A DNA stretch of 64,000 nt from positions 374,604-438,603 of the forward strand of contig NZ_JABEKT010000003.1 in the NCBI RefSeq assembly GCF_013283195.1, in the 5' to 3' direction. Position numbers and translations under genes: made by a program. Source of the stretch: Ensifer adhaerens (lineage in GTDB: Bacteria > Pseudomonadota > Alphaproteobacteria > Rhizobiales > Rhizobiaceae). The first letter of the stretch is position 1, and each line of letters begins with the position of its first letter. Shown here one piece after another: positions 1 through 64,000 of this stretch. The notes under the pieces are model-generated. The model ran no database searches. It saw only the letters and a list, made by a program, of their open reading frames with translations, and was not told where the DNA came from.

Positions 1-434
1 CCATTGAATAGGCAGGCGGAGGACCGATCCACACGCCTGGCGGCAACGAAGGGATACTATTCGCCAATCCATCGAGCATGCCTTGCAGGACGCTCTCGCT
101 CAGGTCGTCCGTCTTTTCGCTTGGGCCGACGAGGCGGTCTACCAGCAGCAAAGTCAGACCATGCATCTGCGATCCGCTCGGTCACAATTCGTTCGCCGAC
201 AGCCCTGAAATCTTGGCCATGCTTGGACGTCGGCTGGCCGGTCAGACGCTGGCGAGTGGAGAGGCGACATTCGCGGATCGCGTAGGGGTCGCTGCCGCAT
301 ATTTGGCTGGATCGGCAGCGCGCGTGGCCGTCGCGGCGCCGGTCTCGGTCATCAGCGGCGAGGCTCGCGAAGTCTTGAAGCGCGAGCTTACCCCATCAAC
401 CGGCCAGATGGTGAACGGACAGATCATGTACTGA
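1..434 (+). other. Unrecognised coding-like remnant at left edge
   Basis: Plus-strand open frames overlap here and none gives a protein I recognise. The last roughly 70 codons, ending at a TGA at 432-434, are Ala/Val-rich and look protein-like (segments AGQTLASGEATF and AAYLAGSAARVAV). A stretch in another frame, about 55-205, also looks coding (ALQDALAQVVRLFAWADEAV). The change of frame between them suggests a broken gene, but both readings are weak. From 435 to 1016 I see no gene, only short out-of-context frames. Confidence 0.2.
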
Positions 435-1016
435 GTTCAGACCCACTTGGCAGCCGGCAGCCCCCCACGTTTGCACGGCCGCGCTCCCGATCACCTCGAC
501 CTCTCAACGACGCTACATGCATGCGTGCCTCAACTGCGCAGGCCGATCGCGACCTCAAGCCCAGAAGCTACACATCCGAGCGATACCGATAGGCTCGGTG
601 CACGGCGACAAGCCGAACCGCGCCCGTCTTTCGCTTACAACGCAATGCTGGCGCGTCCGGACGTCTGTTGTGCAAGGCAATCGGAGGTGTCGTCGCCAAA
701 TTTTACAGGCGTAAGATGATGCGGACGGCGAGGTAAAGAGACCCAATTGCCAGCGGGCCGACCGATAGTGCGTCGGCCTCCCCCGCTGCGGCCCGCACCT
801 TCCGGCGCATCGAGATGTCATCGACGGGGGGAAAACTAAAAGTTGACGAACAGATCAGTTGTCTCTATCAGTGATTTACCGATATTTGCTTGCTGAGCTT
901 TGGTTACCGCGCATTTAGCAACCGCGCCCTGAACGAACCTTCCTTTCAAAAATCGCTATCATCATCCGCAGCGCTTCCGCGCCGCGGTCATTCAATACGC
1001 TATGAAAGGGTTCATC

Positions 1017-1226
1017 ATGACCACTGGCACAGTTAAATGGTTTAATTCCACCAAGGGCTTCGGCTTCATTCAGCCTGACAACGGCGGCGCTGACGCCTTC
1101 GTTCACATCTCCGCCGTCGAGCGTGCTGGCATGCGCGAAATCGTCGAAGGCCAGAAGATCGGCTTTGATCTGGAGCGCGACAACAAGTCGGGCAAGATGT
1201 CTGCCTGCAACCTGCAGGCCGTATAA
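1017..1226 (+). CDS. cspA: Cold-shock protein, CspA family
   Basis: A 69-residue single cold-shock domain that binds single-stranded RNA/DNA and acts as an RNA chaperone in the cytoplasm. Both RNA-binding motifs are visible: KGFGFIQP (RNP1) and DAFVHIS (RNP2), after the usual TGTVKWFN start. An in-frame ATG at 1002 exists, but GAAAGGG at 1004-1010 is a good ribosome binding site for the ATG at 1017, and family members start at this point. The upstream 150 bases hold no gene and may be a long 5' leader, common for csp genes. A strong terminator follows at 1290. It is monocistronic. Confidence 0.95.
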   Translation: MTTGTVKWFNSTKGFGFIQPDNGGADAFVHISAVERAGMREIVEGQKIGFDLERDNKSGKMSACNLQAV

Positions 1227-1289
1227 TCGGTAACTGCTTTCCTTTGACCACGGATGTACTGGCACTGTCGAAAGCAAATTACCAATCGA

Positions 1290-1317
1290 GGTCAGGCAAA
1301 TTGCCTGGCCTTTTTTT
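1290..1317 (+). terminator. Rho-independent terminator of the cold-shock gene
   Basis: A stem of up to ten pairs is centred at 1300 (CAGGCAA facing TTGCCTG, extended by GG/CC and a G-T pair) and runs straight into seven T residues at 1311-1317. It lies 64 bases after the cspA stop codon. Confidence 0.85.
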
Positions 1318-1380
1318 GTGCCTGATTGCCCAACAGCACGCGCTGGCTGGCGATACGGCCGTTGTGACGGGAGGGGTTCA

Positions 1381-1536
1381 ATGACGAACCAAGCGAACGA
1401 ACTTCAGGCAATCAACACGGCGTGGCAGATCGCCATTCAGGAAATCCTGAGGATGGTTGTTCGAGACCTCTATAAATCTGGAGATGAGGCTTCCTTCAAT
1501 GCGCATATCAAAAGCATCGAAGAGGCAGCATGTTGA
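1381..1536 (+). CDS. Small unknown protein, 3' end cut off by the IS element
   Basis: A 51-residue frame starts at an ATG with a strong ribosome binding site (GGGAGGGG, 6 bases upstream). It looks like a soluble helical protein with no motif I know (MTNQANELQAINTAWQIAI, then acidic and basic helices ending IKSIEEAA). The final Cys codon and the TGA stop lie inside the left inverted repeat of the IS21-like element that begins at 1531, so the native protein was longer or ended differently. I do not find its continuation after the right end of the element at 3396. Function unknown. Confidence 0.55.
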   Translation: MTNQANELQAINTAWQIAIQEILRMVVRDLYKSGDEASFNAHIKSIEEAAC

Positions 1537-1560
1537 TTTCCACTGAGAGCTGACCCGGCG
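1531..1560 (+). repeat. Left terminal inverted repeat of the IS21-like element
   Basis: It begins TGTTGATTTC and ends ACCCGGCG. It matches the reverse complement of 3367-3396 at 29 of 30 positions. Confidence 0.93.
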
Positions 1561-1642
1561 CAGCCCGATATTTAGATTGAGAATTGACCCATGTTTCAAC
1601 CGTCCCTCGCATGTTTTCAGCGGGGGCCCTGGGGTGATCGAC

Positions 1643-2849
1643 ATGGCGTTACTGAGCGTAATCCGACGCTGGCATTTTCGAGAGCATCTATCGATCCGGG
1701 AGATTTGCCGCAGAACTGGCTTATCCCGGAATACCATCCGCAAATATCTGCGCGCCGGCGGCGTGGAGCCGAAGTTCAACGTGCCGGATAGGCCGAGCAA
1801 GCTTGATCCGTTTGCGGATCGGTTGTCGTCCTGGCTGAAGACGGAGTCGAAGAAGGGCCGCAAACAGAAGCGGACGATGAAGCAGCTGCACGCTGATCTT
1901 GTCAGTCTCGGCTACGAGGGGTCCTACAATCGTGTGGCGGCTTTTGCTCGGGAATAGCGCGATGATCGTCAGAGGGAATTGCAGACGACAGGCCGCGGAA
2001 CATTCGTGCCCTTGGCGTTCGAACCAAGCGAAGCCTTTCAGTTCGACTGGTCGGAGGACTGGGCGATCATCGGCAATGAGCGCACCAAGCTGCAGATCGC
2101 CCACACGAAGCTGAGCTATTCCAGGGGCCTTCATCGTCCGGGCTTATCTGCTGCAGACGCACGAGATGCTGTTTGACGCCCACAATCACGCGTTCCGTGT
2201 CCTCGGCGGCATCCCCGGCCGCGGCATCTACGACAATATGCGCACAGCGATCGACAAGGTCGGTCGTGGCAAGGAGCGTGACGTCAACATCCGCTTCATG
2301 GCGATGGCCAGCCACTATGTGTTCGAGCCCGAGTTCTGCAATCCGGCGTCCGGCTGGGAGAAGGGACAGGTCGAGAAGAACGTGCAGGATGCGCGTCATC
2401 GCTTCTTTCAACCGATCCCACGCTTTCCATCACTGGAGGCCCTGAACGATTGGCTTGAGCAGCGTTGCAAGGAGTTCTGGGCCAAGACACCCCACGGCCA
2501 GTTGCGTGGCACTATTGCCGACATCTGGGCGGAGGAAGTTCCGGCTCTTATGCCGCTGTCCAGGCCGTTCGATGGGTTCGTCGAATATACGAAGCGGGTC
2601 ACGCCCACCTGGCTCGTGCATCTGGAGCGCAATCGCTACAGCGTTCCGGCATCTTTCGCCAATCGACCGGTGAGCCTTCGGTCTATCCGGATCGTGTCGT
2701 GGTCGCCGCAGAAAATCAGATCGTTTGCGAGCACCGCCGTGTCATCGATCGGTCCCATGATCGGCCGGGCCAGACCATTTACGACTGGCGGCACTATCTG
2801 GCGGTGGTCCAGCGTAAGCCCGGCGCTCTTCGTAACGGTGCACCCCGTT
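1643..2849 (+). pseudogene. istA: istA transposase remnant (IS21 family), frameshifted
   Basis: The reading moves through at least four frames. 1643-1957 gives the N-terminal helix-turn-helix region (HLSIREICRRTGLSRNTIRK) and stops early. About 1979-2120 gives the start of the catalytic core (FEPSEAFQFDWSEDW). 2166-2670 gives the middle of the integrase core and the following region (GGIPGRGIYDNMRTAIDKVG, FCNPASGWEKGQVEKNVQDA). About 2670-2849 gives the segment ending RPGQTIYDWRHYLAVVQ...RNGAP in yet another frame. The C-terminal part expected of IstA is missing, and the sequence runs directly into istB. It is not functional. Confidence 0.85.
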
Positions 2850-3342
2850 CGTCGAGCTTATCTTGTCGCAGCTTCTCAAGGCGGAAACCGCGGAACGAGA
2901 GGTTCGATCGACGGCCTATCAGCTCAAGACAGCACGCTTTCCGGCCTACCGCGATCTGAATGGCTTCGACTTTGCCAGCAGCAAGATCAACGAGGCACTC
3001 GTGCAACAACTCCATCGTTGCGACTTCCTCGACGATGCCAACAACATCGTCCTGGTCGGCGGCCCCGGCACGGGCAAGACGCACATCTTCCATCTGCTGA
3101 GCAGACTCTACGAGCGCACCAGCGTCATCATCACCACCAACCTCAGCTTCAGTGAATGGGCAAGCGTGTTCGGCGACGCCAAGATGACCACCGCGCTGCT
3201 CGATAGGCTCACCCACCACTGCCACATCCTCGAAACCGGAAACGACAGCTTCCGCTTCAAGAACAGCTCGGCCCATCAGCCCAAAACAACGAAGGAGAAA
3301 CGCAGGAACTTGACCCCGACCAACAACACGAACGATACCTAA
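2850..3342 (+). pseudogene. istB: istB ATPase remnant with internal deletion
   Basis: The frame resembles IstB from about residue 50 onward: [18 protein letters not shown], then the Walker A segment [14 protein letters not shown]. Right after that Lys-Thr-His it jumps to [20 protein letters not shown], which in intact IstB lies some 60 residues later, so the Walker B region is deleted. The end ([20 protein letters not shown]) is normal. The N-terminus is also lost, fused to the broken end of istA. The product cannot be an active ATPase. Confidence 0.85.
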
Positions 3343-3366
3343 AGGCGGGTCAATTCTCGGTGGAAA

Positions 3367-3396
3367 CGCCGAGTCAGCTCTCAGTGGAAATCAACA
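3367..3396 (-). repeat. Right terminal inverted repeat of the IS21-like element
   Basis: It ends GAAATCAACA and pairs with 1531-1560 at 29 of 30 positions. Between here and 3664 I see no gene. Confidence 0.93.
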
Positions 3397-3663
3397 TTTC
3401 GGACTTCAAGGACGACGTTTCGGCCGACATGGTCCTCTCCTTCAAGACGGCGAGGCGGCGTTTGCGTTCAACAGCTGCTTGAAGGAAGTCCAGTCGATTT
3501 GAAGTATTGCCGCATTTGCCGGCGACGCACCTTCGCCGACAAGTGGCATCTTTCAGGCCACGCTCGCTGGCAACCCATACGCCACGATCCTCGCTTCCTC
3601 TCCAAGCGAGATGGCGTTGTTGTACGGTTTGTAAACGAACCGATTGTTGTTGTTCCACTCGTC

Positions 3664-4554
3664 TCACCTGCCGGCCCTGATCAGCGACCGCGCGATATCG
3701 ATGATGTCATCGCGGGCAGCCGTCGGATCATCCTTCGACCAGGCGACCCCAAGCCCGATCCTGAAGTCGACACCCCTCACCTTCCTGAGCTCGAAATTGC
3801 GATTGGGCAGATCCAGCGTCCATTCCGGTGCAAAGCCGATGCCGAGACCGGCCGAGACCAGTGATACCAGCGAGAAGGTGTCGTCGCAGGTGTAGGCAAC
3901 GCTCTTTGCAAGATCGTGCTCCTCGAACTTCTCTGCGAAGTAGCGCTCCGTGTAGGAGAGGTTCTGCCGTGAGAACGAGATGATCTTCTCACCCTTCAGG
4001 TCTTCGATGCCGATCTCGCTACGGGCAAGCAGTGCGCTGTTCTTCTCCATCGCCAACAGATAGCGCTCATGCGCAATCGAGAAGAACCGAAGCGAGCCGA
4101 TGTTTTCGACCGGTCGGATGAAGCCGAGATTGATCTGGCCGTTTTCCAGGCCGCGGATGATGTCGTTGGTCGAGCCGCTCGAGATGTGCAGCTCGATATC
4201 GGGATATTTCCGACCGATGCGCGAAAGGAACGATGGCAAAAGGCCGATCGTTGCCGGATAGACTGTTCCGATCCGGATCTTGCGTCTTGCCTTGCCGGCA
4301 ACCGAACGCACCACCTCGGCCGACAGGTCGATATCGCCAAGGATCCTGACACAGCGATCGTAGTAGACCTCCCCTGCCCTCGTCAGTTCCACCCGCCGCG
4401 TCGAGCGCTCCAGCAGACGAACGCCAAGTTCCTTCTCCAGCGACTGGATCTGACAGCTCAAGGCCGGCTGGGCGATATGCACCCTTGCTGCCGCCCGACC
4501 GAAATGCAGCTCCTCGGCAACCGCCACGAAGTAGTTCAGCTGGCGAAGTTCCAT
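3664..4554 (-). CDS. LysR-family transcriptional regulator
   Basis: A 296-residue regulator with an N-terminal winged helix-turn-helix (about 1-60, LNYFVAVAEELHFGRAAARV) and a C-terminal LysR substrate domain (about 90-290), the normal family length. I chose the ATG at 4554 because the family begins MELRQLNYF; the frame stays open to 4689 but that extension is unlike LysR proteins. It is very similar over its whole length to the LysR gene at 59637-60551, and both have a small regulator gene divergently placed upstream (4902 and 60671). The effector is unknown. Targets are probably nearby, but no adjacent structural gene is obvious because the IS remnant lies downstream. Confidence 0.9.
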   Translation of the reverse strand: MELRQLNYFVAVAEELHFGRAAARVHIAQPALSCQIQSLEKELGVRLLERSTRRVELTRAGEVYYDRCVRILGDIDLSAEVVRSVAGKARRKIRIGTVYPATIGLLPSFLSRIGRKYPDIELHISSGSTNDIIRGLENGQINLGFIRPVENIGSLRFFSIAHERYLLAMEKNSALLARSEIGIEDLKGEKIISFSRQNLSYTERYFAEKFEEHDLAKSVAYTCDDTFSLVSLVSAGLGIGFAPEWTLDLPNRNFELRKVRGVDFRIGLGVAWSKDDPTAARDDIIDIARSLIRAGR

Positions 4555-4827
4555 ATCGGCTCCAACTCCGGTCTGTGTGGCTCGGTTCGAAGATTGATAA
4601 TCAGTGGAGAAAGAAGGGTCCCACCCGGTTATGAATTTGCGCAGAGGCCAACCGCCGCGATATAAACGGACAACCTGTTCGCGGGCCACGCGAACTCAAT
4701 CACAGCCGGGCGTTCAACGCAGCTGACTACGGAGGTGCATGATTTGAGCGCAACGAAGCTGTCCTCCGTCAGCCACGGGAATACCAATCCACTTTCTCCG
4801 CCTTCACGTCTGTTACGACTTCGAGTA

Positions 4828-4872
4828 ACGCACCGTGCGTCATTAGTTGGGATAGCACACGGTGCGTCATTG
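4828..4872 (+). promoter_or_regulatory. Paired direct repeat with near-palindromes, likely operator of the Arc-like gene
   Basis: A 15-base sequence occurs twice, 27 bases apart: CACCGTGCGTCATTA at 4831-4845 and CACGGTGCGTCATTG at 4858-4872. Each sits in a near-palindrome (ACGCACCGTGCGT at 4828-4840; GCACACGGTGCGT at 4855-4867). The pair lies 30-70 bases before the ATG of the ribbon-helix-helix gene. Ribbon-helix-helix proteins commonly bind tandem operators at their own promoters, so autoregulation is a fair inference. Confidence 0.55.
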
Positions 4873-4901
4873 ATGCAAGTGAAAAGTGTATCGGGGTCGA
4901 A

Positions 4902-5156
4902 ATGACGCGTCAGGATCCTCATTTCAGACTTCGCGTTCCCGAGGTGCTTAAACAGCAAATCGAGGCAGCGGCGCGTACGAATGCGCGATCCATCACGGCA
5001 GAAATCGTAGAGCGCCTGGAAAGATCTTTTGCTCTTGCATCAGAGAACGATGGCGGACTTGCGAGCGAGATTGAGGATATTCGGGATCGACTTGGAAGAG
5101 TGCGAGATGCTGTCGTCGCCCGTGAGACTGACAAGGACCACAGCCAGAACTCGTAG
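4902..5156 (+). CDS. Arc-like ribbon-helix-helix DNA-binding protein
   Basis: An 84-residue protein. Residues about 6-45 (PHFRLRVPEVLKQQIEAAAR, then SITAEIVERLE) match the Arc/Mnt ribbon-helix-helix pattern: a beta strand with alternating residues followed by two helices. The remaining 40 residues are a charged helical tail, perhaps a coiled coil. No partner toxin gene follows. An out-of-frame AraC-like remnant starts 9 bases after its stop. It is divergent from the LysR gene at 3664-4554 and carries its own repeated operator-like sites. The ribosome binding site is weak. Confidence 0.8.
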   Translation: MTRQDPHFRLRVPEVLKQQIEAAARTNARSITAEIVERLERSFALASENDGGLASEIEDIRDRLGRVRDAVVARETDKDHSQNS

Positions 5157-5164
5157 TCCCGCAT

Positions 5165-5275
5165 GATACATTATGCGATCTTCTTGGCCCAAAAGTGAAC
5201 GTCACGGCAACAAGCGGTCCAGGGCTCATTTGGGGCACGAGCCTGTCTGCCCCCTGGGCCGAGATCCACGCATAG
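5165..5275 (+). pseudogene. Dispersed coding fragment, copy 1 (possible AraC-type N-terminus)
   Basis: A 36-codon open stretch without a start codon reads DTLCDLLGPKVNVTATSG and continues to SAPWAEIHA before a TAG. The same segment recurs at 12111 and 60911. The pattern D-x-L-x-D-L ... APWA resembles the start of the cupin domain in some AraC-family regulators, but this match is made by eye and is tentative. All three copies lie beside small regulator or antitoxin genes. Confidence 0.35.
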
Positions 5276-5352
5276 GTCTTCAAACGACAGCATTTCGGCC
5301 CTAGCGCTCGTCATCGCACAGGCCCGGAAGCGGACTAACTACGCGGCGACAT

Positions 5353-5382
5353 CATGTCTCCTTAGCGCCAGCAGGAGACATG
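5353..5382. repeat. Perfect 10-bp inverted repeat in an intergenic region
   Basis: CATGTCTCCT (5353-5362) is followed after ten bases by AGGAGACATG (5373-5382). The right arm also forms the palindrome AGACATGTCT at 5376-5385. No T-run follows, so it looks more like a protein-binding site than a terminator. The rest of 5276-5607 holds no gene I can support. Confidence 0.45.
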
Positions 5383-5607
5383 TCTCCACGCATCGATCAG
5401 CATGGTTGAGTCTCGAGCAACTTCGGTCGCCCACCGAGAACAAAGCGAAAAGCCGCTCCAAAGCTAACGATCTTGAATACACCTCATTGAATGGGACAGA
5501 GCCTCGGCTATGATCGGGCATGCCCGTCAATAAGCTCTAGTTTGATCTTTTAGCCGCAGACGCAAATCCTATTGGCTCACTCGAGGCGCATGTGATCTTG
5601 TGGCCCT

Positions 5608-6495
5608 TCAGACCTTCAACGCATCGACAACGACCTTGAACGCTGGCGAGTTCTGCCGTCTGCTGGGATAGAACAGGTAATAACCCGGAAACAGGGGAGA
5701 CCAATCATCGAGGATCTGTATTAATCGCCCCGATGCGCGTTCTGGCTCGACTAGGGTTTCGGGCACATAGGCGATGCCATACCCCGCGACTGCCGCATCG
5801 ATCATCGCGTATGAGGTGTTGAATGTCAGTTGTCCATCGACGCGGACGCGGACCTCCCGGCCATCCTTTTCGAACTCCCATGCGTACAGGCCACCTGCCC
5901 GCGATTGCCGATGGTTGATGCAGTCATGACTGACCAGCTCTTGAGGCGTCTTCGGCACAGTTCGCGCCATCAGATATTCGGGAGACGCAACCGCCACCAG
6001 GCGCCAGTCGGGACCGATCCGGACTGCGATCATGTCCTTGTCGACGCTCTCGCCCAGGCGCACGCCAGCGTCGAACTTCTCCTCCACGATGTTTCGGAAC
6101 CCATTGTCGCTGTTCAACTCGACTTTAATGTCAGGATACTCTCGCAGGACAGGACGCAATTTTGGCCAGACGATACTTTCCTGAGCGTAGTCCGACAGGG
6201 TGATCCTGACAGTGCCCGACGGCTTATCCCTGATCTCCATCAGTTGATCGATTTCAGACTCCAGTTCCTCAATCCGGGGCGCTAGCGAGCGGATCAATCG
6301 TTCGCCGGCTTCCGTTGGCGAAACGCTGCGCGTGGTTCGGGTCAAAAGCCGAAGCCCCATCCGTGCCTCAAGCTTTTTGATCGTATGGCTGATTGTCGAT
6401 TGCGAAGTGCCGAGCTTTGCTGCGGCCTTGGTGAAGCTGCGCTCCTCGGCAACGGCGAGGAACCACAGCATGTCGTTTAGGTCTTCCCGTTTCAT
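5608..6495 (-). CDS. LysR-family transcriptional regulator, divergent from the MFS operon
   Basis: A 295-residue LysR protein with an N-terminal helix-turn-helix (about 5-62, FLAVAEERSFTKAAAKLGTS) and a substrate-binding domain (about 90-290). The ATG at 6495 has GGAGGACACCC just upstream and gives the usual family start (MKREDLNDMLWFLAVAEE). The sequence type (SVSPTEAGERL, LSDYAQESIVWPKL) is that of LysR proteins controlling oxidoreductase or efflux genes. It is divergent from the MFS gene at 6592 and very likely controls it together with the downstream hydrolase/cytochrome genes through the 97-bp shared promoter. Confidence 0.9.
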   Translation of the reverse strand: MKREDLNDMLWFLAVAEERSFTKAAAKLGTSQSTISHTIKKLEARMGLRLLTRTTRSVSPTEAGERLIRSLAPRIEELESEIDQLMEIRDKPSGTVRITLSDYAQESIVWPKLRPVLREYPDIKVELNSDNGFRNIVEEKFDAGVRLGESVDKDMIAVRIGPDWRLVAVASPEYLMARTVPKTPQELVSHDCINHRQSRAGGLYAWEFEKDGREVRVRVDGQLTFNTSYAMIDAAVAGYGIAYVPETLVEPERASGRLIQILDDWSPLFPGYYLFYPSRRQNSPAFKVVVDALKV

Positions 6496-6558
6496 GGGTG
6501 TCCTCCAAGCTTCGATTGATGTCATCAATCGATAAGTCCAAGAGGATTGCAATGGCTA

Positions 6559-6574
6559 ATCGGAAAACTCCGAT
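6559..6574. promoter_or_regulatory. Candidate LysR box between divergent genes
   Basis: ATCGG (6559-6563) and CCGAT (6570-6574) form an inverted repeat with a six-base spacer, fitting the T-N11-A style of LysR sites. A TATAGT at 6580-6585 could be the -10 element for the MFS gene starting at 6592. I find no good -35 hexamer, consistent with activator dependence. Confidence 0.45.
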
Positions 6575-6591
6575 CAGTCTATAGTTTGGTC

Positions 6592-7830
6592 ATGACATAC
6601 CAGGCCCAGACACAAAACGACGACATCGCTTCTCTCCACAAAGACGCGCGCCGTGGAACAGCCACTCAGACCAGGACGCCCGTGGCAGCCTGGGGCGCAG
6701 TGGTCTCGATGGCGTTGTGCGTATCCGTTCTGATCGCATCCGAGTTCATGCCCGTCAGCCTTCTCTCCCCGATCGCAACGGAATTGGGTGTCACGGAAGG
6801 CCGCGCAGGCCAGGCAATTTCGATCTCCGGCATCTTTGCGGTTATAACCAGCATTTTCGTGGCCGGACTCACGCGTCGACTGGACAAGCGGCTGGTACTC
6901 GCGGCGTTTTCACTAATCCTGGTGATCTCGGGAACGATCGTCACATTCGCCCCGAACTACGTCGTGTTGATGATCGGCCGCGCTCTGCTAGGTACCGCTA
7001 TCGGCGGCTTCTGGTCGATGTCCACCTCGATCGTTATGCGATTGGTTCCCGAAGACTCCGTTCCAAAGGGCCTTGCGATGCTGAACGCCGGCAACGCGAT
7101 TGCCGCCACGATCGCCGCACCTTTGGGAAGCCTGCTTGGCAGCTACATCGGCTGGCGTGGCGCGTTCTTCGCTGTCGTTCCACTGGCACTGCTGGCCCTC
7201 GTCTTGCAATGGATCAGCCTGCCGTCTCTGCCGCCGCGTCAAAGCGAGGGCTCGTCGAATATCTTCCGGCTGCTGCTTCGCCCACCGGTCGCCATCGGCA
7301 TGGCCTCGATCATGCTGCTCTTCATGGGCCAGTTTGCGCTGTTCACATACCTGCGCCCATTCCTGGAGACCATAACCTCCGTCTCAATCTCGACACTCTC
7401 TCTTCTTCTCCTCCTGATGGGCCTCGCAGGTGTCGCCGGGACCACCATCGTCAGCCATCTGCTACAGAAGCGGTTGTTCGTCATTCTTGGAGCAATCCCA
7501 CTGATCATGGCGATGATTGCCTTGGGCCTGATCGTATTCGGATCGTCCCCAACAATCACCGCCGCCCTTTTGATCGGCTGGGGTCTGTTCAGCACTGCTG
7601 CTCCCGTTGGCTGGGGCACATGGCTCAGCCGCACAATGGCCGATGATGCGGAGGCCGGTGGTGGGCTACAGGTGGCCATTATCCAGCTCGCGATCACCCT
7701 TGGCGCATCCATCGGAGGTGTGCTGTTCGACGGCTACGGCTGGTGGACCACTTTCCTTTTTGCCGCAGTGCTGCTCGTCGGCTCGTTCCTGTTCGCCATC
7801 GCCGCATGGCGGCTTTCAACCCGCCGATGA
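6592..7830 (+). CDS. MFS transporter, DHA1-type efflux
   Basis: A 412-residue inner-membrane protein of the major facilitator superfamily with about twelve membrane segments starting near residue 30 (WGAVVSMALCVSVLIASEF). The loop after segment 2 has the expected motif region (GLTRRLDKRLVL), and GRALLGTAIGGFWSMSTSIV matches segment 4-5 of DHA1 sugar/drug exporters such as the NepI/AraJ-like group. I prefer the ATG at 6592 over one at 6547, since the extra residues are not typical, though no clear ribosome binding site precedes either. It probably exports a small molecule under control of the divergent LysR protein. Substrate unknown. The Tat-hydrolase gene follows 61 bases on. Confidence 0.87.
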   Translation: MTYQAQTQNDDIASLHKDARRGTATQTRTPVAAWGAVVSMALCVSVLIASEFMPVSLLSPIATELGVTEGRAGQAISISGIFAVITSIFVAGLTRRLDKRLVLAAFSLILVISGTIVTFAPNYVVLMIGRALLGTAIGGFWSMSTSIVMRLVPEDSVPKGLAMLNAGNAIAATIAAPLGSLLGSYIGWRGAFFAVVPLALLALVLQWISLPSLPPRQSEGSSNIFRLLLRPPVAIGMASIMLLFMGQFALFTYLRPFLETITSVSISTLSLLLLLMGLAGVAGTTIVSHLLQKRLFVILGAIPLIMAMIALGLIVFGSSPTITAALLIGWGLFSTAAPVGWGTWLSRTMADDAEAGGGLQVAIIQLAITLGASIGGVLFDGYGWWTTFLFAAVLLVGSFLFAIAAWRLSTRR

Positions 7831-7891
7831 AACCGGCGACCATTCCATCCAGCTCAATTCCCGTTGCATCACCACTCAAGGAGACATGCAG

Positions 7892-8998
7892 ATGACCGAC
7901 CAAATTCACAAGGACGTTCAAACGTCGACGCCCGGCATCGATCGCCGAAACCTGCTCAAGATGACGGGCGCCGGCGTCGCGGCCTTGGGGGCACTGTCCA
8001 TTTTCGATTCCACAACAGCAAAGGCTCAAGACATGTCCAACGGTGCGTCCAATTTCTACACCAGCGACCGCGTGACCCTGCAAAAGGTCACGTTCAAGAG
8101 CCAGTACCAGATGAATGTCGCCGGCAATCTCTACCTTCCCAACAACCTTGACCGCGCATCGAAAAACCCGGCGATCATCGTCGGCCATCCGATGGGTGCG
8201 GTGAAGGAGCAGAGCGCCAATCTCTACGCAACCAAGATGGCGGAACAGGGCTTTGTCGCCATGTCGATCGACTTGCCGTTCTGGGGTGAGAGCGAAGGCG
8301 CGTCCCGCAACCTGGTTTCGCCGGAAGTCTATGCCGAAGCCTTCAGCGCCGGCGTTGATTTCCTTGGATCGCAGGCCTTCGTCGATCGCGCCAATATCGG
8401 CGCCATCGGCGTGTGCGGCAGCGGCAGCTTCGTCATCAGCGCCGCCAAGATCGATCCGCGTATCAAGGCCGTCGCAACCGTCAGCATGTACGACATGGGC
8501 GCCGCCTTCCGCGATGCGCTGAACAAGTCCCAGACGGTCGAGCAGCGCAAGCAGTTCATTGCAACGGCGGCCGAACAGCGCTGGGCAGAGGCTGACGGCG
8601 CAGACATCCAGTACATCGGCGGCACAACGCTCGAACTGACGGCCGAAACGGATCCGATCCAGCGCGAGTTCTATGACTTCTACCGCACGCCGCGCGGAGA
8701 GTTCACGCCTGCAGGCGTTGCCAGAGAAACAACGACGAAGCCGACGCTTAGCAGCGCCGTGAAGTTCATGAACTTCTACCCGTTCAACGACATCGAGACG
8801 ATCTCCCCTCGACCGATGCTGTTCATCTCCGGCGACCAGGCGCATTCGAAGGAATTCAGCCAGGACGCCTACAATCGTGCTGCAGAGCCGAAGGAACTGG
8901 TCTGGATCAAGGGTGCCGGTCACGTCGATCTCTACGATCGCGTCGATCTTATCCCGTTCGACAGGCTCAAGGGCTTCTTCGATCAGCATCTCGCCTGA
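7892..8998 (+). CDS. Tat-exported alpha/beta hydrolase
   Basis: A 368-residue hydrolase with a twin-arginine signal: DRRNLLKMTGAGVAALGALS, then a cleavage-like site TAKAQD near residue 45, so it should act in the periplasm. The core has the alpha/beta hydrolase order: oxyanion segment GHPMGA, nucleophile elbow IGVCGSGSF with Cys at the nucleophile position as in dienelactone-hydrolase-like and YcjY-like proteins, acid segment FISGDQAHS, and histidine segment GAGHVDLY. Of two in-frame ATGs (7886 and 7892), the second is better spaced from AAGGAG at 7878-7883. It follows the MFS gene and precedes the cytochrome genes. Substrate unknown. Confidence 0.85.
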   Translation: MTDQIHKDVQTSTPGIDRRNLLKMTGAGVAALGALSIFDSTTAKAQDMSNGASNFYTSDRVTLQKVTFKSQYQMNVAGNLYLPNNLDRASKNPAIIVGHPMGAVKEQSANLYATKMAEQGFVAMSIDLPFWGESEGASRNLVSPEVYAEAFSAGVDFLGSQAFVDRANIGAIGVCGSGSFVISAAKIDPRIKAVATVSMYDMGAAFRDALNKSQTVEQRKQFIATAAEQRWAEADGADIQYIGGTTLELTAETDPIQREFYDFYRTPRGEFTPAGVARETTTKPTLSSAVKFMNFYPFNDIETISPRPMLFISGDQAHSKEFSQDAYNRAAEPKELVWIKGAGHVDLYDRVDLIPFDRLKGFFDQHLA

Positions 8999-9016
8999 GC
9001 GTCGTCCGGAATTTAA

Positions 9017-9044
9017 CCCTGCGGGGGCCGATCGGCTCCGCGGG
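9017..9044 (+). other. GC-rich intercistronic hairpin
   Basis: An imperfect inverted repeat (CCC-GCGG ... CCGC-GGG around GGCCGATCGGCT) lies 19 bases after the hydrolase stop. No T-run follows, so it may be a processing or stability element rather than a terminator. The cytochrome gene begins 57 bases later. Confidence 0.35.
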
Positions 9045-9100
9045 TCCTTGAACTACTAAACTCAGCAGCATTTCGTCGCCGGGCACCCAAGGAGCAAGCT

Positions 9101-9574
9101 ATGAACATTTTCCGTTGGTCCGGCTTGCTGGCCGTACCCTTCCTGCTCGTCCTGGCAGGCTATTTTCTGGTCGAAACCCAGCTAGCTCCCACGCCGGCTT
9201 TGGCAGCTCCGAACGCAGTGACATTTCCACCTCTTGAACAGCTGGAACACTACACGACGGTTCGGCGCGGGATCACCCGCGAGCACATGCTGACAAGCCG
9301 TGAGGCCCTGGCCGCACTCAAGGCTGGACTGCCTGTTCCCACCGGCACTCATATGGTCCTCGTCGATTATCAGAGCGACGTTCTCACACGCTATCTGGTT
9401 GGCCAGAAAACCGGTGATGGCGCAGACGAATGGGAATATCAGTGGTTCTGGCCCGATCAGACCGTCAAGGCCGACGAAAATGTCGCTCGCTGTTATTCCT
9501 GCCACCGGTCAAAACAGTCCGAGCAGTTCCTGTTCACCTTCGATGGCGCCATCTCCGATGATGATCCGCTCTGA
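9101..9574 (+). CDS. Cytochrome P460-family protein, periplasmic
   Basis: A 157-residue protein with an N-terminal signal/anchor (about 7-24, GLLAVPFLLVLAGYFLVE) and, near its C-terminus, a single haem-c site CYSCH within ARCYSCHRSKQSEQFLFT. The fold region (YTTVRRGITREHMLTSREAL, WEYQWFWPDQTVK) matches the cytochrome P460 family, some members of which oxidise hydroxylamine or sit in poorly known periplasmic electron-transfer roles. The cross-linking Lys typical of catalytic P460 proteins cannot be placed with certainty. It is immediately followed by the DUF4405-type membrane protein, a plausible redox partner. Confidence 0.82.
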   Translation: MNIFRWSGLLAVPFLLVLAGYFLVETQLAPTPALAAPNAVTFPPLEQLEHYTTVRRGITREHMLTSREALAALKAGLPVPTGTHMVLVDYQSDVLTRYLVGQKTGDGADEWEYQWFWPDQTVKADENVARCYSCHRSKQSEQFLFTFDGAISDDDPL

Positions 9575-9591
9575 TGGTGAGGAGTAACGCC

Positions 9592-10290
9592 ATGCTCCGG
9601 CTCGTGAATGACCGTCTTTTGCTACCGGCCGGCATGGCCGCGCTCCTGGTGCTGTCGCTTGCCTACTGGTGGCTCGACAACGGCCCGCATGAGATCTTTG
9701 GCACACTGTTGTTCGGACTTCTGGCGTGGCACCTTTCCACCAACAGGCGCTGGTTTTTAAACCTTCGCGTCGGCCGGTATGACGTCCGCCGATGGGCGGT
9801 CGTGGCGATCCACACGTGGCTCGCGATCAACATGGCGGTCCTGCTTGTCACCAGCGTTCTGATCTCGCATTCAATCCTCAGCATCTTCCAGTTTACCAAC
9901 AATGCCGGTGTCATCGAACTTCACTGGTTCTCGGCCTATTGGGTGGTCATGATCATTGCCGTCCATATCGGCACTCATTGGCCACGGGTCATGGCTGCGG
10001 CCGGAGCGCTGTTCAGGCTCGCTCCATCGCGGCTCAGGGCAGGTCTATTCAGGTTTCTGGCCCTGATGCTTCTGGCGTTCGGCGCTTGGAGTTTTGTTGT
10101 TCTCGGCGTCTCGACGAAACTGATGTTTGGCTACAGCTTGGATTTCTGGGACTTCACCACGTCGGTGACGCCATTTTTCGCGCATTGGGCGGCGGTCGTC
10201 GCCGGTGTCGCCGTGCTTTCGTACTATTCGATGGCTGGTCTGAGGTCAGCCGGGAAGCTTCGCTATCAATCAAGGAATGGTGGAACATGA
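9592..10290 (+). CDS. Membrane protein with DUF4405/cytochrome b-like histidines
   Basis: A 232-residue protein with five to six membrane segments. Histidines sit in or near segments (LLAWHLSTNRRWF, AIHTWLAI, HWFSAYWVVMIIAVHIGTHW, FFAHWAAV), the pattern of cytochrome b561-like or DUF4405 proteins that may bind haem and pass electrons between the quinone pool and the periplasm. The ATG at 9592 has GGTGAGGAG about 8 bases upstream and is preferred over the one at 9574. The gene's TGA overlaps the ATG of the next gene. Its place between cytochrome P460 and an exported cyclophilin-like protein suggests an envelope redox unit. Confidence 0.72.
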   Translation: MLRLVNDRLLLPAGMAALLVLSLAYWWLDNGPHEIFGTLLFGLLAWHLSTNRRWFLNLRVGRYDVRRWAVVAIHTWLAINMAVLLVTSVLISHSILSIFQFTNNAGVIELHWFSAYWVVMIIAVHIGTHWPRVMAAAGALFRLAPSRLRAGLFRFLALMLLAFGAWSFVVLGVSTKLMFGYSLDFWDFTTSVTPFFAHWAAVVAGVAVLSYYSMAGLRSAGKLRYQSRNGGT

Positions 10291-10703
10291 AATATCTTGC
10301 AAAAACGGCTTTCGTCGCCGCCTCGCTCACAATGCCAATTGGAGGATCCGCTTTGGCCCAACATCGCATTTCGATTTCGTCCGACTGGGGCAACGTCACC
10401 GCCGAGCTGGCCGATAACGCGGCTGCTCGCGCCCTGTCGGAAATGCTGCCGTTGACGATTGAGATGGACGATCATCTGCGCCGGGAAAAGACCGGAAACC
10501 TGCCTTCTGCCTTGCCGGCGGCGTCGCGCCAGCGCGAATTTTCAACGGGCACGCTTGGTCTGTGGAGTTCGGGAGACTTCGTCATTTACTACCGTGATGG
10601 ACGCGTGCCATCGCCCGGCATCGTCATTCTGGGTCAAGTCCAGGGCGATGTCTCTATCTTTGACCGTCCTGGCAAGGTGACCATCAAAATTCAGAGTGAG
10701 TAG
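10287..10703 (+). CDS. Exported cyclophilin-like fold protein
   Basis: A 138-residue protein with a Sec signal (MKYLAKTAFVAASLTMPIGG, cleavage near ALAQH) followed by a domain of about 110 residues: isoleucine-rich strand RISISSDWGNVTAELA, helix ARALSEMLPLTIEM, and LGLWSSGDFVIYYRDG. This matches the bacterial cyclophilin-like family (DUF of about 115 residues), which has the cyclophilin barrel but lacks known prolyl-isomerase residues. The start overlaps the previous stop (ATGA), indicating translational coupling. In other genomes such genes often accompany LysR and hydrolase/reductase genes like those here. Role unknown. Confidence 0.75.
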   Translation: MKYLAKTAFVAASLTMPIGGSALAQHRISISSDWGNVTAELADNAAARALSEMLPLTIEMDDHLRREKTGNLPSALPAASRQREFSTGTLGLWSSGDFVIYYRDGRVPSPGIVILGQVQGDVSIFDRPGKVTIKIQSE

Positions 10704-10837
10704 ATGCGCTTGCATTAACGCCTTGAAAGCAATCGAACCGGCCCCATCTCCAAAAAATCTGATGGACCACGATGGCTTACAAATTAGTTGGCTGCTTAAC
10801 TTACTGAACAATTTCCATTTTTTCGTGTATGAAGACA

Positions 10838-11008
10838 TCAACTCGCGATGAGAGGGCGGACCAGGGGGATCACCTTCGTGCCGTAGAGCTCAATACTGTT
10901 CATGAGGTTCTCATGGGCCATGGGGCCTGCTGAGTATTTCATCTGGAACCGTGAAATGCCAAGTGTCCGTGCGGTCCTAGCTATCTTCCTTACGACCGTC
11001 TCCGGCGA
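10838..11008 (-). pseudogene. C-terminal remnant of an LLM flavin-dependent monooxygenase
   Basis: The minus strand reads 56 codons to a TGA: SPETVVRKIARTARTLGI, then FQMKYSAGPMAHENLMNSIE and LYGTKVIPLVRPLIAS. This is the well-conserved C-terminal end of luciferase-like (LLM class) monooxygenases (GSPE-V ... M-HE--M-SIEL--T-V-P--R). The rest of the gene is absent, and upstream frames are broken. 11009-11254 holds no further gene I recognise, though KKIRDRLGKERGW in the minus strand may be another scrap. Confidence 0.7.
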
Positions 11009-11254
11009 CCTGCATAAAGTGAACCATGTTCGATCTCGTTTTCAAAATCCTGCTCAGCCACCGGCGACCAACCGCGCTCCTTGCCAAGGCGATCCCGGAT
11101 CTTCTTAAAAATAGAGGCCGTCTCAAAGACACAGAGGGCAACTGAAGGCAGTTCCGCTGGATACACTATGCAACGTCAGGGGTCCAAAACTGGAACTGGT
11201 ACTTCCGTCGAATGGACGCTGAGAATGGCGCCATACAACGGATGTTCGCGCGGC

Positions 11255-11662
11255 TTACACCGACGTGTCCCAAGGGTTGATCACGGAGGCGTCCGTGTCT
11301 TCGAAATCCTTGACGTTGCGTGTGACGAGGATGAGATCGTGGATGATAGCGGTCGCAGCGATCAACCCGTCGATATCGCCGCGGGGGCGGATTGCCGCGA
11401 TGCGCCCCCATTCGACCGCGATTTGGTCGGTTATCGGCAAAATGCGGTCGCTATGGTCGTGGCGCAGCTTGCGCAGCCATTCGGTGAGGTGCGCGGCAGA
11501 CTTGGGATCCGACCTCTGTTTCAGGGCAATGCCGCGCATAACTTCGCCGAGGGTAAGCGCACTCAGGTGGATGCTGAGCGGATCGACAGAGCGCAGCCAA
11601 GACACTGCCTGCGGCGTGCCGCGTCGTGCCTCTGAGACGATGTTGGTGTCAACCAGATACAT
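11255..11662 (-). CDS. vapC: VapC-type PIN-domain toxin
   Basis: A 135-residue PIN-domain ribonuclease. The acidic metal-binding residues are in place: Asp5 (MYLVDTNIVSE), Glu40 (LTLGEVMRG), Asp96/Asp98 (RGDIDGLIAATA) and Asp119 (TRNVKDFED). It is close to the FitB/VapC group of toxins that cleave RNA, often initiator tRNA. Its ATG overlaps the end of the antitoxin gene, so it is translated after the antitoxin, as usual. The pair forms a type II toxin-antitoxin module, probably helping to keep this accessory region. Confidence 0.93.
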   Translation of the reverse strand: MYLVDTNIVSEARRGTPQAVSWLRSVDPLSIHLSALTLGEVMRGIALKQRSDPKSAAHLTEWLRKLRHDHSDRILPITDQIAVEWGRIAAIRPRGDIDGLIAATAIIHDLILVTRNVKDFEDTDASVINPWDTSV

Positions 11663-11916
11663 CAGAAGGCCACATCGCGGCTTGGCGTCTTGACGCGTGC
11701 ACTCACCGCATCAGCGAGCTGATCGTCCCACGCGGGACCGCCAAGCAGATCATCGACCAGCGTCGGCCGACCGGCACGCAGAGCGTCGTAGTCATGAGCG
11801 GACAGTACGACAGCCGCGCGCTCACCGCGCAGCGTGACAATCTGCGGCCCCTCACGGCGCGCCTTCTGCACTACCTTCGAGAATTGGTTCTTGGCGTCCT
11901 GCAGTTGCCATTCCAT
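11662..11916 (-). CDS. vapB: Phd/YefM-family antitoxin
   Basis: An 84-residue antitoxin. The N-terminal half (MEWQLQDAKNQFSKVVQKAR, then GPQIVTLRGERAAVVLSAHDY) is the Phd/YefM DNA-binding fold. The C-terminal tail is the likely toxin-wrapping segment. It should neutralise the PIN toxin encoded next and repress the operon. The palindrome at 11932-11950, 16 bases upstream of the ATG, is the probable operator. Confidence 0.92.
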   Translation of the reverse strand: MEWQLQDAKNQFSKVVQKARREGPQIVTLRGERAAVVLSAHDYDALRAGRPTLVDDLLGGPAWDDQLADAVSARVKTPSRDVAF

Positions 11917-11931
11917 GACTCGCCTCCAAAT

Positions 11932-11950
11932 TAGCTAGACTGTCTAGCTA
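11932..11950. promoter_or_regulatory. Perfect palindromic operator of the toxin-antitoxin operon
   Basis: TAGCTAGAC-T-GTCTAGCTA: two perfect 9-base arms around one base, just upstream of the antitoxin start on the minus strand. Such sites bind the antitoxin or the toxin-antitoxin complex. Confidence 0.75.
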
Positions 11951-12110
11951 TATAATCCTGTTTTTCTACCATTGAAAGAGCCAATGTACCACACGGCCGA
12001 TCGATGGCCGGCGCGCGACGCCGCACGATCGGCGATCTCGCTTGTCAGTCCGCACGGACGACCGATTCTCCTCACGGCACAAAACCATGGCTACCAACAA
12101 TACCACTTCG

Positions 12111-12190
12111 TCGTTTCCAGTCGATACATTATGCGATCTTCGTGGCCCAAATGGTGAACATCACAGCAACAAGCCGTGCAGGGCTCGTGA
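12111..12190 (+). repeat. Dispersed coding fragment, copy 2
   Basis: The stretch TCGATACATTATGCGATCTT, continuing with GTGAACATCACAGCAACAAG, matches 5165-5230 and 60911-60975. One base is inserted relative to copy 1 after the GGCCCAAA, which breaks the reading frame (DTLCDL, then VNITATSRAGL in another frame). It is a remnant of the same lost gene as copies 1 and 3. Confidence 0.55.
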
Positions 12191-13008
12191 GAGCAGGTCC
12201 ACCTGTGAACAGCAGGATTGCGCCCCATGCCGGTCTATTGAGTGACGGTTGCCGTCACCCAAAAGCGGACATCCGCGCACCTGAACAGTATGGCATCTTC
12301 ATCATGGGCAGCCAATGGCAGTAGCTTTGTAGAACCGGAAGCTAAGCCCCATTCCGTTCCCTAGAGTCTCAAATGCCCCGAACTAATCTCAAGCTTCTTC
12401 CCGGTGAGGAGATCCCTCGCCGTGCTCGGGCACGGCGGCACGGCCTCCAACTACTACAACGGCATTCGTCGAGGCTGGATCAATGAGGATTTGAACACCG
12501 TCGAGGACTACCGCCGGTGAGCTTGTTGCCGTTGAAGCGGATGAAGTTGACGAGATCGGACATTGGAAGGTCTCCTTTGGTTCGCGTTGCCGATGGTCAC
12601 GACAAACGGCCGAGAAAGGACCGGCTGCACCCGATAGGGACGGAGTGAAACGGAGCGCCCAGACCGGAGCGATTTTGGTGCGCGAGGAGATCCCGCGGGA
12701 TCGGGGAAAATCGTTTCGGGCGAAGGTTGCCGGCGGGCTGATCAGCCGCAGTGATCCATCCTTCAAGGCACCGCGAGCCAAAGGAGATCTTCTGGCCCTA
12801 CGATTCCGTCATCGTCCGCTTCAACGGTAGCAAACGGGCCGATAGCTGAAGGCAAAGCAACGAGCCAACCATTGATTGAACAACAGAATTGATGCAACAA
12901 TACTGTCTTGATCAGCTATTTCGTGGGTATCTGCATACCCCTACTCGACATCATCGCATCGATTAAGTCCCGCCCTTTGGGCAGATTTTTACAGGATGGA
13001 GAATTGCC
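12191..13008. other. Stretch of more than 800 bases without a supported gene
   Basis: I see only scraps. A small hairpin GTGACGG-TTG-CCGTCAC lies at 12242-12258. A 27-codon minus-strand frame at 12480-12563 has a ribosome binding site (MSDLVNFIRFNGNKLTGG) and may be the 5' end of a lost gene. A plus-strand frame ending at about 12520 (LGHGGTASNYYNGIRRGW) may be a lost 3' end. None is convincing. The promoter of the caspase-like gene should lie near 12900-13000. Confidence 0.4.
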
Positions 13009-14880
13009 GTGTCCGGACCTAAGGATCGCATCTTCGTGTCGATCGCGGTATCCAAACCCGATGGCGGGCTTGAAGCACTCCCAGGCGCGATTAAGGCCTC
13101 GGAACGGATGGCGGCTTGGGCAAACGCACACGGCTACATCTCCCTGCTGGTAAACGACAACCTCTTTGCCGAGGTCACAACAGATCTGCTACGCAACAAG
13201 ATTGCCAAGGCAATTGAGGAAGTTACCGATCGAACGGCCCTTCGGCGGCTTGTCGTTTTTTTTGCCGGTCACGGCGCTGCACTCGGCATCGACGATCAGA
13301 ACTGGATGCTCAGCAACTGGAACAAGCGACCGACCGAAGCAGTAAAACTCTCCTCGCTGCAGCGCATGCTCGAATACTACGGACCCGAACAGGTGACGAT
13401 CATTGGCGATGCGTGTCAGGAATTTTCAGCCAGGTTCATGGACACCATCGGCAGTGCCATACTCGACAAAACCGAGGAAAACCGTCGAGACTTCGAACTC
13501 GACCGCTTTTTTCCGGTCGATGCTGGAAGGCAGGCTTTCATGATCAAGGCCAAGGGTGAGAAAGAAGCCTTCTGTCTCTTTACCGAGGTTATGCTCGACG
13601 CCCTGGAGGGTGATGCTCCGGAGAAGTACTTCGAGACGATCGACGGCAGCCGCCATATCACCAGCCAGACGCTGGCAAGATACCTGAAGGACAATCTGGC
13701 GATTGAAGCGGGCAAATACGGCGTGCGCATGGATCCACGCCCTCACCCCGGTTTTTATACCGATCGAATTTATTATTCGGCTCCACCACCGGGCGGGCCA
13801 GGAACGCCACCCGATGCAATGTTGGCAGAAAGGGAGCCCAACCCATCCGACGGCGTCGGGGAAGCGGCAACGCCACGTCGCAGAATGGTCGGGAAGGTGA
13901 ACCTGACCGCGGTCAAGAATGTTGATAGCCACTTGCCAGCGCTGAGGGAAAAGCGTCGAGAAAAGGTGGATGCCTATCGGGCGGCGGCAGGAGAAGAAGT
14001 TCGCGATCACTTTGAAACTGGCTGCGGCATTTGTTTCACCGGAACAGCCGTTGGTGAGGTCCGTGCTTCGCGGGGATGGCTGTCGCAGGATTATCTACCC
14101 CCGAATTGGTATCGCCTGGAACTGAGCGACGAGCAAAATCCGCTGCTATGGGCAGATATCCTGGTTAATCTCGCCGACGGGAGCATCGCCTCGGCCTGCG
14201 TCGTACAGAATTTTATTACCGCCCTGCATTCCTACGAAAACGGCGCAGTCAACGTTCTGCATAGACCGCTGTTTTCCCAATATGGCGAAGGCGAAGACGT
14301 CATCGAAATGCTTGGCAAAATGCAGGCTGGTTTGCTGACTGAGGAGCAGATAGTCGACGCGGCAGCGGATCTGCGCCGGGGCAAGCACCGTGTGCTTACG
14401 ATGGGGGCAATAGTTGCGCAGTTCTACGATTCCATACGCGACACAAAAGGTCTGCGATCGATTGCTGCATTCTACGCCGAACACCAACAACCGATACCGC
14501 TCGATGTGGTGCTTTTTGGCGGGGGCAAACTCTATGCCAAAGACGGTGATCTGCTTGCCGATATCCCGGCGACCAGTGCGCGTCCCCCGCGCTCGCAGAC
14601 CGAGCAGCGGCGAAGGTATACATTTGAAGCAACGCCTGAAGTTACCCAACATCCCGTGGCCGGTCGGATTCCATGGATGCGCCAGGCTTGGAGCGCCATT
14701 GAAACTGCGGATTGCGATCCCAGCGCGGAAACGTGGCGCGCGCTAGCCTTGTCTGCCCTGCCGCACCTCGGCACAGGACCATTCAGCCAGGTTAGGCGAG
14801 AGGGGCGCGACGCTCTGTTCGCTCTCGCCGGCGTTACAAGCGACAGTGAAGATCCTGCGCATCTGATGGCGCACGACTGA
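13009..14880 (+). CDS. Caspase-like (peptidase C14 / CHAT-type) protein
   Basis: A 623-residue protein. Residues about 5-250 form a caspase-hemoglobinase fold: the strand and catalytic His in RRLVVFFAGHGAA (His88), and the strand and catalytic Cys in VTIIGDACQEFS (Cys136), the spacing expected of metacaspase-like or CHAT proteases. After a Pro/Gly-rich linker (about 255-300, APPPGGPGTPP) a roughly 320-residue C-terminal region follows that I do not recognise. The start is a GTG at 13009 preceded by GGATGGAG. No signal peptide or membrane segment is evident. The alpha/beta hydrolase gene follows after 23 bases with its own ribosome binding site, so the two are one operon. A bacterial conflict or cell-death effector role is inferred from the domain type. 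Confidence 0.82.
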   Translation: MSGPKDRIFVSIAVSKPDGGLEALPGAIKASERMAAWANAHGYISLLVNDNLFAEVTTDLLRNKIAKAIEEVTDRTALRRLVVFFAGHGAALGIDDQNWMLSNWNKRPTEAVKLSSLQRMLEYYGPEQVTIIGDACQEFSARFMDTIGSAILDKTEENRRDFELDRFFPVDAGRQAFMIKAKGEKEAFCLFTEVMLDALEGDAPEKYFETIDGSRHITSQTLARYLKDNLAIEAGKYGVRMDPRPHPGFYTDRIYYSAPPPGGPGTPPDAMLAEREPNPSDGVGEAATPRRRMVGKVNLTAVKNVDSHLPALREKRREKVDAYRAAAGEEVRDHFETGCGICFTGTAVGEVRASRGWLSQDYLPPNWYRLELSDEQNPLLWADILVNLADGSIASACVVQNFITALHSYENGAVNVLHRPLFSQYGEGEDVIEMLGKMQAGLLTEEQIVDAAADLRRGKHRVLTMGAIVAQFYDSIRDTKGLRSIAAFYAEHQQPIPLDVVLFGGGKLYAKDGDLLADIPATSARPPRSQTEQRRRYTFEATPEVTQHPVAGRIPWMRQAWSAIETADCDPSAETWRALALSALPHLGTGPFSQVRREGRDALFALAGVTSDSEDPAHLMAHD

Positions 14881-14903
14881 CCATCTACCGGGAGGAAAAG
14901 ACA

Positions 14904-15791
14904 ATGCGGATGATACTGGTTCATGGCATTTCGCAGGAAGGCAAGAGCGAGCAGCAGATCCACGATGAATGGTTGGCTCCGTTGCGCGCGACCTTCACAA
15001 GGCTCGGCAACGATCCGCTTGGCCGCCTGACCCGGATCGACGCTGCGTTTTATGGCAACCTGCTTGACGAAAACAGTTCACCTTGGCTTAAATCGGAGCT
15101 GCTCGCCATGGGAGCCGAAGAAGCGGATGACGAATTCGACGAATTCGCCGTTCAGGCCTTAGAAGAAATGGCGCTCGTCATCGGCGTCACCAAGGAGCAG
15201 ATCGAGGCGGAGGCCGCAGAGACAACTGTACCGATGGGAAAGGGCCCCCACAAGAAGTGGCTGAAGGCCATCGCGCGCGCCGTCGAGAAAGTCTCACCCT
15301 TCAAGGGCACCATCGCCCTGCGTACCCTTGGCCAGGCACATGCCTATATCCGCAACCAGCATGTGCACAATCTCATCAACGACAAGGTTCGTCCCTTGTT
15401 TGAGGACGACGAACCGGCGATCGTCGTGTCGCACTCGCTGGGAACGATCGTATCCTATGCACTGCTGCGCGAATTTGCTCGCAATGAGAGACCGCGCGAG
15501 ATCCCGCTTTGGCTCACGCTCGGGTCCCCCCTGGGAATAGGCTCGGTTCGTAAAGGTTTCACCAAGCCGCGCGTGCGCCCAGCCAATGTGGCGCGGTGGA
15601 TCAACGGTGCGGATCCTGAGGACTTTGTAGCGTTGCATCCCGCTCTGGCCGCTAAAGACTATGGCCCTGACGTAGAGAACATTTCGGACATCGAGAACGG
15701 ATGGGAAAATCCGCACAACATCATCGCCTATTTGGGCGATGATCGGATCGCCACAGCAATCGCGGATGCATCGCCACGTCCTTCGCCTTGA
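14904..15791 (+). CDS. Alpha/beta hydrolase partner of the caspase-like protein
   Basis: A 295-residue lipase/esterase-like protein. The oxyanion segment ILVHGISQEGK is at the N-terminus. The nucleophile elbow is VVSHSLGTIVSYALL with Ser178. The acid is probably an Asp in NGADPEDFVAL and the His is in ENPHNIIAYL. About 100 residues between strand 1 and the nucleophile are an unusual acidic helical insertion (EEADDEFDEFAVQALEEMAL, KEQIEAEAAE). No export signal is visible. GGGAGGAAAAG precedes the ATG. Coupled to the caspase-like gene, it may be an effector activated by proteolysis, or a lipase acting on membranes. Both are inferences. Confidence 0.8.
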   Translation: MRMILVHGISQEGKSEQQIHDEWLAPLRATFTRLGNDPLGRLTRIDAAFYGNLLDENSSPWLKSELLAMGAEEADDEFDEFAVQALEEMALVIGVTKEQIEAEAAETTVPMGKGPHKKWLKAIARAVEKVSPFKGTIALRTLGQAHAYIRNQHVHNLINDKVRPLFEDDEPAIVVSHSLGTIVSYALLREFARNERPREIPLWLTLGSPLGIGSVRKGFTKPRVRPANVARWINGADPEDFVALHPALAAKDYGPDVENISDIENGWENPHNIIAYLGDDRIATAIADASPRPSP

Positions 15792-15986
15792 AGGGATGTG
15801 CACCAGCGACACCGTGTTCATGGAGGCCAACCCATCGATGTTGTTGTTGCGAAGTGCAAGCTTAGTTATTGAACCTAGACTGTCCAACTCTCACCGATTC
15901 GACCAAACAGCGCGTCCAGCCAGTACGAATGTATTGGCTTATGATGCCGGCTTGCCTTCGGCATTGCCGAGCCAACTGGGATTGCT

Positions 15987-16409
15987 TCACAACGTGTTAG
16001 AAAAATAATCGATCCCGGCTTGCGCGCATTGGCTGTCCTGGGCGGGTGTACCGGAACTGACACCGACTGCTCCAACAACCTCGCCATCAAAAACGACTGG
16101 AATTCCTCCTGCGACAACAAGCAGGCGTCCGCCGATGCTGGAGTTGATGCCATAAGCTGGCTTGCCCGGTTGGCATACTTCGCCGTAGCTTTCAGTCGTG
16201 CGTTTAGCGCCGGCCGCAGTGTATGCCTTGTCCTGAGCAATTACTTTGCTCGTGATTTTGCCGCCATCCATGCGTTCAAAAGCAATCAATTGTCCTGACT
16301 CGTCCGAGACTGCAATGCACATGGGAACGCCGATCTCCACGGCCTTGTCGCGTGCACCAGCGATGATAGTGCGCGCATCATCCACGCTCAGGCGCTTAAC
16401 GTTCAACAT
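15987..16409 (-). CDS. GlcG/HbpS-family protein (DUF336)
   Basis: A 140-residue protein of the GlcG/HbpS family: LSVDDARTIIAGARDKAVEI, then PMCIAVSDESGQLIAFERMD and the Gly-rich end VVGAVGVSSGTPAQD. Members are small soluble proteins of unclear role found beside glycolate, propanediol and sugar catabolic genes; HbpS binds haem. It is the last gene of the ten-gene minus-strand operon that starts at 25122, 46 bases after the ROK kinase. 15792-15986 holds no gene. Confidence 0.85.
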   Translation of the reverse strand: MLNVKRLSVDDARTIIAGARDKAVEIGVPMCIAVSDESGQLIAFERMDGGKITSKVIAQDKAYTAAGAKRTTESYGEVCQPGKPAYGINSSIGGRLLVVAGGIPVVFDGEVVGAVGVSSGTPAQDSQCAQAGIDYFSNTL

Positions 16410-16455
16410 ACTCTGAATTCTTCCTGCAGATTGGGCTACGGGTTACGGTCGCAGC

Positions 16456-17430
16456 CTAGCCGGCGGCAACCGTTCGTGCACGGGTGGAACGAACTGACAA
16501 GAAGGCCAGTGCAGCGGCGCCGATCAGTCCTGAATTTTGTCCAAGCGCCGCTCGAACGACCTGCACATCTCTAAAGGCGGGCATCGCCCAATGACTGATG
16601 TAGGTCTGGATTCCTTGCTGGAGCCGCTCGAACTCGTGAGATAGGCCGCCGCCCATTACAACAATTTCCGGGCTGAAAATATGGATCAGGCTCGTGAACC
16701 CACGTCCAAGAATCTCTGCTTCTTCATCAATAAGGTCGTTGGCAAGCGTGTCCCCGAGCCTGCCTGCCGTGAAAACGTCACGGCTGTGAACATCCGCCCC
16801 GTTTTTGCCCAATGTGGTTTCTGCACATTGCAACGCCCGTTCGCGAGCGCGCGCCGTGAACGCTGTCCCTGATCCATAAGCCTCAAAGCAACCTCTGTTA
16901 CCGCATGGGCAAGGTGCTCCGTTCGGCATCACTGACATATGTCCAATGTGGGCGGCCATGCCCTTACGGCCTCGCACGACCCGGTTGTCGACGACTGCTC
17001 CGCCGCCGATCCCGGTGCTGACGGTAACATAGACCAGATTTTCCAGGCCCTTCCCTGCCCCAAATTGCCATTCGCCGATCGCCGCAGCGATGCCGTCGTT
17101 TTCGAGACGCACGGGATAGCGGAAGCGTTTCTGCAATTCCGCTCTCAGCGGATAATTCACGAAACCCGCTAGTGTCGGCGTGTTGGTCGCGACGCCCGCA
17201 ACTGTGTCAATCGGGCCGGGAGCGGACACACCGATTCCGACCACCGACCGCAGTTCTTTGCCGGACAACAAGCCGTCGACCAGGCCCCGGATTTGTCCAA
17301 GGACGCGCTCCGGGCCCGCCAGCGCCTCGGTCCGCTCCTCCGCGCGGGAGAGGATGGTGCCGCCCTCGTCTACCAGAGCGGCCCGAACCTGCGTACCTCC
17401 AAGATCAATTCCGATGGCTATCTGCTGCAT
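16456..17430 (-). CDS. ROK-family sugar kinase
   Basis: A 324-residue cytoplasmic kinase. It has the N-terminal phosphate motif IGIDLGGTQVRAA (residues about 6-18), the catalytic segment RLENDGIAAAIGEW, the ROK zinc motif CPCGNRGCFE, and no DNA-binding domain. It should phosphorylate a sugar delivered by the transporter of this operon. Glucokinase, fructokinase or allose kinase are the usual alternatives, and the neighbouring RPE-like epimerase makes an allose/allulose-type substrate worth testing. I used the ATG at 17430; a TTG at 17463 would extend the protein into the preceding gene. Confidence 0.88.
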   Translation of the reverse strand: MQQIAIGIDLGGTQVRAALVDEGGTILSRAEERTEALAGPERVLGQIRGLVDGLLSGKELRSVVGIGVSAPGPIDTVAGVATNTPTLAGFVNYPLRAELQKRFRYPVRLENDGIAAAIGEWQFGAGKGLENLVYVTVSTGIGGGAVVDNRVVRGRKGMAAHIGHMSVMPNGAPCPCGNRGCFEAYGSGTAFTARARERALQCAETTLGKNGADVHSRDVFTAGRLGDTLANDLIDEEAEILGRGFTSLIHIFSPEIVVMGGGLSHEFERLQQGIQTYISHWAMPAFRDVQVVRAALGQNSGLIGAAALAFLSVRSTRARTVAAG

Positions 17431-17444
17431 GAGGCGACCGAAGC

Positions 17445-18146
17445 TTAAAGGGCTTTCAACCAAACCATCCGCTCTTCGAGCGACGGCGCGTTGAATGCCA
17501 GAGACCCAAGAACAACCGTTTCAGCGCCGTTCTGGCGCAAAAGCGGGACCGTATGTTCGCGAATTCCGCCGTCGGCGGCCAGAACAATTCGATGCGTTGC
17601 ACCGCTGTCGATAATGATCTTTTTGGCCTGCTGAAGTCGCTCGCCGGCCTTGTCATCAAGTCCTTGTCCTTTCACTCCAATTGCGGTTCCAAGAAGGGTG
17701 ATAAAATGCAGTCGGGCGACATATTCCTTGATACGCTCGACTGGCGTATCGACTTTGAGAACCATGCCTGCGGCAACCCCCCGCCGTTCAAGGAGATCGA
17801 GGGCCTCTTCCGCTACGGCTTCATTCTCGACATGGATGCTGATCAGATCGGCGCCCGCGTCGGCGAACTGCTCGATCTGCGACAGAAGCACGTTGTCCGC
17901 AACCATCAGATGGACATGGACCGGACGCGAGGAGACTTTTCGTACACCTGCCACCAGGTCGGGGAAGAACAACAACGCTGGCGCGAAATGGCCATCGGCG
18001 ACGTCGATGTGAAGTACGTCGACATAGGGGTCGACGCGGGCGAGGTCATCTGCGAGGCGCACTAGATCTGCTGACCAGACGGAGAATTCTGCAATCAGGC
18101 GATCTGTTGGAAGATTTGCAATCCAGTTCTTTTCGGGCTTAGTCAT
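17445..18146 (-). CDS. Ribulose-phosphate 3-epimerase family protein
   Basis: A 233-residue TIM barrel. The RPE signature is clear: first metal site VDVLHIDVADGHFAP, second VHVHLMVADN, and phosphate site LAADGGIREHT. The N-terminal extension of about 20 residues and overall divergence suggest an epimerase of another phosphorylated ketose, for example D-allulose 6-phosphate, rather than the housekeeping enzyme. The ATG overlaps the TGA of the hydrolase gene upstream by 4 bases, so translation is coupled. It precedes the ROK kinase. Confidence 0.85.
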   Translation of the reverse strand: MTKPEKNWIANLPTDRLIAEFSVWSADLVRLADDLARVDPYVDVLHIDVADGHFAPALLFFPDLVAGVRKVSSRPVHVHLMVADNVLLSQIEQFADAGADLISIHVENEAVAEEALDLLERRGVAAGMVLKVDTPVERIKEYVARLHFITLLGTAIGVKGQGLDDKAGERLQQAKKIIIDSGATHRIVLAADGGIREHTVPLLRQNGAETVVLGSLAFNAPSLEERMVWLKAL

Positions 18147-18958
18147 TTGGAGAGGTCCTTCAGGAAGTTGCTGACAGAAAGTCGGAAATCGGCCACATAG
18201 CGCGCGCGATCTTCCACTTTCGGCGTGATTTGAGCGAAGCGCGCCGCCGGTATCATCCCGGCGAGCAGCTGCGCGTAGGAAAGTGGATGGATGACATCCA
18301 GTTCGTGGCCAATGACGAGGGTCGGCACGGACAGATTTCGAACCTCGGCCTCGCTTACGCCAGGACCGTCCTGCGAAATGGCCGTCAGGAGCGACGCGGT
18401 GACTTCTATCGGCTGGCGAGCAAAGAAGCCGGCGAGCGAAGCCAGGTTGTCCGGCGCCTCCTTGGCAAGCCGGCGACCAACGTCACCGGCCAGAAAGGAT
18501 ACTTTCGCTTCTTCGGGGGGGAGCTCGCGCAGCAATCGGCCAACCTCTGCGTTTGGCGCCATGTTCTCCGGAGCTCTCGCAGTGATCCACGCCGGTCTTG
18601 CGATGATCAGGCCTCTCACGAGATCGGGACGGGTGACAGCCAGACGCAATGAGATCGAAGCGCCCATTGATATGCCGCCGATGACGATGGGCGCCCGCAG
18701 ATATTGTTCGACATAGGCTGCGACATCATCGGCGAAGGTCGCGATGGAAAGCCGCTCCAGATCGCCGGCCTGCGACTGTCCATGCCCTCTTGCCTCTACC
18801 GTGACGCGCCTGAATCCTGGCGCCGCGGGGAAGGTCTCCGCGGTTTGCCCCGCGTCGCCACAAAGGCCATGCAGGAAAACGACAGGCTCCCCTTCTCCCG
18901 CTACGTCTACGTTGAGCAAGGTCTGGTCCGGGGAGACAAACGTATGGGGCTGGGTCAT
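18143..18958 (-). CDS. Alpha/beta hydrolase in sugar operon
   Basis: A 271-residue cytoplasmic alpha/beta hydrolase of the lactonase/esterase type. It has the oxyanion segment VVFLHGLCGDAGQT, the strand-5 nucleophile elbow VIGGISMGASISLRLA, and an acid in LVIGHELDVIHP. The usual C-terminal catalytic His is not obvious (region TPKVEDRARYVADF), so the triad may be incomplete. It overlaps both neighbours by 4 bases. In a pathway that oxidises a sugar (next-door Gfo/Idh gene) it could open a sugar lactone, which is inference. Confidence 0.8.
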   Translation of the reverse strand: MTQPHTFVSPDQTLLNVDVAGEGEPVVFLHGLCGDAGQTAETFPAAPGFRRVTVEARGHGQSQAGDLERLSIATFADDVAAYVEQYLRAPIVIGGISMGASISLRLAVTRPDLVRGLIIARPAWITARAPENMAPNAEVGRLLRELPPEEAKVSFLAGDVGRRLAKEAPDNLASLAGFFARQPIEVTASLLTAISQDGPGVSEAEVRNLSVPTLVIGHELDVIHPLSYAQLLAGMIPAARFAQITPKVEDRARYVADFRLSVSNFLKDLSK

Positions 18959-19791
18959 CGGCCGGCCCTGCCCTCGAGATGTTGGCGCAGGAACGCCGCC
19001 ACGCCAGGCGCTTCGTCAGCGGAAAGCCCGTGCGTGACGAGGCTACCGTGGAAATCGATCGCCCTCAGGCGACCGAGGTAAAGCCCATAGTCCAGGACAC
19101 CCTTCCCGGCCGTCGCAAAGCTTCCGTCGGAATTGCGGTCCTTGGCGTGCGCCATCACGATGTGATCGGCCAGTAGGTCGACCGCCTCCGAAACAAGCCG
19201 TCGCTGTTCTTCGAGACTCACGATCTCGAAGAGGTTTGCCGGATCGAGCACCACCTTGATGCGGGAGCTTCCTACTTCCTTGATAAGGCGATGCGCCTTG
19301 TCAGCCGAATTTACGACGTTCGCGAGTTCTGGCTCCACGCCGAGCTGAATGTCATATTCGTCGGCGATCGCGACGGCCGCTTCCATCGCATCGAGAAGGT
19401 CGCGCCACGCTTCGGAAGTATTGTTGTCAGGATGCTCCTTCCACTGATCCGCCGGGTCGCGCGTGCCGGTGCAAAGCGTGATCAGACGGGTGGAGAGGCC
19501 TGCGCAGCTCTGCGCAAGGACGCGCAGCCGACGGTGGCCCGCTTCGCGGACGGCTCGGTCGGGGTGGATCATGTTGTAGGTGCCGGATACCGCGACGATA
19601 TCAACGCCGGCCGCAGCCGCGGCCGCGCTGACCGAGCGAGCCTGGCTTTCGGAGATTGTGTCAGGCATCGACGCAATGCCGGAGCAAGCCATGTTGTACT
19701 GGGCGGCGGCGAAACCGGCCGCCGCCACCGCATCGAGCACCGTCTGAGGATCAGCGCCGTCGAAGGTTTTTGCGAAGATCCCGAGCTTCAT
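18955..19791 (-). CDS. Sugar phosphate isomerase/epimerase (xylose-isomerase-like TIM barrel)
   Basis: A 278-residue protein of the AP-endonuclease-2/xylose-isomerase-like barrel family: MKLGIFAKTFDGADPQTVLD, metal-ligand segments LGVEPELANV, KVVLDPANLF, HIVMAHAKDR and HGSLVTHGLS. It probably isomerises or epimerises a sugar or keto-sugar intermediate. The stop overlaps the next ATG by 4 bases, and its ATG abuts the Gfo/Idh stop. The exact reaction cannot be read from sequence. Confidence 0.85.
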   Translation of the reverse strand: MKLGIFAKTFDGADPQTVLDAVAAAGFAAAQYNMACSGIASMPDTISESQARSVSAAAAAAGVDIVAVSGTYNMIHPDRAVREAGHRRLRVLAQSCAGLSTRLITLCTGTRDPADQWKEHPDNNTSEAWRDLLDAMEAAVAIADEYDIQLGVEPELANVVNSADKAHRLIKEVGSSRIKVVLDPANLFEIVSLEEQRRLVSEAVDLLADHIVMAHAKDRNSDGSFATAGKGVLDYGLYLGRLRAIDFHGSLVTHGLSADEAPGVAAFLRQHLEGRAGR

Positions 19792-20867
19792 CAGACGCCA
19801 CCTGCTACGTCGGCAAGCTTGACGGCCTTCCCGCTTTCCACGGAGCGTGCGATCGCGACCATCGCCTGAACCGAAGCCAGGCCGTCATCGACATTCGCGC
19901 CTTCCATTGCGGCGTTATCGAGGATCGTACGTGCAAATCCCTCGACCTGACGTCGGTAGAAATGTCCATCCGCTCCGAGAACGCGGTGGGTGGCGCCATC
20001 CGCTTCGCGGAAAATGTCGACCTCGCTCGACTTGTAGTACCACGGGTTATAGGTCTTGCCGAGAATGCTGCCATTCTTGCCGTATATCTGGAAGCCCTCG
20101 TGCCAATCCATGCGGACCTGCACGGTCAGGTCGAGATGGCCCAGGGTGCCCGAAGCGAATTCGACATCGACGAACCAGCACCAGATACCGGACCGCTCCG
20201 ACAGGCGGGCATTCACCGAGACGATGTCACCGGCGAAGTAGCGGGCGGTGTCGATCAGGTGGCAACCATGCGCCAGCATGTAGTAGCGGCGAAGGTCCGC
20301 CTTGGGGTTTGCGGACGGCTTCTTCGCATTGGCGCTGGTGACGATCAACGGCTGGACCGCGTCCGTCATGGGATAGCGGTGCGTGCTGTCGCAATACCAG
20401 GCCTTGAGCGCGACGACATCGCCCATTTCGTCCTGAATGAATGACTTTGCGGCCTGGAGGCCTGCATCGAAGCGCTTCATGTGGCCGACCTGGAAGATGT
20501 GTCCGGACTTCTCTACCGCCGCCTTCAGCTCCCGGCACTCCTCCACGGTCACGCCGACGGGCTTTTCGCAAAGCACGTGCTTGCCCGCCTCGAGCGCGCG
20601 TATCGACGCCGGCACGTGAAAAGCGTCGGCGGTCGCGATGATGACCGCGTCGATGTCGGGATCCGAGAGCATCTTGTCGTAGTCGTTGTAGGACCTTTCC
20701 GCGCCATGCGTGACAACCATGCGCTCACGCAGGTCGTCGGCGACGTCGCAAATCGCGTAAAGATCGGCGTTCGCTGCTTTCGTGCAGGCCTCAAAGTGAG
20801 CGGCTTGTGCGATCTGCCCCGCTCCGAGAACACCTACGCGCAGGCGTCGTTCCTGTTTTGCTGGCAT
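19791..20867 (-). CDS. Gfo/Idh/MocA-family oxidoreductase
   Basis: A 358-residue NAD(P)-dependent sugar or inositol dehydrogenase. The N-terminal Rossmann domain (about 8-130) has VGVLGAGQIAQAAHF and the family motif GKHVLCEKPVGV with the conserved Lys. The C-terminal alpha/beta domain has the substrate region AHGCHLIDTARYFAGD with the catalytic His. It likely oxidises the transported sugar (for instance at C1 or C3) or reduces a keto-sugar. It lies 23 bases after the ABC ATPase gene in the operon. Confidence 0.9.
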   Translation of the reverse strand: MPAKQERRLRVGVLGAGQIAQAAHFEACTKAANADLYAICDVADDLRERMVVTHGAERSYNDYDKMLSDPDIDAVIIATADAFHVPASIRALEAGKHVLCEKPVGVTVEECRELKAAVEKSGHIFQVGHMKRFDAGLQAAKSFIQDEMGDVVALKAWYCDSTHRYPMTDAVQPLIVTSANAKKPSANPKADLRRYYMLAHGCHLIDTARYFAGDIVSVNARLSERSGIWCWFVDVEFASGTLGHLDLTVQVRMDWHEGFQIYGKNGSILGKTYNPWYYKSSEVDIFREADGATHRVLGADGHFYRRQVEGFARTILDNAAMEGANVDDGLASVQAMVAIARSVESGKAVKLADVAGGV

Positions 20868-20890
20868 CGATTTCTTCCTTGTTTGACCGT

Positions 20891-21970
20891 TTACAGTGCG
20901 ACGCCGGATGCGGCGTCAAAGAGAATTGCCTTCGACAGATCGATGGCAAACGAAGCTTTTTGACCCGGAGCAACCGGTGTTCCGGTTGGCAGGCGTGCCA
21001 TGATCTCGCGTTCGCCGGCGCGAAGCGCTGCAAAAACGTCGGGACCGGTCGGTTCGATGACCTCGACCAGCAGAGGGAGCGAAGGGCCGGAAGGCGAGCC
21101 GGCAGAAGCCAACGACAACCATTCCGGCCGCAGTCCGAGCAGCACCTCACGTCCCTCGGTGAGTGGCGCCACTACGGAGGCCGGGACCGGCAGCACCGCA
21201 TCGGCACCCTTTAGGCTCAGCGTCTCTCCGACAACTGTGGCCGGCAGAAGGTTCATAGCCGGGGAACCCATGAATGTCGCGACGAAGACGTTTTTCGGGC
21301 GATCGTAGATGTCTTCCGGCGTTCCGAACTGCTGCAGGATCCCGTCCTTCATGACCGCGATCCGGGTCGCCATCGTCATCGCTTCGATCTGATCGTGGGT
21401 GACGTAGACGATCGTCGCCCCGAGGCGCTGGTGCAGCTTCTTGATCTCGGTGCGCATTTCGACGCGCAGTTTGGCGTCGAGGTTCGACAGCGGCTCGTCG
21501 AAGAGGAAGATTTTCGGTTCGCGAACCAGTGCGCGGCCCATCGCGACGCGCTGCCGCTGGCCGCCGGAGAGCTGGCCGGGCTTGCGCTTGAGCAAATGCG
21601 TGATCTGGAGAAGATCGGCAACCTTGCTGACGCGCTCGAGGCGCTGGGCCTTGGGCATCTTGCTCATCTCGAGCGAGAAGCCGATGTTCTGCTCGACCGA
21701 CATCGCCGGATAGAGCGCATAGGACTGGAACACCATGGCAATGTCCCGCTCCTTCGGCTCCAGCCCATCGACGGGATCGCCGTCGATGGTAATGCTGCCG
21801 GATGTATGTTCGTCGAGGCCGGCGATGATCGACAGCAACGTCGACTTGCCGCAGCCAGACGGGCCAACGAGAACCAGGAACTCGCCGTCTTCGATGGCGA
21901 TATTGATGTCGTTGAGAACGGCAAGGCTCCCAAAACTCTTGGTGACATGGTTGATGGCGAGATTGGCCAT
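20891..21970 (-). CDS. Carbohydrate ABC transporter ATPase (UgpC/MsmK type)
   Basis: A 359-residue ATPase. It has Walker [10 protein letters not shown] at 36-44, Q-loop FQSYALYP, signature [15 protein letters not shown], Walker [16 protein letters not shown] and H-loop YVTHDQIEA. A C-terminal TOBE regulatory domain (about 240-359) is present, as in MalK-like ATPases. It energises the two permeases encoded just upstream (6-base gap) and works with the binding protein at 23869-25122. Confidence 0.96.
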   Translation of the reverse strand: MANLAINHVTKSFGSLAVLNDINIAIEDGEFLVLVGPSGCGKSTLLSIIAGLDEHTSGSITIDGDPVDGLEPKERDIAMVFQSYALYPAMSVEQNIGFSLEMSKMPKAQRLERVSKVADLLQITHLLKRKPGQLSGGQRQRVAMGRALVREPKIFLFDEPLSNLDAKLRVEMRTEIKKLHQRLGATIVYVTHDQIEAMTMATRIAVMKDGILQQFGTPEDIYDRPKNVFVATFMGSPAMNLLPATVVGETLSLKGADAVLPVPASVVAPLTEGREVLLGLRPEWLSLASAGSPSGPSLPLLVEVIEPTGPDVFAALRAGEREIMARLPTGTPVAPGQKASFAIDLSKAILFDAASGVAL

Positions 21971-21975
21971 GAGCG

Positions 21976-22887
21976 TTATCCTTTGACTGCGCCGGCCATC
22001 AGGCCGCGGAGAAAGTACCGGCCAGCGGCCACATAGATGAGGATGGTCGGCAGAGCGGCGATCATCGCAGCAGCCATGTCCTCGTTGTAGGCCTTGGTCC
22101 CGGTGGACGTGTTGACGAGATTGTTGAGGGCGACTGTCACCGGCTGGTTTGTTCCGGCAGCAAACGAGACGCCGAACAGGAAGTCGTTCCAGACACCGGT
22201 GAACTGCCAGATGATCGAGACCATCACGATGGGCCAGGAGATCGGTAAGAGGATGCGGAAGAAGATCGCCCAGAAGCCGGCGCCATCGACGCGCGCCGCC
22301 TTGAAGATTTCAGCGGGGACGGTGATGAAGTAGTTCCGGAAGAACATCGTCGTGAAGCAGATGCCGTAGACCACGTGGACAAGAATGAGCCCCGGGATGG
22401 TTCCGGCCAGGCCAAGCTTTCCAAGGAGGCCGGCCATCGGGATCAGCACGATTTGGAACGGAATGAAGCAACCGAACAGGATGAGGCCGAAGATGAGGTT
22501 GTCGCCCCTGAACCGCCACTGGGCGAAGACGTAGCCGTTAAAGGCGCCAAGGGCGACGGAGATGAACGTCGCCGGAACGACAATGAGGAACGAATTGCCG
22601 AAATACCCCTTGAGGCCGCCGCAGGTGACGCCGATGCAGGAGGCACCCCAGACATTGGCCCAGGCGGCAAAGGTCGGCGTCGACGGAAGCGACAGAAGAT
22701 TGCCGGCGCGGATCTCGTCCATGCTCTTCAGCGAGGTGAGGAGCATGGACAGCAGCGGCGCCAGGAACACTAGTGCGAGCAGGGCGAGGCAGCCGTAGAC
22801 AAAAACCCTGCCGAATTGCTTCGACCAACGGATGCTCCCTGGGCGGTTCGCCGCGGCTGCGGATGAGCTTTCAAGCATGGCGGTCAT
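21976..22887 (-). CDS. Carbohydrate ABC permease, MalG-like
   Basis: A 303-residue inner-membrane permease with six membrane segments and the EAA-like loop PAEIFKAARVDGAGFWAIFF facing the ATPase. It ends LRGLMAGAVKG, typical of MalG/UgpE proteins. I chose the ATG at 22887 (GGAG 7 bases upstream); it overlaps the end of the other permease gene by 17 bases. It belongs to the CUT1 class. Confidence 0.93.
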   Translation of the reverse strand: MTAMLESSSAAAANRPGSIRWSKQFGRVFVYGCLALLALVFLAPLLSMLLTSLKSMDEIRAGNLLSLPSTPTFAAWANVWGASCIGVTCGGLKGYFGNSFLIVVPATFISVALGAFNGYVFAQWRFRGDNLIFGLILFGCFIPFQIVLIPMAGLLGKLGLAGTIPGLILVHVVYGICFTTMFFRNYFITVPAEIFKAARVDGAGFWAIFFRILLPISWPIVMVSIIWQFTGVWNDFLFGVSFAAGTNQPVTVALNNLVNTSTGTKAYNEDMAAAMIAALPTILIYVAAGRYFLRGLMAGAVKG

Positions 22888-23752
22888 TGCGAAGCTCCGA
22901 GTAGAGATAGGGAATGATGATGCTTGCAAGGCTGACAAGCATGACGGTTGCGCTTGCTGCGCCAACGCCGAGCTCATTGCGGGTGAAGGTCATCGAGTAC
23001 ATGAAAGTCGATGGAAGCTCGGTCGACACCCCCGGCCCGCCCTTCGTCAGTGCCACGACCAGGTCGTAGCTCTTGATTGCCAGATGCGCTTCGATGACGA
23101 AGACCGTCAGAAACGCCGGACGCAGTGCCGGGATGATGATGCGTGTGTAGACCTTGTGGATCGGAGCGCCGTCGACACGAGCGGCGCGCAGGATTTCGGT
23201 GTCGATCCCACGCAAACCAGCCAGGAACAGGGCCATGACGAAGCCGGTCACCTGCCACACCCCAGCGATCACGATGGTGTAGATCGCGCGTTCCGGCTCG
23301 ATCAGCCACTGGAACGTGAAGCTCTCCCAACCCAGGCTGCGCATCATGTGCTCAAGACCCAGCCCCGGATTGAGCAGCCATTGCCAGATGACGCCAGTTA
23401 CGACGAACGACAGGGCCATCGGATAGAGGAACACGGCGCGGAAGACGCCTTCGAGGCGGATTTTCTGGTCGATCAGGATCGCGATGAAGAGCCCCAGGCA
23501 CGTGGCGCCGATGATGTACAGGCCGCCGAAGATCGCCATGTTTTCGATGGCCGTGATCCAGCGCGGGTTCTCGAACAGCCGCTCATATTGACGCCAGCCG
23601 ACAAAATCGAAGCGCGCGAACATCTTCGATCCGGTGAATGATAGGATCGCCGTGTAAGCGATGAAGCCGTAGACGCAGACAGTTACTGCTGCAAGCGATG
23701 GTGACAGGACAATTGCCGGCATCGCGCCTGCGAGACGTTTGGAGATAGACAT
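22871..23752 (-). CDS. Carbohydrate ABC permease, MalF/UgpA-like
   Basis: A 293-residue permease with six membrane segments (first about 12-34) and the EAA loop DTEILRAARVDGAPIHKVYT. It forms the channel with the MalG-like protein. The ATG at 23752 matches the family start (MSISKRLAGAMPAIVLSPSL). It is separated from the binding-protein gene by 116 bases containing a hairpin. Confidence 0.93.
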   Translation of the reverse strand: MSISKRLAGAMPAIVLSPSLAAVTVCVYGFIAYTAILSFTGSKMFARFDFVGWRQYERLFENPRWITAIENMAIFGGLYIIGATCLGLFIAILIDQKIRLEGVFRAVFLYPMALSFVVTGVIWQWLLNPGLGLEHMMRSLGWESFTFQWLIEPERAIYTIVIAGVWQVTGFVMALFLAGLRGIDTEILRAARVDGAPIHKVYTRIIIPALRPAFLTVFVIEAHLAIKSYDLVVALTKGGPGVSTELPSTFMYSMTFTRNELGVGAASATVMLVSLASIIIPYLYSELRNDRHA

Positions 23753-23825
23753 TTTACTTCGCCCAAGGGATATCGCCGAGATAAGCGGTTCCATCCAGGC
23801 GGATATTCATTCGCGCTGGACATGA

Positions 23826-23853
23826 GCCCCGCCGACCTCGCGGACGGCAGGGC
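23826..23853 (-). other. GC-rich hairpin after the binding-protein gene
   Basis: GCCCCGCCG and CGGCAGGGC (one mismatch) flank a ten-base loop, starting 16 bases after the stop of the binding-protein gene. No T-run follows. Such hairpins commonly protect the binding-protein mRNA and lower permease expression. Confidence 0.5.
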
Positions 23854-23868
23854 CCCTGGGAGGAACCG

Positions 23869-25122
23869 TTACTTCGCGGAATTCACCGAGTTGATCAAAG
23901 CAGCAACAGCGTCCTTCGAGGACATGTCCGAGTTGAAGTGCTGCGTGACCACGTCGAAGATTGCACGCTGGATCGCCGCGGGTTCGGCGTGGCCGTGTGC
24001 AAGCGAGCCCATCATCGTGCCGCTAGCCTGCGCCGCCTTAAGATCAGCCATGGACTTCTGCGCGCAGGGGTCAAACTTGTCGCCAGGAACGTCTGTGCGG
24101 GCAGGAATCGAGCCCTTCACCAGATTGAAGGCCTCCTGGAAGGAGGGCGACATGACGCTTGCGGCGAGCTTGTGTTGGCCGGCAACCTTGTCTTCGCCGA
24201 CCGGGAACATCGCGAAGAAGTCGGTATTGAAGAGGAACGTGCCCTCCGTGCCCGGAGCTGCAACGCAAAGGATGTTGGTACCCGGCTTCGCGCCCGCCTT
24301 GACGATCTCGCCCTTGGCCCAGTCGCCCATCAGCTGCATCGCGGCTTCGCCCTTGATCACCATGGCCGTGGCGAGGTTCCAGTCGCGGCCCGAGAAATTC
24401 GGGTCGACGTAACCGCGGATCTTGCGCATCTGGTCGAATACCTTGACCATCGTATCCGAATTCAGCGCGGATTCATCAAGCTCGAGGATCGCCTTCTTGT
24501 AGAACTCAGGGCCACCGATGCCGACCACGACATCGTCGAAAATGGTAGTGTCCTGCCAGGGTTGACCACCGTGGGCCAGCGGCACGATGCCCTTCTCCTT
24601 GAGCTTGTCGGCGACGACGTTGAATTCATCCCAGGTCTTCGGCGGCTCGAGGCCGTTGTCGGCAAAGACCTTCGCATTGATCCACAACCAGTTCGGGCGG
24701 TGGATGTTCACCGGCACAGCCTGCCATTTGCCGTCATGGACTGCGAATGCCTTGATCGCGTCGGGAACGACCTTGTCCCAGCCTTCCTGGTCAGCGACCG
24801 ATGTAAGGTCGCCAAGCAGCCCCTCTTCCGCCCATTCGTTGACCGCCATGCCGAGGAGTTGCGCGGCCGTCGGCGGATTGCCGGACGTGACACGCGCCTT
24901 GAGCGCCGTGTTGGCGGCCTCACCACCACCGCCAGCCACCGGCATGTCCTGCCAGGAGACGCCCTGCTTCTGCAGGTCGTCCTTGAGCACACCCACTGCC
25001 GCCGCTTCACCACCGGACGTCCACCAGTGCAACACCTCAACGGTGTCCTCGGCGAACGCATAGGTCGAGACGGACGCGCTCAGGCTGGCAGCCAACGCCA
25101 TAACTTTGAACATAGTACGCAT
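23869..25122 (-). CDS. Sugar ABC transporter substrate-binding protein
   Basis: A 417-residue periplasmic binding protein of the CUT1 class (SBP family 1). It has a Sec signal (MRTMFKVMALAASLSASVST, cleavage near AFAED) and a mature start VEVLHWWTSGGEAAAVGVLK typical of glucose/mannose-type binding proteins of rhizobia. Trp residues (NIHRPNWLWIN) probably stack on the sugar. It is the first gene of the ten-gene operon; the promoter and a ROK-type operator lie in the 118-bp gap to lrgA. Confidence 0.93.
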   Translation of the reverse strand: MRTMFKVMALAASLSASVSTYAFAEDTVEVLHWWTSGGEAAAVGVLKDDLQKQGVSWQDMPVAGGGGEAANTALKARVTSGNPPTAAQLLGMAVNEWAEEGLLGDLTSVADQEGWDKVVPDAIKAFAVHDGKWQAVPVNIHRPNWLWINAKVFADNGLEPPKTWDEFNVVADKLKEKGIVPLAHGGQPWQDTTIFDDVVVGIGGPEFYKKAILELDESALNSDTMVKVFDQMRKIRGYVDPNFSGRDWNLATAMVIKGEAAMQLMGDWAKGEIVKAGAKPGTNILCVAAPGTEGTFLFNTDFFAMFPVGEDKVAGQHKLAASVMSPSFQEAFNLVKGSIPARTDVPGDKFDPCAQKSMADLKAAQASGTMMGSLAHGHAEPAAIQRAIFDVVTQHFNSDMSSKDAVAALINSVNSAK

Positions 25123-25153
25123 GCTTTCCTCCCTTAGTCAGCACCATGCTGTC

Positions 25154-25198
25154 AAAACAAACGCAGCTCCTCCGCTTTGTTTGGTTTGAAAACAAACA
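25154..25198. promoter_or_regulatory. Candidate ROK/XylR-type operator between divergent operons
   Basis: TGTTTG (25178-25183), nine bases, CAAACA (25193-25198), inside TTTGTTTGG-TTTGAAAACAAACA. AAAACAAAC also occurs at 25154-25162. AT-rich TTTGTTT/AAACAAA palindromes are the known operator type of ROK repressors such as XylR. The ROK gene at 26320 is the natural candidate to bind here and control both directions. Confidence 0.6.
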
Positions 25199-25240
25199 TA
25201 TTGTCAGGTAAGAGTCAACAGAGTTCGCTGGGAGGGGAAG

Positions 25241-25615
25241 ATGCTGAACGGCTTGGCAATCCTGTTCACGTTCCAGTTGGCCGGTGAAATCGTCGCCTAT
25301 CTGCTTGGCGGCTGGGTGCCGGGACCCGTGGTCGGAATGGCGATGATCGCTGTCGCCCTCACGCTGACGCGCAGCACGAGTTTTCTGAACCCCGCCCACG
25401 AAGGAACCGTTTCAACGTCAAAAACGATCCTCGCCAATCTTGGCATTCTCTTCGTGCCTGCAGGCGTCGGCATCATCCAGCACCTCGATCTCATTCGAGA
25501 CAGAGGTTTCGCATTGCTCGCAGTCGTCGTCTTGTCCACCGTCGCCACGCTCACCTTGACGGTCTGGACATTCATCCTAGTGAAGCGGCTTTCGGGAGGA
25601 TATGGCAATGACTGA
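25241..25615 (+). CDS. lrgA: CidA/LrgA-family membrane protein
   Basis: A 124-residue protein with four membrane segments and the family segment LLGGWVPGPVVGMAMIAVAL near residue 21-40. CidA/LrgA proteins are holin-like; recent work links LrgAB-type pairs to transport of pyruvate, glycolate or similar small acids and to programmed lysis. It starts with an excellent ribosome binding site (GGGAGGGGAAG) 60-odd bases from the ROK-type operator and overlaps lrgB by 8 bases. Its partner lrgB is frameshifted. Confidence 0.85.
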   Translation: MLNGLAILFTFQLAGEIVAYLLGGWVPGPVVGMAMIAVALTLTRSTSFLNPAHEGTVSTSKTILANLGILFVPAGVGIIQHLDLIRDRGFALLAVVVLSTVATLTLTVWTFILVKRLSGGYGND

Positions 25616-26295
25616 CGGCCTTTGGGTCTACCTAGCCGCCTCCCCGCTCCTTTGGCTGGCAGGTACCTTGGTTGTCTGGATCGCGGCTTCGAGCGTGGCC
25701 AAGTTCCGTCCCGGCAATCCCTTTCTCAATCCCATAATGCTCACGATCGCGGCGATCGCCGGCATCCTGTGCGCCACGGGAATTGACTACGGTACCTACT
25801 TCGAGGGGGCCCAGTTCATTCATTTCCTTCTCGGGCCCGCAACCGTAGCGCTCGGCATTCCGCTCTACGAAAAGCTCTCTCTGGTGAAGAGCAATCTCGT
25901 CCCCATGCTCAGCGCACTGGTCGTCGGCTGTCTCGCTGCGGTAGGCTCCACGGTCTTTCTAAGCGAACTATTCGGGTTTGCGCCCGCAATCGTCGCCTCG
26001 CTTGCGCCGAAATCGACGACCGCGGCTGTCGCGATGGCTATATCCTCTGGTCTCAAAGGAGATCCCGCCCTCACCGCCGCCGTTGTCGTCTTCACCGGCA
26101 TATGCGGCGCAGTCGTTGTGACGCCCATGATGAATGCCATGCGCATCAAGGATTTTAGCGCACGCCGGACTTGCGTCCCATGGGATTGGCACCGCGCGTG
26201 CCTACTCCGTGGATCCCGTCGCCGGATTGTTTTCAGGAATAGCTATGGGACTGAATGCAATTCTAACATCTCTTGTTGTACATCTGTTTCTGTAA
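25608..26295 (+). pseudogene. lrgB: lrgB with a C-terminal frameshift
   Basis: The LrgB/CidB family fold is intact for about 180 residues (LAPKSTTAAVAMAISSGLKG, VVFTGICGAVVVTPMMNAMR), then after DFSAR at about 26163 the frame is lost. The expected ending continues in another frame as GLASHGIGTARAYSVDPVAG to LVVHLFL and a TAA at 26293-26295. Compared with the usual RGFALGLASHGIG, about 11 bases encoding GFAL are missing. Read without correction, the frame runs on as nonsense to 26486 into the next gene. Unless this is a sequencing error, the protein loses its final membrane segments. Confidence 0.8.
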
Positions 26296-26319
26296 GTCAG
26301 CTGGATTCGGAACACTTGC

Positions 26320-27558
26320 ATGTCGATGCCGAGCGCCGTCAGGCACATAAACGAGATCAGGGTGCTGGATGCCGTCTTTCGCAATGGAAGAGTGAGCCGG
26401 GCAAACATCGCGCGCGAACTCGGCTTGACGCGATCAACGGCCAGCAGCCTCGTCGCCGGCCTTACCGACGAGGGCCTGTTGATTGAGGACATCTCTCCGG
26501 AAGATAAAGGCGCAGGCACCGGGCGACCAGGTACTTTCGTTCGTCTCAATCCGAAGCATGCGCTGTTTATCGGAGCCGACATCGGCGTCGGCCGCATCAG
26601 CGTCGTGGCGATCGACTTTACCGGGACGGTTGTGAAGAAGCACCATTTCGAGGTCGATGATCGCGACTGCAGCCCGGAGGCAGTCCTCACCATGCTCGCC
26701 ACCTTCGTGAAATCGGTAGCGGGCCCACTGGTGGCGCATTACACTGTTCGCGGGCTGTGCGTCACAGTTCCGGGAGTGCTTGATAAATCGGGCACTGTCC
26801 TTCGCGCTCCATTCCTGGGATGGCGTAAGGTCCCGATTCTGGATCAGTTGACGGCGCTTTTGCCCGACATGCCGGTCATTGTCGCTGAAAACGATGCGAA
26901 CGCGTTCGCGATCGCGCATGGCTACCGAACGGGCCAAATTGCATCCGACACTGACGTATTCATGTTTCTCGACGCAGGCGTCGGGGGCGCCGCCGTCATG
27001 TTTGGGCAACTCATGCGCGGGCACGACGGCTACGCGGGCGAGTTCGGCCACATCATTCTCGGCGATCGGGGTTTTGTGCAGCTCGCCACTCCGGCGGGCT
27101 CCCTGGAAAGCTTTATCGGGCTCGACGCAATTCTGGCGAGAAACGTCCACCATGGTGGAGGGTCGAGCGACATCCAGACCTTCATTGAGCAGGTCAAAGC
27201 AGTCGAGCCGCCGGCGGTCGCGACGATGAACGATTGGTCCTTTTACATGGGACGGGCTCTTGCGTTACTGAGCAGCATTTTCAATCCTTCGCGCATCGTG
27301 CTAGGTGGTCCCGTGGCTGCGCTTTTCGACCTATGCAAAGCTGATGTGCTCGCAAGCATCCGCAAAAACCTGCTTGAGGATCATCCCGTCCCAACCGTAA
27401 TGTTGTCGGACTTGGGCCTCGAAGGCCCTGCCCTCGGTGGAGCGTTCATGCTCCACCGCGAAATGTTCTCGGTCGATGAGGGACTGATCTTCCGCAAGCA
27501 GGAGGACGACAGCCAAGGAACGAGGATACCTCGTCACAATCTCTCCTTGATTAGCTAG
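26320..27558 (+). CDS. ROK-family transcriptional repressor
   Basis: A 412-residue NagC/XylR-like regulator. The winged helix-turn-helix is at about 8-70 (GRVSRANIARELGLTRSTAS), and the ROK sugar-binding domain is at about 80-390 (ADIGVGRISVVAIDF, VAENDANAFAIAHG). The zinc-binding CxCGxxGC of ROK proteins is absent at the expected place (LGDRGFVQLATPAGSLESF), so ligand sensing may be unusual. It follows lrgAB on the plus strand and probably represses both lrgAB and the divergent ten-gene sugar operon through the site near 25180. Its inducer should be the sugar or its phosphate. Confidence 0.9.
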   Translation: MSMPSAVRHINEIRVLDAVFRNGRVSRANIARELGLTRSTASSLVAGLTDEGLLIEDISPEDKGAGTGRPGTFVRLNPKHALFIGADIGVGRISVVAIDFTGTVVKKHHFEVDDRDCSPEAVLTMLATFVKSVAGPLVAHYTVRGLCVTVPGVLDKSGTVLRAPFLGWRKVPILDQLTALLPDMPVIVAENDANAFAIAHGYRTGQIASDTDVFMFLDAGVGGAAVMFGQLMRGHDGYAGEFGHIILGDRGFVQLATPAGSLESFIGLDAILARNVHHGGGSSDIQTFIEQVKAVEPPAVATMNDWSFYMGRALALLSSIFNPSRIVLGGPVAALFDLCKADVLASIRKNLLEDHPVPTVMLSDLGLEGPALGGAFMLHREMFSVDEGLIFRKQEDDSQGTRIPRHNLSLIS

Positions 27559-27686
27559 GCGGGCGGAGCGCTCGAAAGCGCCGATGCTTTCAGACAGCCG
27601 CCAAAGCTGCGAGGCTTAACCTCGGCGCTGATCGGGCGACGCACGCCACATCGTGCCCGCATCACATGGGCACATATTCCATGTCT

Positions 27687-28769
27687 CTATCGTTTTGCCG
27701 GTGGTGGAGCGACGGATTGACGGTTCACCAATTCGGCCTCGAGAATCTGAGAATTCCGGTACGTTCCGTCCTCGATCTTTCTGAGGAGCAGTTCGACCGC
27801 AGCGGCGCCGAGCGATGCGACCGGCCGCCTGATGACCGAGAGCGGGGGACGGAACACGCCGGCCCACGGCGCATCATCAAAGGCAATTATCGATAGCTCC
27901 CCGCCGACCTCGATTCCGAGTTCGGCGGCGGCTCCGAGCGCGCCCAGCGCAACATCCTCATTTGTCGCCAGGATTGCGGTCGGCGGCTCCGGCGAAGTCA
28001 GAATTTCGATTGCTGCTTTTCGAGCCGTTTCGACACGGCTTTGGCTAAAGCGATACCACTCGGGCCGGGCGCTCAGTCCGAGTTCGGCAAGAGCCGCTTT
28101 CGCTCCATCCACCCTGTCGCGAACTGTTCCAACGACGGCGGCCGGCATCTCCTGGCTGTAGCCTTGAACGGCCGCTGTCGCAACGAGAAGGCCGATGCGC
28201 GTATGACCCGCGCTCACCAGACAGCGGATCGCTTGGCCGGCAGCGGCGCGGTCATCGGTCATGACAAAATCGATCTCACCCGAATCGACTCGACGGTCGA
28301 GCAATACAACGGGCACCTCCGGCTCGCTTTCAACAACGAGATGTTCATACTCGCCCTGAGAAGCCGGCACCACGATCAGACCGTCAACGCGCTTTTCGAT
28401 AAGAACTTTGACTGCATTTCGCTCGCGCTCGATTTCGTCGTCGGTGTTGAGTACCAGGATCTGATATCCCGCCTGCGACGCGGTCTCGATGATCGCGCGG
28501 ATGGCTTTATTAAAAAACGAGTTTGCGATGTCGGCAACGACGACGCCGATAGTCAGAGAACGCCCCGATCTCATCGACCGGGCCAACTCATTCACGCGAT
28601 AGTTTAACTCCGCTGCAGCGGCCATGACCCGTTCCCGCGTCGATTGAGTGACAAGGCCATAGCCACCAAGCGCGCGCGCGGCCGTCGCACGAGACACGTT
28701 CGCCCGCCTCGCAACATCGATCAGTCTCGCAGCCTTTTCGTTCGGTGCCTGCGCCATTTCTCCATCCAT
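27687..28769 (-). CDS. LacI-family transcriptional regulator
   Basis: A 360-residue LacI-type regulator with an N-terminal helix-turn-helix (about 16-38, IDVARRANVSRATAARALGG), hinge helix (NELARSMRSGRS) and periplasmic-binding-protein-like ligand domain (about 70-340, IGVVVADIANSFFNKAIRAI). The start could also be the ATG at 28757. It is the last gene of the minus-strand operon starting at 33644 and probably represses it through three GATCGATC-centred operators upstream. The ligand is likely the transported sugar or a phosphorylated intermediate. Confidence 0.92.
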   Translation of the reverse strand: MDGEMAQAPNEKAARLIDVARRANVSRATAARALGGYGLVTQSTRERVMAAAAELNYRVNELARSMRSGRSLTIGVVVADIANSFFNKAIRAIIETASQAGYQILVLNTDDEIERERNAVKVLIEKRVDGLIVVPASQGEYEHLVVESEPEVPVVLLDRRVDSGEIDFVMTDDRAAAGQAIRCLVSAGHTRIGLLVATAAVQGYSQEMPAAVVGTVRDRVDGAKAALAELGLSARPEWYRFSQSRVETARKAAIEILTSPEPPTAILATNEDVALGALGAAAELGIEVGGELSIIAFDDAPWAGVFRPPLSVIRRPVASLGAAAVELLLRKIEDGTYRNSQILEAELVNRQSVAPPPAKR

Positions 28770-28841
28770 CGTTCGGTCCAGCCCTCGATATCACAATTTG
28801 CGTTCGCCTTGTCATCGCAAACTGAGTGTCGAATGATACCG

Positions 28842-29723
28842 CTAGGCCGGCACCAACTCAGCCCCCGCGTGCCGGCAGGTCGCGGCTGCTACGGCCATCG
28901 CATTGGATAGGTATCGTCTCCACACTTCTTCCGAGTTCGGGGGCCCGCCGCGCAAATATGATGCAACCAGGCTAGCAAGCGTCGCATCACCCGCGCCCAT
29001 GGTATCCACGATCGGCTCAGGTCGGCTGGCGGCAGGAACCTGCACGCAAAGCCCTGTCCGATCAACGATCGTCGCCCCTTCCGCGCCGTGAGAGAATAGA
29101 AGCGTGTCAACGCCCAAATTGAAGAGACGTGTCGAGGTCGACCGCCAGTCCAACTGGTAGAGGAGATATGCATCCTCGTCGCTCAGTTTCACCAAATCGA
29201 CCGCCTTCAAAAGCATCTCAAATCCACGCCTGAAGGCATCGATCGACGAAATTAAGCGGGGGCGTGGGTTCGGATCAGCGATGCACAGGCCGGATGCGCA
29301 CGACAATGCAGCGACAAGCGCACTGGCATGCTCGCTGTTGTCCAGCGGGTAGGAATTGACAACAACGGCGTCGGCTCTTGCGATCGTTTCTAAGACCCTC
29401 GGGGGAAATGAGATCCGGCGTCGGAACATTGAAGGGCTGAACAGATAGCTGGGCTCGCCATTCTTGCGCGTCGACACTGCCACTCCGGTGGGATCGACCG
29501 TTGGTGTGTTAATCACCCGGATCGAGCGTTCGCGAGCATAGCCTAGAAGGTAGAAGCCGTCACGGTCCTGCCCGACACGAGTAACCAGCGTTGCAGGCAG
29601 GCCGAGCCGGGCGACGCCGGCGGCAAGATTGAGGCCTGCCCCGCCGGCGAAGCGCATAGGCGACTGCCCATCCGTGTGGATTTCGTCTACGAGGCAATCG
29701 CCTATGATTACTGCACCTTGCAT
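28842..29723 (-). CDS. PfkB-family carbohydrate kinase
   Basis: A 293-residue ribokinase-like kinase. It has an N-terminal GDCLVDEIHTDG, the Gly-Gly substrate hinge RFAGGAGLNLAAGVARLG, and the PfkB signature VDTMGAGDATLASLVASYL with the catalytic Asp of GAGD. It should phosphorylate the sugar or a ketose from it before the hexulose-phosphate enzymes encoded upstream. It starts 7 bases after the isomerase stop. Confidence 0.9.
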   Translation of the reverse strand: MQGAVIIGDCLVDEIHTDGQSPMRFAGGAGLNLAAGVARLGLPATLVTRVGQDRDGFYLLGYARERSIRVINTPTVDPTGVAVSTRKNGEPSYLFSPSMFRRRISFPPRVLETIARADAVVVNSYPLDNSEHASALVAALSCASGLCIADPNPRPRLISSIDAFRRGFEMLLKAVDLVKLSDEDAYLLYQLDWRSTSTRLFNLGVDTLLFSHGAEGATIVDRTGLCVQVPAASRPEPIVDTMGAGDATLASLVASYLRGGPPNSEEVWRRYLSNAMAVAAATCRHAGAELVPA

Positions 29724-29730
29724 TCGCTAC

Positions 29731-30279
29731 TCACTGTAGGTTGGTGTGCCGATAAGCCATCGTCGCGTGCGCATCGGCGGTTTCCGATGCTAGCTGCATG
29801 ACGACCGCATCAAGCAACAGGAGGCAGGTCTGCTCGAACAGGCTCCCGCCGAACTGCTTGGTGCCTTCGACAGGTAGTGGCAGGACCACGTCGGCCATGC
29901 CGGCCAGCGTACCCTTCGGTTTCTGCGTCAGCGTGATGACCTTGGCGCCCTCCCCTTTGGCGATCTTCGCGTAGCTGAGGCTGACGGGTGTCTCGCCGGA
30001 CCCCGAGATGATCAACAAACCATCGCCGTTTCTTACAGAGGGAGCCGTGACCTCGCCAACGAAGTGAACGGTCCGACCGATATGCATAAGCCGCATCGCC
30101 GCCATCTGCGCAGAGAGCCCGGACCGTCCCTGTCCGGAGAAGAACCAGCGACGGTCCTGCGCCCGGAAGGCGTCGACAACTGCTGCGAACGCGTCTGGAT
30201 CCACGCGTTGAAGCAGGTTGCTTATTTCTTGTCCCACGGCCAGCCAAGGCCTTGTTCCGGGAGCCGTTCCTTTATCCAT
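29731..30279 (-). CDS. 6-phospho-3-hexuloisomerase-like SIS protein
   Basis: A 182-residue SIS-domain protein. The family motifs FSGQGRSGLSAQMAAMRLMH and LLIISGSGETPVSL match 6-phospho-3-hexuloisomerase (PHI/HxlB), which interconverts fructose 6-phosphate and arabino-3-hexulose 6-phosphate. The ATG at 30279 has a good site GGAAAGG 6 bases upstream, so it really does overlap the end of the synthase gene by 58 bases. The two work in series in the RuMP cycle of other organisms. Confidence 0.85.
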   Translation of the reverse strand: MDKGTAPGTRPWLAVGQEISNLLQRVDPDAFAAVVDAFRAQDRRWFFSGQGRSGLSAQMAAMRLMHIGRTVHFVGEVTAPSVRNGDGLLIISGSGETPVSLSYAKIAKGEGAKVITLTQKPKGTLAGMADVVLPLPVEGTKQFGGSLFEQTCLLLLDAVVMQLASETADAHATMAYRHTNLQ

Positions 30280-30881
30280 GTCGCTACCTTTCCGGGATTT
30301 TCGTTTTCTGTGATTGCGCCGCCGACGACCAAGATCTCAGGCTTGACCGCGAGGACAGACTCGAGCGTCGCCGGCCCGATGCCGCCGGCGAGGGAGACCC
30401 GGAAGCCGCGCGCATGCATTGCCGCAACAGCGTCGATGTGACTGGTCGAATTGTCCCCGGCCAAGCGCGCATCCGTGGGGGAGTGGACAGCGACATAGGC
30501 AAAGCCTTCAGGCAGCGCAAAGTCTTGGGGGAGCAGGAGAGGCTTGCCGGACTCCGTGATTGTGTCGATGATCACAGACCCACCGAAATTGGTCGCGCAT
30601 TTACCGACCGTCTCGTGGGTTGCCAGTGATGCGCACGAGAGTACCGTCATGAACGTTGCGCCGGCACTGAAGACCATGTTGGCCTCGAAGGAACCGCCAT
30701 CTACCGTCTTGGTATCAGCGAGAACCGGGATATCCGGGCAGATTTCGCGGGAGGTCGTGATAGCCGCGATGCCAAACCGCTTGAGGAGCGGAGTGCCGAT
30801 CTCAATGATGTCGGCGATGCCCCTGAGAGCGGGGAGAATTCCGAGATGCTCGGGTTTATCGAGCGCGACTTGCAGAAGCAT
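30222..30881 (-). CDS. 3-hexulose-6-phosphate synthase family (OMP decarboxylase fold)
   Basis: A 219-residue TIM barrel of the OMPDC superfamily. The catalytic motif VLADTKTVDGGSFEA has the D-x-K-x-x-D array, and the phosphate site is SLAGGIGPATL. Together with the isomerase gene it forms an HPS/PHI pair. Alternatives in the same superfamily are 3-keto-L-gulonate-6-phosphate decarboxylase and related aldolases. In this sugar operon it may act on a hexulose 6-phosphate to give ribulose 5-phosphate plus formaldehyde, or decarboxylate a keto-acid phosphate. Sequence alone does not decide. Confidence 0.82.
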   Translation of the reverse strand: MLLQVALDKPEHLGILPALRGIADIIEIGTPLLKRFGIAAITTSREICPDIPVLADTKTVDGGSFEANMVFSAGATFMTVLSCASLATHETVGKCATNFGGSVIIDTITESGKPLLLPQDFALPEGFAYVAVHSPTDARLAGDNSTSHIDAVAAMHARGFRVSLAGGIGPATLESVLAVKPEILVVGGAITENENPGKVATWIKERLPEQGLGWPWDKK

Positions 30882-30894
30882 TGAGCTTTCCCTT

Positions 30895-31653
30895 TCAGGT
30901 TTGGCTGAGACCCGTAATTGCCTTCAGCAGGCTGTCCGGGGTGAACTGCGAAGACGGGGCGTCGGTCACGACTCGGCCGAGGCGGAGCACGACGATGCGG
31001 TCTGTGACTTCCAGAACATGCGGAAGCGTGTGCGAGATGAAGATGACCCCGAACCCCTTGGCGCGTGCCTGGCGGATGACCTCCAGCACTTCGCCCGCCT
31101 GACGGGCGCCGAGGTGGTTGGTCGGTTCGTCGAGGATGATGACCTTGTTGGCCCAAGCGACAGCGCGCCCGATCGCGACCGCCTGGCGCTGGCCGCCGGA
31201 CAGTCGGGCAACCGGCCTGTCGCTTGCAGGCACTGCTATGCCGACACGTTCCAGTTCGGAATGGGCCTGGTCGCGCATGGCCTTCTCGTCAAGGAAGCCC
31301 AATTTACCGAGAAACCCCTGGCGCAGGATTTCGCGACCGAGAAAGACATTTGCCGCGACAGTGAGGTCAGGTGCGATGCCGGAATCCTGGTAGAGTGTCT
31401 CTACACCTGCGTCCAAAGCATCGTGCGGCGATTTCCAGACCCGACGCTCGCCATCGAGATAGATCTCGCCGCTGTCCGGTTCATGGGCTCCGGACAACAC
31501 TTTGACGAGCGTGGACTTTCCAGCGCCGTTGTCGCCGACGAGGCCGACAACTTCTCCGGCGTTAAGCGCAAAATCGACGCTGTCGAGCGCAACGATCCCA
31601 CCATAACGTTTTCCGACACCGCGCACTTCGTAAAGAGGAGATGTACCTGTCAT
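30895..31653 (-). CDS. Ribose-type ABC transporter ATPase (single domain)
   Basis: A 252-residue ATPase. It has Walker A GDNGAGKST at 40-48, signature LSGGQRQAVAIGRAV and Walker B VIILDEPTNHLG. It has only one nucleotide-binding domain, unlike the tandem RbsA type, so it should act as a homodimer, like FrcA of rhizobial fructose transporters. The ATG overlaps the permease stop by 4 bases. Confidence 0.92.
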   Translation of the reverse strand: MTGTSPLYEVRGVGKRYGGIVALDSVDFALNAGEVVGLVGDNGAGKSTLVKVLSGAHEPDSGEIYLDGERRVWKSPHDALDAGVETLYQDSGIAPDLTVAANVFLGREILRQGFLGKLGFLDEKAMRDQAHSELERVGIAVPASDRPVARLSGGQRQAVAIGRAVAWANKVIILDEPTNHLGARQAGEVLEVIRQARAKGFGVIFISHTLPHVLEVTDRIVVLRLGRVVTDAPSSQFTPDSLLKAITGLSQT

Positions 31654-32642
31654 TATCGGCCCCCCTTCGCGCCGAGACCTTGAGCACCGACGGCGATTGC
31701 AATGAGAGCCGCCACCACGATTTGCTGCCAGTTCGGCTGCACACCGATAAGAATGAGGCCGCTTAGAACAGCTGTAGTGATCAGCGCGCCGATGACGACG
31801 CCGGAGAGTTTGCCTGTACCGCCGAGAAGGCTGACCCCGCCGATGACGGTTGCCGCGATGGCGTTTAGTTCACCGCCGCGCCCCGAAAGAGGTGAGCCCG
31901 AACCAAGTCGGAAGTAGACGAACGCTCCCGCAAGAGCCGCGAGAACCCCAGACAGCAGGTACAGCTTGATGAGATGACTCTCTACATCGATACCGGCGCC
32001 GCGAGCGGCGAAGGGATTGGAACCGACGGCGTAGGTCCAGCGGCCGAACCGCGCGCGAGACATGAACGCCCAGGAGACGACAATGATGAGGAAGACCACA
32101 ATGACCGGGACGGTCAGCGCGCCCAGATAGGTGGCGTTCCCGAGAAGAATCACCTCCTTCGGCGCACCCGCGATCTGCGTGCCGCCAGTGAGAACGAGGC
32201 TCAGGCCCGCAGCAGCCCCCATTGTCGCGAGTGTCGCGACGAATGGGACGAGCCGGCAATAGGTGATCAGAAGCCCATTGACCAGACCAACCACGACCCC
32301 GACGCCAATAGCAACGGCGAGTCCCAGAGCAATCGCGAGCCAAGGGTCCATGCCCGCCTCGTTGGCGGCGCGGATGACGAGCGCCATGGAGACGCCCGCC
32401 AGGCCGAGGACAGAGCCCACGGATAGATCAATGCCCCGCGAGGCAATGACGAAGGTTTGACCGATCGCCATCAGGACGACGGGAGAAAAATCCTGCAAGA
32501 TGTTCGCCATCGCCCGGATCGAGAAGAACCGCGGATTGACTAGGCTGAACGCCAGTACCATCAGGCAGAAGAGCAGCAGCAAGACAATGTCCTGCCGCAT
32601 GCCGGCCGCCTTCAGGCGTGCCAACTTTCCTTGCATTTCCAT
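31653..32642 (-). CDS. Ribose-type ABC permease (RbsC family)
   Basis: A 329-residue inner-membrane permease of the CUT2 class with eight to ten membrane segments, the family motif QTFVIASRGIDLSVGSVLGL, and the conserved AVGSNPFAARGAGIDVESHL loop. It forms the channel with the single-domain ATPase. It starts 42 bases after the binding-protein gene, with GAGGA as ribosome binding site. Confidence 0.94.
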   Translation of the reverse strand: MEMQGKLARLKAAGMRQDIVLLLLFCLMVLAFSLVNPRFFSIRAMANILQDFSPVVLMAIGQTFVIASRGIDLSVGSVLGLAGVSMALVIRAANEAGMDPWLAIALGLAVAIGVGVVVGLVNGLLITYCRLVPFVATLATMGAAAGLSLVLTGGTQIAGAPKEVILLGNATYLGALTVPVIVVFLIIVVSWAFMSRARFGRWTYAVGSNPFAARGAGIDVESHLIKLYLLSGVLAALAGAFVYFRLGSGSPLSGRGGELNAIAATVIGGVSLLGGTGKLSGVVIGALITTAVLSGLILIGVQPNWQQIVVAALIAIAVGAQGLGAKGGR

Positions 32643-32684
32643 TTTTGCAGTCCTCCTCGCGGGGCGACAGGTAGGTCCCGGAAT

Positions 32685-33644
32685 TTACTCCGAGTAAATG
32701 GACGAGCCCGTTTCGGCGAAGTTCTCCTTGGTCATGACCACATTGGGGATGACGACGGTTTTTTCGATCTTGTCTGCACCTTCGCCACTGACCTTCGCCT
32801 TGGCGTATTCGAGCGCAAGCTCGGCTTCCTTGGCCGGCTGCTGCGCGACGAGGGCGGTAAACACGCCTTCCTGAAGGGCATCGACCTGTGCCTTATAGGC
32901 GTCGTAGCCGACGAGCTTGACCTTGCCGACGACGTTGTTGTTGCGGATGGCAGCGATCGCGCCCGTGCCGCTGGTACCGTCGATCGCGAAGATTCCGGCG
33001 AGATCAGGATGGCTCAAAAGAATGGTGTTGATCGCCGAAGTCGCATTCGCGGGCTGGCTATTGGTGTATTCACGGCCGATGATCTCAATCTTGGGGAAGT
33101 TCGCTGCCAGCTCCTCACGGAACCCCTGCTCACGCAGAGTATTGGTCGTTGAGCCCGGCGACCCCGACTGAATGAACACCTTCCCTGCTCCCCCAATCTG
33201 CTCGGCGAGCGTTTTCGCAGCCTGGCGACCGCCATCGACATTGTCACCGGTGATGTGTGAGGACAGATAGGTCTGATCCGTCACTGTTGTATCGACCGTG
33301 ATCACCGGGATCCCCGCAGACTCCGCACGCGCGACGGCGGGCTGCAGTGAATCAGGGTCGGTAGGCACCAAAATTAGAGCGTCGATATCGTCGGCGAGCG
33401 CCGCATCAACGAACGGCATTTGGGACTGGGGCGAGTACTCCGAGGCGCTACCCTGCCAGACGAGTTCAATGCCGAGCTTGTCTGCGGCGGCTCTTGCGCC
33501 CTTCTCCATAGCAAGGAAGAAGGGGTCGGATGCGATCCCGGGAATGAAGGCAACCTTCAGTTTCTCTTGGGCACTTGCGGCGTGTGCTCCGAACGCCAAT
33601 GCAGAAACTGCTGCTGCCAACACGAAACGACTAAAACGGCTCAT
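32685..33644 (-). CDS. Ribose-type sugar-binding protein (RbsB family)
   Basis: A 319-residue periplasmic binding protein of the peripla_BP_4 group. It has a signal peptide (MSRFSRFVLAAAVSALAFGA, cleavage near ASAQE) and mature segments KVAFIPGIASDPFFLAMEKG and PVITVDTTVTDQTYLSSHIT. The ATG at 33644 has a strong GGAGGAG site. It is first in the seven-gene operon ending with the LacI regulator; the operators lie directly upstream. Confidence 0.94.
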   Translation of the reverse strand: MSRFSRFVLAAAVSALAFGAHAASAQEKLKVAFIPGIASDPFFLAMEKGARAAADKLGIELVWQGSASEYSPQSQMPFVDAALADDIDALILVPTDPDSLQPAVARAESAGIPVITVDTTVTDQTYLSSHITGDNVDGGRQAAKTLAEQIGGAGKVFIQSGSPGSTTNTLREQGFREELAANFPKIEIIGREYTNSQPANATSAINTILLSHPDLAGIFAIDGTSGTGAIAAIRNNNVVGKVKLVGYDAYKAQVDALQEGVFTALVAQQPAKEAELALEYAKAKVSGEGADKIEKTVVIPNVVMTKENFAETGSSIYSE

Positions 33645-33662
33645 TTTTCGCTCCTCCGTCAA

Positions 33663-33753
33663 AATGAGATCGATCTCATTAAGGGGTAGCATGGTTTTAC
33701 GATCTGTCAACGCGAAAAAGAGATCGATCTCATTTTGAATGCGATCGATCTCA
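33663..33753. promoter_or_regulatory. Three LacI-type operators upstream of the ribose-type operon
   Basis: Site 1 is the perfect 18-bp palindrome AATGAGATCGATCTCATT (33663-33680). Site 2 is GAGATCGATCTC (33720-33731). Site 3 is TGCGATCGATCTCA (33740-33753, one mismatch between arms). The central CG with symmetric arms is typical of LacI-family operators. The LacI gene at the end of the operon is the obvious ligand. Sites 1 and 2 are 54 bp apart centre to centre, allowing a repression loop. 33754-33971 holds no gene I can support. Confidence 0.8.
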
Positions 33754-33971
33754 CAAACGATGCGAAATTGTTCCGAGGAATTTGTAATGAGAGCCGCTTG
33801 CCAAAACTCTCAATGCTTGACGCCGCTGCCACCGCGCAGGTTGGGACATCCCTACTCGCAAGGGACGTCAACTCCATGGTCAACAAGGCATTCTTTCCAA
33901 CGCAAGCGATAGCAGTCGGTTGCGGCAGATGTTCGCTGCTGCTGCGGAAGCGATGTCTGCTTACGGGGCTC

Positions 33972-34955
33972 TCAATTCGTAAGAGCGTTCACTGAAATGG
34001 TGTAGGTGGTGTGCCAGACCATTCCCGCTCGAAATTCCATGGTAGTTGGAACCAGACGCGCCACGGGATTCGGCCCGGCAGAAATCGTCGCGCCGAGGTC
34101 GAATGCGGCGCGGCAAGGTTCCACCCCAATTGCCAAGTGCCGGCCACTCCAGGGGAAACCTTGTCTACCTCGATTGCTGATCCAGAGCATCAGCGACGGG
34201 AAGTCGCCGGGATTCCATTCCAGGACGGTCTGCCAGTTCTCGTCCAGCCGTTCGAGGGTCGCGCGGCCGGAGGCGTTCGGAATGAGGACGCGACATTCAG
34301 CGCGCTCGGAAAGCGGAAGGCTGGTGAGATCGATTTCCGTTCCGTCGCGGCAAAGAACCCCGTTTAGATTCGGCGAGACTTCGTCCACCACAAGGGGACA
34401 AGGGTCAGGCTCGGACCCGAGAGGGTGAGTCCAGACCGTATCATGTGGTCCAATATTCAGCCGCGCGGTTCCGGACGCCTGCGGCAAAGTCAGAACCGGG
34501 TGGAGTGCGATTGGCAAATTGCAGTCACGCCTGGGCAGTACTTCAAGATCCAGTTGTACGCCCGCATTGGCCGGCCGTAGCCGGCGCCGGAGGAGTTCGA
34601 TGGGAGAGTCGTCGGGATAGCGGATCTCAGCGACGAGAGCGCCGCTGTTCTCAGTGACCGTCCAATCGTTGTTCGCCGCGAAGCCGTGCGGCGGCACATT
34701 CGTGCCTGCAGCTATGGGCCAGCCATCAGGTAGGGTGGTGGCACCTTCAGTGCCGAACGGGATGCATGGCCATTCTCCGCGCATGCTGCGCAGAATTTCA
34801 GGCAGAGCGGCAACGTTGGGTTCGTCGATCCAAGGCGCTGTTGCCAATGGCTCCACCATTCGACCATCAGGCAGGCGCAAACGCAAACCGTTGATCATGC
34901 CGCCCAACGGTTGAAGTCCTGCTTCGCCTTGGGGCCAGATAAGACTTGGTATCAT
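33972..34955 (-). CDS. Galactose-mutarotase-fold protein (aldose epimerase-like)
   Basis: A 327-residue protein whose strands and ending (HLAIGVEPCRAAFDLGATIS, HTTYTISV) match aldose 1-epimerase-like beta sandwiches. NLPIALHPVLTLPQ may hold a substrate His. It probably binds or mutarotates a sugar. The ATG at 34955 follows GGAGCAGGG and is preferred over 35024. It is separated from the NADH dehydrogenase gene by about 80 bases. Regulation is not evident. Confidence 0.65.
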   Translation of the reverse strand: MIPSLIWPQGEAGLQPLGGMINGLRLRLPDGRMVEPLATAPWIDEPNVAALPEILRSMRGEWPCIPFGTEGATTLPDGWPIAAGTNVPPHGFAANNDWTVTENSGALVAEIRYPDDSPIELLRRRLRPANAGVQLDLEVLPRRDCNLPIALHPVLTLPQASGTARLNIGPHDTVWTHPLGSEPDPCPLVVDEVSPNLNGVLCRDGTEIDLTSLPLSERAECRVLIPNASGRATLERLDENWQTVLEWNPGDFPSLMLWISNRGRQGFPWSGRHLAIGVEPCRAAFDLGATISAGPNPVARLVPTTMEFRAGMVWHTTYTISVNALTN

Positions 34956-35033
34956 CCCTGCTCCATTATCATGCGGGGTCGTTGCTTTTCCTAGACAAAT
35001 CCGGAGCTTATCGTGACCGCGCAACCACTGTAA

Positions 35034-36341
35034 TCAGTGGAGTTTCAGCCTTGGCCGTATGACCCGGTTCACGTGGCCCACAAGGATGAGCGCAACGCCC
35101 TTTACCCAGCCATGGATGGCAAGCAGATGCATCCGGTACAGCGAAAGATAGACCAGCCTGGCGAGGCGTCCCTCCACAGCCATCCTACCGCCGACCAAAT
35201 TACCCATCAGGCTTCCGACTGTCGAGAAACGGCTGAGCGAAACAAGGGAGCCCTTGTCGCGGTAGACGAAGGCCTCAAGGTCTCCTCCCGAGATCATTCG
35301 AAGCAGATTGCGATAGACTGTGGCCGCCATTTGATGGGCCGCTTGCGCCCTTGGTGGAATAGGACGCTCCTCCCCCGGTGGGATAAGAAAACAGCAATCC
35401 CCCATCGCAAACACGCGCTCATCCGACGTCGTTTGAAGTGTCGGTCTGACCACAAGCTGATTGCTTCTGGATATTTCAAGCCCGTCGAGTTCGCGAAGGA
35501 CATTCGCTCCCCTCACACCGGCCGCCCAAACTGTAATGTCCGCACGCACCTGGTCGCCCGTAGCGAGGGACAAGCCTTGCTCCGTTGCAGCGGTCACGGA
35601 CGTATCAACGAGCACCCGCACCCCCAGTGCCTCAAGTTCAGCGTGTGCGGCCCTCGCAAGCGGTTCGGGAAGCGCCGGGAGGATCCTCGCCCCAGCTTCA
35701 ATCAATGTCACCCGCAGACGGGATTCATCAAAGACCTCCAGTCCGTAGTGCTTGAGAGCTGACGCTGAATTGTAGAGTTCTGCCGCCAACTCCACCCCCG
35801 TCGCCCCGGCTCCGACGATCGCGACGTCGACAAACGCCTCCAACTTCGGGTCAATGGACATTGTCCGCGACACACGCAGACAGTGATTAAGCAGTTTCTT
35901 GCGAAAACGGTCGGCCTGGGACCGGTTTTCGAGGAAAAGGCAGTGGTCCTTGACACCCGGCGTGCCGAAGTCGTTCGAGATCGATCCGATGGCAATGACA
36001 AGGTAGTCGTAGCGCAGGCGATGACGGCCGATCAACTCCGAGCCGTCATCGTCGTGGAGGGGCGCGACCACCACCTGGCGCGCCGCTCGATCTATCGATT
36101 CCAGTGATCCGTAAAAGAAGCGGTATCCCCATCGATGGCCATGGCTACGATACCCGACTTCATCGAGGTTGGCGTCGAGGGAACCGGCAGCTACTTCGTG
36201 GAGGAGTGGCTTCCAAATATGAGTGCGGTTACTCTCCACCAATATGATGTCGAAATCGTCCCGCCCCAGCTTCGCACCGAGGCGCCGGACGAGTTCGAGC
36301 CCACCAGCCCCACCACCAACAACGACGACCTGGATCTTCAT
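35034..36341 (-). CDS. ndh: Type II NADH dehydrogenase (NDH-2)
   Basis: A 435-residue peripheral membrane flavoprotein that passes electrons from NADH to quinone without proton pumping. The FAD-binding start is QVVVVGGGAGGLELVRRLG, the NADH-binding segment is VDVAIVGAGATGVELAAELY, and VFAMGDCCF matches the second flavin contact. The C-terminal helix region (about 385-435, LARLVYLSLYRMHLLAIHGW) anchors it. The start at 36341 fits the family. It may balance NADH made by the many sugar dehydrogenases around it. Confidence 0.92.
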   Translation of the reverse strand: MKIQVVVVGGGAGGLELVRRLGAKLGRDDFDIILVESNRTHIWKPLLHEVAAGSLDANLDEVGYRSHGHRWGYRFFYGSLESIDRAARQVVVAPLHDDDGSELIGRHRLRYDYLVIAIGSISNDFGTPGVKDHCLFLENRSQADRFRKKLLNHCLRVSRTMSIDPKLEAFVDVAIVGAGATGVELAAELYNSASALKHYGLEVFDESRLRVTLIEAGARILPALPEPLARAAHAELEALGVRVLVDTSVTAATEQGLSLATGDQVRADITVWAAGVRGANVLRELDGLEISRSNQLVVRPTLQTTSDERVFAMGDCCFLIPPGEERPIPPRAQAAHQMAATVYRNLLRMISGGDLEAFVYRDKGSLVSLSRFSTVGSLMGNLVGGRMAVEGRLARLVYLSLYRMHLLAIHGWVKGVALILVGHVNRVIRPRLKLH

Positions 36342-36399
36342 GGCTAACGTTCCTGCTCGCGAATGGCGCTCGTGCCGGTGAATTTTCAATGGAACGAAT

Positions 36400-36428
36400 G
36401 GCATGCCACGGCGAGCGCCGGGCATGCC
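36400..36428 (-). terminator. Strong hairpin after the second binding-protein gene
   Basis: GGCATGCC (36400-36407) pairs with GGCATGCC (36421-36428), enclosing a smaller CGGC/GCCG stem. It lies 8 bases after the binding-protein stop on the minus strand. There is no long T-run, so termination is possible but not certain. It ends the operon starting at 44257. Confidence 0.55.
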
Positions 36429-36435
36429 TCAACGA

Positions 36436-37431
36436 TCACTCCGCGGTCGGGTTCAGAAGGTGCTGGTGACGCGGCTCGCCCATGTTGGCGGTGGTAATCA
36501 GGTTGGCGCCGGTGTCGACGTCCTTCTCTACACGCTCGCCCTTGGAGGCGGCATACGCTGTCTTCACCCCGTCATAGCCCATGCGAAAGGGGTCCTGAAC
36601 GATCAGTCCATCTATGACTCCGCCGGAGAGGAAGCCGACGGTCTTGTCGTCGCTATCGAAGCCGATGAGCGCCACCTTGTCCTGAAGATTATTTTCGGCG
36701 ATGGATTGGCCAGCGCCCTGAGACATCTGGAGGTTCGTGACGAAGATCCCCTTCAGATCGGGTTTTGCGACCAAGAGGTCGGTCGTCATGTTGAGGCCGG
36801 TCGTCGGCTGCCCATCGGCAACCTTGTCGGAGTAGAGATTCAGCGCAGGATATTTTGCGGAAAGCTGATCACGAAACCCGCGTGCGCGCGCCTCGTCGGA
36901 GCCGGAGCCGGCATTCGCAACGATTAAGGCAACGTCACCCTCGATCTTTCCGCCGTTGGCCGATGCGATCGCAGCCGCAAGACCGTCGGCCGCCAGCCTT
37001 CCACCCTGCTCGTTGTCCGTCGTCAGGAACGAGGCAAACGCCTTCGAGTTTGCGGGAGAGTCGATCCCGACCACTGGAAGCGCACTGGCTGCCTGATCGA
37101 CGGCGCCGCCAAGCGCAATAAATTCGATCGGTGCGATAACCACAGCGTTCGCGCCGCTGGCTACCGCGTTCTCCAGAAGCGCGATCTGACCGTTGATATC
37201 GCTCTCCGACTGTACGCCGAACTCAGGAACATTGATGCCCAGTTCCGTCTTCGCCTTGCGCGCGCCGGCCAGAACGGTCTGCCAGTATGACGAGGTAATG
37301 TCGCGCACAATCACCGGGATCGTAACGTCCTGGGCGCTGGCAACGCTCGCCACACTGGATGCGATGGTGAGACCGAGAACGCTCGCGATGACTAGCGGAC
37401 GGCTCCAGATGCGATTAGATGAAAACTCCAT
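36436..37431 (-). CDS. Second RbsB-type binding protein of the acid-sugar operon
   Basis: A 331-residue periplasmic binding protein with signal peptide (about 1-33, IASSVASVASAQD). It is clearly paralogous to the protein at 43274-44257: long shared stretches such as QSESDINGQIA, TDNEQGGR versus TDNVQGGR, and GLIVQDPFRMGYDGVKTA. There is no permease or ATPase next to it, so it probably shares the transporter at 40677-43183 and widens its range. The ATG at 37431 follows GGAGAG. Confidence 0.9.
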   Translation of the reverse strand: MEFSSNRIWSRPLVIASVLGLTIASSVASVASAQDVTIPVIVRDITSSYWQTVLAGARKAKTELGINVPEFGVQSESDINGQIALLENAVASGANAVVIAPIEFIALGGAVDQAASALPVVGIDSPANSKAFASFLTTDNEQGGRLAADGLAAAIASANGGKIEGDVALIVANAGSGSDEARARGFRDQLSAKYPALNLYSDKVADGQPTTGLNMTTDLLVAKPDLKGIFVTNLQMSQGAGQSIAENNLQDKVALIGFDSDDKTVGFLSGGVIDGLIVQDPFRMGYDGVKTAYAASKGERVEKDVDTGANLITTANMGEPRHQHLLNPTAE

Positions 37432-37511
37432 AACTCTCTCCACGTTATCGAAGACAAAAAAGAAGGTGTCCGCCCGCCATTTGAGGCGCGCGAGCGAGGG
37501 TCGACTTCCAA

Positions 37512-37530
37512 CCGACCGGTTAAAGGTCGG
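37512..37530 (-). other. Small hairpin between epimerase and binding-protein genes
   Basis: CCGACC (37512-37517) and GGTCGG (37525-37530) flank a seven-base loop in the 131-bp gap. It may tune expression of the downstream binding-protein gene. There is no T-run on the transcribed strand. Confidence 0.35.
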
Positions 37531-37562
37531 AGGGTCTTTAAAAATCTGGCTTCAGACCGGGT

Positions 37563-38456
37563 TCAGGGCAGAAGGCTACGCTCGGCCTGGCGTAGCGTTT
37601 CCTGCGCGGCCTTGATCTGGGCTCGCGTGTACATCAAAGCGTGGGTGGCCAAGTCATGACCGTCCTCCCACAGGTTGCGCCATATGCCGAGGATGCCTTC
37701 GAGGGGTTGACCGACGACGCGCGACGAGAAGCTTTCGAAGGTGATCGGCCCGGCGTAACCCGAGGAGACCAACGCGCGGAACACCCCGGCAAGGTCGATC
37801 GTGCCCGAGCCCATATAGCCGCGGTGAGAATCTCCGGTGTGGAAATAGCCGAGATAGTCGCCAGTCGCTTTGATCGCCGAGGGAACGTCGGATTCCTCGA
37901 TGTTCATATGGTAGACATCGAGGTGAACTTTCACGTTCGGCGCACCGATCCGCTTGCACAGTTCCACGCCCTGCGACGCGGTGTTCAACACGTTGGATTC
38001 ATAACGGTTAACAACTTCCAGCCCGAGCGTGATACCGCTTTTTGCAGCCGTTTCCGCTACCTGCTGCAGCACGTCCACGGACATGGCGACCCCCGCGGCC
38101 GTCGTGGGAGCGGTGTTTTTCTGGAACGCGGAGTGCAGGATGCCGCAGACATGCGTTGCGCCGCAATCGCGCGCAACCGAAAGGGCTTGCTCGAGTTTCT
38201 CCTTGCCGCGCCTTGCTTTCTCTGCATCCCCGCTCGAAATGTCGCTATCAGCATCAAGGCCGAGAGAGAAGTTGATGCCGATACCGTGCTTTTCGAGGGT
38301 GCGACGGGTAAAATCGATATCGATCGAACTCGGATCGAGCGCCGGCGCCTCGATAAAATCGTAGCCAACCTCGGCGGACTTTGCGATCGCCCGAGCACAT
38401 TGATCATGGCTCCAGCCTGATTCCCAAACTAATGCATGCACTCCCAACTTATTCAT
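37563..38456 (-). CDS. D-tagatose/D-psicose 3-epimerase-like isomerase
   Basis: A 297-residue TIM barrel of the xylose-isomerase-like family. The start MNKLGVHALVWESGWSHDQC, metal ligands LGLEVVNRYESN, VHLDVYHMNIEE, YFHTGDSHRGYMGSGTID and ITFESF match ketose 3-epimerases (DTE/DPE). It probably epimerises a free ketose or keto-acid at C3. It sits between the reductase gene and the second binding protein in the operon. Confidence 0.88.
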   Translation of the reverse strand: MNKLGVHALVWESGWSHDQCARAIAKSAEVGYDFIEAPALDPSSIDIDFTRRTLEKHGIGINFSLGLDADSDISSGDAEKARRGKEKLEQALSVARDCGATHVCGILHSAFQKNTAPTTAAGVAMSVDVLQQVAETAAKSGITLGLEVVNRYESNVLNTASQGVELCKRIGAPNVKVHLDVYHMNIEESDVPSAIKATGDYLGYFHTGDSHRGYMGSGTIDLAGVFRALVSSGYAGPITFESFSSRVVGQPLEGILGIWRNLWEDGHDLATHALMYTRAQIKAAQETLRQAERSLLP

Positions 38457-38562
38457 GTTCGACTCTCTGTGTTGTTCAGGCAAAGGTTCAGCCGTCGCGC
38501 CGGCGGACGCACGGGGCGAAGTCGTCGCGGGAATGTGTTCGTGTCGTCGAGTGTTCGCCGCG

Positions 38563-39339
38563 TCAGATGACGCGGCTCATCACGTTTCGGCCGAGGAAGG
38601 TGTATTTCTCTACGTCATAGACCTGCCCCGTGATCGGAGCGGAGGTGTCGGACGCCCAGAAGACGACATGGTTGGCGACTTCTTCCGGAAGAAGGATCCT
38701 GCCGCCCGGCGCAAAGACCGGAGGAATGCTGGACTGCCAATCATCGGGCCGGCCCTGTGCGCGCTGCGTCTCGATTTCAGTCTCGGTCAGTGTCCAGCCG
38801 ACATTGAGTTGGTTGACGCGGATGCCTTCGGTCGCACATCCATCAGCGACGTTGCGGGTCATCGTCATCAACGCCCCCTTCGACATAGAATAGACCAGCA
38901 GGTCCGGCTGCCCAGAATAGGCGTTGACCGAGCCGATGTTGACGATCGAGCCCCTGATCCCCTTTTCGCGCATGTGCTGGATGGCGCGACGAGTCAGCAG
39001 CATCGGTGAACGCGCATTGATCGCAAAAATGCGGTCGAATGCTTCGCCATCGGATGCGTCGAGATCGGTCCGCGGGAAGATGGCCGCGTTGTTGACGAGA
39101 ACATCAAGGCGGCCATAAACGGCGATTGCTTCCTCGGCGATCTTTTCGGCTGCATCAGCTGTTGCAAGGTCGCCCCTGATGTACGGCGCCCCTCCGAGTT
39201 GGGCGGATGCCGCCTCGAGTTTTGTCACGGACGATCCGTGGAGGATCACCTTGGCACCCTTTGCGACGGCCGCCTTGGCTGTCGCCAGTCCAATGCCGGA
39301 GGACGAGCCGGTGATGAGAATGACTTTCTCTTCGAGCAT
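38563..39339 (-). CDS. SDR-family oxidoreductase
   Basis: A 258-residue short-chain dehydrogenase. It has the cofactor site LITGSSSGIGLATAKAAV, the NNAA motif VLVNNAAIFPRT, and the catalytic Ser/Tyr/Lys in IVNIGSVNAYSGQ ... LVYSMSKGAL. It probably interconverts a sugar or sugar acid with its keto form, for instance fructuronate and mannonate ahead of the mannonate dehydratase next door. The specific substrate is inferred from context only. Confidence 0.87.
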   Translation of the reverse strand: MLEEKVILITGSSSGIGLATAKAAVAKGAKVILHGSSVTKLEAASAQLGGAPYIRGDLATADAAEKIAEEAIAVYGRLDVLVNNAAIFPRTDLDASDGEAFDRIFAINARSPMLLTRRAIQHMREKGIRGSIVNIGSVNAYSGQPDLLVYSMSKGALMTMTRNVADGCATEGIRVNQLNVGWTLTETEIETQRAQGRPDDWQSSIPPVFAPGGRILLPEEVANHVVFWASDTSAPITGQVYDVEKYTFLGRNVMSRVI

Positions 39340-39406
39340 TTCGATGTGTTCCTTAGCAGGTCTGAAAATTAGGGGGCGCCCCTGCGGGCGTCGCCCTGGA
39401 CGTTCG

Positions 39407-40600
39407 TTACGCCGAGATCTCTACGTGGGCGCGCATGACGCCGCGCAGTTCCGCGAGGCCCTTCAGGCGGCCGATGTAGGAGTAGCCGGCGTTCACCTTC
39501 ACGCCAGCCTCGACCTTTGCGATATCGTCTGCCAGCAGATGGCCGTGATCAGGCCGCATCGGGATCAAGGCGTCTGCTCGTCCCTCGGAACGGCGGCGCT
39601 TTTCCTCATCGAGTAGCGTGAACACGATCTTCACCATGTCGGAGTCGCCATCGAGGTGTTCTGCTTCATAGAACGAGCCATCCGGCTCGCGCGTGGTGTT
39701 GCGCAAATGCGCAAACGCGATGCGCGGTGCGAATTCGGCAGCCAGGGCTGGAAGGTCGTTGTCCGCCCGAGCGCCCATGGAGCCGACACAGAAGGTCACT
39801 CCGTTCGAAAGGCTAGGATGTGCACGAAGAATGAAGCGGAAATCCTCTGCCGTCGACACGACACGCGGCAGGCCGAAGAGCGAGAACGGCGGATCGTCGG
39901 CGTGAATGCCCAGACGCACGCCCAGTTCTTCAGCAACCGGCGCCATCTCTTTGATGAATTCGGCTAGGTTCGCACGCAGTTCGTCGGCAGAGACGCCATC
40001 AAATTGCGCAATCTCACGGGCTATCCCTTCCCGGCTGTAGGTGTCCTCGCCGCCGGGGAGACCCGCGATGATGTTGCGCTCCAGCACCTGTTGCTGCTTC
40101 TCGTCCATGGCTTCGAACCGAGTCTGTGCCTGTGAAACCAGGCTCGCATCATAATCGCCAGCCGCATTTGCGCGGCGAAGCACGAAGACGTCGTAGGCGA
40201 CGAAATCAACCATGTCGAAGCGTAGCGCGTAGCCGCCGGACGGAAGAGCGAAATGAAGGTTTGTTCGCGTCCAGTCCACAACGGGCATGAAATTGTAGTT
40301 GACGACTTTGACGCCGGCTTCCGCCAGAACCGCGAGTGTAGCCTTCCAGTTGGCGAGCGTGGTGCGGAACGAGCCTGTGCGCAATTTGAGGTCCGACGGC
40401 ATTGGAATGGATTCCACGACGGACCAGCGCAGCCCGTGCGCCTCGATGAGCTCCTTTCGCTTGAACACGTCGTCTCTCGACCACGCCGCACCCGGCCTAT
40501 AGCCGTGGAGCGCGGAAACGATCCCAGTGACACCCGCCTGTTTGATGTAGTCGAGAGTGACCGAGTCACCTGGTCCAAACCACCGCCAGCACTGTTCCAT
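39407..40600 (-). CDS. uxuA: Mannonate dehydratase
   Basis: A 397-residue UxuA-type dehydratase that removes water from D-mannonate to give 2-keto-3-deoxygluconate. Family segments are MEQCWRWFGPGDSVTLDYIK, the metal-ligand region NGVTFCVGSMGARADND, IAFAHLRNTTREPDGSFYEA and PMRPDHGHLLADD. Full length. It lies 76 bases after the permease gene and before the SDR gene, which supports a hexuronate-type or related acid-sugar substrate for this operon. Confidence 0.95.
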   Translation of the reverse strand: MEQCWRWFGPGDSVTLDYIKQAGVTGIVSALHGYRPGAAWSRDDVFKRKELIEAHGLRWSVVESIPMPSDLKLRTGSFRTTLANWKATLAVLAEAGVKVVNYNFMPVVDWTRTNLHFALPSGGYALRFDMVDFVAYDVFVLRRANAAGDYDASLVSQAQTRFEAMDEKQQQVLERNIIAGLPGGEDTYSREGIAREIAQFDGVSADELRANLAEFIKEMAPVAEELGVRLGIHADDPPFSLFGLPRVVSTAEDFRFILRAHPSLSNGVTFCVGSMGARADNDLPALAAEFAPRIAFAHLRNTTREPDGSFYEAEHLDGDSDMVKIVFTLLDEEKRRRSEGRADALIPMRPDHGHLLADDIAKVEAGVKVNAGYSYIGRLKGLAELRGVMRAHVEISA

Positions 40601-40676
40601 TGGTTTTCCTCATTTGGTTATTGTTCGCGGAGGATGTTCTGACGACGCGGGCGGCACAACAGCTGCCCGCATCGCA

Positions 40677-41645
40677 TTACTTCCCGCGACGCCGCAATTG
40701 GTCGAAGTAGACGATAGCGATAATCAGAAGTCCGGTGATAATTCTCTGCCAGAACGAGTTCACGTTAAGCAGGTTGGCGCCGTTGTTGATCGTCGCGAGG
40801 ATGAACGCTCCGATAAGCGGCCCCTGAACGGAACCGACCGCGCCGAAGAGGGACGTTCCGCCGATGACGCTTGACGCGATCGCCTGCAATTCCCAACCGT
40901 CGCCCTGCGTGGCATTCCCGACGCCGAGGCGGGCCGAAAGAAGCACGCCGACGAAGGCGGCCGATACCGCCGAGACGCAATAGGCGAGATAGATCAGCTT
41001 AGAAACGTTGACACCGGAAAGGCGCGCCGCTTCCGGGTTCGAACCGACCGCAAAAAGATAGCGTCCCCATTTCGTGTGTTCGAGGAGCAAATACGCAGGC
41101 GCGGCGACCACAACGACCATCCAGAAGAGGTTCGGGATGCCGAGGAAGGAATCGCGCGCAAACTGGGCGAGGCCCTGATGGGTGATGTTGATCGTCGCGC
41201 CATTGGTCATCAAAAGACCGATTCCGCGCAGCGAAGTCAGCGTCGCTAGCGTGATGATGAAGGGCGGCAAGCCCATTTTCACGATGCCGAAGCCGTGGAA
41301 AACGCCTATTGCCAGACCGACGAGCAAGGTCGCAATGATTGCAAGCCAGACGGGGAAACCAGCCTGGAGCAGCGATGCGATGATAACCGTCGCAAAGCCG
41401 ACCACAGCGCCAACCGACAGGTCGATGCCTGCAGTGATGATGACGAATGTCTGGCCGATCGACAGCACGGCGATCATGGAGCCCTGCCGCAGCAGATTGG
41501 CAATGTTGTTCCCCGTCGCGAACGTGTTGGTCGCAATGCTCAAGATGGCGCAAAGTGCGACCAGAAGGCCGACGAGCGTCAGCGAGAACAAGAGATTGTA
41601 GTTTTTCCGCGATACGGGTTTTTCGGTGGACTCAAGGGTTGCCAC
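40677..41645 (-). CDS. Ribose-type ABC permease
   Basis: A 322-residue RbsC-family permease of the CUT2 class. QTFVIITAGIDLSVGAVVGF and FAVGSNPEAARLSGVNVSKL are the hallmark segments, and eight to ten membrane helices are visible. It starts with GTG at 41645 behind AGGAGG. It works with the tandem ATPase encoded upstream. Confidence 0.94.
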   Translation of the reverse strand: MATLESTEKPVSRKNYNLLFSLTLVGLLVALCAILSIATNTFATGNNIANLLRQGSMIAVLSIGQTFVIITAGIDLSVGAVVGFATVIIASLLQAGFPVWLAIIATLLVGLAIGVFHGFGIVKMGLPPFIITLATLTSLRGIGLLMTNGATINITHQGLAQFARDSFLGIPNLFWMVVVVAAPAYLLLEHTKWGRYLFAVGSNPEAARLSGVNVSKLIYLAYCVSAVSAAFVGVLLSARLGVGNATQGDGWELQAIASSVIGGTSLFGAVGSVQGPLIGAFILATINNGANLLNVNSFWQRIITGLLIIAIVYFDQLRRRGK

Positions 41646-41671
41646 AGCTTCCTCCTCTCAATTGAACAGCG

Positions 41672-43183
41672 TCAGACGCCAATGGCGAGCGCTAGAATTT
41701 CTTCTTCCGTCTTTTCACGGTACGTGTGGGTGCCGACCTGCTTGCCGCTACGAAAGACGTGGAGCGTGTCCGCTAGCTCGTAGACTTCGGGAAGGTAGGA
41801 AGAGATCACGATGATCGCGGCCCCGCGCTTCAGCAGAGCGCCGAAGAGCCGGTAGATTTCCGCCTTCGTCCCGACGTCCACACCGACCGTCGGCTCGTCG
41901 AAAATAAACAGTTCCGCACCGTGGTTCAGCCATTTGCCGATGACGATCTTCTGCTGGTTTCCGCCCGACAGGGAGGACGCAAGTGAGCGGCGCGACGGCG
42001 TTTTGATCGCAAGGTCCCTGATCTGCTTTTCCGCACGATCGATCTCCCCACGATGATTCAGCGTGAGGCCACGCTGAAGAGTGTCGTAGACTGGAAGGTT
42101 GATGTTCAGAGAAATCGGCAGATTGAGATTGAGTCCCTGGTCGCGCCGGCTCTCAGGCGCAAGGGCGATCCCCAAATCGATGGCCGTGCGCACATCGCGG
42201 ATCGCGATCGGCTTGCCGTGCCATTTGATTTCTCCCGAGGTACTGGGATTGCGGCCGAAGAGGCTAAGCGCGAACTCGCTACGTCCGGCCCCAATCAACC
42301 CGTACAAGCCAACGATCTCGCCCTGCCTGACGGTCAGGTCGATGTCAGCAAAGCCCGTCCCGGTAAGCGCTCGCGTGGACAGAACTTCGCTGCCGAAGGC
42401 GACTTTCTCTTTGTGGTAGATCTGCTCCAGTGACCGGTTGATCATCAGCGTAACGAGTTCGGCATTGTTGGTCTCGTCGATGTTTCTCGTTCCGACAAAA
42501 TTGCCGTCCCGCAACACAGAAACACGATCGGCGAGCTCGAAGACCTCTTCCATGCGGTGGCTGATGTATACGATCGTGACGCCATCAGCCTTCAGTCGGC
42601 GAATGAGCTTGAAAAGCTGGTCGGCTTCCTGCCTTGTGAGGTAAGCGGTGGGCTCATCGAAGATGAGGAACTTCGTGCCGCGGACCGACGCGCGCGCGGT
42701 GGCGACGAGCTGCTGCTGGCCGATCGTCAACGAGCCGAGCTGCACATCCGCCGGAATATCGAAGCCGATATCGTTCAGGATTGCCTGGGCACGCGTGATC
42801 ATTTCCTTCTTGCGAAGGAGGCCACCTTTCAGAACCTCGTCGCCGAGGAAGATGTTGGCCGCGACGGTGAGGTGCGGACAAAGCACCACTTCCTGGTGGA
42901 CCGCATTGATGCCGATCGCGATTGCATCGGCCGGGTTTTCGAGACTCACTTCTGTGCCACGCCAGAACATCGTGCCGGACGTCTTCTTCACGACGCCTGT
43001 CAACACTTTGATCAAGGTCGATTTGCCTGCGCCGTTCTCGCCGACGATGGCGTGGACTTCGCCGGGCATGAAGGAAAGCGTGAGCGGCTTGAGCGCGCGA
43101 ACGGGTCCATACTGTTTTTCGACGTCCCGTAGGTCCAGGATCGGCACGGCCGAAACCGTCGACGCCAATGTTTCAGTCGTCAT
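41672..43183 (-). CDS. Ribose-type ABC transporter tandem ATPase (RbsA family)
   Basis: A 503-residue protein with two nucleotide-binding halves. The first has Walker A GENGAGKST (48-56). Its signature is LTIGQQQLVATARA, and the Walker B segment is LIFDEPTAYLTR. The second half has the usual degenerate Walker A (YGLIGAGRSEFAL) and an intact signature SLSGGNQQKIVIGKWL. The start at 43183 follows CAGGAG. It energises the CUT2 permease next to it. Confidence 0.95.
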   Translation of the reverse strand: MTTETLASTVSAVPILDLRDVEKQYGPVRALKPLTLSFMPGEVHAIVGENGAGKSTLIKVLTGVVKKTSGTMFWRGTEVSLENPADAIAIGINAVHQEVVLCPHLTVAANIFLGDEVLKGGLLRKKEMITRAQAILNDIGFDIPADVQLGSLTIGQQQLVATARASVRGTKFLIFDEPTAYLTRQEADQLFKLIRRLKADGVTIVYISHRMEEVFELADRVSVLRDGNFVGTRNIDETNNAELVTLMINRSLEQIYHKEKVAFGSEVLSTRALTGTGFADIDLTVRQGEIVGLYGLIGAGRSEFALSLFGRNPSTSGEIKWHGKPIAIRDVRTAIDLGIALAPESRRDQGLNLNLPISLNINLPVYDTLQRGLTLNHRGEIDRAEKQIRDLAIKTPSRRSLASSLSGGNQQKIVIGKWLNHGAELFIFDEPTVGVDVGTKAEIYRLFGALLKRGAAIIVISSYLPEVYELADTLHVFRSGKQVGTHTYREKTEEEILALAIGV

Positions 43184-43239
43184 GAGTACACTCCTGCGCA
43201 CCGATCACGGTTGACGGCGCGTCATCGTCAACAAGGAGC

Positions 43240-43265
43240 GCCCGCCCCCGAGTTCAGGGGCGGGC
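43240..43265 (-). other. GC-rich hairpin after the first binding-protein gene
   Basis: GCCCGCCCC and GGGGCGGGC are perfect 9-base arms around eight bases, in the 90-bp gap between the binding-protein and ATPase genes. It likely stabilises the binding-protein transcript and reduces read-through. Confidence 0.6.
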
Positions 43266-43273
43266 CTGGCTTC

Positions 43274-44257
43274 TTAGTTGATCTTGGGATTCAGCAGCTC
43301 CTGGCTGCGGGCCTCATCGATGTTCTTGGTGGTGATGACGCTGACGCCGGTGTCAACCTTAGCCTCCACCTTTTCGCCCTTCACCACGGCGAACGCGGTC
43401 TTGACGCCGTCATAGCCCATGCGGAACGGGTCCTGCACGATCAGCGCGTCGATCACGCCTTCCTTGAGGAAGCCGACGAGCTTGTCGTCACTGTCGAAGC
43501 CGACCAGCGCGACGGTGTCCTTGACGTTGTTCTCCGCAATCCCTTGGCCGGCACCCTGGGCCATGATCAGGTTGGACGCGAAAATGCCCTTGATGTTCGG
43601 ATTGGCGGTCAGAAGGTCAGTCGTCATGTTTAGCGCCGTAGCGGCCTGGCCATCGGCGACCTTGTCATAAACGAGTTTCAGGCCTGGGTACTTGGCCGCG
43701 AGCTGCTCTTCGAAGCCCTGCACGCGCGCATCGACCGAACCGGAGCCGGCCAAGGCCTTGATCAGGGCCACTTCGCCCTCAACCTTGCCGCCGTTCGCTT
43801 CGCCGATCGCTACAGCGAGGGCGTCCGCTGCGTTCCGGCCACCCTGGACGTTGTCGGTGCTGAGGAACGAGGTTAGCGCCTGGGAGTTCGGCGCCGAGTC
43901 GAGGCCGACGATCGGGACGGACTTTGCTGCCTGGTCAATGGGGGCGCCCAGCGCGGTGTACTCGGTCGGCGCGATTACGATCGCCTTGGAACCGCTCGAC
44001 ACGGCGTTCTCCAGGATGGCGATCTGGCCATTGATATCGGATTCAGACTGCGCGCCCAGTTCCGGCACGGATACGCCAAGGTCCTTACCGGCCTTGCGTG
44101 CGCCGGCGAGAACGATCTGCCAATAGTAGGACGTCGTGTCCTTGACGATGACCGGGATTGTGACGTCCTCGGCGGCTGCCTGGGAAACAGGCAGAGCCAA
44201 GATCGTCGATGCGAGAGCTGCCAGAACGATAGAACGACGGGCGCGCGAAAACTTCAT
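43274..44257 (-). CDS. RbsB-type sugar-binding protein
   Basis: A 327-residue periplasmic binding protein. It has a signal peptide (FSRARRSIVLAALASTILAL, cleavage near AAAED) and a mature start VTIPVIVKDTTSYYWQIVLA. It is the first gene of the seven-gene acid-sugar operon. Of two adjacent ATGs (44260 and 44257), the second is better spaced from GGGAGG. A TACCATGGTA operator lies about 84 bases upstream of the start. It has a paralogue at the far end of the operon (36436). Confidence 0.94.
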   Translation of the reverse strand: MKFSRARRSIVLAALASTILALPVSQAAAEDVTIPVIVKDTTSYYWQIVLAGARKAGKDLGVSVPELGAQSESDINGQIAILENAVSSGSKAIVIAPTEYTALGAPIDQAAKSVPIVGLDSAPNSQALTSFLSTDNVQGGRNAADALAVAIGEANGGKVEGEVALIKALAGSGSVDARVQGFEEQLAAKYPGLKLVYDKVADGQAATALNMTTDLLTANPNIKGIFASNLIMAQGAGQGIAENNVKDTVALVGFDSDDKLVGFLKEGVIDALIVQDPFRMGYDGVKTAFAVVKGEKVEAKVDTGVSVITTKNIDEARSQELLNPKIN

Positions 44258-44340
44258 CATGCATTCCTCCCAATGGATGGTGCCGAAGCGGCTACTCCTC
44301 AAAGACCGCGGCTGCGATCGCCATAATCGTTAAAGGATAG

Positions 44341-44350
44341 TACCATGGTA
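44341..44350. promoter_or_regulatory. TACCATGGTA operator, copy A
   Basis: The palindrome TACCATGGTA lies in the promoter region of the binding-protein operon. On the minus strand the longer context is AATGTTGACTACCATGGTAC, closely matching copies at 45158 and 51000. It marks a shared regulator of the acid-sugar block. Confidence 0.65.
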
Positions 44351-44371
44351 GTCAACATTAAACAGCAGTAA

Positions 44372-45058
44372 TTAGTGACCGTCGTGGGCATGCTCATGAT
44401 CGTGTTCGTGGAACTCCGGAAGCGTCAGCCCAAATGCCGAAACAAGATCGGCGACCTGCGCCGGCGACAGAAGGCGCGGGTTAAGACCCTGCAAAAGAAG
44501 GTAAAGACGGGCCGTTTCCTCCAGCTCTTCCGTGGCGAAGACCGCGCCTTCCAGGTCCCGGCCGCAAACGACGGGACCGTGATTGGCCAGCAGCACTGAA
44601 GTATATTTTCCGGCCAATCCCCGAATGGCGTCGGCAACGGCAGGATCGCCTGGACGATGATATGGAACGAGCGCGGTTTGGCCGGCACGCATCAGGTAGT
44701 AGGGTGTCAGCGCCGGGAGCACCGCCTTGGGGTCGATCTCCGGTAGCATGCTGAGTGCCACGGAATGGGTCGAATGAAGGTGAACGACAGCCTGGGCGTC
44801 GCCCACGGTTTCGTAGAGCGCCGCGTGCAGAGGGATCTCTTTCGTCGGCTTTGCACCGGAAACTACCCGGCCGTTTTCGTCGAGACGCGACAACTCGGCC
44901 GGATCCAGAAATCCGAGTGACGCGTTCGTCGGCGTCACAAGCCAGCCGCCGCCGGGAAGCCGGACTGAAATGTTGCCGGACGATCCGGGAGTCAGCCCGC
45001 GGTTGAAGAGCGACCGTCCAAACCTGCAGATTTGCTCGCGAAGTTTCAATTCTGACAT
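44372..45058 (-). CDS. otnC: 3-oxo-tetronate 4-phosphate decarboxylase (class II aldolase family)
   Basis: A 228-residue class II aldolase/adducin-family enzyme. It has the phosphate site TPGSSGNISVRLPGGG, acid TKEIPLHAALYE, metal-binding HLHSTHS and NHGPVVCGRD. With otnK, otnI and ltnD next door the best assignment is OtnC, which decarboxylates 3-oxo-tetronate 4-phosphate to dihydroxyacetone phosphate. A fuculose-phosphate aldolase role is the alternative. The start at 45058 follows GGAG. The last 12 residues are a His/Asp/Glu-rich tail (HEHDHEHAHDGH), unusual for the family and probably metal-binding. Confidence 0.85.
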   Translation of the reverse strand: MSELKLREQICRFGRSLFNRGLTPGSSGNISVRLPGGGWLVTPTNASLGFLDPAELSRLDENGRVVSGAKPTKEIPLHAALYETVGDAQAVVHLHSTHSVALSMLPEIDPKAVLPALTPYYLMRAGQTALVPYHRPGDPAVADAIRGLAGKYTSVLLANHGPVVCGRDLEGAVFATEELEETARLYLLLQGLNPRLLSPAQVADLVSAFGLTLPEFHEHDHEHAHDGH

Positions 45059-45157
45059 TTCGTTTTCTCCTGCTCTTGACGCCGAGACTTGCAGAACGCG
45101 CGATAGGTCGTTGCAATTCCCGCTTGGCAAACCCGCCATTCTCCGTTAAATGAACAC

Positions 45158-45167
45158 TACCATGGTA
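45158..45167. promoter_or_regulatory. TACCATGGTA operator, copy B
   Basis: ACACTACCATGGTACACG lies between the divergent otnC (minus) and ltnD (plus) genes, about 100 bases from the first and 66 from the second. It shares ACTACCATGGTAC with copies A and C. Confidence 0.7.
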
Positions 45168-45232
45168 CACGACAATTAGGAAGTGTCTCGACGCCCCTGT
45201 CGTGGGCCAATCAGCAAAACTGGAGGAGACGC

Positions 45233-46162
45233 ATGTCAGATCGCGCTCAAGGAGAGCCGTTGAAGGTTGCCGTCATCGGTCTCGGATCGATGGGGTTCGG
45301 AATGGCGGAGTCGCTCCTGCGAGCCGGCTTCGATGTAGCTGGCTTCGACATCACCGACGCGGCGCGTGAACGACTTCGCTCGGCCGGCGGCACGTCCGGA
45401 GGCTCCCCGATCGAAGTGGCTACGGGCGCTTCGGTCGTTGTGTCCGTCGTGGTCAATGCCCGTCAGACCGATGAGATCCTGTTTGGCGATGCCGGAGCGA
45501 TCGGTGGAATGCCGGCAGGATCAGTTTTTATCTCGTCGGCAACGATGTCTCCTACCGACGCCGAGAACCTGGCGGCGAAAGCGAAAGAGCGCGGGGTTTT
45601 CTTCCTCGATGCCCCGATTTCTGGTGGAGCGAAGCGCGCCGCCGCCGGCGAACTGACGATCATGGCATCTGGTGAACCGGAAGCGTTTCTAAAGTCGGAA
45701 GGCGTCCTGTCGGCACTCGCGCAGAAGGTTTATCGTCTCGGCGACCGTGCCGGGATCGGCGCTTCGGTAAAAATGATCAATCAACTCCTGGCCGGAGTTC
45801 ACATCGCGGCAGCCTGCGAGGCAATCACGCTTGCTTCCAAGCTGGGCCTTGATCTTCGCACGGTCTACGAGGTGATCACTGCCTCGGCCGGCAATTCCTG
45901 GATGTTTGAGAACCGAATTCCACATGTCCTCGATGGCGATTATCGTCCGCTGAGCTCGATCGAAATCTTCGTGAAGGACCTCGGCATTATCCAGGATATG
46001 GCGCGGTCCGAACGCTACCCCGCCCCCATCGCGGCCGCAGCCCTCCAGATGTATCTTGCCGCGGCGGGTGCAGGCATGGGCCGCGATGACGACTCCTCGG
46101 TCGCACGCGTTTACGCCCAGCTGTCCGGCGCGGCGCTCCCGCCGTCATCTGTAGACCTGTAG
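45233..46162 (+). CDS. ltnD: L-threonate dehydrogenase-like enzyme
   Basis: A 309-residue enzyme of the 3-hydroxyisobutyrate dehydrogenase superfamily. It has the NAD(P) site VAVIGLGSMGFGMAESLL (about 12-30), the substrate motif FLDAPISGGAKRAAAGELT, and the catalytic Lys in GASVKMINQLLAGVH. It should oxidise L-threonate (or D-erythronate) at C2 to 2-oxo-tetronate, the first step of the pathway completed by otnI, otnK and otnC. It heads the plus-strand operon behind operator B, with GGAGGA as ribosome binding site. Confidence 0.88.
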   Translation: MSDRAQGEPLKVAVIGLGSMGFGMAESLLRAGFDVAGFDITDAARERLRSAGGTSGGSPIEVATGASVVVSVVVNARQTDEILFGDAGAIGGMPAGSVFISSATMSPTDAENLAAKAKERGVFFLDAPISGGAKRAAAGELTIMASGEPEAFLKSEGVLSALAQKVYRLGDRAGIGASVKMINQLLAGVHIAAACEAITLASKLGLDLRTVYEVITASAGNSWMFENRIPHVLDGDYRPLSSIEIFVKDLGIIQDMARSERYPAPIAAAALQMYLAAAGAGMGRDDDSSVARVYAQLSGAALPPSSVDL

Positions 46163-46172
46163 GCCGTGCGCT

Positions 46173-46952
46173 ATGCCGAATTTCGCAGCCAACCTGACGA
46201 TGATGTTCAACGAGGTCCCGTTCGCCGCGCGGTTCGAAGCAGCGGCCGCCGCGGGTTTCGAGGCGGTGGAATGTCTCTTTCCCTATGGCATTCCGGCTCA
46301 TCAGCTTTCGCAGATCCTCAAGTCGCTCGATCTTAAACAGGCGATCTTCAATCTTCCCCCGGGTGATTGGGATGCTGGCGAGCGTGGCATTGCCAGCGCA
46401 CCGGGCCGTTTCGAAGATGTGAAGGCGGGCGTGGAACTTGGGCTGGAATATGCCGAAGCCACCGGCGCGACACGTCTCCACCTGATGGCCGGCCTTGCCG
46501 ATCGAAACGATCCTGCGGCCGTCGCATCCTACCGGCGTGCGGTAGAGTACGTGGCTGGCCGCCTGGCAGAACACGATCTCATCCTGCTGCTCGAACCCAT
46601 CAATGGCCGCAGCATGCCGGGCTACTTCCTGAACGATTTCGCATTTGCCGAACGGCTGATCAACGAGATTGGCCAGTCGAACGTGCGCCTGCAATTCGAT
46701 GTCTTCCATCGGCAGATCATGCATGGCGACATCGCGAAGTCTTTCGAGCGGCTGCTGCCGATCGTCGGGCACGTCCAGATCGCCAGTGTGCCCTCACGCC
46801 ACGAGCCGGCAGGAGAGGAGCTGAACTATCCGTTTATTTTCAGCGCGATCGATGCGACCGGCTACGATGGCTTCGTTGGTTGCGAATACAACCCCAAGGG
46901 TAACACGCTCGACGGGCTGGGCTGGTTCGAACCCTTTAAGAGGAGGCAGTGA
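46173..46952 (+). CDS. otnI: 2-oxo-tetronate isomerase (hydroxypyruvate isomerase-like)
   Basis: A 259-residue TIM barrel close to hydroxypyruvate isomerase: MPNFAANLTMMFNEVPFAAR, EAVECLFPYGIPAHQL, LLLEPINGRSMPGYFL, VRLQFDVFHRQIMHGD, GFVGCEYNPKG. In threonate/erythronate clusters the family member OtnI converts 2-oxo-tetronate to 3-oxo-tetronate. It starts 10 bases after ltnD and ends 1 base before the kinase start. Confidence 0.88.
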   Translation: MPNFAANLTMMFNEVPFAARFEAAAAAGFEAVECLFPYGIPAHQLSQILKSLDLKQAIFNLPPGDWDAGERGIASAPGRFEDVKAGVELGLEYAEATGATRLHLMAGLADRNDPAAVASYRRAVEYVAGRLAEHDLILLLEPINGRSMPGYFLNDFAFAERLINEIGQSNVRLQFDVFHRQIMHGDIAKSFERLLPIVGHVQIASVPSRHEPAGEELNYPFIFSAIDATGYDGFVGCEYNPKGNTLDGLGWFEPFKRRQ

Positions 46953-46953
46953 C

Positions 46954-48219
46954 GTGGTAGCACGTATTGCAGCGATTGCCGACGACTATACAGGCGCGTC
47001 AGACCTTGCCAACACTTGGCGCCGCAACGGCCTGAAGACCATTCAGACGATTGGCGTCCCGACGTCGATAGACACCTCGGATGCGGACGCAATCGTCGTG
47101 TCATTCAAGATACGGTCAGTGCCAGCCGACGAAGCCGTGGCCGCCGCGCTGGAAGCCTACGATTGGCTCAGGGAGATTGGTGTCGAGCACGTCATGTACA
47201 AGATCTGCTCGACCTTCGATTCCACAGACAACGGCAATATCGGGCAGGTCACCGATGCCTTGCGCGATAAGGCTAATGCGGGCTGGACGCTTGTGACGCC
47301 CGCATTTCCGGAGACGAAGCGTACCCTCTACAAGGGCCATCTTTTCGTCGAAAACTCTCTTCTGAACGAGAGCCCGCTCAAGAACCATCCGATCAATCCG
47401 ATGCATGATCCGAACCTTGTACGGGTTCTCGGCAAGCAGTCGAAGGATACGGTAGGTCTCGTGGAGCTTGCCACGATCCGCGCTGGCGACGACGCGGTCA
47501 TCGCACACCTCCGCGGTTTGCAGCAATCGGGCGTTCGCTCCGTAATCGCTGACGCCGTAGCGGAAAGCGATCTGGAGACGCTGGGCCGCGTCGCCATGCA
47601 GTCCGCAGTTTCGACAGGGGCCTCCGGTCTTGGCCTCGGTCTTGCCCGTGCGGTTCGCCAAGTGGGCGCGCCGGGCGGCGCGGATGGTGAAGGCGCGGCG
47701 AAGGTGGATGGCTACTCCGCAATCGTCGTCGGAAGCTGCTCGGCGCGTACACTCGAGCAGATTGCTGAAGCTGAAAAGATCATGCCCGTTCTTCGGCTCG
47801 ATTCCGACCAGCTTCTCGGAAGCGACGGCGATATCAGCGAAGCCATCGCCTGGGCAACGGCACGGTTGCCGGATGGTCCGGTACTGATCGCAGCCAGCGC
47901 CGACCCGTCGACCGTCGGTGCGATCCAGCAGAAATACGGCTGGCACAAGGCGAGCCAGGTTATCGAAGCAGCTTCGGGGAGACTTGCCACGGCCCTCGTC
48001 GATGGTGGTGTTCGCAAGCTTGTTGTCGCCGGAGGAGAGACCTCCGGGGCAGTAGTCGACCATCTGCGGATCGCCGGCTTCCGCATCGGCGAGGAGATCG
48101 CGCCCGGCGTGCCCGCACTGAAAACCATTGGCCGGAGTGACGGCGAGCTTTCGATGGCGCTCAAATCCGGCAATTTCGGCGGGATCGATTTCTTCGCGCT
48201 CGCACTTTCCAAACTCTGA
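46954..48219 (+). CDS. otnK: 3-oxo-tetronate kinase (DUF1537 family)
   Basis: A 421-residue kinase of the four-carbon acid sugar kinase family. The N-terminal domain is IAAIADDYTGASDLANTWRR with TTT-like segment KICSTFDSTDNGNIGQVTDA. The C-terminal nucleotide-binding part is VVAGGETSGAVVDHL, then IAPGVPAL. It phosphorylates 3-oxo-tetronate at O4. The start is a GTG at 46954 after AGGAGG, placed two bases after the otnI stop. The substrate assignment rests on the otnI/otnC/ltnD neighbours. Confidence 0.92.
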   Translation: MVARIAAIADDYTGASDLANTWRRNGLKTIQTIGVPTSIDTSDADAIVVSFKIRSVPADEAVAAALEAYDWLREIGVEHVMYKICSTFDSTDNGNIGQVTDALRDKANAGWTLVTPAFPETKRTLYKGHLFVENSLLNESPLKNHPINPMHDPNLVRVLGKQSKDTVGLVELATIRAGDDAVIAHLRGLQQSGVRSVIADAVAESDLETLGRVAMQSAVSTGASGLGLGLARAVRQVGAPGGADGEGAAKVDGYSAIVVGSCSARTLEQIAEAEKIMPVLRLDSDQLLGSDGDISEAIAWATARLPDGPVLIAASADPSTVGAIQQKYGWHKASQVIEAASGRLATALVDGGVRKLVVAGGETSGAVVDHLRIAGFRIGEEIAPGVPALKTIGRSDGELSMALKSGNFGGIDFFALALSKL

Positions 48220-48241
48220 AATACCTCTGGAGGAGACACCT

Positions 48242-49174
48242 ATGTTGACGGACTGGTTTGAGGTCAAGGATCCGCGCTTTACCGCGCTGGTGTTCGAAAA
48301 CGTCCATGTCGAAAAACTGTGGAGCGGCGCCCGCTGGACTGAGGGGCCCGCTTATGTGGCGGCGGGAAAATATTTGCTGTTTTCGGACATCCCGAACGAC
48401 AGGATCATGCGCTTCGATGAAACGAACGGCGCTGTGTCCGTCTTCGAGACGCCGTGCGGTTTTCAGAACGGTCGCACTGTAGATCCCGAAGGTCGCGTGG
48501 TCGCTTGCGAGCATGGCGGCCGGCGCGTCTCGCGGCGCGAACACGACGGCTCAATCACCGAGCTTGCTTCTTCCTACAAGGGAAAGCGGCTGAATTCGCC
48601 CAATGACGTCGTCGTCCGTTCGGATGGCTCGATCTGGTTCACCGACCCGACCTACGGCATCGATAGCGACTACGAGGGTCACAAGGCCGATTCCGAGATC
48701 GGCGCATCCTATGTCTACCGGATCGATGCCGATGGCGGCGATCTCACCGCTGTCGCCACCGACTTTGCAAAGCCCAACGGACTGGCCTTCAGCCTCGACG
48801 AGAAGCAGCTCTACATCTCCGATACCGGCCTCAGTCACGACCCGGCCGGCCCGCACCACATTCGTGTGTTCGACATCGCCGAAAACGGACGTGAACTGAC
48901 GAATGGACGGGTCTTCGCTACCTGCGATGCCGGCGTCTTCGACGGTTTCCGCCTCGACTGCCTCGGCAACGTCTGGGCAAGTGCGGGCGACGGTGTCCAT
49001 TGCTTTGCGCCGGACGGCACGTTGCTTGGCAAGATCAGGATACCCGAGGCTGTAGCGAACGTCGAATTCGGCGGCCTCAATCGCAATCGCCTTTTCATCA
49101 CGGCCACGCAGAGCCTCTATTCGGTCTACGTCCGCGTCAACGGTGCCCGCAATCTCGCGCGCCACGTCGGCTGA
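48242..49174 (+). CDS. SMP-30/gluconolactonase-family lactonase
   Basis: A 310-residue six-bladed beta-propeller. It has the metal-site segments WTEGPAYVAAGKYLLFSDIP, LNSPNDVVVRSDGSIWFTDP, KPNGLAFSLDEKQLYISDTG and the blade-six ending. It hydrolyses sugar lactones formed by dehydrogenases to the free sugar acids. An excellent site GGAGGAG precedes the ATG. It belongs to the ltnD operon and would supply aldonates. Confidence 0.92.
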   Translation: MLTDWFEVKDPRFTALVFENVHVEKLWSGARWTEGPAYVAAGKYLLFSDIPNDRIMRFDETNGAVSVFETPCGFQNGRTVDPEGRVVACEHGGRRVSRREHDGSITELASSYKGKRLNSPNDVVVRSDGSIWFTDPTYGIDSDYEGHKADSEIGASYVYRIDADGGDLTAVATDFAKPNGLAFSLDEKQLYISDTGLSHDPAGPHHIRVFDIAENGRELTNGRVFATCDAGVFDGFRLDCLGNVWASAGDGVHCFAPDGTLLGKIRIPEAVANVEFGGLNRNRLFITATQSLYSVYVRVNGARNLARHVG

Positions 49175-49207
49175 CGCTCAACGCATCCAAGCGACAAGAG
49201 AAAACCC

Positions 49208-50500
49208 ATGACACACTCCGCACGTCCCAGCTGGATCGGCATGACCGGACCGCGCTATGTCGAACGCCCCGTCCACCGGCACTGGCTCCTGTCCCAGGCA
49301 CGCTCGCTGTTCGATTTCTTCCAGTATACCGCCTTCAATCCGAAGGGCGGTTTCTCGACACTGGCCGACGATGGTCAGCCGAACCCCTCCGAGCCGGGTC
49401 ATGTCGGCGCGCTTCGTCAGCTACATGACACGTCGCGCATGGTGCATTGCTTTGCTGTCGCCCAAATGCTCGGCCTTCCGGGCGCCGACCGCAATGTGGA
49501 CCATGGCATGGACTTCATCTGGAAGCGCCACCGCGACACGACGAACGGCGGATACTTCTGGGGCGTCGATGACGAGAAGGCCACGCATCCGAACAAGCTC
49601 GCCTATGGCCATGCCTTTGTGATCCTCGCCGCCTCCTCCGCAAAGATCGTTGGCCACCCGGACGCCGATCGGTTGATGGCCGATATCCTCGAAGTGCTGC
49701 ACACGAAGTTCTGGGATAAGGCGGCTGGCGCGACCACCGAAGAATACGCCTCTGACTGGAGCGAAATCAGCGACTATCGCGGGCAGAACTCCAACATGCA
49801 TCTCACTGAAGCGCTGATGGCTGCATTCGAAGCGACCGGCGATCGCCAGCTTCTGACGATGGCCGAAAGCATCGCCTCGCTCATCATCAATCGCCATGCC
49901 CGTGACCAGGGTTGGCGCGTTGCCGAACACTTCACACGCGACTGGAACGTCGATCTGAACTATGCGGGCGATCCGATGTTCCGGCCAAGGGGAACGACGC
50001 CGGGTCACGCGCTCGAATGGAGCCGGCTGCTCGTCCAGTTGTGGGAACTCGGCGGCCGCGCACATTCTTGGATGCTCGAGGGTGCGAAGGGCCTGTTCCT
50101 GAAAACGGTGGAGACCGGCTGGAACAATGAAGTCGGCGGTTTCTACTACACGCTGACTTGGGACGACCGGCCGGATCGCAACGATCTCTACTGGTGGCCT
50201 TGCGCTGAGGGCATTTGCGCTGCCGCTGTTCTTGCCGCCGTCGACGACGATCCGCGTTTCGAGGAATGGTATCGCCGCATCTGGGGGTTCGTGAACAACC
50301 ACTTCATCGACCGTCGCCAAGGCTCGGGTGGGTGGATTCCGGAACTGGACAACGATCTACGTCCGGTCAACCGCGTCTTCATCGGCCGCCCCGACCTATA
50401 CCACGCCGTTCAGTCATGTCTGATCCCGTTGCTTCCCTCGAGTGGCAGCATCACTCGCGGGCTCGAAGGCAACGGCACGCTCTACGTTCTGAGTGCCTGA
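49208..50500 (+). CDS. AGE-family (N-acylglucosamine 2-epimerase-like) isomerase
   Basis: A 430-residue (alpha/alpha)6-barrel protein: LHDTSRMVHCFAVAQMLG, NKLAYGHAFVILAASSA, QNSNMHLTEALMAAFEATGD, LNYAGDPMFRPRGTTPGHAL. The His residues in the central cavity match YihS-like aldose-ketose isomerases and cellobiose 2-epimerases. It probably interconverts an aldose and a ketose feeding this block. The exact sugar is unknown. It starts 34 bases after the lactonase. Confidence 0.87.
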   Translation: MTHSARPSWIGMTGPRYVERPVHRHWLLSQARSLFDFFQYTAFNPKGGFSTLADDGQPNPSEPGHVGALRQLHDTSRMVHCFAVAQMLGLPGADRNVDHGMDFIWKRHRDTTNGGYFWGVDDEKATHPNKLAYGHAFVILAASSAKIVGHPDADRLMADILEVLHTKFWDKAAGATTEEYASDWSEISDYRGQNSNMHLTEALMAAFEATGDRQLLTMAESIASLIINRHARDQGWRVAEHFTRDWNVDLNYAGDPMFRPRGTTPGHALEWSRLLVQLWELGGRAHSWMLEGAKGLFLKTVETGWNNEVGGFYYTLTWDDRPDRNDLYWWPCAEGICAAAVLAAVDDDPRFEEWYRRIWGFVNNHFIDRRQGSGGWIPELDNDLRPVNRVFIGRPDLYHAVQSCLIPLLPSSGSITRGLEGNGTLYVLSA

Positions 50501-50529
50501 AATCAACGCCACTCAACAGGTGACATCGA

Positions 50530-50961
50530 ATGCTTAAAGGTTTTTCCAACCTCCTGACGCCGCAGCTTCTCTATGTGTTGCAAGCCATGGGCCACGGCGA
50601 CGAGATCAGTATCGTCGATGGAAACTATCCCGGCGAAAGCGCCGGCCCGAAACTTGTCCGGCTGGATGGGCACTCGGCCACAGACGTGCTCGATGCCATC
50701 TTGAGCGTCATGCCGCTCGACACCTTCGTCAAGGACCCGGCAGTCGGCATGGATGTCTCCGCCGAGGTCAAGGAGCGTCCGCCAATCTTGGCCGATTTCG
50801 AGGCGATCATCCAAAGGCACGAGCCGGATATGGGTCTGACCCTCGTCAACAAGCCGGATTTCTATCCGCGTGCCAATCGAGCCTACGCAATTGTCCAGAC
50901 AAGTGAAGCCAGGCTCTATGGCAACATCGTCTTGAAGAAGGGCGTGATTTTCCCGTCATAG
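50530..50961 (+). CDS. RbsD/FucU-family sugar mutarotase
   Basis: A 143-residue protein: LLTPQLLYVLQAMGHGDEIS holds the catalytic His of the family, IVDGNYPGES follows, and the ending YGNIVLKKGVIFPS matches the C-terminal substrate-binding strand. It catalyses anomer conversion of a sugar such as L-fucose, ribose or a related ketose. It is the last gene of the ltnD operon, before operator C. Confidence 0.9.
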   Translation: MLKGFSNLLTPQLLYVLQAMGHGDEISIVDGNYPGESAGPKLVRLDGHSATDVLDAILSVMPLDTFVKDPAVGMDVSAEVKERPPILADFEAIIQRHEPDMGLTLVNKPDFYPRANRAYAIVQTSEARLYGNIVLKKGVIFPS

Positions 50962-50999
50962 GCGTTTTTGACGCACTTCGGTGCTCGACAAATGTCCAC

Positions 51000-51009
51000 T
51001 ACCATGGTA
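51000..51009. promoter_or_regulatory. TACCATGGTA operator, copy C
   Basis: The context AATGTCCACTACCATGGTAC lies 33 bases before the ATG of the SDR gene. It closely matches the longer context of copy A and shares ACTACCATGGTAC with copy B. The position overlaps a probable promoter, suggesting repression. Confidence 0.7.
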
Positions 51010-51041
51010 CTACACTATCCCAGCAATAGGGAGGATACAGC

Positions 51042-51794
51042 ATGCTCATTTCTCTTGAGGGAACGAACGTCGTTGTCAGTGGCGCCGCCGGCGGCGTCGG
51101 CCGATCCGTTGTCAGAAAGCTCCTCGAACTTGGAGCCAATGTTTGCGCGACAGACATCACTGAATCTGTCTTCGAACTGAAGTCGCTTGGCGACCATGTC
51201 CAGGCAGTCGTCGCCGACGTGACGAAGAGCGCCGACGTCGAGCGCATCTACGAGGCCGCGGAAAAGGCGTTTGGAACCGTGGATTGCCTGGTCAGCAATG
51301 CCGGTTTCATCATCTCGAAGTCGGTCCACGAGACCTCGGAAGAAGAATGGGACAACGTCCTTGATGCGAATGCGAAGTCGTTCTTCCTGATGTCCAAACG
51401 TGCGCTTGGCGGCATGAGGGAGAAGGGCAAGGGCTGCATCGTGGCGACCGGCTCCATCTCGAGCGTCGTTGGCCTCCCCGCCCAGGCTGCCTATTGTGCC
51501 AGCAAAGGCGCCCTGCTCCAGCTCGTCCGCCAGATGGCGATCGACTATGCCGCCGACGGCATTCGGGTGAATGCGGTCGGCCCGGGCTCTATCGATACGC
51601 CTTTCCTGCGCAAGTATCTGGACGGCCTGGCCGATCCGGCCGCCGGCATGGCCGACATCAAGGCTGCTCACCCACTCGGCCGCTGGGCCGAGCCAGACGA
51701 GGTCGCCGACTCAATCGTTTACCTGTGCTCTCCCGCAAGCTCGTTCGTCACGGGGCAGATTCTCATGGTCGACGGCGGCTACTCGGCGCGGTGA
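51042..51794 (+). CDS. SDR-family oxidoreductase
   Basis: A 250-residue short-chain dehydrogenase. It has the cofactor site VVVSGAAGGVGRSVVRKLLE, the Asp that selects NAD (VCATDITE), the NAG motif CLVSNAGF, the active site GSISSVVGLPAQAAYCASKG, and the C-terminal GQILMVDGGYSAR. It probably oxidises a sugar or sugar acid. It is first in a two-gene unit with the HpcH/HpaI aldolase, under operator C. Confidence 0.9.
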   Translation: MLISLEGTNVVVSGAAGGVGRSVVRKLLELGANVCATDITESVFELKSLGDHVQAVVADVTKSADVERIYEAAEKAFGTVDCLVSNAGFIISKSVHETSEEEWDNVLDANAKSFFLMSKRALGGMREKGKGCIVATGSISSVVGLPAQAAYCASKGALLQLVRQMAIDYAADGIRVNAVGPGSIDTPFLRKYLDGLADPAAGMADIKAAHPLGRWAEPDEVADSIVYLCSPASSFVTGQILMVDGGYSAR

Positions 51795-51835
51795 CGCGTA
51801 CGCATCCACAAAAACTGCAGCCACAGGAGCTTGAA

Positions 51836-52642
51836 GTGAACCCGAACACAGCAAAAATCGCACTTTCGAACGGAAAGCCCCTCTTTGGGTGCTGGATCCA
51901 GCTGTTCAATCCTGTGGTCGCCGAAATGATGGGTCTGTGCGGCTACAACATCCTGATGATCGACATGGAGCACGGCCTCGGCTCCGTGCAGGATACGGCA
52001 AACGTCATGCGCGCCGCCCGCGGTACAGGCGCCGCGTCCCTCGTTCGTCTTCCGGCCAACGATCCCGTCATCATCAAGACTTTGATGGATCAGGGTGCCG
52101 ATGGCATCATGGTTCCTATGGTCGAGACGCCGGAAGCGGCGCAGGCCGTCGTATCGGCCTGCCGCTATCCACCCAAAGGAAATCGCGGCCTCGCCGTCGG
52201 TATCGCCCGCGGTTCGGATTATGGCATCAACGAAAATTACGTGGCTACGGTTGACGACCATACGCTCGTCATCTGCCAGATCGAAACGGTGCTTGGCGTC
52301 AAGAACGCGAGGGCGATAGCGGAAATTGATGGCGTCGACATGCTGTTCATCGGCCGCAACGATCTGGCGGCAGACTCCGGCCATATCCTCGATCTCGATC
52401 ACCCCGAGGTGAACGCACTCGTCGACGAGGTGCTCGCCATCGCCAAGGAAACGGGCAAGAAGATCGGAACCGTGCCGAGCGCCGGCCGTACATGGGAGAA
52501 GCTGATCGACGAAGGCTTCGATCTCGTCATTCCGTCGAGCGACATCTCCATTTTGAGGATGTTTGGCCAGCAGGAAGTCGGTGCATTCCGAGCGCATGTC
52601 GGTGACGAGCGCGCATCTTCCCGCATAGCGAAAGGCTACTGA
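51836..52642 (+). CDS. HpcH/HpaI-family aldolase
   Basis: A 268-residue class II (metal-dependent) aldolase. FGCWIQLFNPVVAEMMGLCG and ILMIDMEHGLGSVQD hold the conserved acid/His region, DGIMVPMVETPEAAQAVV holds the metal-binding Glu, and VDMLFIGRNDLAADSG the metal Asp. It likely cleaves a 2-keto-3-deoxy sugar acid to pyruvate plus an aldehyde, as RhmA, GarL or HpaI do. The start is a GTG at 51836 after AGGAG. It follows the SDR gene. Confidence 0.9.
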   Translation: MNPNTAKIALSNGKPLFGCWIQLFNPVVAEMMGLCGYNILMIDMEHGLGSVQDTANVMRAARGTGAASLVRLPANDPVIIKTLMDQGADGIMVPMVETPEAAQAVVSACRYPPKGNRGLAVGIARGSDYGINENYVATVDDHTLVICQIETVLGVKNARAIAEIDGVDMLFIGRNDLAADSGHILDLDHPEVNALVDEVLAIAKETGKKIGTVPSAGRTWEKLIDEGFDLVIPSSDISILRMFGQQEVGAFRAHVGDERASSRIAKGY

Positions 52643-52795
52643 CCATCGCGGTCGCGTGAGCGTCCGGGGAGGATAGAAGAGAGGACAATCAGGCAGTTTC
52701 GCAATCAGGACGCGGTCGCCAGCGTGACCGCGAACGATCGCGCTCGGAAACTCGCAAGCGTGGCGAGTGATTTGCAGCAACCAAGGGAGGTTCAA

Positions 52796-54103
52796 ATGCG
52801 CAAATATGCATTACTGTTTGGGGCACTCAGCTCGCTGATGTCCACTACTGCCATGGCCGAAACCGTGTTGACGATCGCGACCGTCAACAACGGCGATATG
52901 ATCCGCATGCAGGGTCTCACCGACGACTTCACTGCGAAGAACCCCGATATCCAGCTCAACTGGGTCACCCTCGAAGAGAACGTTCTTCGAGAGCGCGTCA
53001 CCACGGACATCGCGACCAAAGGCGGCCAATACGACATCCTGACGATTGGCACCTATGAGACTCCCATCTGGGCAAAGAATGGCTGGCTCCTGCCGCTCGA
53101 TAAGCTCGGCGCCGACTACGACGCCGATGATCTGCTCCCTGCGATCCGCGAGGCGGTCTCTGTCGACGGCAAGCTCTACGCATCCCCGTTTTATGCCGAA
53201 AGCTCGCTGGTAATGTATCGCAAGGACCTGTTCGAAAAGGCGGGCCTGAAGATGCCGGAAGGCGGCCCCGATTGGAAGTTCATCGGGGAGGCAGCCCGCA
53301 AGATCGATGATAAGGCAAACGGCATTTCCGGCATCTGCCTTCGCGGCAAGGCCGGCTGGGGCGAGAACATGGCCCTGGTCACGGGTATCGCCAATGCCTA
53401 CGGCGCCAAATGGTTCGATGAAAACTGGAAACCCCAGTTCGACACCGACAAGTGGAAGGAGGCGGCAGCCTTCTATGTAAACCTTCTCCGCGACGCCGGT
53501 CCGCAGGGCGCTTCCTCGAACGGCTTCAACGAAAACCTGGCGCTTTTCCAGCAGGGCAAGTGCGGCATGTGGATGGATGCGTCGGTCGCGGCGTCCTTCG
53601 TATCCAACCCGAAAGAATCAACTGTCGCCGACCAGGTCGGCTATGCGCTGTCTCCAAACGTTGGCGGCGGCGAAAGCCGTGGCAATTGGCTGTGGGCCTG
53701 GACCCTCGCGATTCCGTCGAGCTCGACCAAGGCCGACGCAGCGCAGAAGTTCATTTCCTGGGCGACCGACAAGGCCTACCTCAACCTCGTCGCCTCCAAG
53801 GAGGGATGGGCGAACGTTCCCCCGGGTACCCGCAAGTCGCTCTACGACAATGCACAGTATCAGAAGGAAGCCCCGTTCGCTGCAATCACCCTCGACGCGA
53901 TCAACGCTGCGAACAAGGGCAAGCCGCAAGCCCAGTATCCCGCCTGGGGCTATATCATCATCCCGGAATACCAGAGCATCGGGACCTCGGTCGGTCAGCT
54001 TTTCTCGGCTGCCGTCGCCGGGCAGCTTTCCGTCGATGATGCGCTCGCACAGGCGCAGTCGGTGACCACGCGCGAGATGACCCGCGCGGGCTACATCAAA
54101 TAG
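52796..54103 (+). CDS. smoE: Polyol ABC transporter binding protein (SmoE-like)
   Basis: A 435-residue periplasmic binding protein of the CUT1 class. It has a signal peptide (KYALLFGALSSLMSTTAMAE) and a mature start TVLTIATVNNGDMIRMQGLT typical of sorbitol/mannitol binding proteins. Other segments are YDILTIGTYETPIWAKNGWL and YPAWGYIIIPEYQSIGTSVG. The ATG at 52796 has a strong AAGGGAGG. It is first in the smoEFGK-dehydrogenase operon; the 153 bases before it hold a small hairpin but no recognisable operator. Confidence 0.92.
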   Translation: MRKYALLFGALSSLMSTTAMAETVLTIATVNNGDMIRMQGLTDDFTAKNPDIQLNWVTLEENVLRERVTTDIATKGGQYDILTIGTYETPIWAKNGWLLPLDKLGADYDADDLLPAIREAVSVDGKLYASPFYAESSLVMYRKDLFEKAGLKMPEGGPDWKFIGEAARKIDDKANGISGICLRGKAGWGENMALVTGIANAYGAKWFDENWKPQFDTDKWKEAAAFYVNLLRDAGPQGASSNGFNENLALFQQGKCGMWMDASVAASFVSNPKESTVADQVGYALSPNVGGGESRGNWLWAWTLAIPSSSTKADAAQKFISWATDKAYLNLVASKEGWANVPPGTRKSLYDNAQYQKEAPFAAITLDAINAANKGKPQAQYPAWGYIIIPEYQSIGTSVGQLFSAAVAGQLSVDDALAQAQSVTTREMTRAGYIK

Positions 54104-54117
54104 CGCCTCCCAAGGCG

Positions 54118-54142
54118 GCGGCCGCTCCGCTTGAGCGGCCGC
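54118..54142 (+). other. Strong hairpin after the smoE-like gene
   Basis: GCGGCCGCTC and GAGCGGCCGC are perfect 10-base arms around five bases, 15 bases after the binding-protein stop and 64 before the permease ATG. There is no T-run. It resembles the intercistronic hairpins that keep binding-protein mRNA more abundant than permease mRNA. Confidence 0.65.
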
Positions 54143-54205
54143 TCTACACCTCAGTTCAAAATCAAAGTCTGAGAGCCCGCATCGTCGGGCGGAAGGGAGC
54201 ACAGG

Positions 54206-55078
54206 ATGTCAGCCAAAAGTACAAGATCGCTCGCTCGCCTCACGATGGCGCCTGCAGTCGGCCTCTTGCTTGTCTGGATGATCGTGCCGCTCGTGATGAC
54301 GCTGTGGTTCTCGTTCCAGAACTACAATCTCCTCAATCCGGGGAACGTCAGTTTCGCCGGCCTGTTCAACTATCAGTACTTTTATACGGACCCGGCGTTC
54401 TTCCAGTCGATCTGGAACACGCTCGTCATAGTGGGCGGTGTTCTTTTGATCACGGTCATCGGCGGCATCGCCATCGCGCTGCTGCTAGACCAGCACATCT
54501 GGGGCCAGGGCGTAGTTCGCATCCTCGTCATCTCCCCCTTCTTCGTCATGCCGCCGGTCGCAGCACTCGTGTGGAAGAACATGATCATGCATCCGGGCTA
54601 CGGCGTGCTCGCGGATATCAACCGGGCGCTCGGCCTGCAGCCAGTCGACTGGTTCGCGCAATATCCGCTGCTGTCGATCATCATCATCGTCGCCTGGCAA
54701 TGGTTGCCCTTCGCCACACTTATCCTCTTGACCGCCCTACAGTCGCTCGACGGCGAGCAGAAAGAGGCGGCGGAGATGGACGGCGCCAATTTCGCGAACC
54801 GCTTCATTCACCTCACGCTGCCGCATCTCGCTCGCTCGATCACCGTCGTCATCCTCATCCAGACGATCTTCCTTCTCGGCGTCTATGCGGAAATCCTCGT
54901 CACCACCAATGGCGGGCCGGGCTATGCCTCCACGAACCTGCCCTTTCTGATCTACCGCACCGCCCTGCTCGGCTACGACGTCGGCGGCGCCTCGGCAGGC
55001 GGCATCATCGCCGTGATCCTCGCAAACATCGTCGCCTTCTTCTTGATGCGCGCCGTCGGCAAGAACCTGGACAAGTAA
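54206..55078 (+). CDS. smoF: Polyol ABC permease, SmoF-like
   Basis: A 290-residue MalF-type permease with six membrane segments (first about 15-37, GLLLVWMIVPLVMTLWFSFQ) and the EAA loop DGEQKEAAEMDGANFANRFI. It pairs with the SmoG-like protein. GGAG precedes the start. It is separated from the next gene by 12 bases. Confidence 0.94.
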   Translation: MSAKSTRSLARLTMAPAVGLLLVWMIVPLVMTLWFSFQNYNLLNPGNVSFAGLFNYQYFYTDPAFFQSIWNTLVIVGGVLLITVIGGIAIALLLDQHIWGQGVVRILVISPFFVMPPVAALVWKNMIMHPGYGVLADINRALGLQPVDWFAQYPLLSIIIIVAWQWLPFATLILLTALQSLDGEQKEAAEMDGANFANRFIHLTLPHLARSITVVILIQTIFLLGVYAEILVTTNGGPGYASTNLPFLIYRTALLGYDVGGASAGGIIAVILANIVAFFLMRAVGKNLDK

Positions 55079-55090
55079 GGAGGACTCTCT

Positions 55091-55915
55091 ATGGCCCGCA
55101 CCATCTCCACGAGACGGACCGCCGTCGTCACGCTCTGCGCCTGGATCGTCGCACTCGTGATCTTCTTCCCGATTCTTTACACGATCATCACCAGCTTCAA
55201 ATCCGAGGCCGAGGCGATCCAGGGCTTCAATCTCATTCCCTCCGGCACGGTCGAAAGCTACGTCGAGGTTCAGACCCAGAAGGACTATTTCAAGCCCTTC
55301 ATGAATTCGGTCATCCTGTCGCTCGGCTCGACGGTACTCGCCCTTCTCGTTTCGGTACCCGCCGCCTGGGCGATGGCATTCTCGCCGACCAAGCGGACTA
55401 AGGACATCCTGATGTGGATGCTCTCCACCAAGATGATGCCGGCCGTCGCCGTGCTGGTGCCGATCTATCTGATTTTCCGCGATACCGGCCTGCTCGACAG
55501 CCGCATCGGCCTGACCGTCATGTTGATGCTGATCAATCTGCCGATCGTCGTCTGGATGCTCTACACCTACTTTCGGGAAATTCCTGGTGAAATCCTTGAA
55601 GCGGCACGCATGGACGGGGCCTCGCTCTGGGGCGAGATCATCTATGTGCTGACCCCAATGGCAGTGCCGGGTATCGCCTCGACCATGCTGCTCAACATCA
55701 TCCTTGCCTGGAACGAGGCCTTCTGGACGATCCGGCTGACGACGACCAACGCCGCGCCACTGACAGCATTCATCGCCTCCTTTTCCAGTCCGCAGGGTCT
55801 GTTCTGGGCGAAGCTTTCGGCTGCCTCGACACTCGCCATCGCGCCGATCCTGGTCATGGGCTGGTTCTCGCAAAAGCAACTCGTCCGCGGCCTGACCTTC
55901 GGCGCCGTCAAATGA
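55091..55915 (+). CDS. smoG: Polyol ABC permease, SmoG-like
   Basis: A 274-residue MalG-type permease with six membrane segments, EAA loop [20 protein letters not shown], and the typical ending [12 protein letters not shown]. It forms the channel with the SmoF-like protein for sorbitol/mannitol-type polyols. AAGGAGG precedes the ATG. Confidence 0.95.
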
Positions 55916-55929
55916 CTCGGGAGGGAAAA

Positions 55930-56931
55930 ATGGGAAAAATCGTACTTCGGAAGGTCAACAAGTCTTTCGGCAACACCGCCGTCATTCCCGGTATCGACCT
56001 TGCCATCGAGGATGGCGAATTCGTGGTCTTCGTTGGCCCCTCTGGCTGCGGCAAGTCCACGTTGCTGCGTCTGATCGCCGGCCTGGAAGACACTACATCC
56101 GGCACGATCGAGATTGACGGGCGCGACGTCACCGACACTGCCCCTGCTCAGCGCCGGCTGGCGATGGTCTTCCAGTCCTATGCGCTCTATCCACACATGA
56201 GCGTTCGAAAGAACATCGCCTTCCCTCTAAAGATGGCAAAGCTCCCGCAAGAGCAGATCAACAAGAAAGTCGAGGACGCTGCCCGCATCCTCAACCTAAC
56301 CAACTACCTGGAACGTCGGCCAGGACAACTTTCCGGTGGCCAGCGCCAGCGCGTCGCCATCGGCCGTGCAATCGTCCGCCAGCCGTCTGCCTTCCTGTTT
56401 GACGAACCACTGTCAAACCTCGATGCGGCGCTGCGCGGCTCGATGCGCCTCGAGATCAGTGAGCTGCATCACCAACTGAACACCACGATGATCTATGTCA
56501 CCCACGACCAAGTGGAGGCCATGACCATGGCCGACAAGATCGTCGTGCTCAATGCCGGCAATATCGAACAGGTCGGTTCGCCACTGGATCTTTACCGCTC
56601 TCCCCGCAACCTTTTCGTCGCCGGATTTATAGGCTCGCCGAAGATGAATTTCGTGAGCGGTTCCTATGCGCAAGCGCATAGCGCTGTGACGGTCGGTGTT
56701 CGCCCCGAGCACCTGGTGCTGTCGAGGGAAAGTGGTGAGTGGCACGGCACGGTAACTGTGGCCGAGCATCTCGGAGCCGACACCTACCTGCATGTCCAGG
56801 TCGATGGCATCGGCCTGATCACTGCGCGCGCCAGCGGCGAATTCGCCGTCAAACACGGTGACAGCGTCTTCATCACGCCCGACAGAAGCCGCATCCACCG
56901 CTTCGACGCGAACGGCAACGCTCTCGCCTGA
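55930..56931 (+). CDS. smoK: Polyol ABC transporter ATPase (SmoK/UgpC type)
   Basis: A 333-residue MalK-like ATPase. It has Walker [10 protein letters not shown] at 36-44, signature [15 protein letters not shown], Walker [17 protein letters not shown] and H-loop YVTHDQVEA. The C-terminal TOBE domain (about 235-333) is shorter than in the paralogue at 20891. An ATG at 55912 overlaps the previous stop, but the one at 55930 sits behind GGGAGGG and gives the normal start. The dehydrogenase follows. Confidence 0.95.
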
Positions 56932-57001
56932 CAAAACCGGCGGCAGGCGCCTGCAACCATCGAATACAACGCTCTGCCTCAGGGCTCCCGGAGACACTGA
57001 C

Positions 57002-58501
57002 ATGACTGTGAAACTTTCGCTCGCAAGCCTGAACGACGTCGCCGCGACGGCGTCCGTTCCGACCTATGACCGCGCGACGCTGTCGGCCGGCATCGTGCAT
57101 TTCGGTGTCGGTAATTTCCACCGCGCCCACCAGGCGATCTATCTTGATGACCTGTTCAATGCCGGCGAGGATCACGACTGGGGCATCATCGGCGCCGGGG
57201 TCCTGCCGTCGGACTCAGTCATGCGCGACAAGTTAGCCGCCCAGGATTATCTGACAACGGTGGTCGAACAGGACAACAATAAGAGCGGCGCGCGAGTCAC
57301 CCAGCCTATGATTGACATGCTCCCGGTTGGGGATCCCGAAGCGGTGATCGCCGGCTTGGCCGATCCGAGAGTCCGCATCGTCTCTATGACTATTACTGAA
57401 GGTGGCTATTTCATCGACGCCTCGGGCGAGTTCAACCCCGACCATCCCGCCATCGTCACTGACGGCAACGAGCCGTTGGCGCCAAAAACCGTGTTCGGCC
57501 TGATTGTCGCTGGGCTGAAGGCTCGTCGGGCGGCCGGTTTGAAACCATTTACCGTCATGTCCTGCGACAACATTCCCCACAATGGCAAGGTGACGGCTTC
57601 CGCTGTCGTCGGCACGGCGCGGCTTTCTGACCCGGAGTTTGCCGACTGGATTGCCGCAAACGTCGCCTTCCCGAACGCCATGGTCGATCGCATTACCCCG
57701 GCGACCAGCGAGCGCGAAATCTCGCATTGCCTCGAAACCTACGGTATCGACGACAACTGGCCGGTTTACTGCGAGGAATTTAAGCAGTGGGTCCTTGAAG
57801 ACAATTTCCCGGCTGGTCGGCCTGCATTGGAGAAAGTCGGCGTCCAGTTCGTTGCCGACGTCTCTCCATACGAGCACATGAAGATCCGCATCCTCAATGG
57901 CGGGCACGCTGCGCTCGCCTACCCGGCGGCTCTACTCGATATCCATTTCGTTCACGAGGCAATGAACGATCCCGATATCCGCGCATTCTTGGGCAAGCTT
58001 GAAAGGGACGAGATCATCCCGATCGTGCCGCAAGTCCCCGACACAAATCTCAACGAGTACTACGAGATTATTGAACGTCGCTTCTCCAACCCGAAGATCG
58101 CCGATACCATTCCGCGTCTTGCCCACGACGGTTCAAACCGACAGCCTAAATTCATCCTGCCGTCGACAGCAGACAATCTAGCCCAAGGAAACGACGTGGT
58201 TGGCCTTGCCTTGGTGTCCGCGCTTTGGTGCCAATACCTCCTGGGTGAGACCGATAGCGGACGTCCGATCCCCGCAACAGATCCGAACCTGGGCCGCGTT
58301 AAAAGTGCGGCTCGTCAAGCCGCTTCCAACCCGGATGCATTTCTCGCCTTGGGAGACGTCTTCGGCTCGCTCGGCAGCAACGATCTGTTCCGGGTGCGGT
58401 TCGCACAGGCCTTGTCGGCACTGCAGGCAAACGGAGTCCGCTCGACGCTGAAAGCCTATGTCAGCGGCGGTCTTGGCGATGTCCGCGCGACGCCAACTTG
58501 A
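57002..58501 (+). CDS. mtlK: Mannitol/polyol 2-dehydrogenase (long-chain MDR)
   Basis: A 499-residue polyol-specific long-chain dehydrogenase. The Rossmann domain is near the N-terminus (IVHFGVGNFHRAHQAIYLDD). The catalytic motif MKIRILNGGHAALAY carries the Lys, Asn and His of the K-x4-N-x2-H signature. It oxidises D-mannitol to fructose, or D-arabinitol/sorbitol to ketoses, with NAD. It lies at the end of the smoEFGK operon, the arrangement known for rhizobial mannitol/sorbitol use. Confidence 0.94.
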   Translation: MTVKLSLASLNDVAATASVPTYDRATLSAGIVHFGVGNFHRAHQAIYLDDLFNAGEDHDWGIIGAGVLPSDSVMRDKLAAQDYLTTVVEQDNNKSGARVTQPMIDMLPVGDPEAVIAGLADPRVRIVSMTITEGGYFIDASGEFNPDHPAIVTDGNEPLAPKTVFGLIVAGLKARRAAGLKPFTVMSCDNIPHNGKVTASAVVGTARLSDPEFADWIAANVAFPNAMVDRITPATSEREISHCLETYGIDDNWPVYCEEFKQWVLEDNFPAGRPALEKVGVQFVADVSPYEHMKIRILNGGHAALAYPAALLDIHFVHEAMNDPDIRAFLGKLERDEIIPIVPQVPDTNLNEYYEIIERRFSNPKIADTIPRLAHDGSNRQPKFILPSTADNLAQGNDVVGLALVSALWCQYLLGETDSGRPIPATDPNLGRVKSAARQAASNPDAFLALGDVFGSLGSNDLFRVRFAQALSALQANGVRSTLKAYVSGGLGDVRATPT

Positions 58502-58590
58502 CGTTGAATCGGTTTAATCCGTTAGACCAGAGTCGCCCGATGGGCTAACATGCGCAAGATGGATGTTCGATGCGCTCTGGAGAATTGTTG

Positions 58591-59343
58591 ATGGCGTTGG
58601 GAAGTTTGAATATTCGCGAGGACGCCCCGGCGCCCTCGGCGTATGGAAAAGTGTATGACATACTTCTCAATCTGATCATTTCGTTCAAGCTGAAACCATT
58701 TGCGCTGCTGTCGGAGAAGGCTGTCTCGGACGCCCTCCATGTCAGTCGATCGCCGGTTCGCGAAGCGTTGGCGCGGCTCGCCACCGTGGGGTTGGTCGAC
58801 ATCTATGCTCAAAGGGGATCTATCGTTGCGCCGTTGCGTGTCAAAGATCTCCAACACTCGCAGTTTCTGCGCGAGTGCGTCGAGGTCGGGTTGCTACACA
58901 AAGCCTGTCAATTGCCTGATCGATCAGAACTATCCAAGCAGCTCAAGGGCGAAATCGCGCTACAAGAAACGCTGGCTGCCATAGGCGATTTCCCACGATT
59001 CTCGAAGTCCGACGAGCTTTTCCATCAGTACATCGCCGTCTCAGTCGGCTTTCCTGACATTTGGACCGACATCAGCAATGCTAAACTGCATATGAACCGG
59101 TTCCGCAACTTGACGTATCCGGACATGGACAGCCTCACGACCATCATCGCTCAGCACAAGAAGATTGCCGATGCGATTGAAAGGGGAAGCGAAGCTGATG
59201 CCACTAAGGCGATGCAGGAGCACCTGCGTAAGATCTTCCCGCTCATCCCGGATCTGATCAAGAAATTTCCCGAATATTTCGAAGAGACCAACGATCCGGC
59301 TGGAAGGATACACCGTCCAGATCTCACGCTAGTAACCCGGTAG
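58591..59343 (+). CDS. GntR-family (FCD) transcriptional regulator
   Basis: A 250-residue regulator. The winged helix-turn-helix spans about 13-80 (LLSEKAVSDALHVSRSPVRE), and an FCD ligand domain spans about 88-230 with metal-binding His residues in DELFHQYIA, AQHKKIADA and MQEHLRKI. I prefer the ATG at 58591 (TGGAG upstream) to 58570. It is the only GntR gene near the acid-sugar and polyol blocks and is a candidate for the TACCATGGTA sites or for the polyol operon. Neither link is shown. 59344-59636 holds no gene I can support. Confidence 0.88.
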   Translation: MALGSLNIREDAPAPSAYGKVYDILLNLIISFKLKPFALLSEKAVSDALHVSRSPVREALARLATVGLVDIYAQRGSIVAPLRVKDLQHSQFLRECVEVGLLHKACQLPDRSELSKQLKGEIALQETLAAIGDFPRFSKSDELFHQYIAVSVGFPDIWTDISNAKLHMNRFRNLTYPDMDSLTTIIAQHKKIADAIERGSEADATKAMQEHLRKIFPLIPDLIKKFPEYFEETNDPAGRIHRPDLTLVTR

Positions 59344-59636
59344 CGTCGGCGGATCGTGAGCGATTGTCCCCGCGCAAAACTGCTATCTTCCCCCTCACTG
59401 CGTTAAACCAGAACGGCTCGCATCGACCCGTTGTTTTCATTCGTCCATAGCGAAGACAACTACCGGCGTGCCAGTGCCTTAAAAAGATTCGAACTTTCGA
59501 CGACGCCTCCCGTCTATCGCGCGCCCGGTCCGGTTGAAGCCCCGAATTTCGACGGGGTTTTGGCCTTTCTGGAAAACAGGAAGTCGAGATCGTCGGAAAG
59601 CCTGACCAAGAGCTACGCCGCGGAAAGGCGAGCCGG

Positions 59637-60551
59637 TCACGATCGGACAACGTCCCCCACTCTCCTTCCCGGACGCGCCAGCGACCGGGCAATATCGATG
59701 ATGTCGTCCCGAGACGCCGTCGGGTCTTCCTTGTTCCAGGCAACGCCGAGCCCGATCTTCAGATCGACGCCACGCACCGGCTTGAGCTCGAAGTTGCGGT
59801 TGGGCACGTCCTTCGTCCATTCCGGGGCAAAGCCGACGCCAAGGCCGGCGGAGACGAGCGATACCAGCGAGAAGGTATCGTCACAGCTGTAGGCGATGTT
59901 GCCGGTGAGACCATGGGTCTCGAACATCTCGGAGAAATAGCGCTCGCTGTAGGAGAGGTTCTGACGGGAAAAGGCGATGATCTTCTCGCCCCTCAGATCG
60001 TCAATGTCGATCTCGCTGTGAGCCGCAAGCCGGCTCGTCTTTTCGACCGCCAGAAGATAGCGCTCATGCGCGATCGAAAAGAAACGCAAGGAGCCAATGT
60101 TTTCGACGGGGCGGATGAAGCCGAGATTGATCTGGCCGTTTTCCAGCCCGCGGATGATGTCGCTGGTCGAGCCGCTGCGCACATGCAGCGCCACGTCGGG
60201 AAACTTCCGACCGATGCGCGACAGAAACGCCGGAAGCACGCCGGTCGTTGCCGGATAGACGGTCCCTATCCTGATCGTGCGTGCCGCCTTGCCGGCGACC
60301 GAGCGTGCGACCTCGGCCGACAATCCAACATCGCCGATGATCCGAACGGCACGATCGTAGAACGCCTCCCCTGCCCGCGTCAGCTCGACCCGCCGCGTCG
60401 ACCGATCCAGCAGCCGGACACCGAGTTCCTTCTCAAGAGACTGGATGTGCGAACTCAACGCCGGTTGCGCGATGTGCATGCGCATGGCTGCCCGATGGAA
60501 ATGCAGCTCCTCGGCCACGGCGACGAAGTAGGTCAATTGGCGAAACTCCAT
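59637..60551 (-). CDS. LysR-family regulator, paralogue of the gene at 3664
   Basis: A 304-residue LysR protein with helix-turn-helix at about 1-60 (LTYFVAVAEELHFHRAAMRM) and a substrate domain at about 90-290. It matches the protein at 3664-4554 almost throughout, for example GLENGQINLGFIRPVENIGS identical in both, but has about ten extra C-terminal residues. ATGs at 60554 and 60551 compete; the second is better spaced from GAGG. A small XRE gene lies divergently upstream, mirroring the Arc-like gene beside the other copy. Confidence 0.9.
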   Translation of the reverse strand: MEFRQLTYFVAVAEELHFHRAAMRMHIAQPALSSHIQSLEKELGVRLLDRSTRRVELTRAGEAFYDRAVRIIGDVGLSAEVARSVAGKAARTIRIGTVYPATTGVLPAFLSRIGRKFPDVALHVRSGSTSDIIRGLENGQINLGFIRPVENIGSLRFFSIAHERYLLAVEKTSRLAAHSEIDIDDLRGEKIIAFSRQNLSYSERYFSEMFETHGLTGNIAYSCDDTFSLVSLVSAGLGVGFAPEWTKDVPNRNFELKPVRGVDLKIGLGVAWNKEDPTASRDDIIDIARSLARPGRRVGDVVRS

Positions 60552-60670
60552 CATCGATCCTCACTGCCGCAAACAGACATGGGCAGGGCGGGTTCGGAAC
60601 TGTGGCCGCTGCTTCGATTGTAGAGAATACTCCGTGGATGAATACTCGACAAGTCCGCTGTGCTTCACCG

Positions 60671-60889
60671 ATGGACATTCGAGAGATTTTTGCGAAGAAC
60701 TTGAGGTTGGCGCGGCAGGCGAAGGGTCTATCGCAGGAAGAGCTCGCACACCGAGCAGATATCGACCGGACCTACATCAGCTCGCTTGAACGGTGTGTAT
60801 ATAGCCCCAGCATTGAAGTTCTAGACCGTCTCGCGCAGGCGCTCGGCGTTGACCCGGCGGATCTCATCAAGAGATCAGACGACAGCTAA
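60671..60889 (+). CDS. Small XRE-family helix-turn-helix regulator
   Basis: A 72-residue protein that is almost all helix-turn-helix (about 8-66): LRLARQAKGLSQEELAHRAD, then DRTYISSLERCVYSPSIEVL. Such single-domain proteins act as autorepressors or as controllers of restriction-modification or toxin genes. No partner gene is adjacent. A dispersed coding fragment (copy 3) follows 21 bases after the stop. Confidence 0.85.
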   Translation: MDIREIFAKNLRLARQAKGLSQEELAHRADIDRTYISSLERCVYSPSIEVLDRLAQALGVDPADLIKRSDDS

Positions 60890-60910
60890 GTTCGGTTCGT
60901 CGGCTTCATT

Positions 60911-60975
60911 CCAGTCGATACATTATGCGACTTTCTTTTCTCAGAACGTGAACATTTTGGCAACAATCCAAAGCG
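60911..60975 (+). repeat. Dispersed coding fragment, copy 3
   Basis: CCAGTCGATACATTATGCGA followed by a diverged GTGAACATTTTGGCAACAAT matches copies at 5165 and 12111. The shared upstream TCCAG is also present in copy 2. The coding potential (DTLCDF, then VNILAT) is decayed. Confidence 0.5.
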
Positions 60976-61023
60976 ACGCGTTTCGGGACCATCTGGTTTT
61001 CCATCGCAAGAAGCGACCGACGG

Positions 61024-61290
61024 CTATGATCGCGCTCTACAAAAGATCTCTGTCGGAGGACTTATCCTGTGCGAGGCCACGCCGACAGCAAACCAGCGAG
61101 CTGCATGATCTGTAGTCTTCATTCTCTGCATGAGGGGCGTCGCCATGACGGCGCCGAAAATGCCAGTCAAAATCACCGATCGGGCAGTTGGCTCGACGTT
61201 TCCGCCGAGGCCAGATGACACAGCCATGGCCACCCCTGCCGTTGCCGACTTCGTAAGGAACGAGACAAGGATTTCGTCGGCGAAGTCCAA
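61024..61290 (-). pseudogene. lrgB gene fragment
   Basis: About 80 residues of an LrgB/CidB-family protein: KSATAGVAMAVSSGLGG, VILTGIFGAVMATPLMQRMK and AARWFAVGVASH. Then the sequence degenerates and stops. The N-terminal two thirds and any lrgA partner are absent. It is the second broken lrgB in the window, the other being at 25608. Confidence 0.7.
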
Positions 61291-61322
61291 GTACCTGCGC
61301 TACATCGCACTGAGCTGCGCGA

Positions 61323-62006
61323 TCAACCGCTGTGATACATTGCGCATACGACATGAATTGTCGACGCAAAACTAGGAATAGATATAAGGATAAATCCAAG
61401 AAGATAAAGTATACTTGTCGCATATACACTGAATCTTGCGGTGTATCTGTTGTTTACATTATAGAAGCTGCGAAGTACATCAATCTGAATCTGATCGTCT
61501 TTCAGTTGTCGAAAGTGGTCCGAAGCGATTTTCAGAGTGCAGTTATCGCGCTGCAACCAAGGAGCTCTTTCAACAAAGTCATTAATAATAGCTCTTCGCC
61601 GCGCCTTGATCGTGACGAACATGCTTCTCAGATTTCTGGCAGTAACGCGCACTAGCTCCCGTTCAATATATTCAGAGATATTAGGGAAGGTTTTTATCAG
61701 TTGAGGTGCAAATATACGAAACACAATTGATCCAAACCCGATCAACGTCAGGCCAAGATAAAGAAAATTTAGCTTTTCAGCACCGCTCATAAGAGGCGTG
61801 CAGCTCGCCGTTTGATTTATCTGGTTATATTGCATGCCAACATTAAATATATATTGATCAAAGCTCGAATGGTATATTATAAGATAACCGATAAATGGAG
61901 CCGCTATGCTTGCAGTTGCGAAGCTAGAACGCCCAAAGCCGGAAACCAATTCCCAATTGAAGGTTTGTCGCAACCAGTTGTCCGGTTCATATTTGCTGTC
62001 TGTCAT
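61323..62006 (-). CDS. Unknown membrane protein coupled to the Rad50-like ATPase
   Basis: A 227-residue protein with three predicted membrane segments: about 30-47 (TASIAAPFIGYLIIYHSS), about 78-100 (LNFLYLGLTLIGFGSIVFRI) and about 200-222 (SVYATSILYLLGFILISIPS). A basic, helical cytoplasmic stretch lies between segments 2 and 3 (RNLRSMFVTIKARRRAIIND). I recognise no family. Its ATG overlaps the stop of the ATPase gene by 4 bases, so the two are translated together. The local base composition is more AT-rich than the sugar operons, which suggests recent transfer. In a defence reading it would be the membrane effector. Confidence 0.7.
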   Translation of the reverse strand: MTDSKYEPDNWLRQTFNWELVSGFGRSSFATASIAAPFIGYLIIYHSSFDQYIFNVGMQYNQINQTASCTPLMSGAEKLNFLYLGLTLIGFGSIVFRIFAPQLIKTFPNISEYIERELVRVTARNLRSMFVTIKARRRAIINDFVERAPWLQRDNCTLKIASDHFRQLKDDQIQIDVLRSFYNVNNRYTARFSVYATSILYLLGFILISIPSFASTIHVVCAMYHSG

Positions 62007-63970
62007 CTGAGAAGCTTCAATGTCCTGTTCTCGTGCGTATAAAAGTCGCCAACGGTAAGCTCCGGTACATCTAGTTCAGGCGCAATCATCGAAGTGGCGA
62101 TGATCACTTGATGTTCAGAAACCGCTGCTTTCGACTTTGCATAAAGTAGCTTCTGGAAATTGCGGCTCCGTTCCGGCTCCAAGCCTTTATCTTCCACGGT
62201 GTCCATTATGAGGAGCCGGGGGTGAGAAAACGACGGATCATTAGCAGCGGCGAAGAGAAAACCGGCTAGGAAGCTATTTCGGAGATATACCATCGAGCTT
62301 GCAGAGAAGAAGGATTCACCGTTCACAGCCAAGCGATCAGCATCAAATTCGAAACTTATCGTATCAGCCGACACGAAAGTTGACTGCCTTTCCAGGTCGT
62401 TCTTGAGGAAAAAAAGAACCTGCTCTTCAATTCGATTTTTCGCATGAACTCTTTGCCGTTGGGTTTTCTGTTCCTCCGAACTTATGATTAAGCTGTTGCT
62501 AATCTGCTCGTCGGACAACTTTTGACGGAGCAGCGTTAACTCAGACAGTTCACCAACTATTGCTTCTTTCAGGACAAGTTCTTCGAGCCGCCGATAAGCG
62601 TAGCCAGCTTCTCGGTTCAGCTTCCTCAACTCAGCTCTCATTTCGGTAGTAGGCGTCCGCAAAGCAACCATGTAGCGCTCACTCGCCTGCTTCCACAGCC
62701 CTGTAAGCTCTCCCAGCTCCAGTCGAGTTTGCTCAATTTCCGCCTCCCGTTTCTTGAGCAAATCAGATGACCTGTCCTTTTGCCGTGAGTATTCGTTTAT
62801 CAGCCCTAGAGCTCGCCTCTTAACACGGTCATGGTCGTACGCAGATTTGCAGAGGCTACATGCGCCATCAATCGCATGGTCTTTTATTGGCGCCAGGCAC
62901 GAAGGGCAGCATTCGAATTTCAACAGGTCAAATGCGGAAAGAACCTCTTGTGATTGGTGCAGTTCTTCGATGCGCTTTTCAAGCGAGCTGATGAATTCAG
63001 CAGAATCAGCCTTCTGTATCTCTAGCTGATCGAGTTTTTTCCGTGCATTGCCGATACCCTCCTGCAGCGACACAACTTGTCGATAGGTCTCCTCCTGATC
63101 GTTGAGAGTGAGACGATCGGAGGTCTCGGTGCGGAAAATGTTTTCTTCAAGATGAGAAATTTGAGTATTCAACTTCTCAATAGTAACTTCCAGGGTTCTT
63201 CGTTCGCCAGTTAGCCATTCGATTGTCAACGGGTGCCCGTCGCGGCCGTGCGTGCGGATCAGCGTTTTTATTCGGCTTTCGTTATCACGAACAAGGTCTT
63301 CAAGTTCCCGTTTCCGAAGTCTAGCGAGGTAATATCTGTTGCTGTATGCCCCAGAAAGTAGATCCCCCACAGTTTGACGCGTGATGGCGTCGTCAAAACG
63401 TTGGTCTTTGAATATTTTATCTACAGAAGATAACTGATCTGAATACAACAACCTAAGAACTTGGTTCATTGTTATTTTGGTATTTGAATCCCCATATTGC
63501 ACTTCTGGAAGGTTCAAATAACGAAACAAGACCTGAGAAAAGCTGTCGACTGAGCTTCTGGCATATGGATATACTCTCCAACCTTCGGCAACTGAGTTTA
63601 CTGCTTCGGAGAGTGGGCCTTCAAAAATCCGCATCGGCCTTTGAGACTTGGGCGCGATTTCCCGTGCCAAGGTTATATCGATGCCGTTTACCCGCACCTC
63701 CGCCAATGCCAGATCGCATAGTACGGCGGTTTCTCGCCACTGGTTTTCCGGAATGTCCCCGCCTAAAACATAGAACAAGAAATCCATTATTGTGGATTTT
63801 CCTGAGCTGTTTTGGCCGCGGATGATGTTTAGGCCAGAGTGGAAGCGCTCACGGAAAACGCTGTTACCCCCTCGAAAGATAGCTAGTTCAGAAATTGAGA
63901 GATTTGGCTTAAACATTGTCATATCGGTATTCCATAAGCCCACTTCTGTACTTGATACCTGCGTCGCCAT
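62003..63970 (-). CDS. Rad50/SMC-like AAA ATPase with a two-CxxC element
   Basis: A 655-residue P-loop ATPase of the Rad50/SMC/RecF group. Walker A is GQNSSGKST at 52-60 (IIRGQNSSGKSTIMDFLFYV). Long coiled coils lie at about 215-345 and 378-520. Between them are two Cys pairs, CPSC (355-358) and CSLC (371-374), like a zinc finger or hook. The end holds an ABC-signature-like FFSASSMVYLRNS and the Walker B LLIMDTVEDKG. The start may also be the ATG at 63922 or 63916, since no good ribosome binding site precedes 63970. It is followed by the membrane protein gene with a 4-base overlap. A DNA- or phage-sensing role is inferred. Confidence 0.85.
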   Translation of the reverse strand: MATQVSSTEVGLWNTDMTMFKPNLSISELAIFRGGNSVFRERFHSGLNIIRGQNSSGKSTIMDFLFYVLGGDIPENQWRETAVLCDLALAEVRVNGIDITLAREIAPKSQRPMRIFEGPLSEAVNSVAEGWRVYPYARSSVDSFSQVLFRYLNLPEVQYGDSNTKITMNQVLRLLYSDQLSSVDKIFKDQRFDDAITRQTVGDLLSGAYSNRYYLARLRKRELEDLVRDNESRIKTLIRTHGRDGHPLTIEWLTGERRTLEVTIEKLNTQISHLEENIFRTETSDRLTLNDQEETYRQVVSLQEGIGNARKKLDQLEIQKADSAEFISSLEKRIEELHQSQEVLSAFDLLKFECCPSCLAPIKDHAIDGACSLCKSAYDHDRVKRRALGLINEYSRQKDRSSDLLKKREAEIEQTRLELGELTGLWKQASERYMVALRTPTTEMRAELRKLNREAGYAYRRLEELVLKEAIVGELSELTLLRQKLSDEQISNSLIISSEEQKTQRQRVHAKNRIEEQVLFFLKNDLERQSTFVSADTISFEFDADRLAVNGESFFSASSMVYLRNSFLAGFLFAAANDPSFSHPRLLIMDTVEDKGLEPERSRNFQKLLYAKSKAAVSEHQVIIATSMIAPELDVPELTVGDFYTHENRTLKLLR

Positions 63971-64000
63971 AATATTGAATTGAGGGGATATCTTTACTTA

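Follow-up and report, generated by a model that had tools for sequence, protein, structure and literature searches.

The closest described systems are sugar-acid regulators of the GntR family in Escherichia coli and regulators of the four-carbon acid pathway in Brucella and Rhizobium. DgoR of E. coli is a GntR/FadR-type (FCD) D-galactonate repressor whose operators overlap the promoter and whose effector pocket holds an Asp/His metal site (PMC7674646, PMC12288454). NanR of E. coli is an FCD GntR with a metal site, which binds three tandem GGTATA repeats (PMC8012715). UxuR and ExuR are the FCD GntRs of the E. coli hexuronate genes and use a TKGT/ACMA operator (spacings as given in PMC4494728). 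The TKGT-N2/3-ACMA form is common in the FadR subfamily, with published exceptions, and hence is not defining. In Brucella, the DeoR-type regulator VdtR represses the four-carbon acid pathway (ltnD, otnK, otnI and otnC) from the ltnD promoter (PMC10580937). Annotated Rhizobium plasmids carry an otn cluster beside a LacI-type regulator gene, with an aldolase gene beyond the latter on the other strand.

Here we describe a large sugar-acid block of Ensifer adhaerens in a stretch of 64,000 nucleotides, which we call the window (Table 1). Three copies of a palindrome stand before its genes. With a probability of about 85%, these serve as operators for the GntR/FCD protein at 58591-59343, which would repress three units including its own. 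The proposed regulator resembles DgoR in family, in its putative metal site and in its probable mode of action; however, the gene set differs, and so does the operator, which is CC-AT-GG in the window and of the IR1 GT-N3-AC form (TTGTAGTACAAC) in DgoR. The GGTATA repeat of NanR resembles GGTAGTAT, whereas the window has inverted palindromes in place of tandem repeats. Like UxuR and ExuR, the protein is an FCD GntR, and the genes that follow the sites include uxuA, but the usual FadR operator is not seen: the window site reads TACC-AT-GGTA, in equal register. VdtR belongs to another family and, unlike the GntR considered here, is encoded inside its four-carbon acid cluster. The Rhizobium plasmids share the order ltnD, otnI, otnK (by annotation only), but their regulator is of the LacI family and the 13.7 kb examined contain no TACCATGGTA site.

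Table 1. Features of the sugar-acid block (window positions)
Feature	Position	Strand	Remarks
Unit 1: ribose-type ABC transporter and uxuA	39407..44260	-	UxuA above NCBIfam cut-off
uxuA	39407-40600	-	part of unit 1; above NCBIfam cut-off
Permease, unit 1	40677-41645	-	named by reading the translation
ATPase, unit 1	41672-43201	-	named by reading the translation
Binding protein, unit 1	43274-44260	-	gene next to site 1
Operator site 1, ACTACCATGGTACTA (putative)	44338..44352, core 44341-44350	-	exact match; upstream of transporter/uxuA unit; counterpart before uxuA in AFS002495
TTGACT, candidate -35 element of site 1	44350..44355	-	putative; overlaps operator arm
Unit 2a: otnC, 3-oxo-tetronate 4-phosphate decarboxylase	44372..45058	-	NCBIfam equivalog, 311.9 bits (cut-off 250)
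Operator site 2 (putative)	45156..45170, core 45158-45167	+	differs from the 15-mer at two positions; within the 174-bp otnC/ltnD divergent intergenic region
Unit 2b: ltnD, otnI, otnK, gluconolactonase-like, GlcNAc 2-epimerase-like (AGE), RbsD/FucU	45233..50961	+	
Operator site 3 (putative)	50998..51012, core 51000-51009	+	before SDR gene; equivalent position occupied in 10 orthologous loci
Unit 3: SDR, HpcH/HpaI-type aldolase, four ABC transporter genes, mannitol-dehydrogenase/UxuB-like gene, then gntR	51042..58501 (without gntR)	+	ABC transporter genes assigned by reading translations
gntR, GntR/FCD regulator	58591..59343	+	proposed DNA-binding repressor; Pfam GntR and FCD; clade of site-associated GntRs; last gene of unit 3

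The original prediction placed TACCATGGTA at 44341, 45158 and 51000, each directly upstream of a gene start. All three copies are indeed exact, and their cores lie 32-99 bp from gene starts, the start codons having been chosen by us from the sequence: 80 bases from the ATG of the binding-protein gene at 44260 (site 1), 65 from ltnD at 45233 and 99 from the otnC ATG at 45058 (site 2), and 32 from the SDR gene start at 51042 (site 3). The same prediction gave all three sites an AATGT flank, which is present at sites 1 and 3; site 2 reads AATGA, and the flank is absent from the wider consensus. Three copies in the window compare with a mean of 0.01 in 100 dinucleotide shuffles, and the genome of 7.07 Mb holds four exact copies of this 10-mer. 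The fourth copy falls within a 684-aa coding frame on contig C12 and was rejected as a regulon member; a one-mismatch core at 34035 was rejected as a further window site, being inside the frame 33972-35024. The longer pattern AATGNNNACTACCATGGTAC matches all three window sites without mismatch (site 1 on the - strand), and allowing up to three mismatches it gives four rows in the window against 0.03 expected, the fourth row being site 1 on the other strand. The 15-mer ACTACCATGGTACTA, with up to three mismatches, gives 20 rows genome-wide (sites 1 and 3 each appearing a second time from the opposite strand) versus 81 for its reversed control; with up to two mismatches, it occurs only at the three window sites (0, 0 and 2). 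The 10-mer and 15-mer counts, a check that had been proposed with the prediction, show no random recurrence of the sites elsewhere in the genome, and the clustering of the three is not chance.

It had also been claimed that the block encodes no regulator and that the GntR at 58591 is simply the nearest candidate. This needs correction, as the unit headed by site 3 ends with gntR. The gaps in this unit through gntR are 14, 153, 102, 12, 8, 67 and 89 bp, which suggests co-transcription, and autoregulation is therefore likely. Both in the window (sites 1-3) and in orthologous loci, operator-like sites stand before catabolic units and before the regulator-bearing unit. In the proposed mechanism, a GntR dimer would bind each ACTACCATGGTA(G/C) palindrome, overlapping the core promoter, and would block the transporter/uxuA unit, the divergent otnC and ltnD units and the SDR-aldolase-ABC-uxuB-like-gntR unit, the last containing its own gene. 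Release would come from a sugar-acid intermediate bound at the metal site of the FCD domain. We infer the binding, the repression (rather than activation), the autoregulation and the effector from comparison of sequences.

The position of promoter-like elements bears on the mode of action. An arm count was made on 20 sites, drawn solely from the window and 11 orthologous loci. Two of these (window 45158 and position 11429 of locus L078) lie in divergent regions, with both arms facing a unit, which leaves 18 informative sites. The -35-like TTGAC stands on the unit-facing arm in 9/18 and on the other arm in 0/18. Its presence on the gene-facing arm, and never opposite, suggests that operator and promoter overlap and that the bound protein would occlude the promoter. 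Alternatively, once bound by the GntR the sites might serve activation, or their role might vary from promoter to promoter: window sites 2 and 3 lack TTGAC, -10 candidates are weak, a consensus promoter scan found no promoter at these sites, and site 2 lies near the middle of the divergon with no clear -35. We regard this as unlikely, because the one-sided arm count fits occlusion and because a single site in mid-divergon usually serves both operons in this regulator family (PMC4494728).

The protein at 58591 belongs to the GntR family, FadR (FCD) subfamily (PF00392, 49.7 bits, cut-off 27; PF07729, 61.5 bits, cut-off 24.3). It falls outside the UxuR group NF007588 (19.1 bits versus an equivalog cut-off of 442), and NanR NF003011, its best NCBIfam match, is also below cut-off (60.1 bits versus 260). 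The putative FCD metal ligands D141, H145, H189 and H211 (D-x3-H...H...H) are invariant in 10 sequences and spaced as given for Ps5454, an agreement at the level of residues. A protein-independent site scan of 394 family genomes found the exact 12-mer in 29. The 28 genomes other than this one contributed 31 site regions, covering every place found. A GntR scoring 100 bits or more is encoded in 20 of these regions, one end of its alignment lying 39-287 bp from a site in 12 of them and 5.2-6.8 kb away in the other 8. The E. adhaerens genome holds 32 FCD-type GntRs, of which 58591 is the only one to group with GntRs encoded beside the palindrome elsewhere. For each of the 13 site-associated GntRs compared, 58591 is the top match at 126-265 bits, with no other above 87; together the 13 form one clade with it (100/100), the other 31 FCD GntRs all falling outside. 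This comparison and its tree covered 13 of the 20 such proteins; the remaining seven, from L067, L073, L085, L086, L087, L089 and L091, entered with a later, wider tree, L073 as its wider copy L159. As the same sites precede related genes beside GntR relatives in other bacteria, the window sites are very probably GntR landing sites, and the regulator suggested at the outset is strongly supported.

That the palindromes serve a different regulator, either another FCD GntR or a protein of another family, with GntR 58591 a bystander, appears decidedly unlikely. Binding by GntR 58591 is a prediction, 11 of the 31 site regions are without a GntR of at least 100 bits, and a LacI regulator adjoins the otn cluster on three annotated rhizobial plasmids. 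However, none of the other 31 FCD GntRs joins the clade, palindrome and GntR go together in two GntR clades whose gene arrangements differ, and the LacI-neighboured otn clusters lack the palindrome.

Control by GntR 58591 also agrees with the orthologous loci. A protein-first search by GntR similarity yielded 14 orthologues (43-86% identity), and the palindrome, with at most one mismatch, is found at 11 of them, in 10 of the 11 before the gntR-carrying operon; seven of the 10 orthologues new to the site scan have it. The orthologues G329, G251 and G681 show no site and were kept as misses in this count, in the wider tree and in the matrix scan. The SDR gene of an ABC operon with gntR downstream is immediately preceded by a site in 10 of the 11 site-bearing loci, and uxuA has a site in front of it in 6/11. 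The exact 12-mer occurs in 4/7 family orthologue genomes versus 28/393 genomes (p = 6e-4, relatedness not corrected). With a matrix trained in part on sites from the window and from 4 of the 14 loci scanned, 10/14 loci score at least 19 and AFS002495 reaches 18.5. With column-shuffled matrices, 0/14 loci came to 19 in any of 40 shuffles, and 259,511 bases of other DNA hold no site scoring 14 or more. The signal of the motif is positional only: raw presence is not enriched (12-mer in 29/394 family genomes versus about 49, counted by eye, for the reversed control), and CTACCATGGTAG with up to two mismatches is rarer than its reversed control in all 14 genomes compared. Recent duplication of a promoter segment, a repeat without regulatory role, or chance, to which three exact copies within 6.7 kb might point, is rejected as extremely improbable on grounds of rarity, clustering and conservation, since the flanks differ among the three sites, the sites precede orthologous genes in other families and the sole further genome copy lies in a coding frame.

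Within the genus, CTACCATGGTA occurs only in G000 and G005 among 16 genomes, the G005 copy inside a frame. In seven other members sampled, the GntR has no match in six and only a weak one (4e-26) in G010, so the block looks accessory within its genus. An assembled-contig search with the window GntR returned one close relative; an archaeal bin match was dropped at 28% identity, and an SDR protein search in 11 genomes was uninformative, SDRs being too common.

The conserved targets are narrower than the regulon of three units that was originally proposed. Conservation in orthologous promoters, the second check proposed with the prediction, holds for the SDR/ABC operon and uxuA; the four-carbon acid genes fall outside it. 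Among the loci examined, the window and AFS002495 alone contain ltnD and otnK, and they alone have a site at ltnD. In AFS002495 the GntR is 86% identical, site 2 and its near flank are conserved before ltnD, and about 20 bp separate AGE from the SDR gene, which has no site; the two remaining promoters keep theirs. The nearest plasmid records (best 40 of 77 matches) share about a quarter of 44000-51300, mostly ltnD-otnI-otnK, at about 71% identity. Five of these records, all rhizobial plasmids, have no site at the otn genes within 6 kb either side of the match, which, with the LacI neighbours on the three annotated ones, indicates that the four-carbon acid genes are not conserved targets; they appear to have joined the regulon later. 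Since sites precede the SDR/ABC unit and uxuA in most orthologous loci, and ltnD and otnK were found in these two only, an effector from the mannonate/hexuronate branch is more likely than L-threonate.

The window-clade operator, ACTA-CC-AT-GG-TAGT, departs from the GT...AC consensus of the subfamily. Orthologue G329 has ACTA-GT-AT-AC-AAGT before the corresponding operon. Variant cores were surveyed in 16 GntR-centred loci not known as site-associated, together with L157, L160 and L186. Nine of the 16 (L135-L138, L144-L147 and L150) form a neighbouring clade with the recognition helix SRQPxREA, and in 7/9 a half-converted CTA-GT-AT-GG-TAG stands before the GntR's own gene; none of the three core forms was found in the other seven. 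We tentatively suggest, as somewhat less than an even chance, that a GntR lineage re-specified a GT...AC box into CC...GG in register, with intermediates surviving. In the literature text search, no title among the TACCATGGTA matches listed concerned a GntR operator, the CTACCATGGTAG matches were by title not on bacterial regulators, TAGTATGGTAGTAT was not found, and ACCATGGT with FadR subfamily or palindrome gave nothing on the window site by title among the matches listed.

If the re-specification is true, it would provide a natural series for operator change one half-site at a time, in which such a regulator also recruited a four-carbon acid pathway that is seemingly LacI- or DeoR-controlled elsewhere. 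A likely regulator, operator and regulon can now be named for a large sugar-acid catabolic block that combines the four-carbon acid pathway with mannonate/hexuronate-type genes. Looking for GntR/FCD sites solely with the GT-N2/3-AC consensus would overlook regulons of this kind, and the variant operators of related GntR clades open half-site evolution in a repressor family to testing.

The palindrome TACCATGGTA had been predicted to mark a sugar-acid regulon, with copies serving the ribose-type ABC transporter/uxuA unit, the otnC/ltnD divergent region and the unit that begins with an SDR gene. An exact search of the 64-kb window confirmed these three copies and returned no other, and their distances to gene starts agree with the assignment (see the table). 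The longer pattern AATGNNNACTACCATGGTAC fits all three without mismatch; the AATGT flank ascribed to each copy holds for two and fails for one. Random recurrence in the genome is not seen: the exact 10-mer occurs four times in 7.07 Mb, the fourth copy lying within a 684-aa frame, and a genome-wide scan with the 15-mer ACTACCATGGTACTA gave 20 rows at up to three mismatches (two being sites 1 and 3 seen from the opposite strand) and the window sites alone at up to two. The neighbouring sugar block of the window (29731-37443) contains no exact palindrome; it includes a binding protein (36436-37443) with 66% identity to the protein at 43274-44260.

Palindrome copies in the window and their placement
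Site	Position	Placement
Site 1	44341	80 bp upstream of binding-protein gene
Site 2	45158	about mid-point of 174-bp otnC/ltnD divergent region
Site 3	51000	32 bp upstream of SDR gene

The sites are also conserved in orthologous promoters, mainly those of the SDR operon and uxuA. A search with the window GntR (a GntR/FCD protein, the proposed repressor) found seven orthologues within the family (43-56%), one of 86% in Rhizobiales bacterium AFS002495, and six from other families of the order (44-57%). The palindrome (10-mer, at most one mismatch) is present in 11 of the 14 loci, including seven of the ten that the site scan had not already brought in. In ten of the 11 it lies directly upstream of an SDR gene that belongs to an ABC-transporter operon with gntR further downstream, as in the window, and in six a site lies upstream of uxuA. 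As for the three misses, G329 carries ACTAGTATACAAGT at the corresponding place, G681 has GCTAGTATGGTAGC 2.7 kb upstream of the SDR gene, and the 4.5-kb contig of G251 has weak matches only. A matrix trained on the site-scan loci and the window, and hence not independent for four of the 14 (G233, G057, G097 and G099), scored at least 19 in ten loci, with AFS002495 at 18.5. None of 40 column shufflings of this matrix gave a score of 19 in any of the 14, and in other fetched sequence (259,511 bases) no site reached 14. Within the genus, the 11-mer was found in one of 15 other genomes, inside a frame, and an orthologous GntR in none of seven sampled; the block and its regulator (44341-59343) therefore appear to be accessory there.

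Searching from the site gave a complementary picture. The pattern ACTACCATGGTA is present in 29 of 394 genomes of the family and its reversed control in about 49 (table counted by eye), so raw presence is not enriched. Despite this, its positions are not random. Among 31 fetched regions, comprising every such place in the 28 other genomes, 20 contain a GntR/FCD gene scoring 100 bits or more, whose aligned end is 39-287 bp from the site in 12 and 5.2-6.8 kb in eight. The other 11 lack such a gene; in three of them (L066 10000, L068 9996 and L071 9997, from three genomes of one genus) the exact palindrome lies upstream of a glycosyl hydrolase family 3 gene, and such a GntR is encoded elsewhere in these genomes (G108, G334, G398). 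These hydrolase genes are likely regulon members in trans. A second near-perfect palindrome pair, 5 kb apart, occurs at G479:C1:1407901 and 1412975; the orthologous regulon is present in that genome as well.

The GntR at 58591 was put forward as the nearest candidate, outside the block. It is in fact the last gene of the unit starting at site 3, and its candidacy is strengthened by comparison with the 32 FCD-type GntRs of the source genome. All 13 site-associated GntRs compared match it best (126-265 bits; next at most 87), and together with it they form a single clade (100/100) that excludes the other 31. When 48 such GntRs and five from the source genome were placed in a larger tree, the 28 site-associated proteins fell into two clades, of 15 rows (12 with site) and 17 rows (16 with site); a third clade lacks this form of the site.

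The operator itself departs from the usual type. Published FadR-subfamily sites follow TKGT/ACMA, with GT and AC 2-3 nt apart; NanR and BioR are among the listed exceptions (PMC4494728). At the window site these positions are taken by CC and GG: the consensus is ACTA-CC-AT-GG-TAGT, and the window copies read TAC or CAC instead of the final TAG(T). G329 keeps the classical core. A half-converted form, CTAGTATGGTAG (CTA-GT-AT-GG-TAG), was found in seven of nine loci of a neighbouring clade whose recognition helix reads SRQPxREA (L135-L137, L144-L147), 76-103 bp upstream of the aligned part of their own GntR gene, with GA for GT in one. Neither the window nor the 11 orthologous site loci contain this form, and it does not occur in the 31 site regions or the 259,511 other bases. 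Residue 39 of the DNA-binding domain (aligned by eye; numbering of PMC4494728) is Gln in the SRQP clade and Thr/Ser in that of the window. This difference does not account for everything, because Thr also occurs in G329, G681 and six more distant GntRs (L141-L143, L148, L154, L155), and none of the three operator forms was found near those six.

How the repressor would act can be proposed from site architecture. Gaps of 14, 153, 102, 12, 8, 67 and 89 bp lead down the unit to gntR; autoregulation is likely because gntR is its last gene. Among 20 sites (from the window plus the 11 orthologous site-bearing loci), ten have TTGAC immediately 5' of TACC. Two lie in divergent regions, with both arms facing a unit, and one of these has TTGAC; in the remaining 18 it is on the unit-facing arm nine times and never on the opposite one. 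This placement makes a −35 box a likelier identity for TTGAC than a piece of the operator, and a bound repressor would overlie the core promoter. The latter step is an inference, as −10 boxes are weak, a plain promoter scan found no promoter at these sites, and window sites 2 and 3 lack TTGAC. The FCD residues D141, H145, H189 and H211, invariant in ten aligned sequences, have the 4/44/22 spacing given for Ps5454 in PMC7674646; a metal-held sugar acid would fit as effector.

OtnC, LtnD, OtnI and OtnK each exceed curated NCBIfam cut-offs (four-carbon acid, L-threonate type pathway), as does UxuA for mannonate dehydratase; the aldolase gene (51809) and the UxuB-like one (56999) fall below those of the enzymes they resemble, and the remaining genes were named from family or from their translations. 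AFS002495 serves as a natural control. Its compact block keeps the sites upstream of uxuA and ltnD, 155 bp apart; its SDR gene, about 20 bp downstream of the epimerase gene, has none, and gntR lies downstream of the aldolase gene. The ABC transporters, otnC and otnI of the window were not found in the 20.7 kb examined. Sites persist at the starts of transcription units.

Conservation did not extend to the otn genes on rhizobial plasmids. In five such plasmids opened at ltnD-otnI-otnK matches (13.6-13.8 kb each), there was no exact palindrome, half-converted core or matrix score of 9 or more, and a LacI-family gene adjoins the otn cluster in all three annotated plasmids (L189, L190, L191; Rhizobium). 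The otn genes are, by this comparison, not part of the conserved regulon. In Brucella the otn cluster is repressed by a DeoR-type protein (PMC10580937). In the window the four-carbon acid pathway seems to have come under GntR control.

Local autoregulated GntR/FCD repressors of sugar-acid genes are a well-known kind of system. Our literature search found no description of this operator; a 2019 J Bacteriol study of hexuronate regulons in Proteobacteria could cover the wider group. The most interesting feature of the proposed regulon is its non-standard operator.
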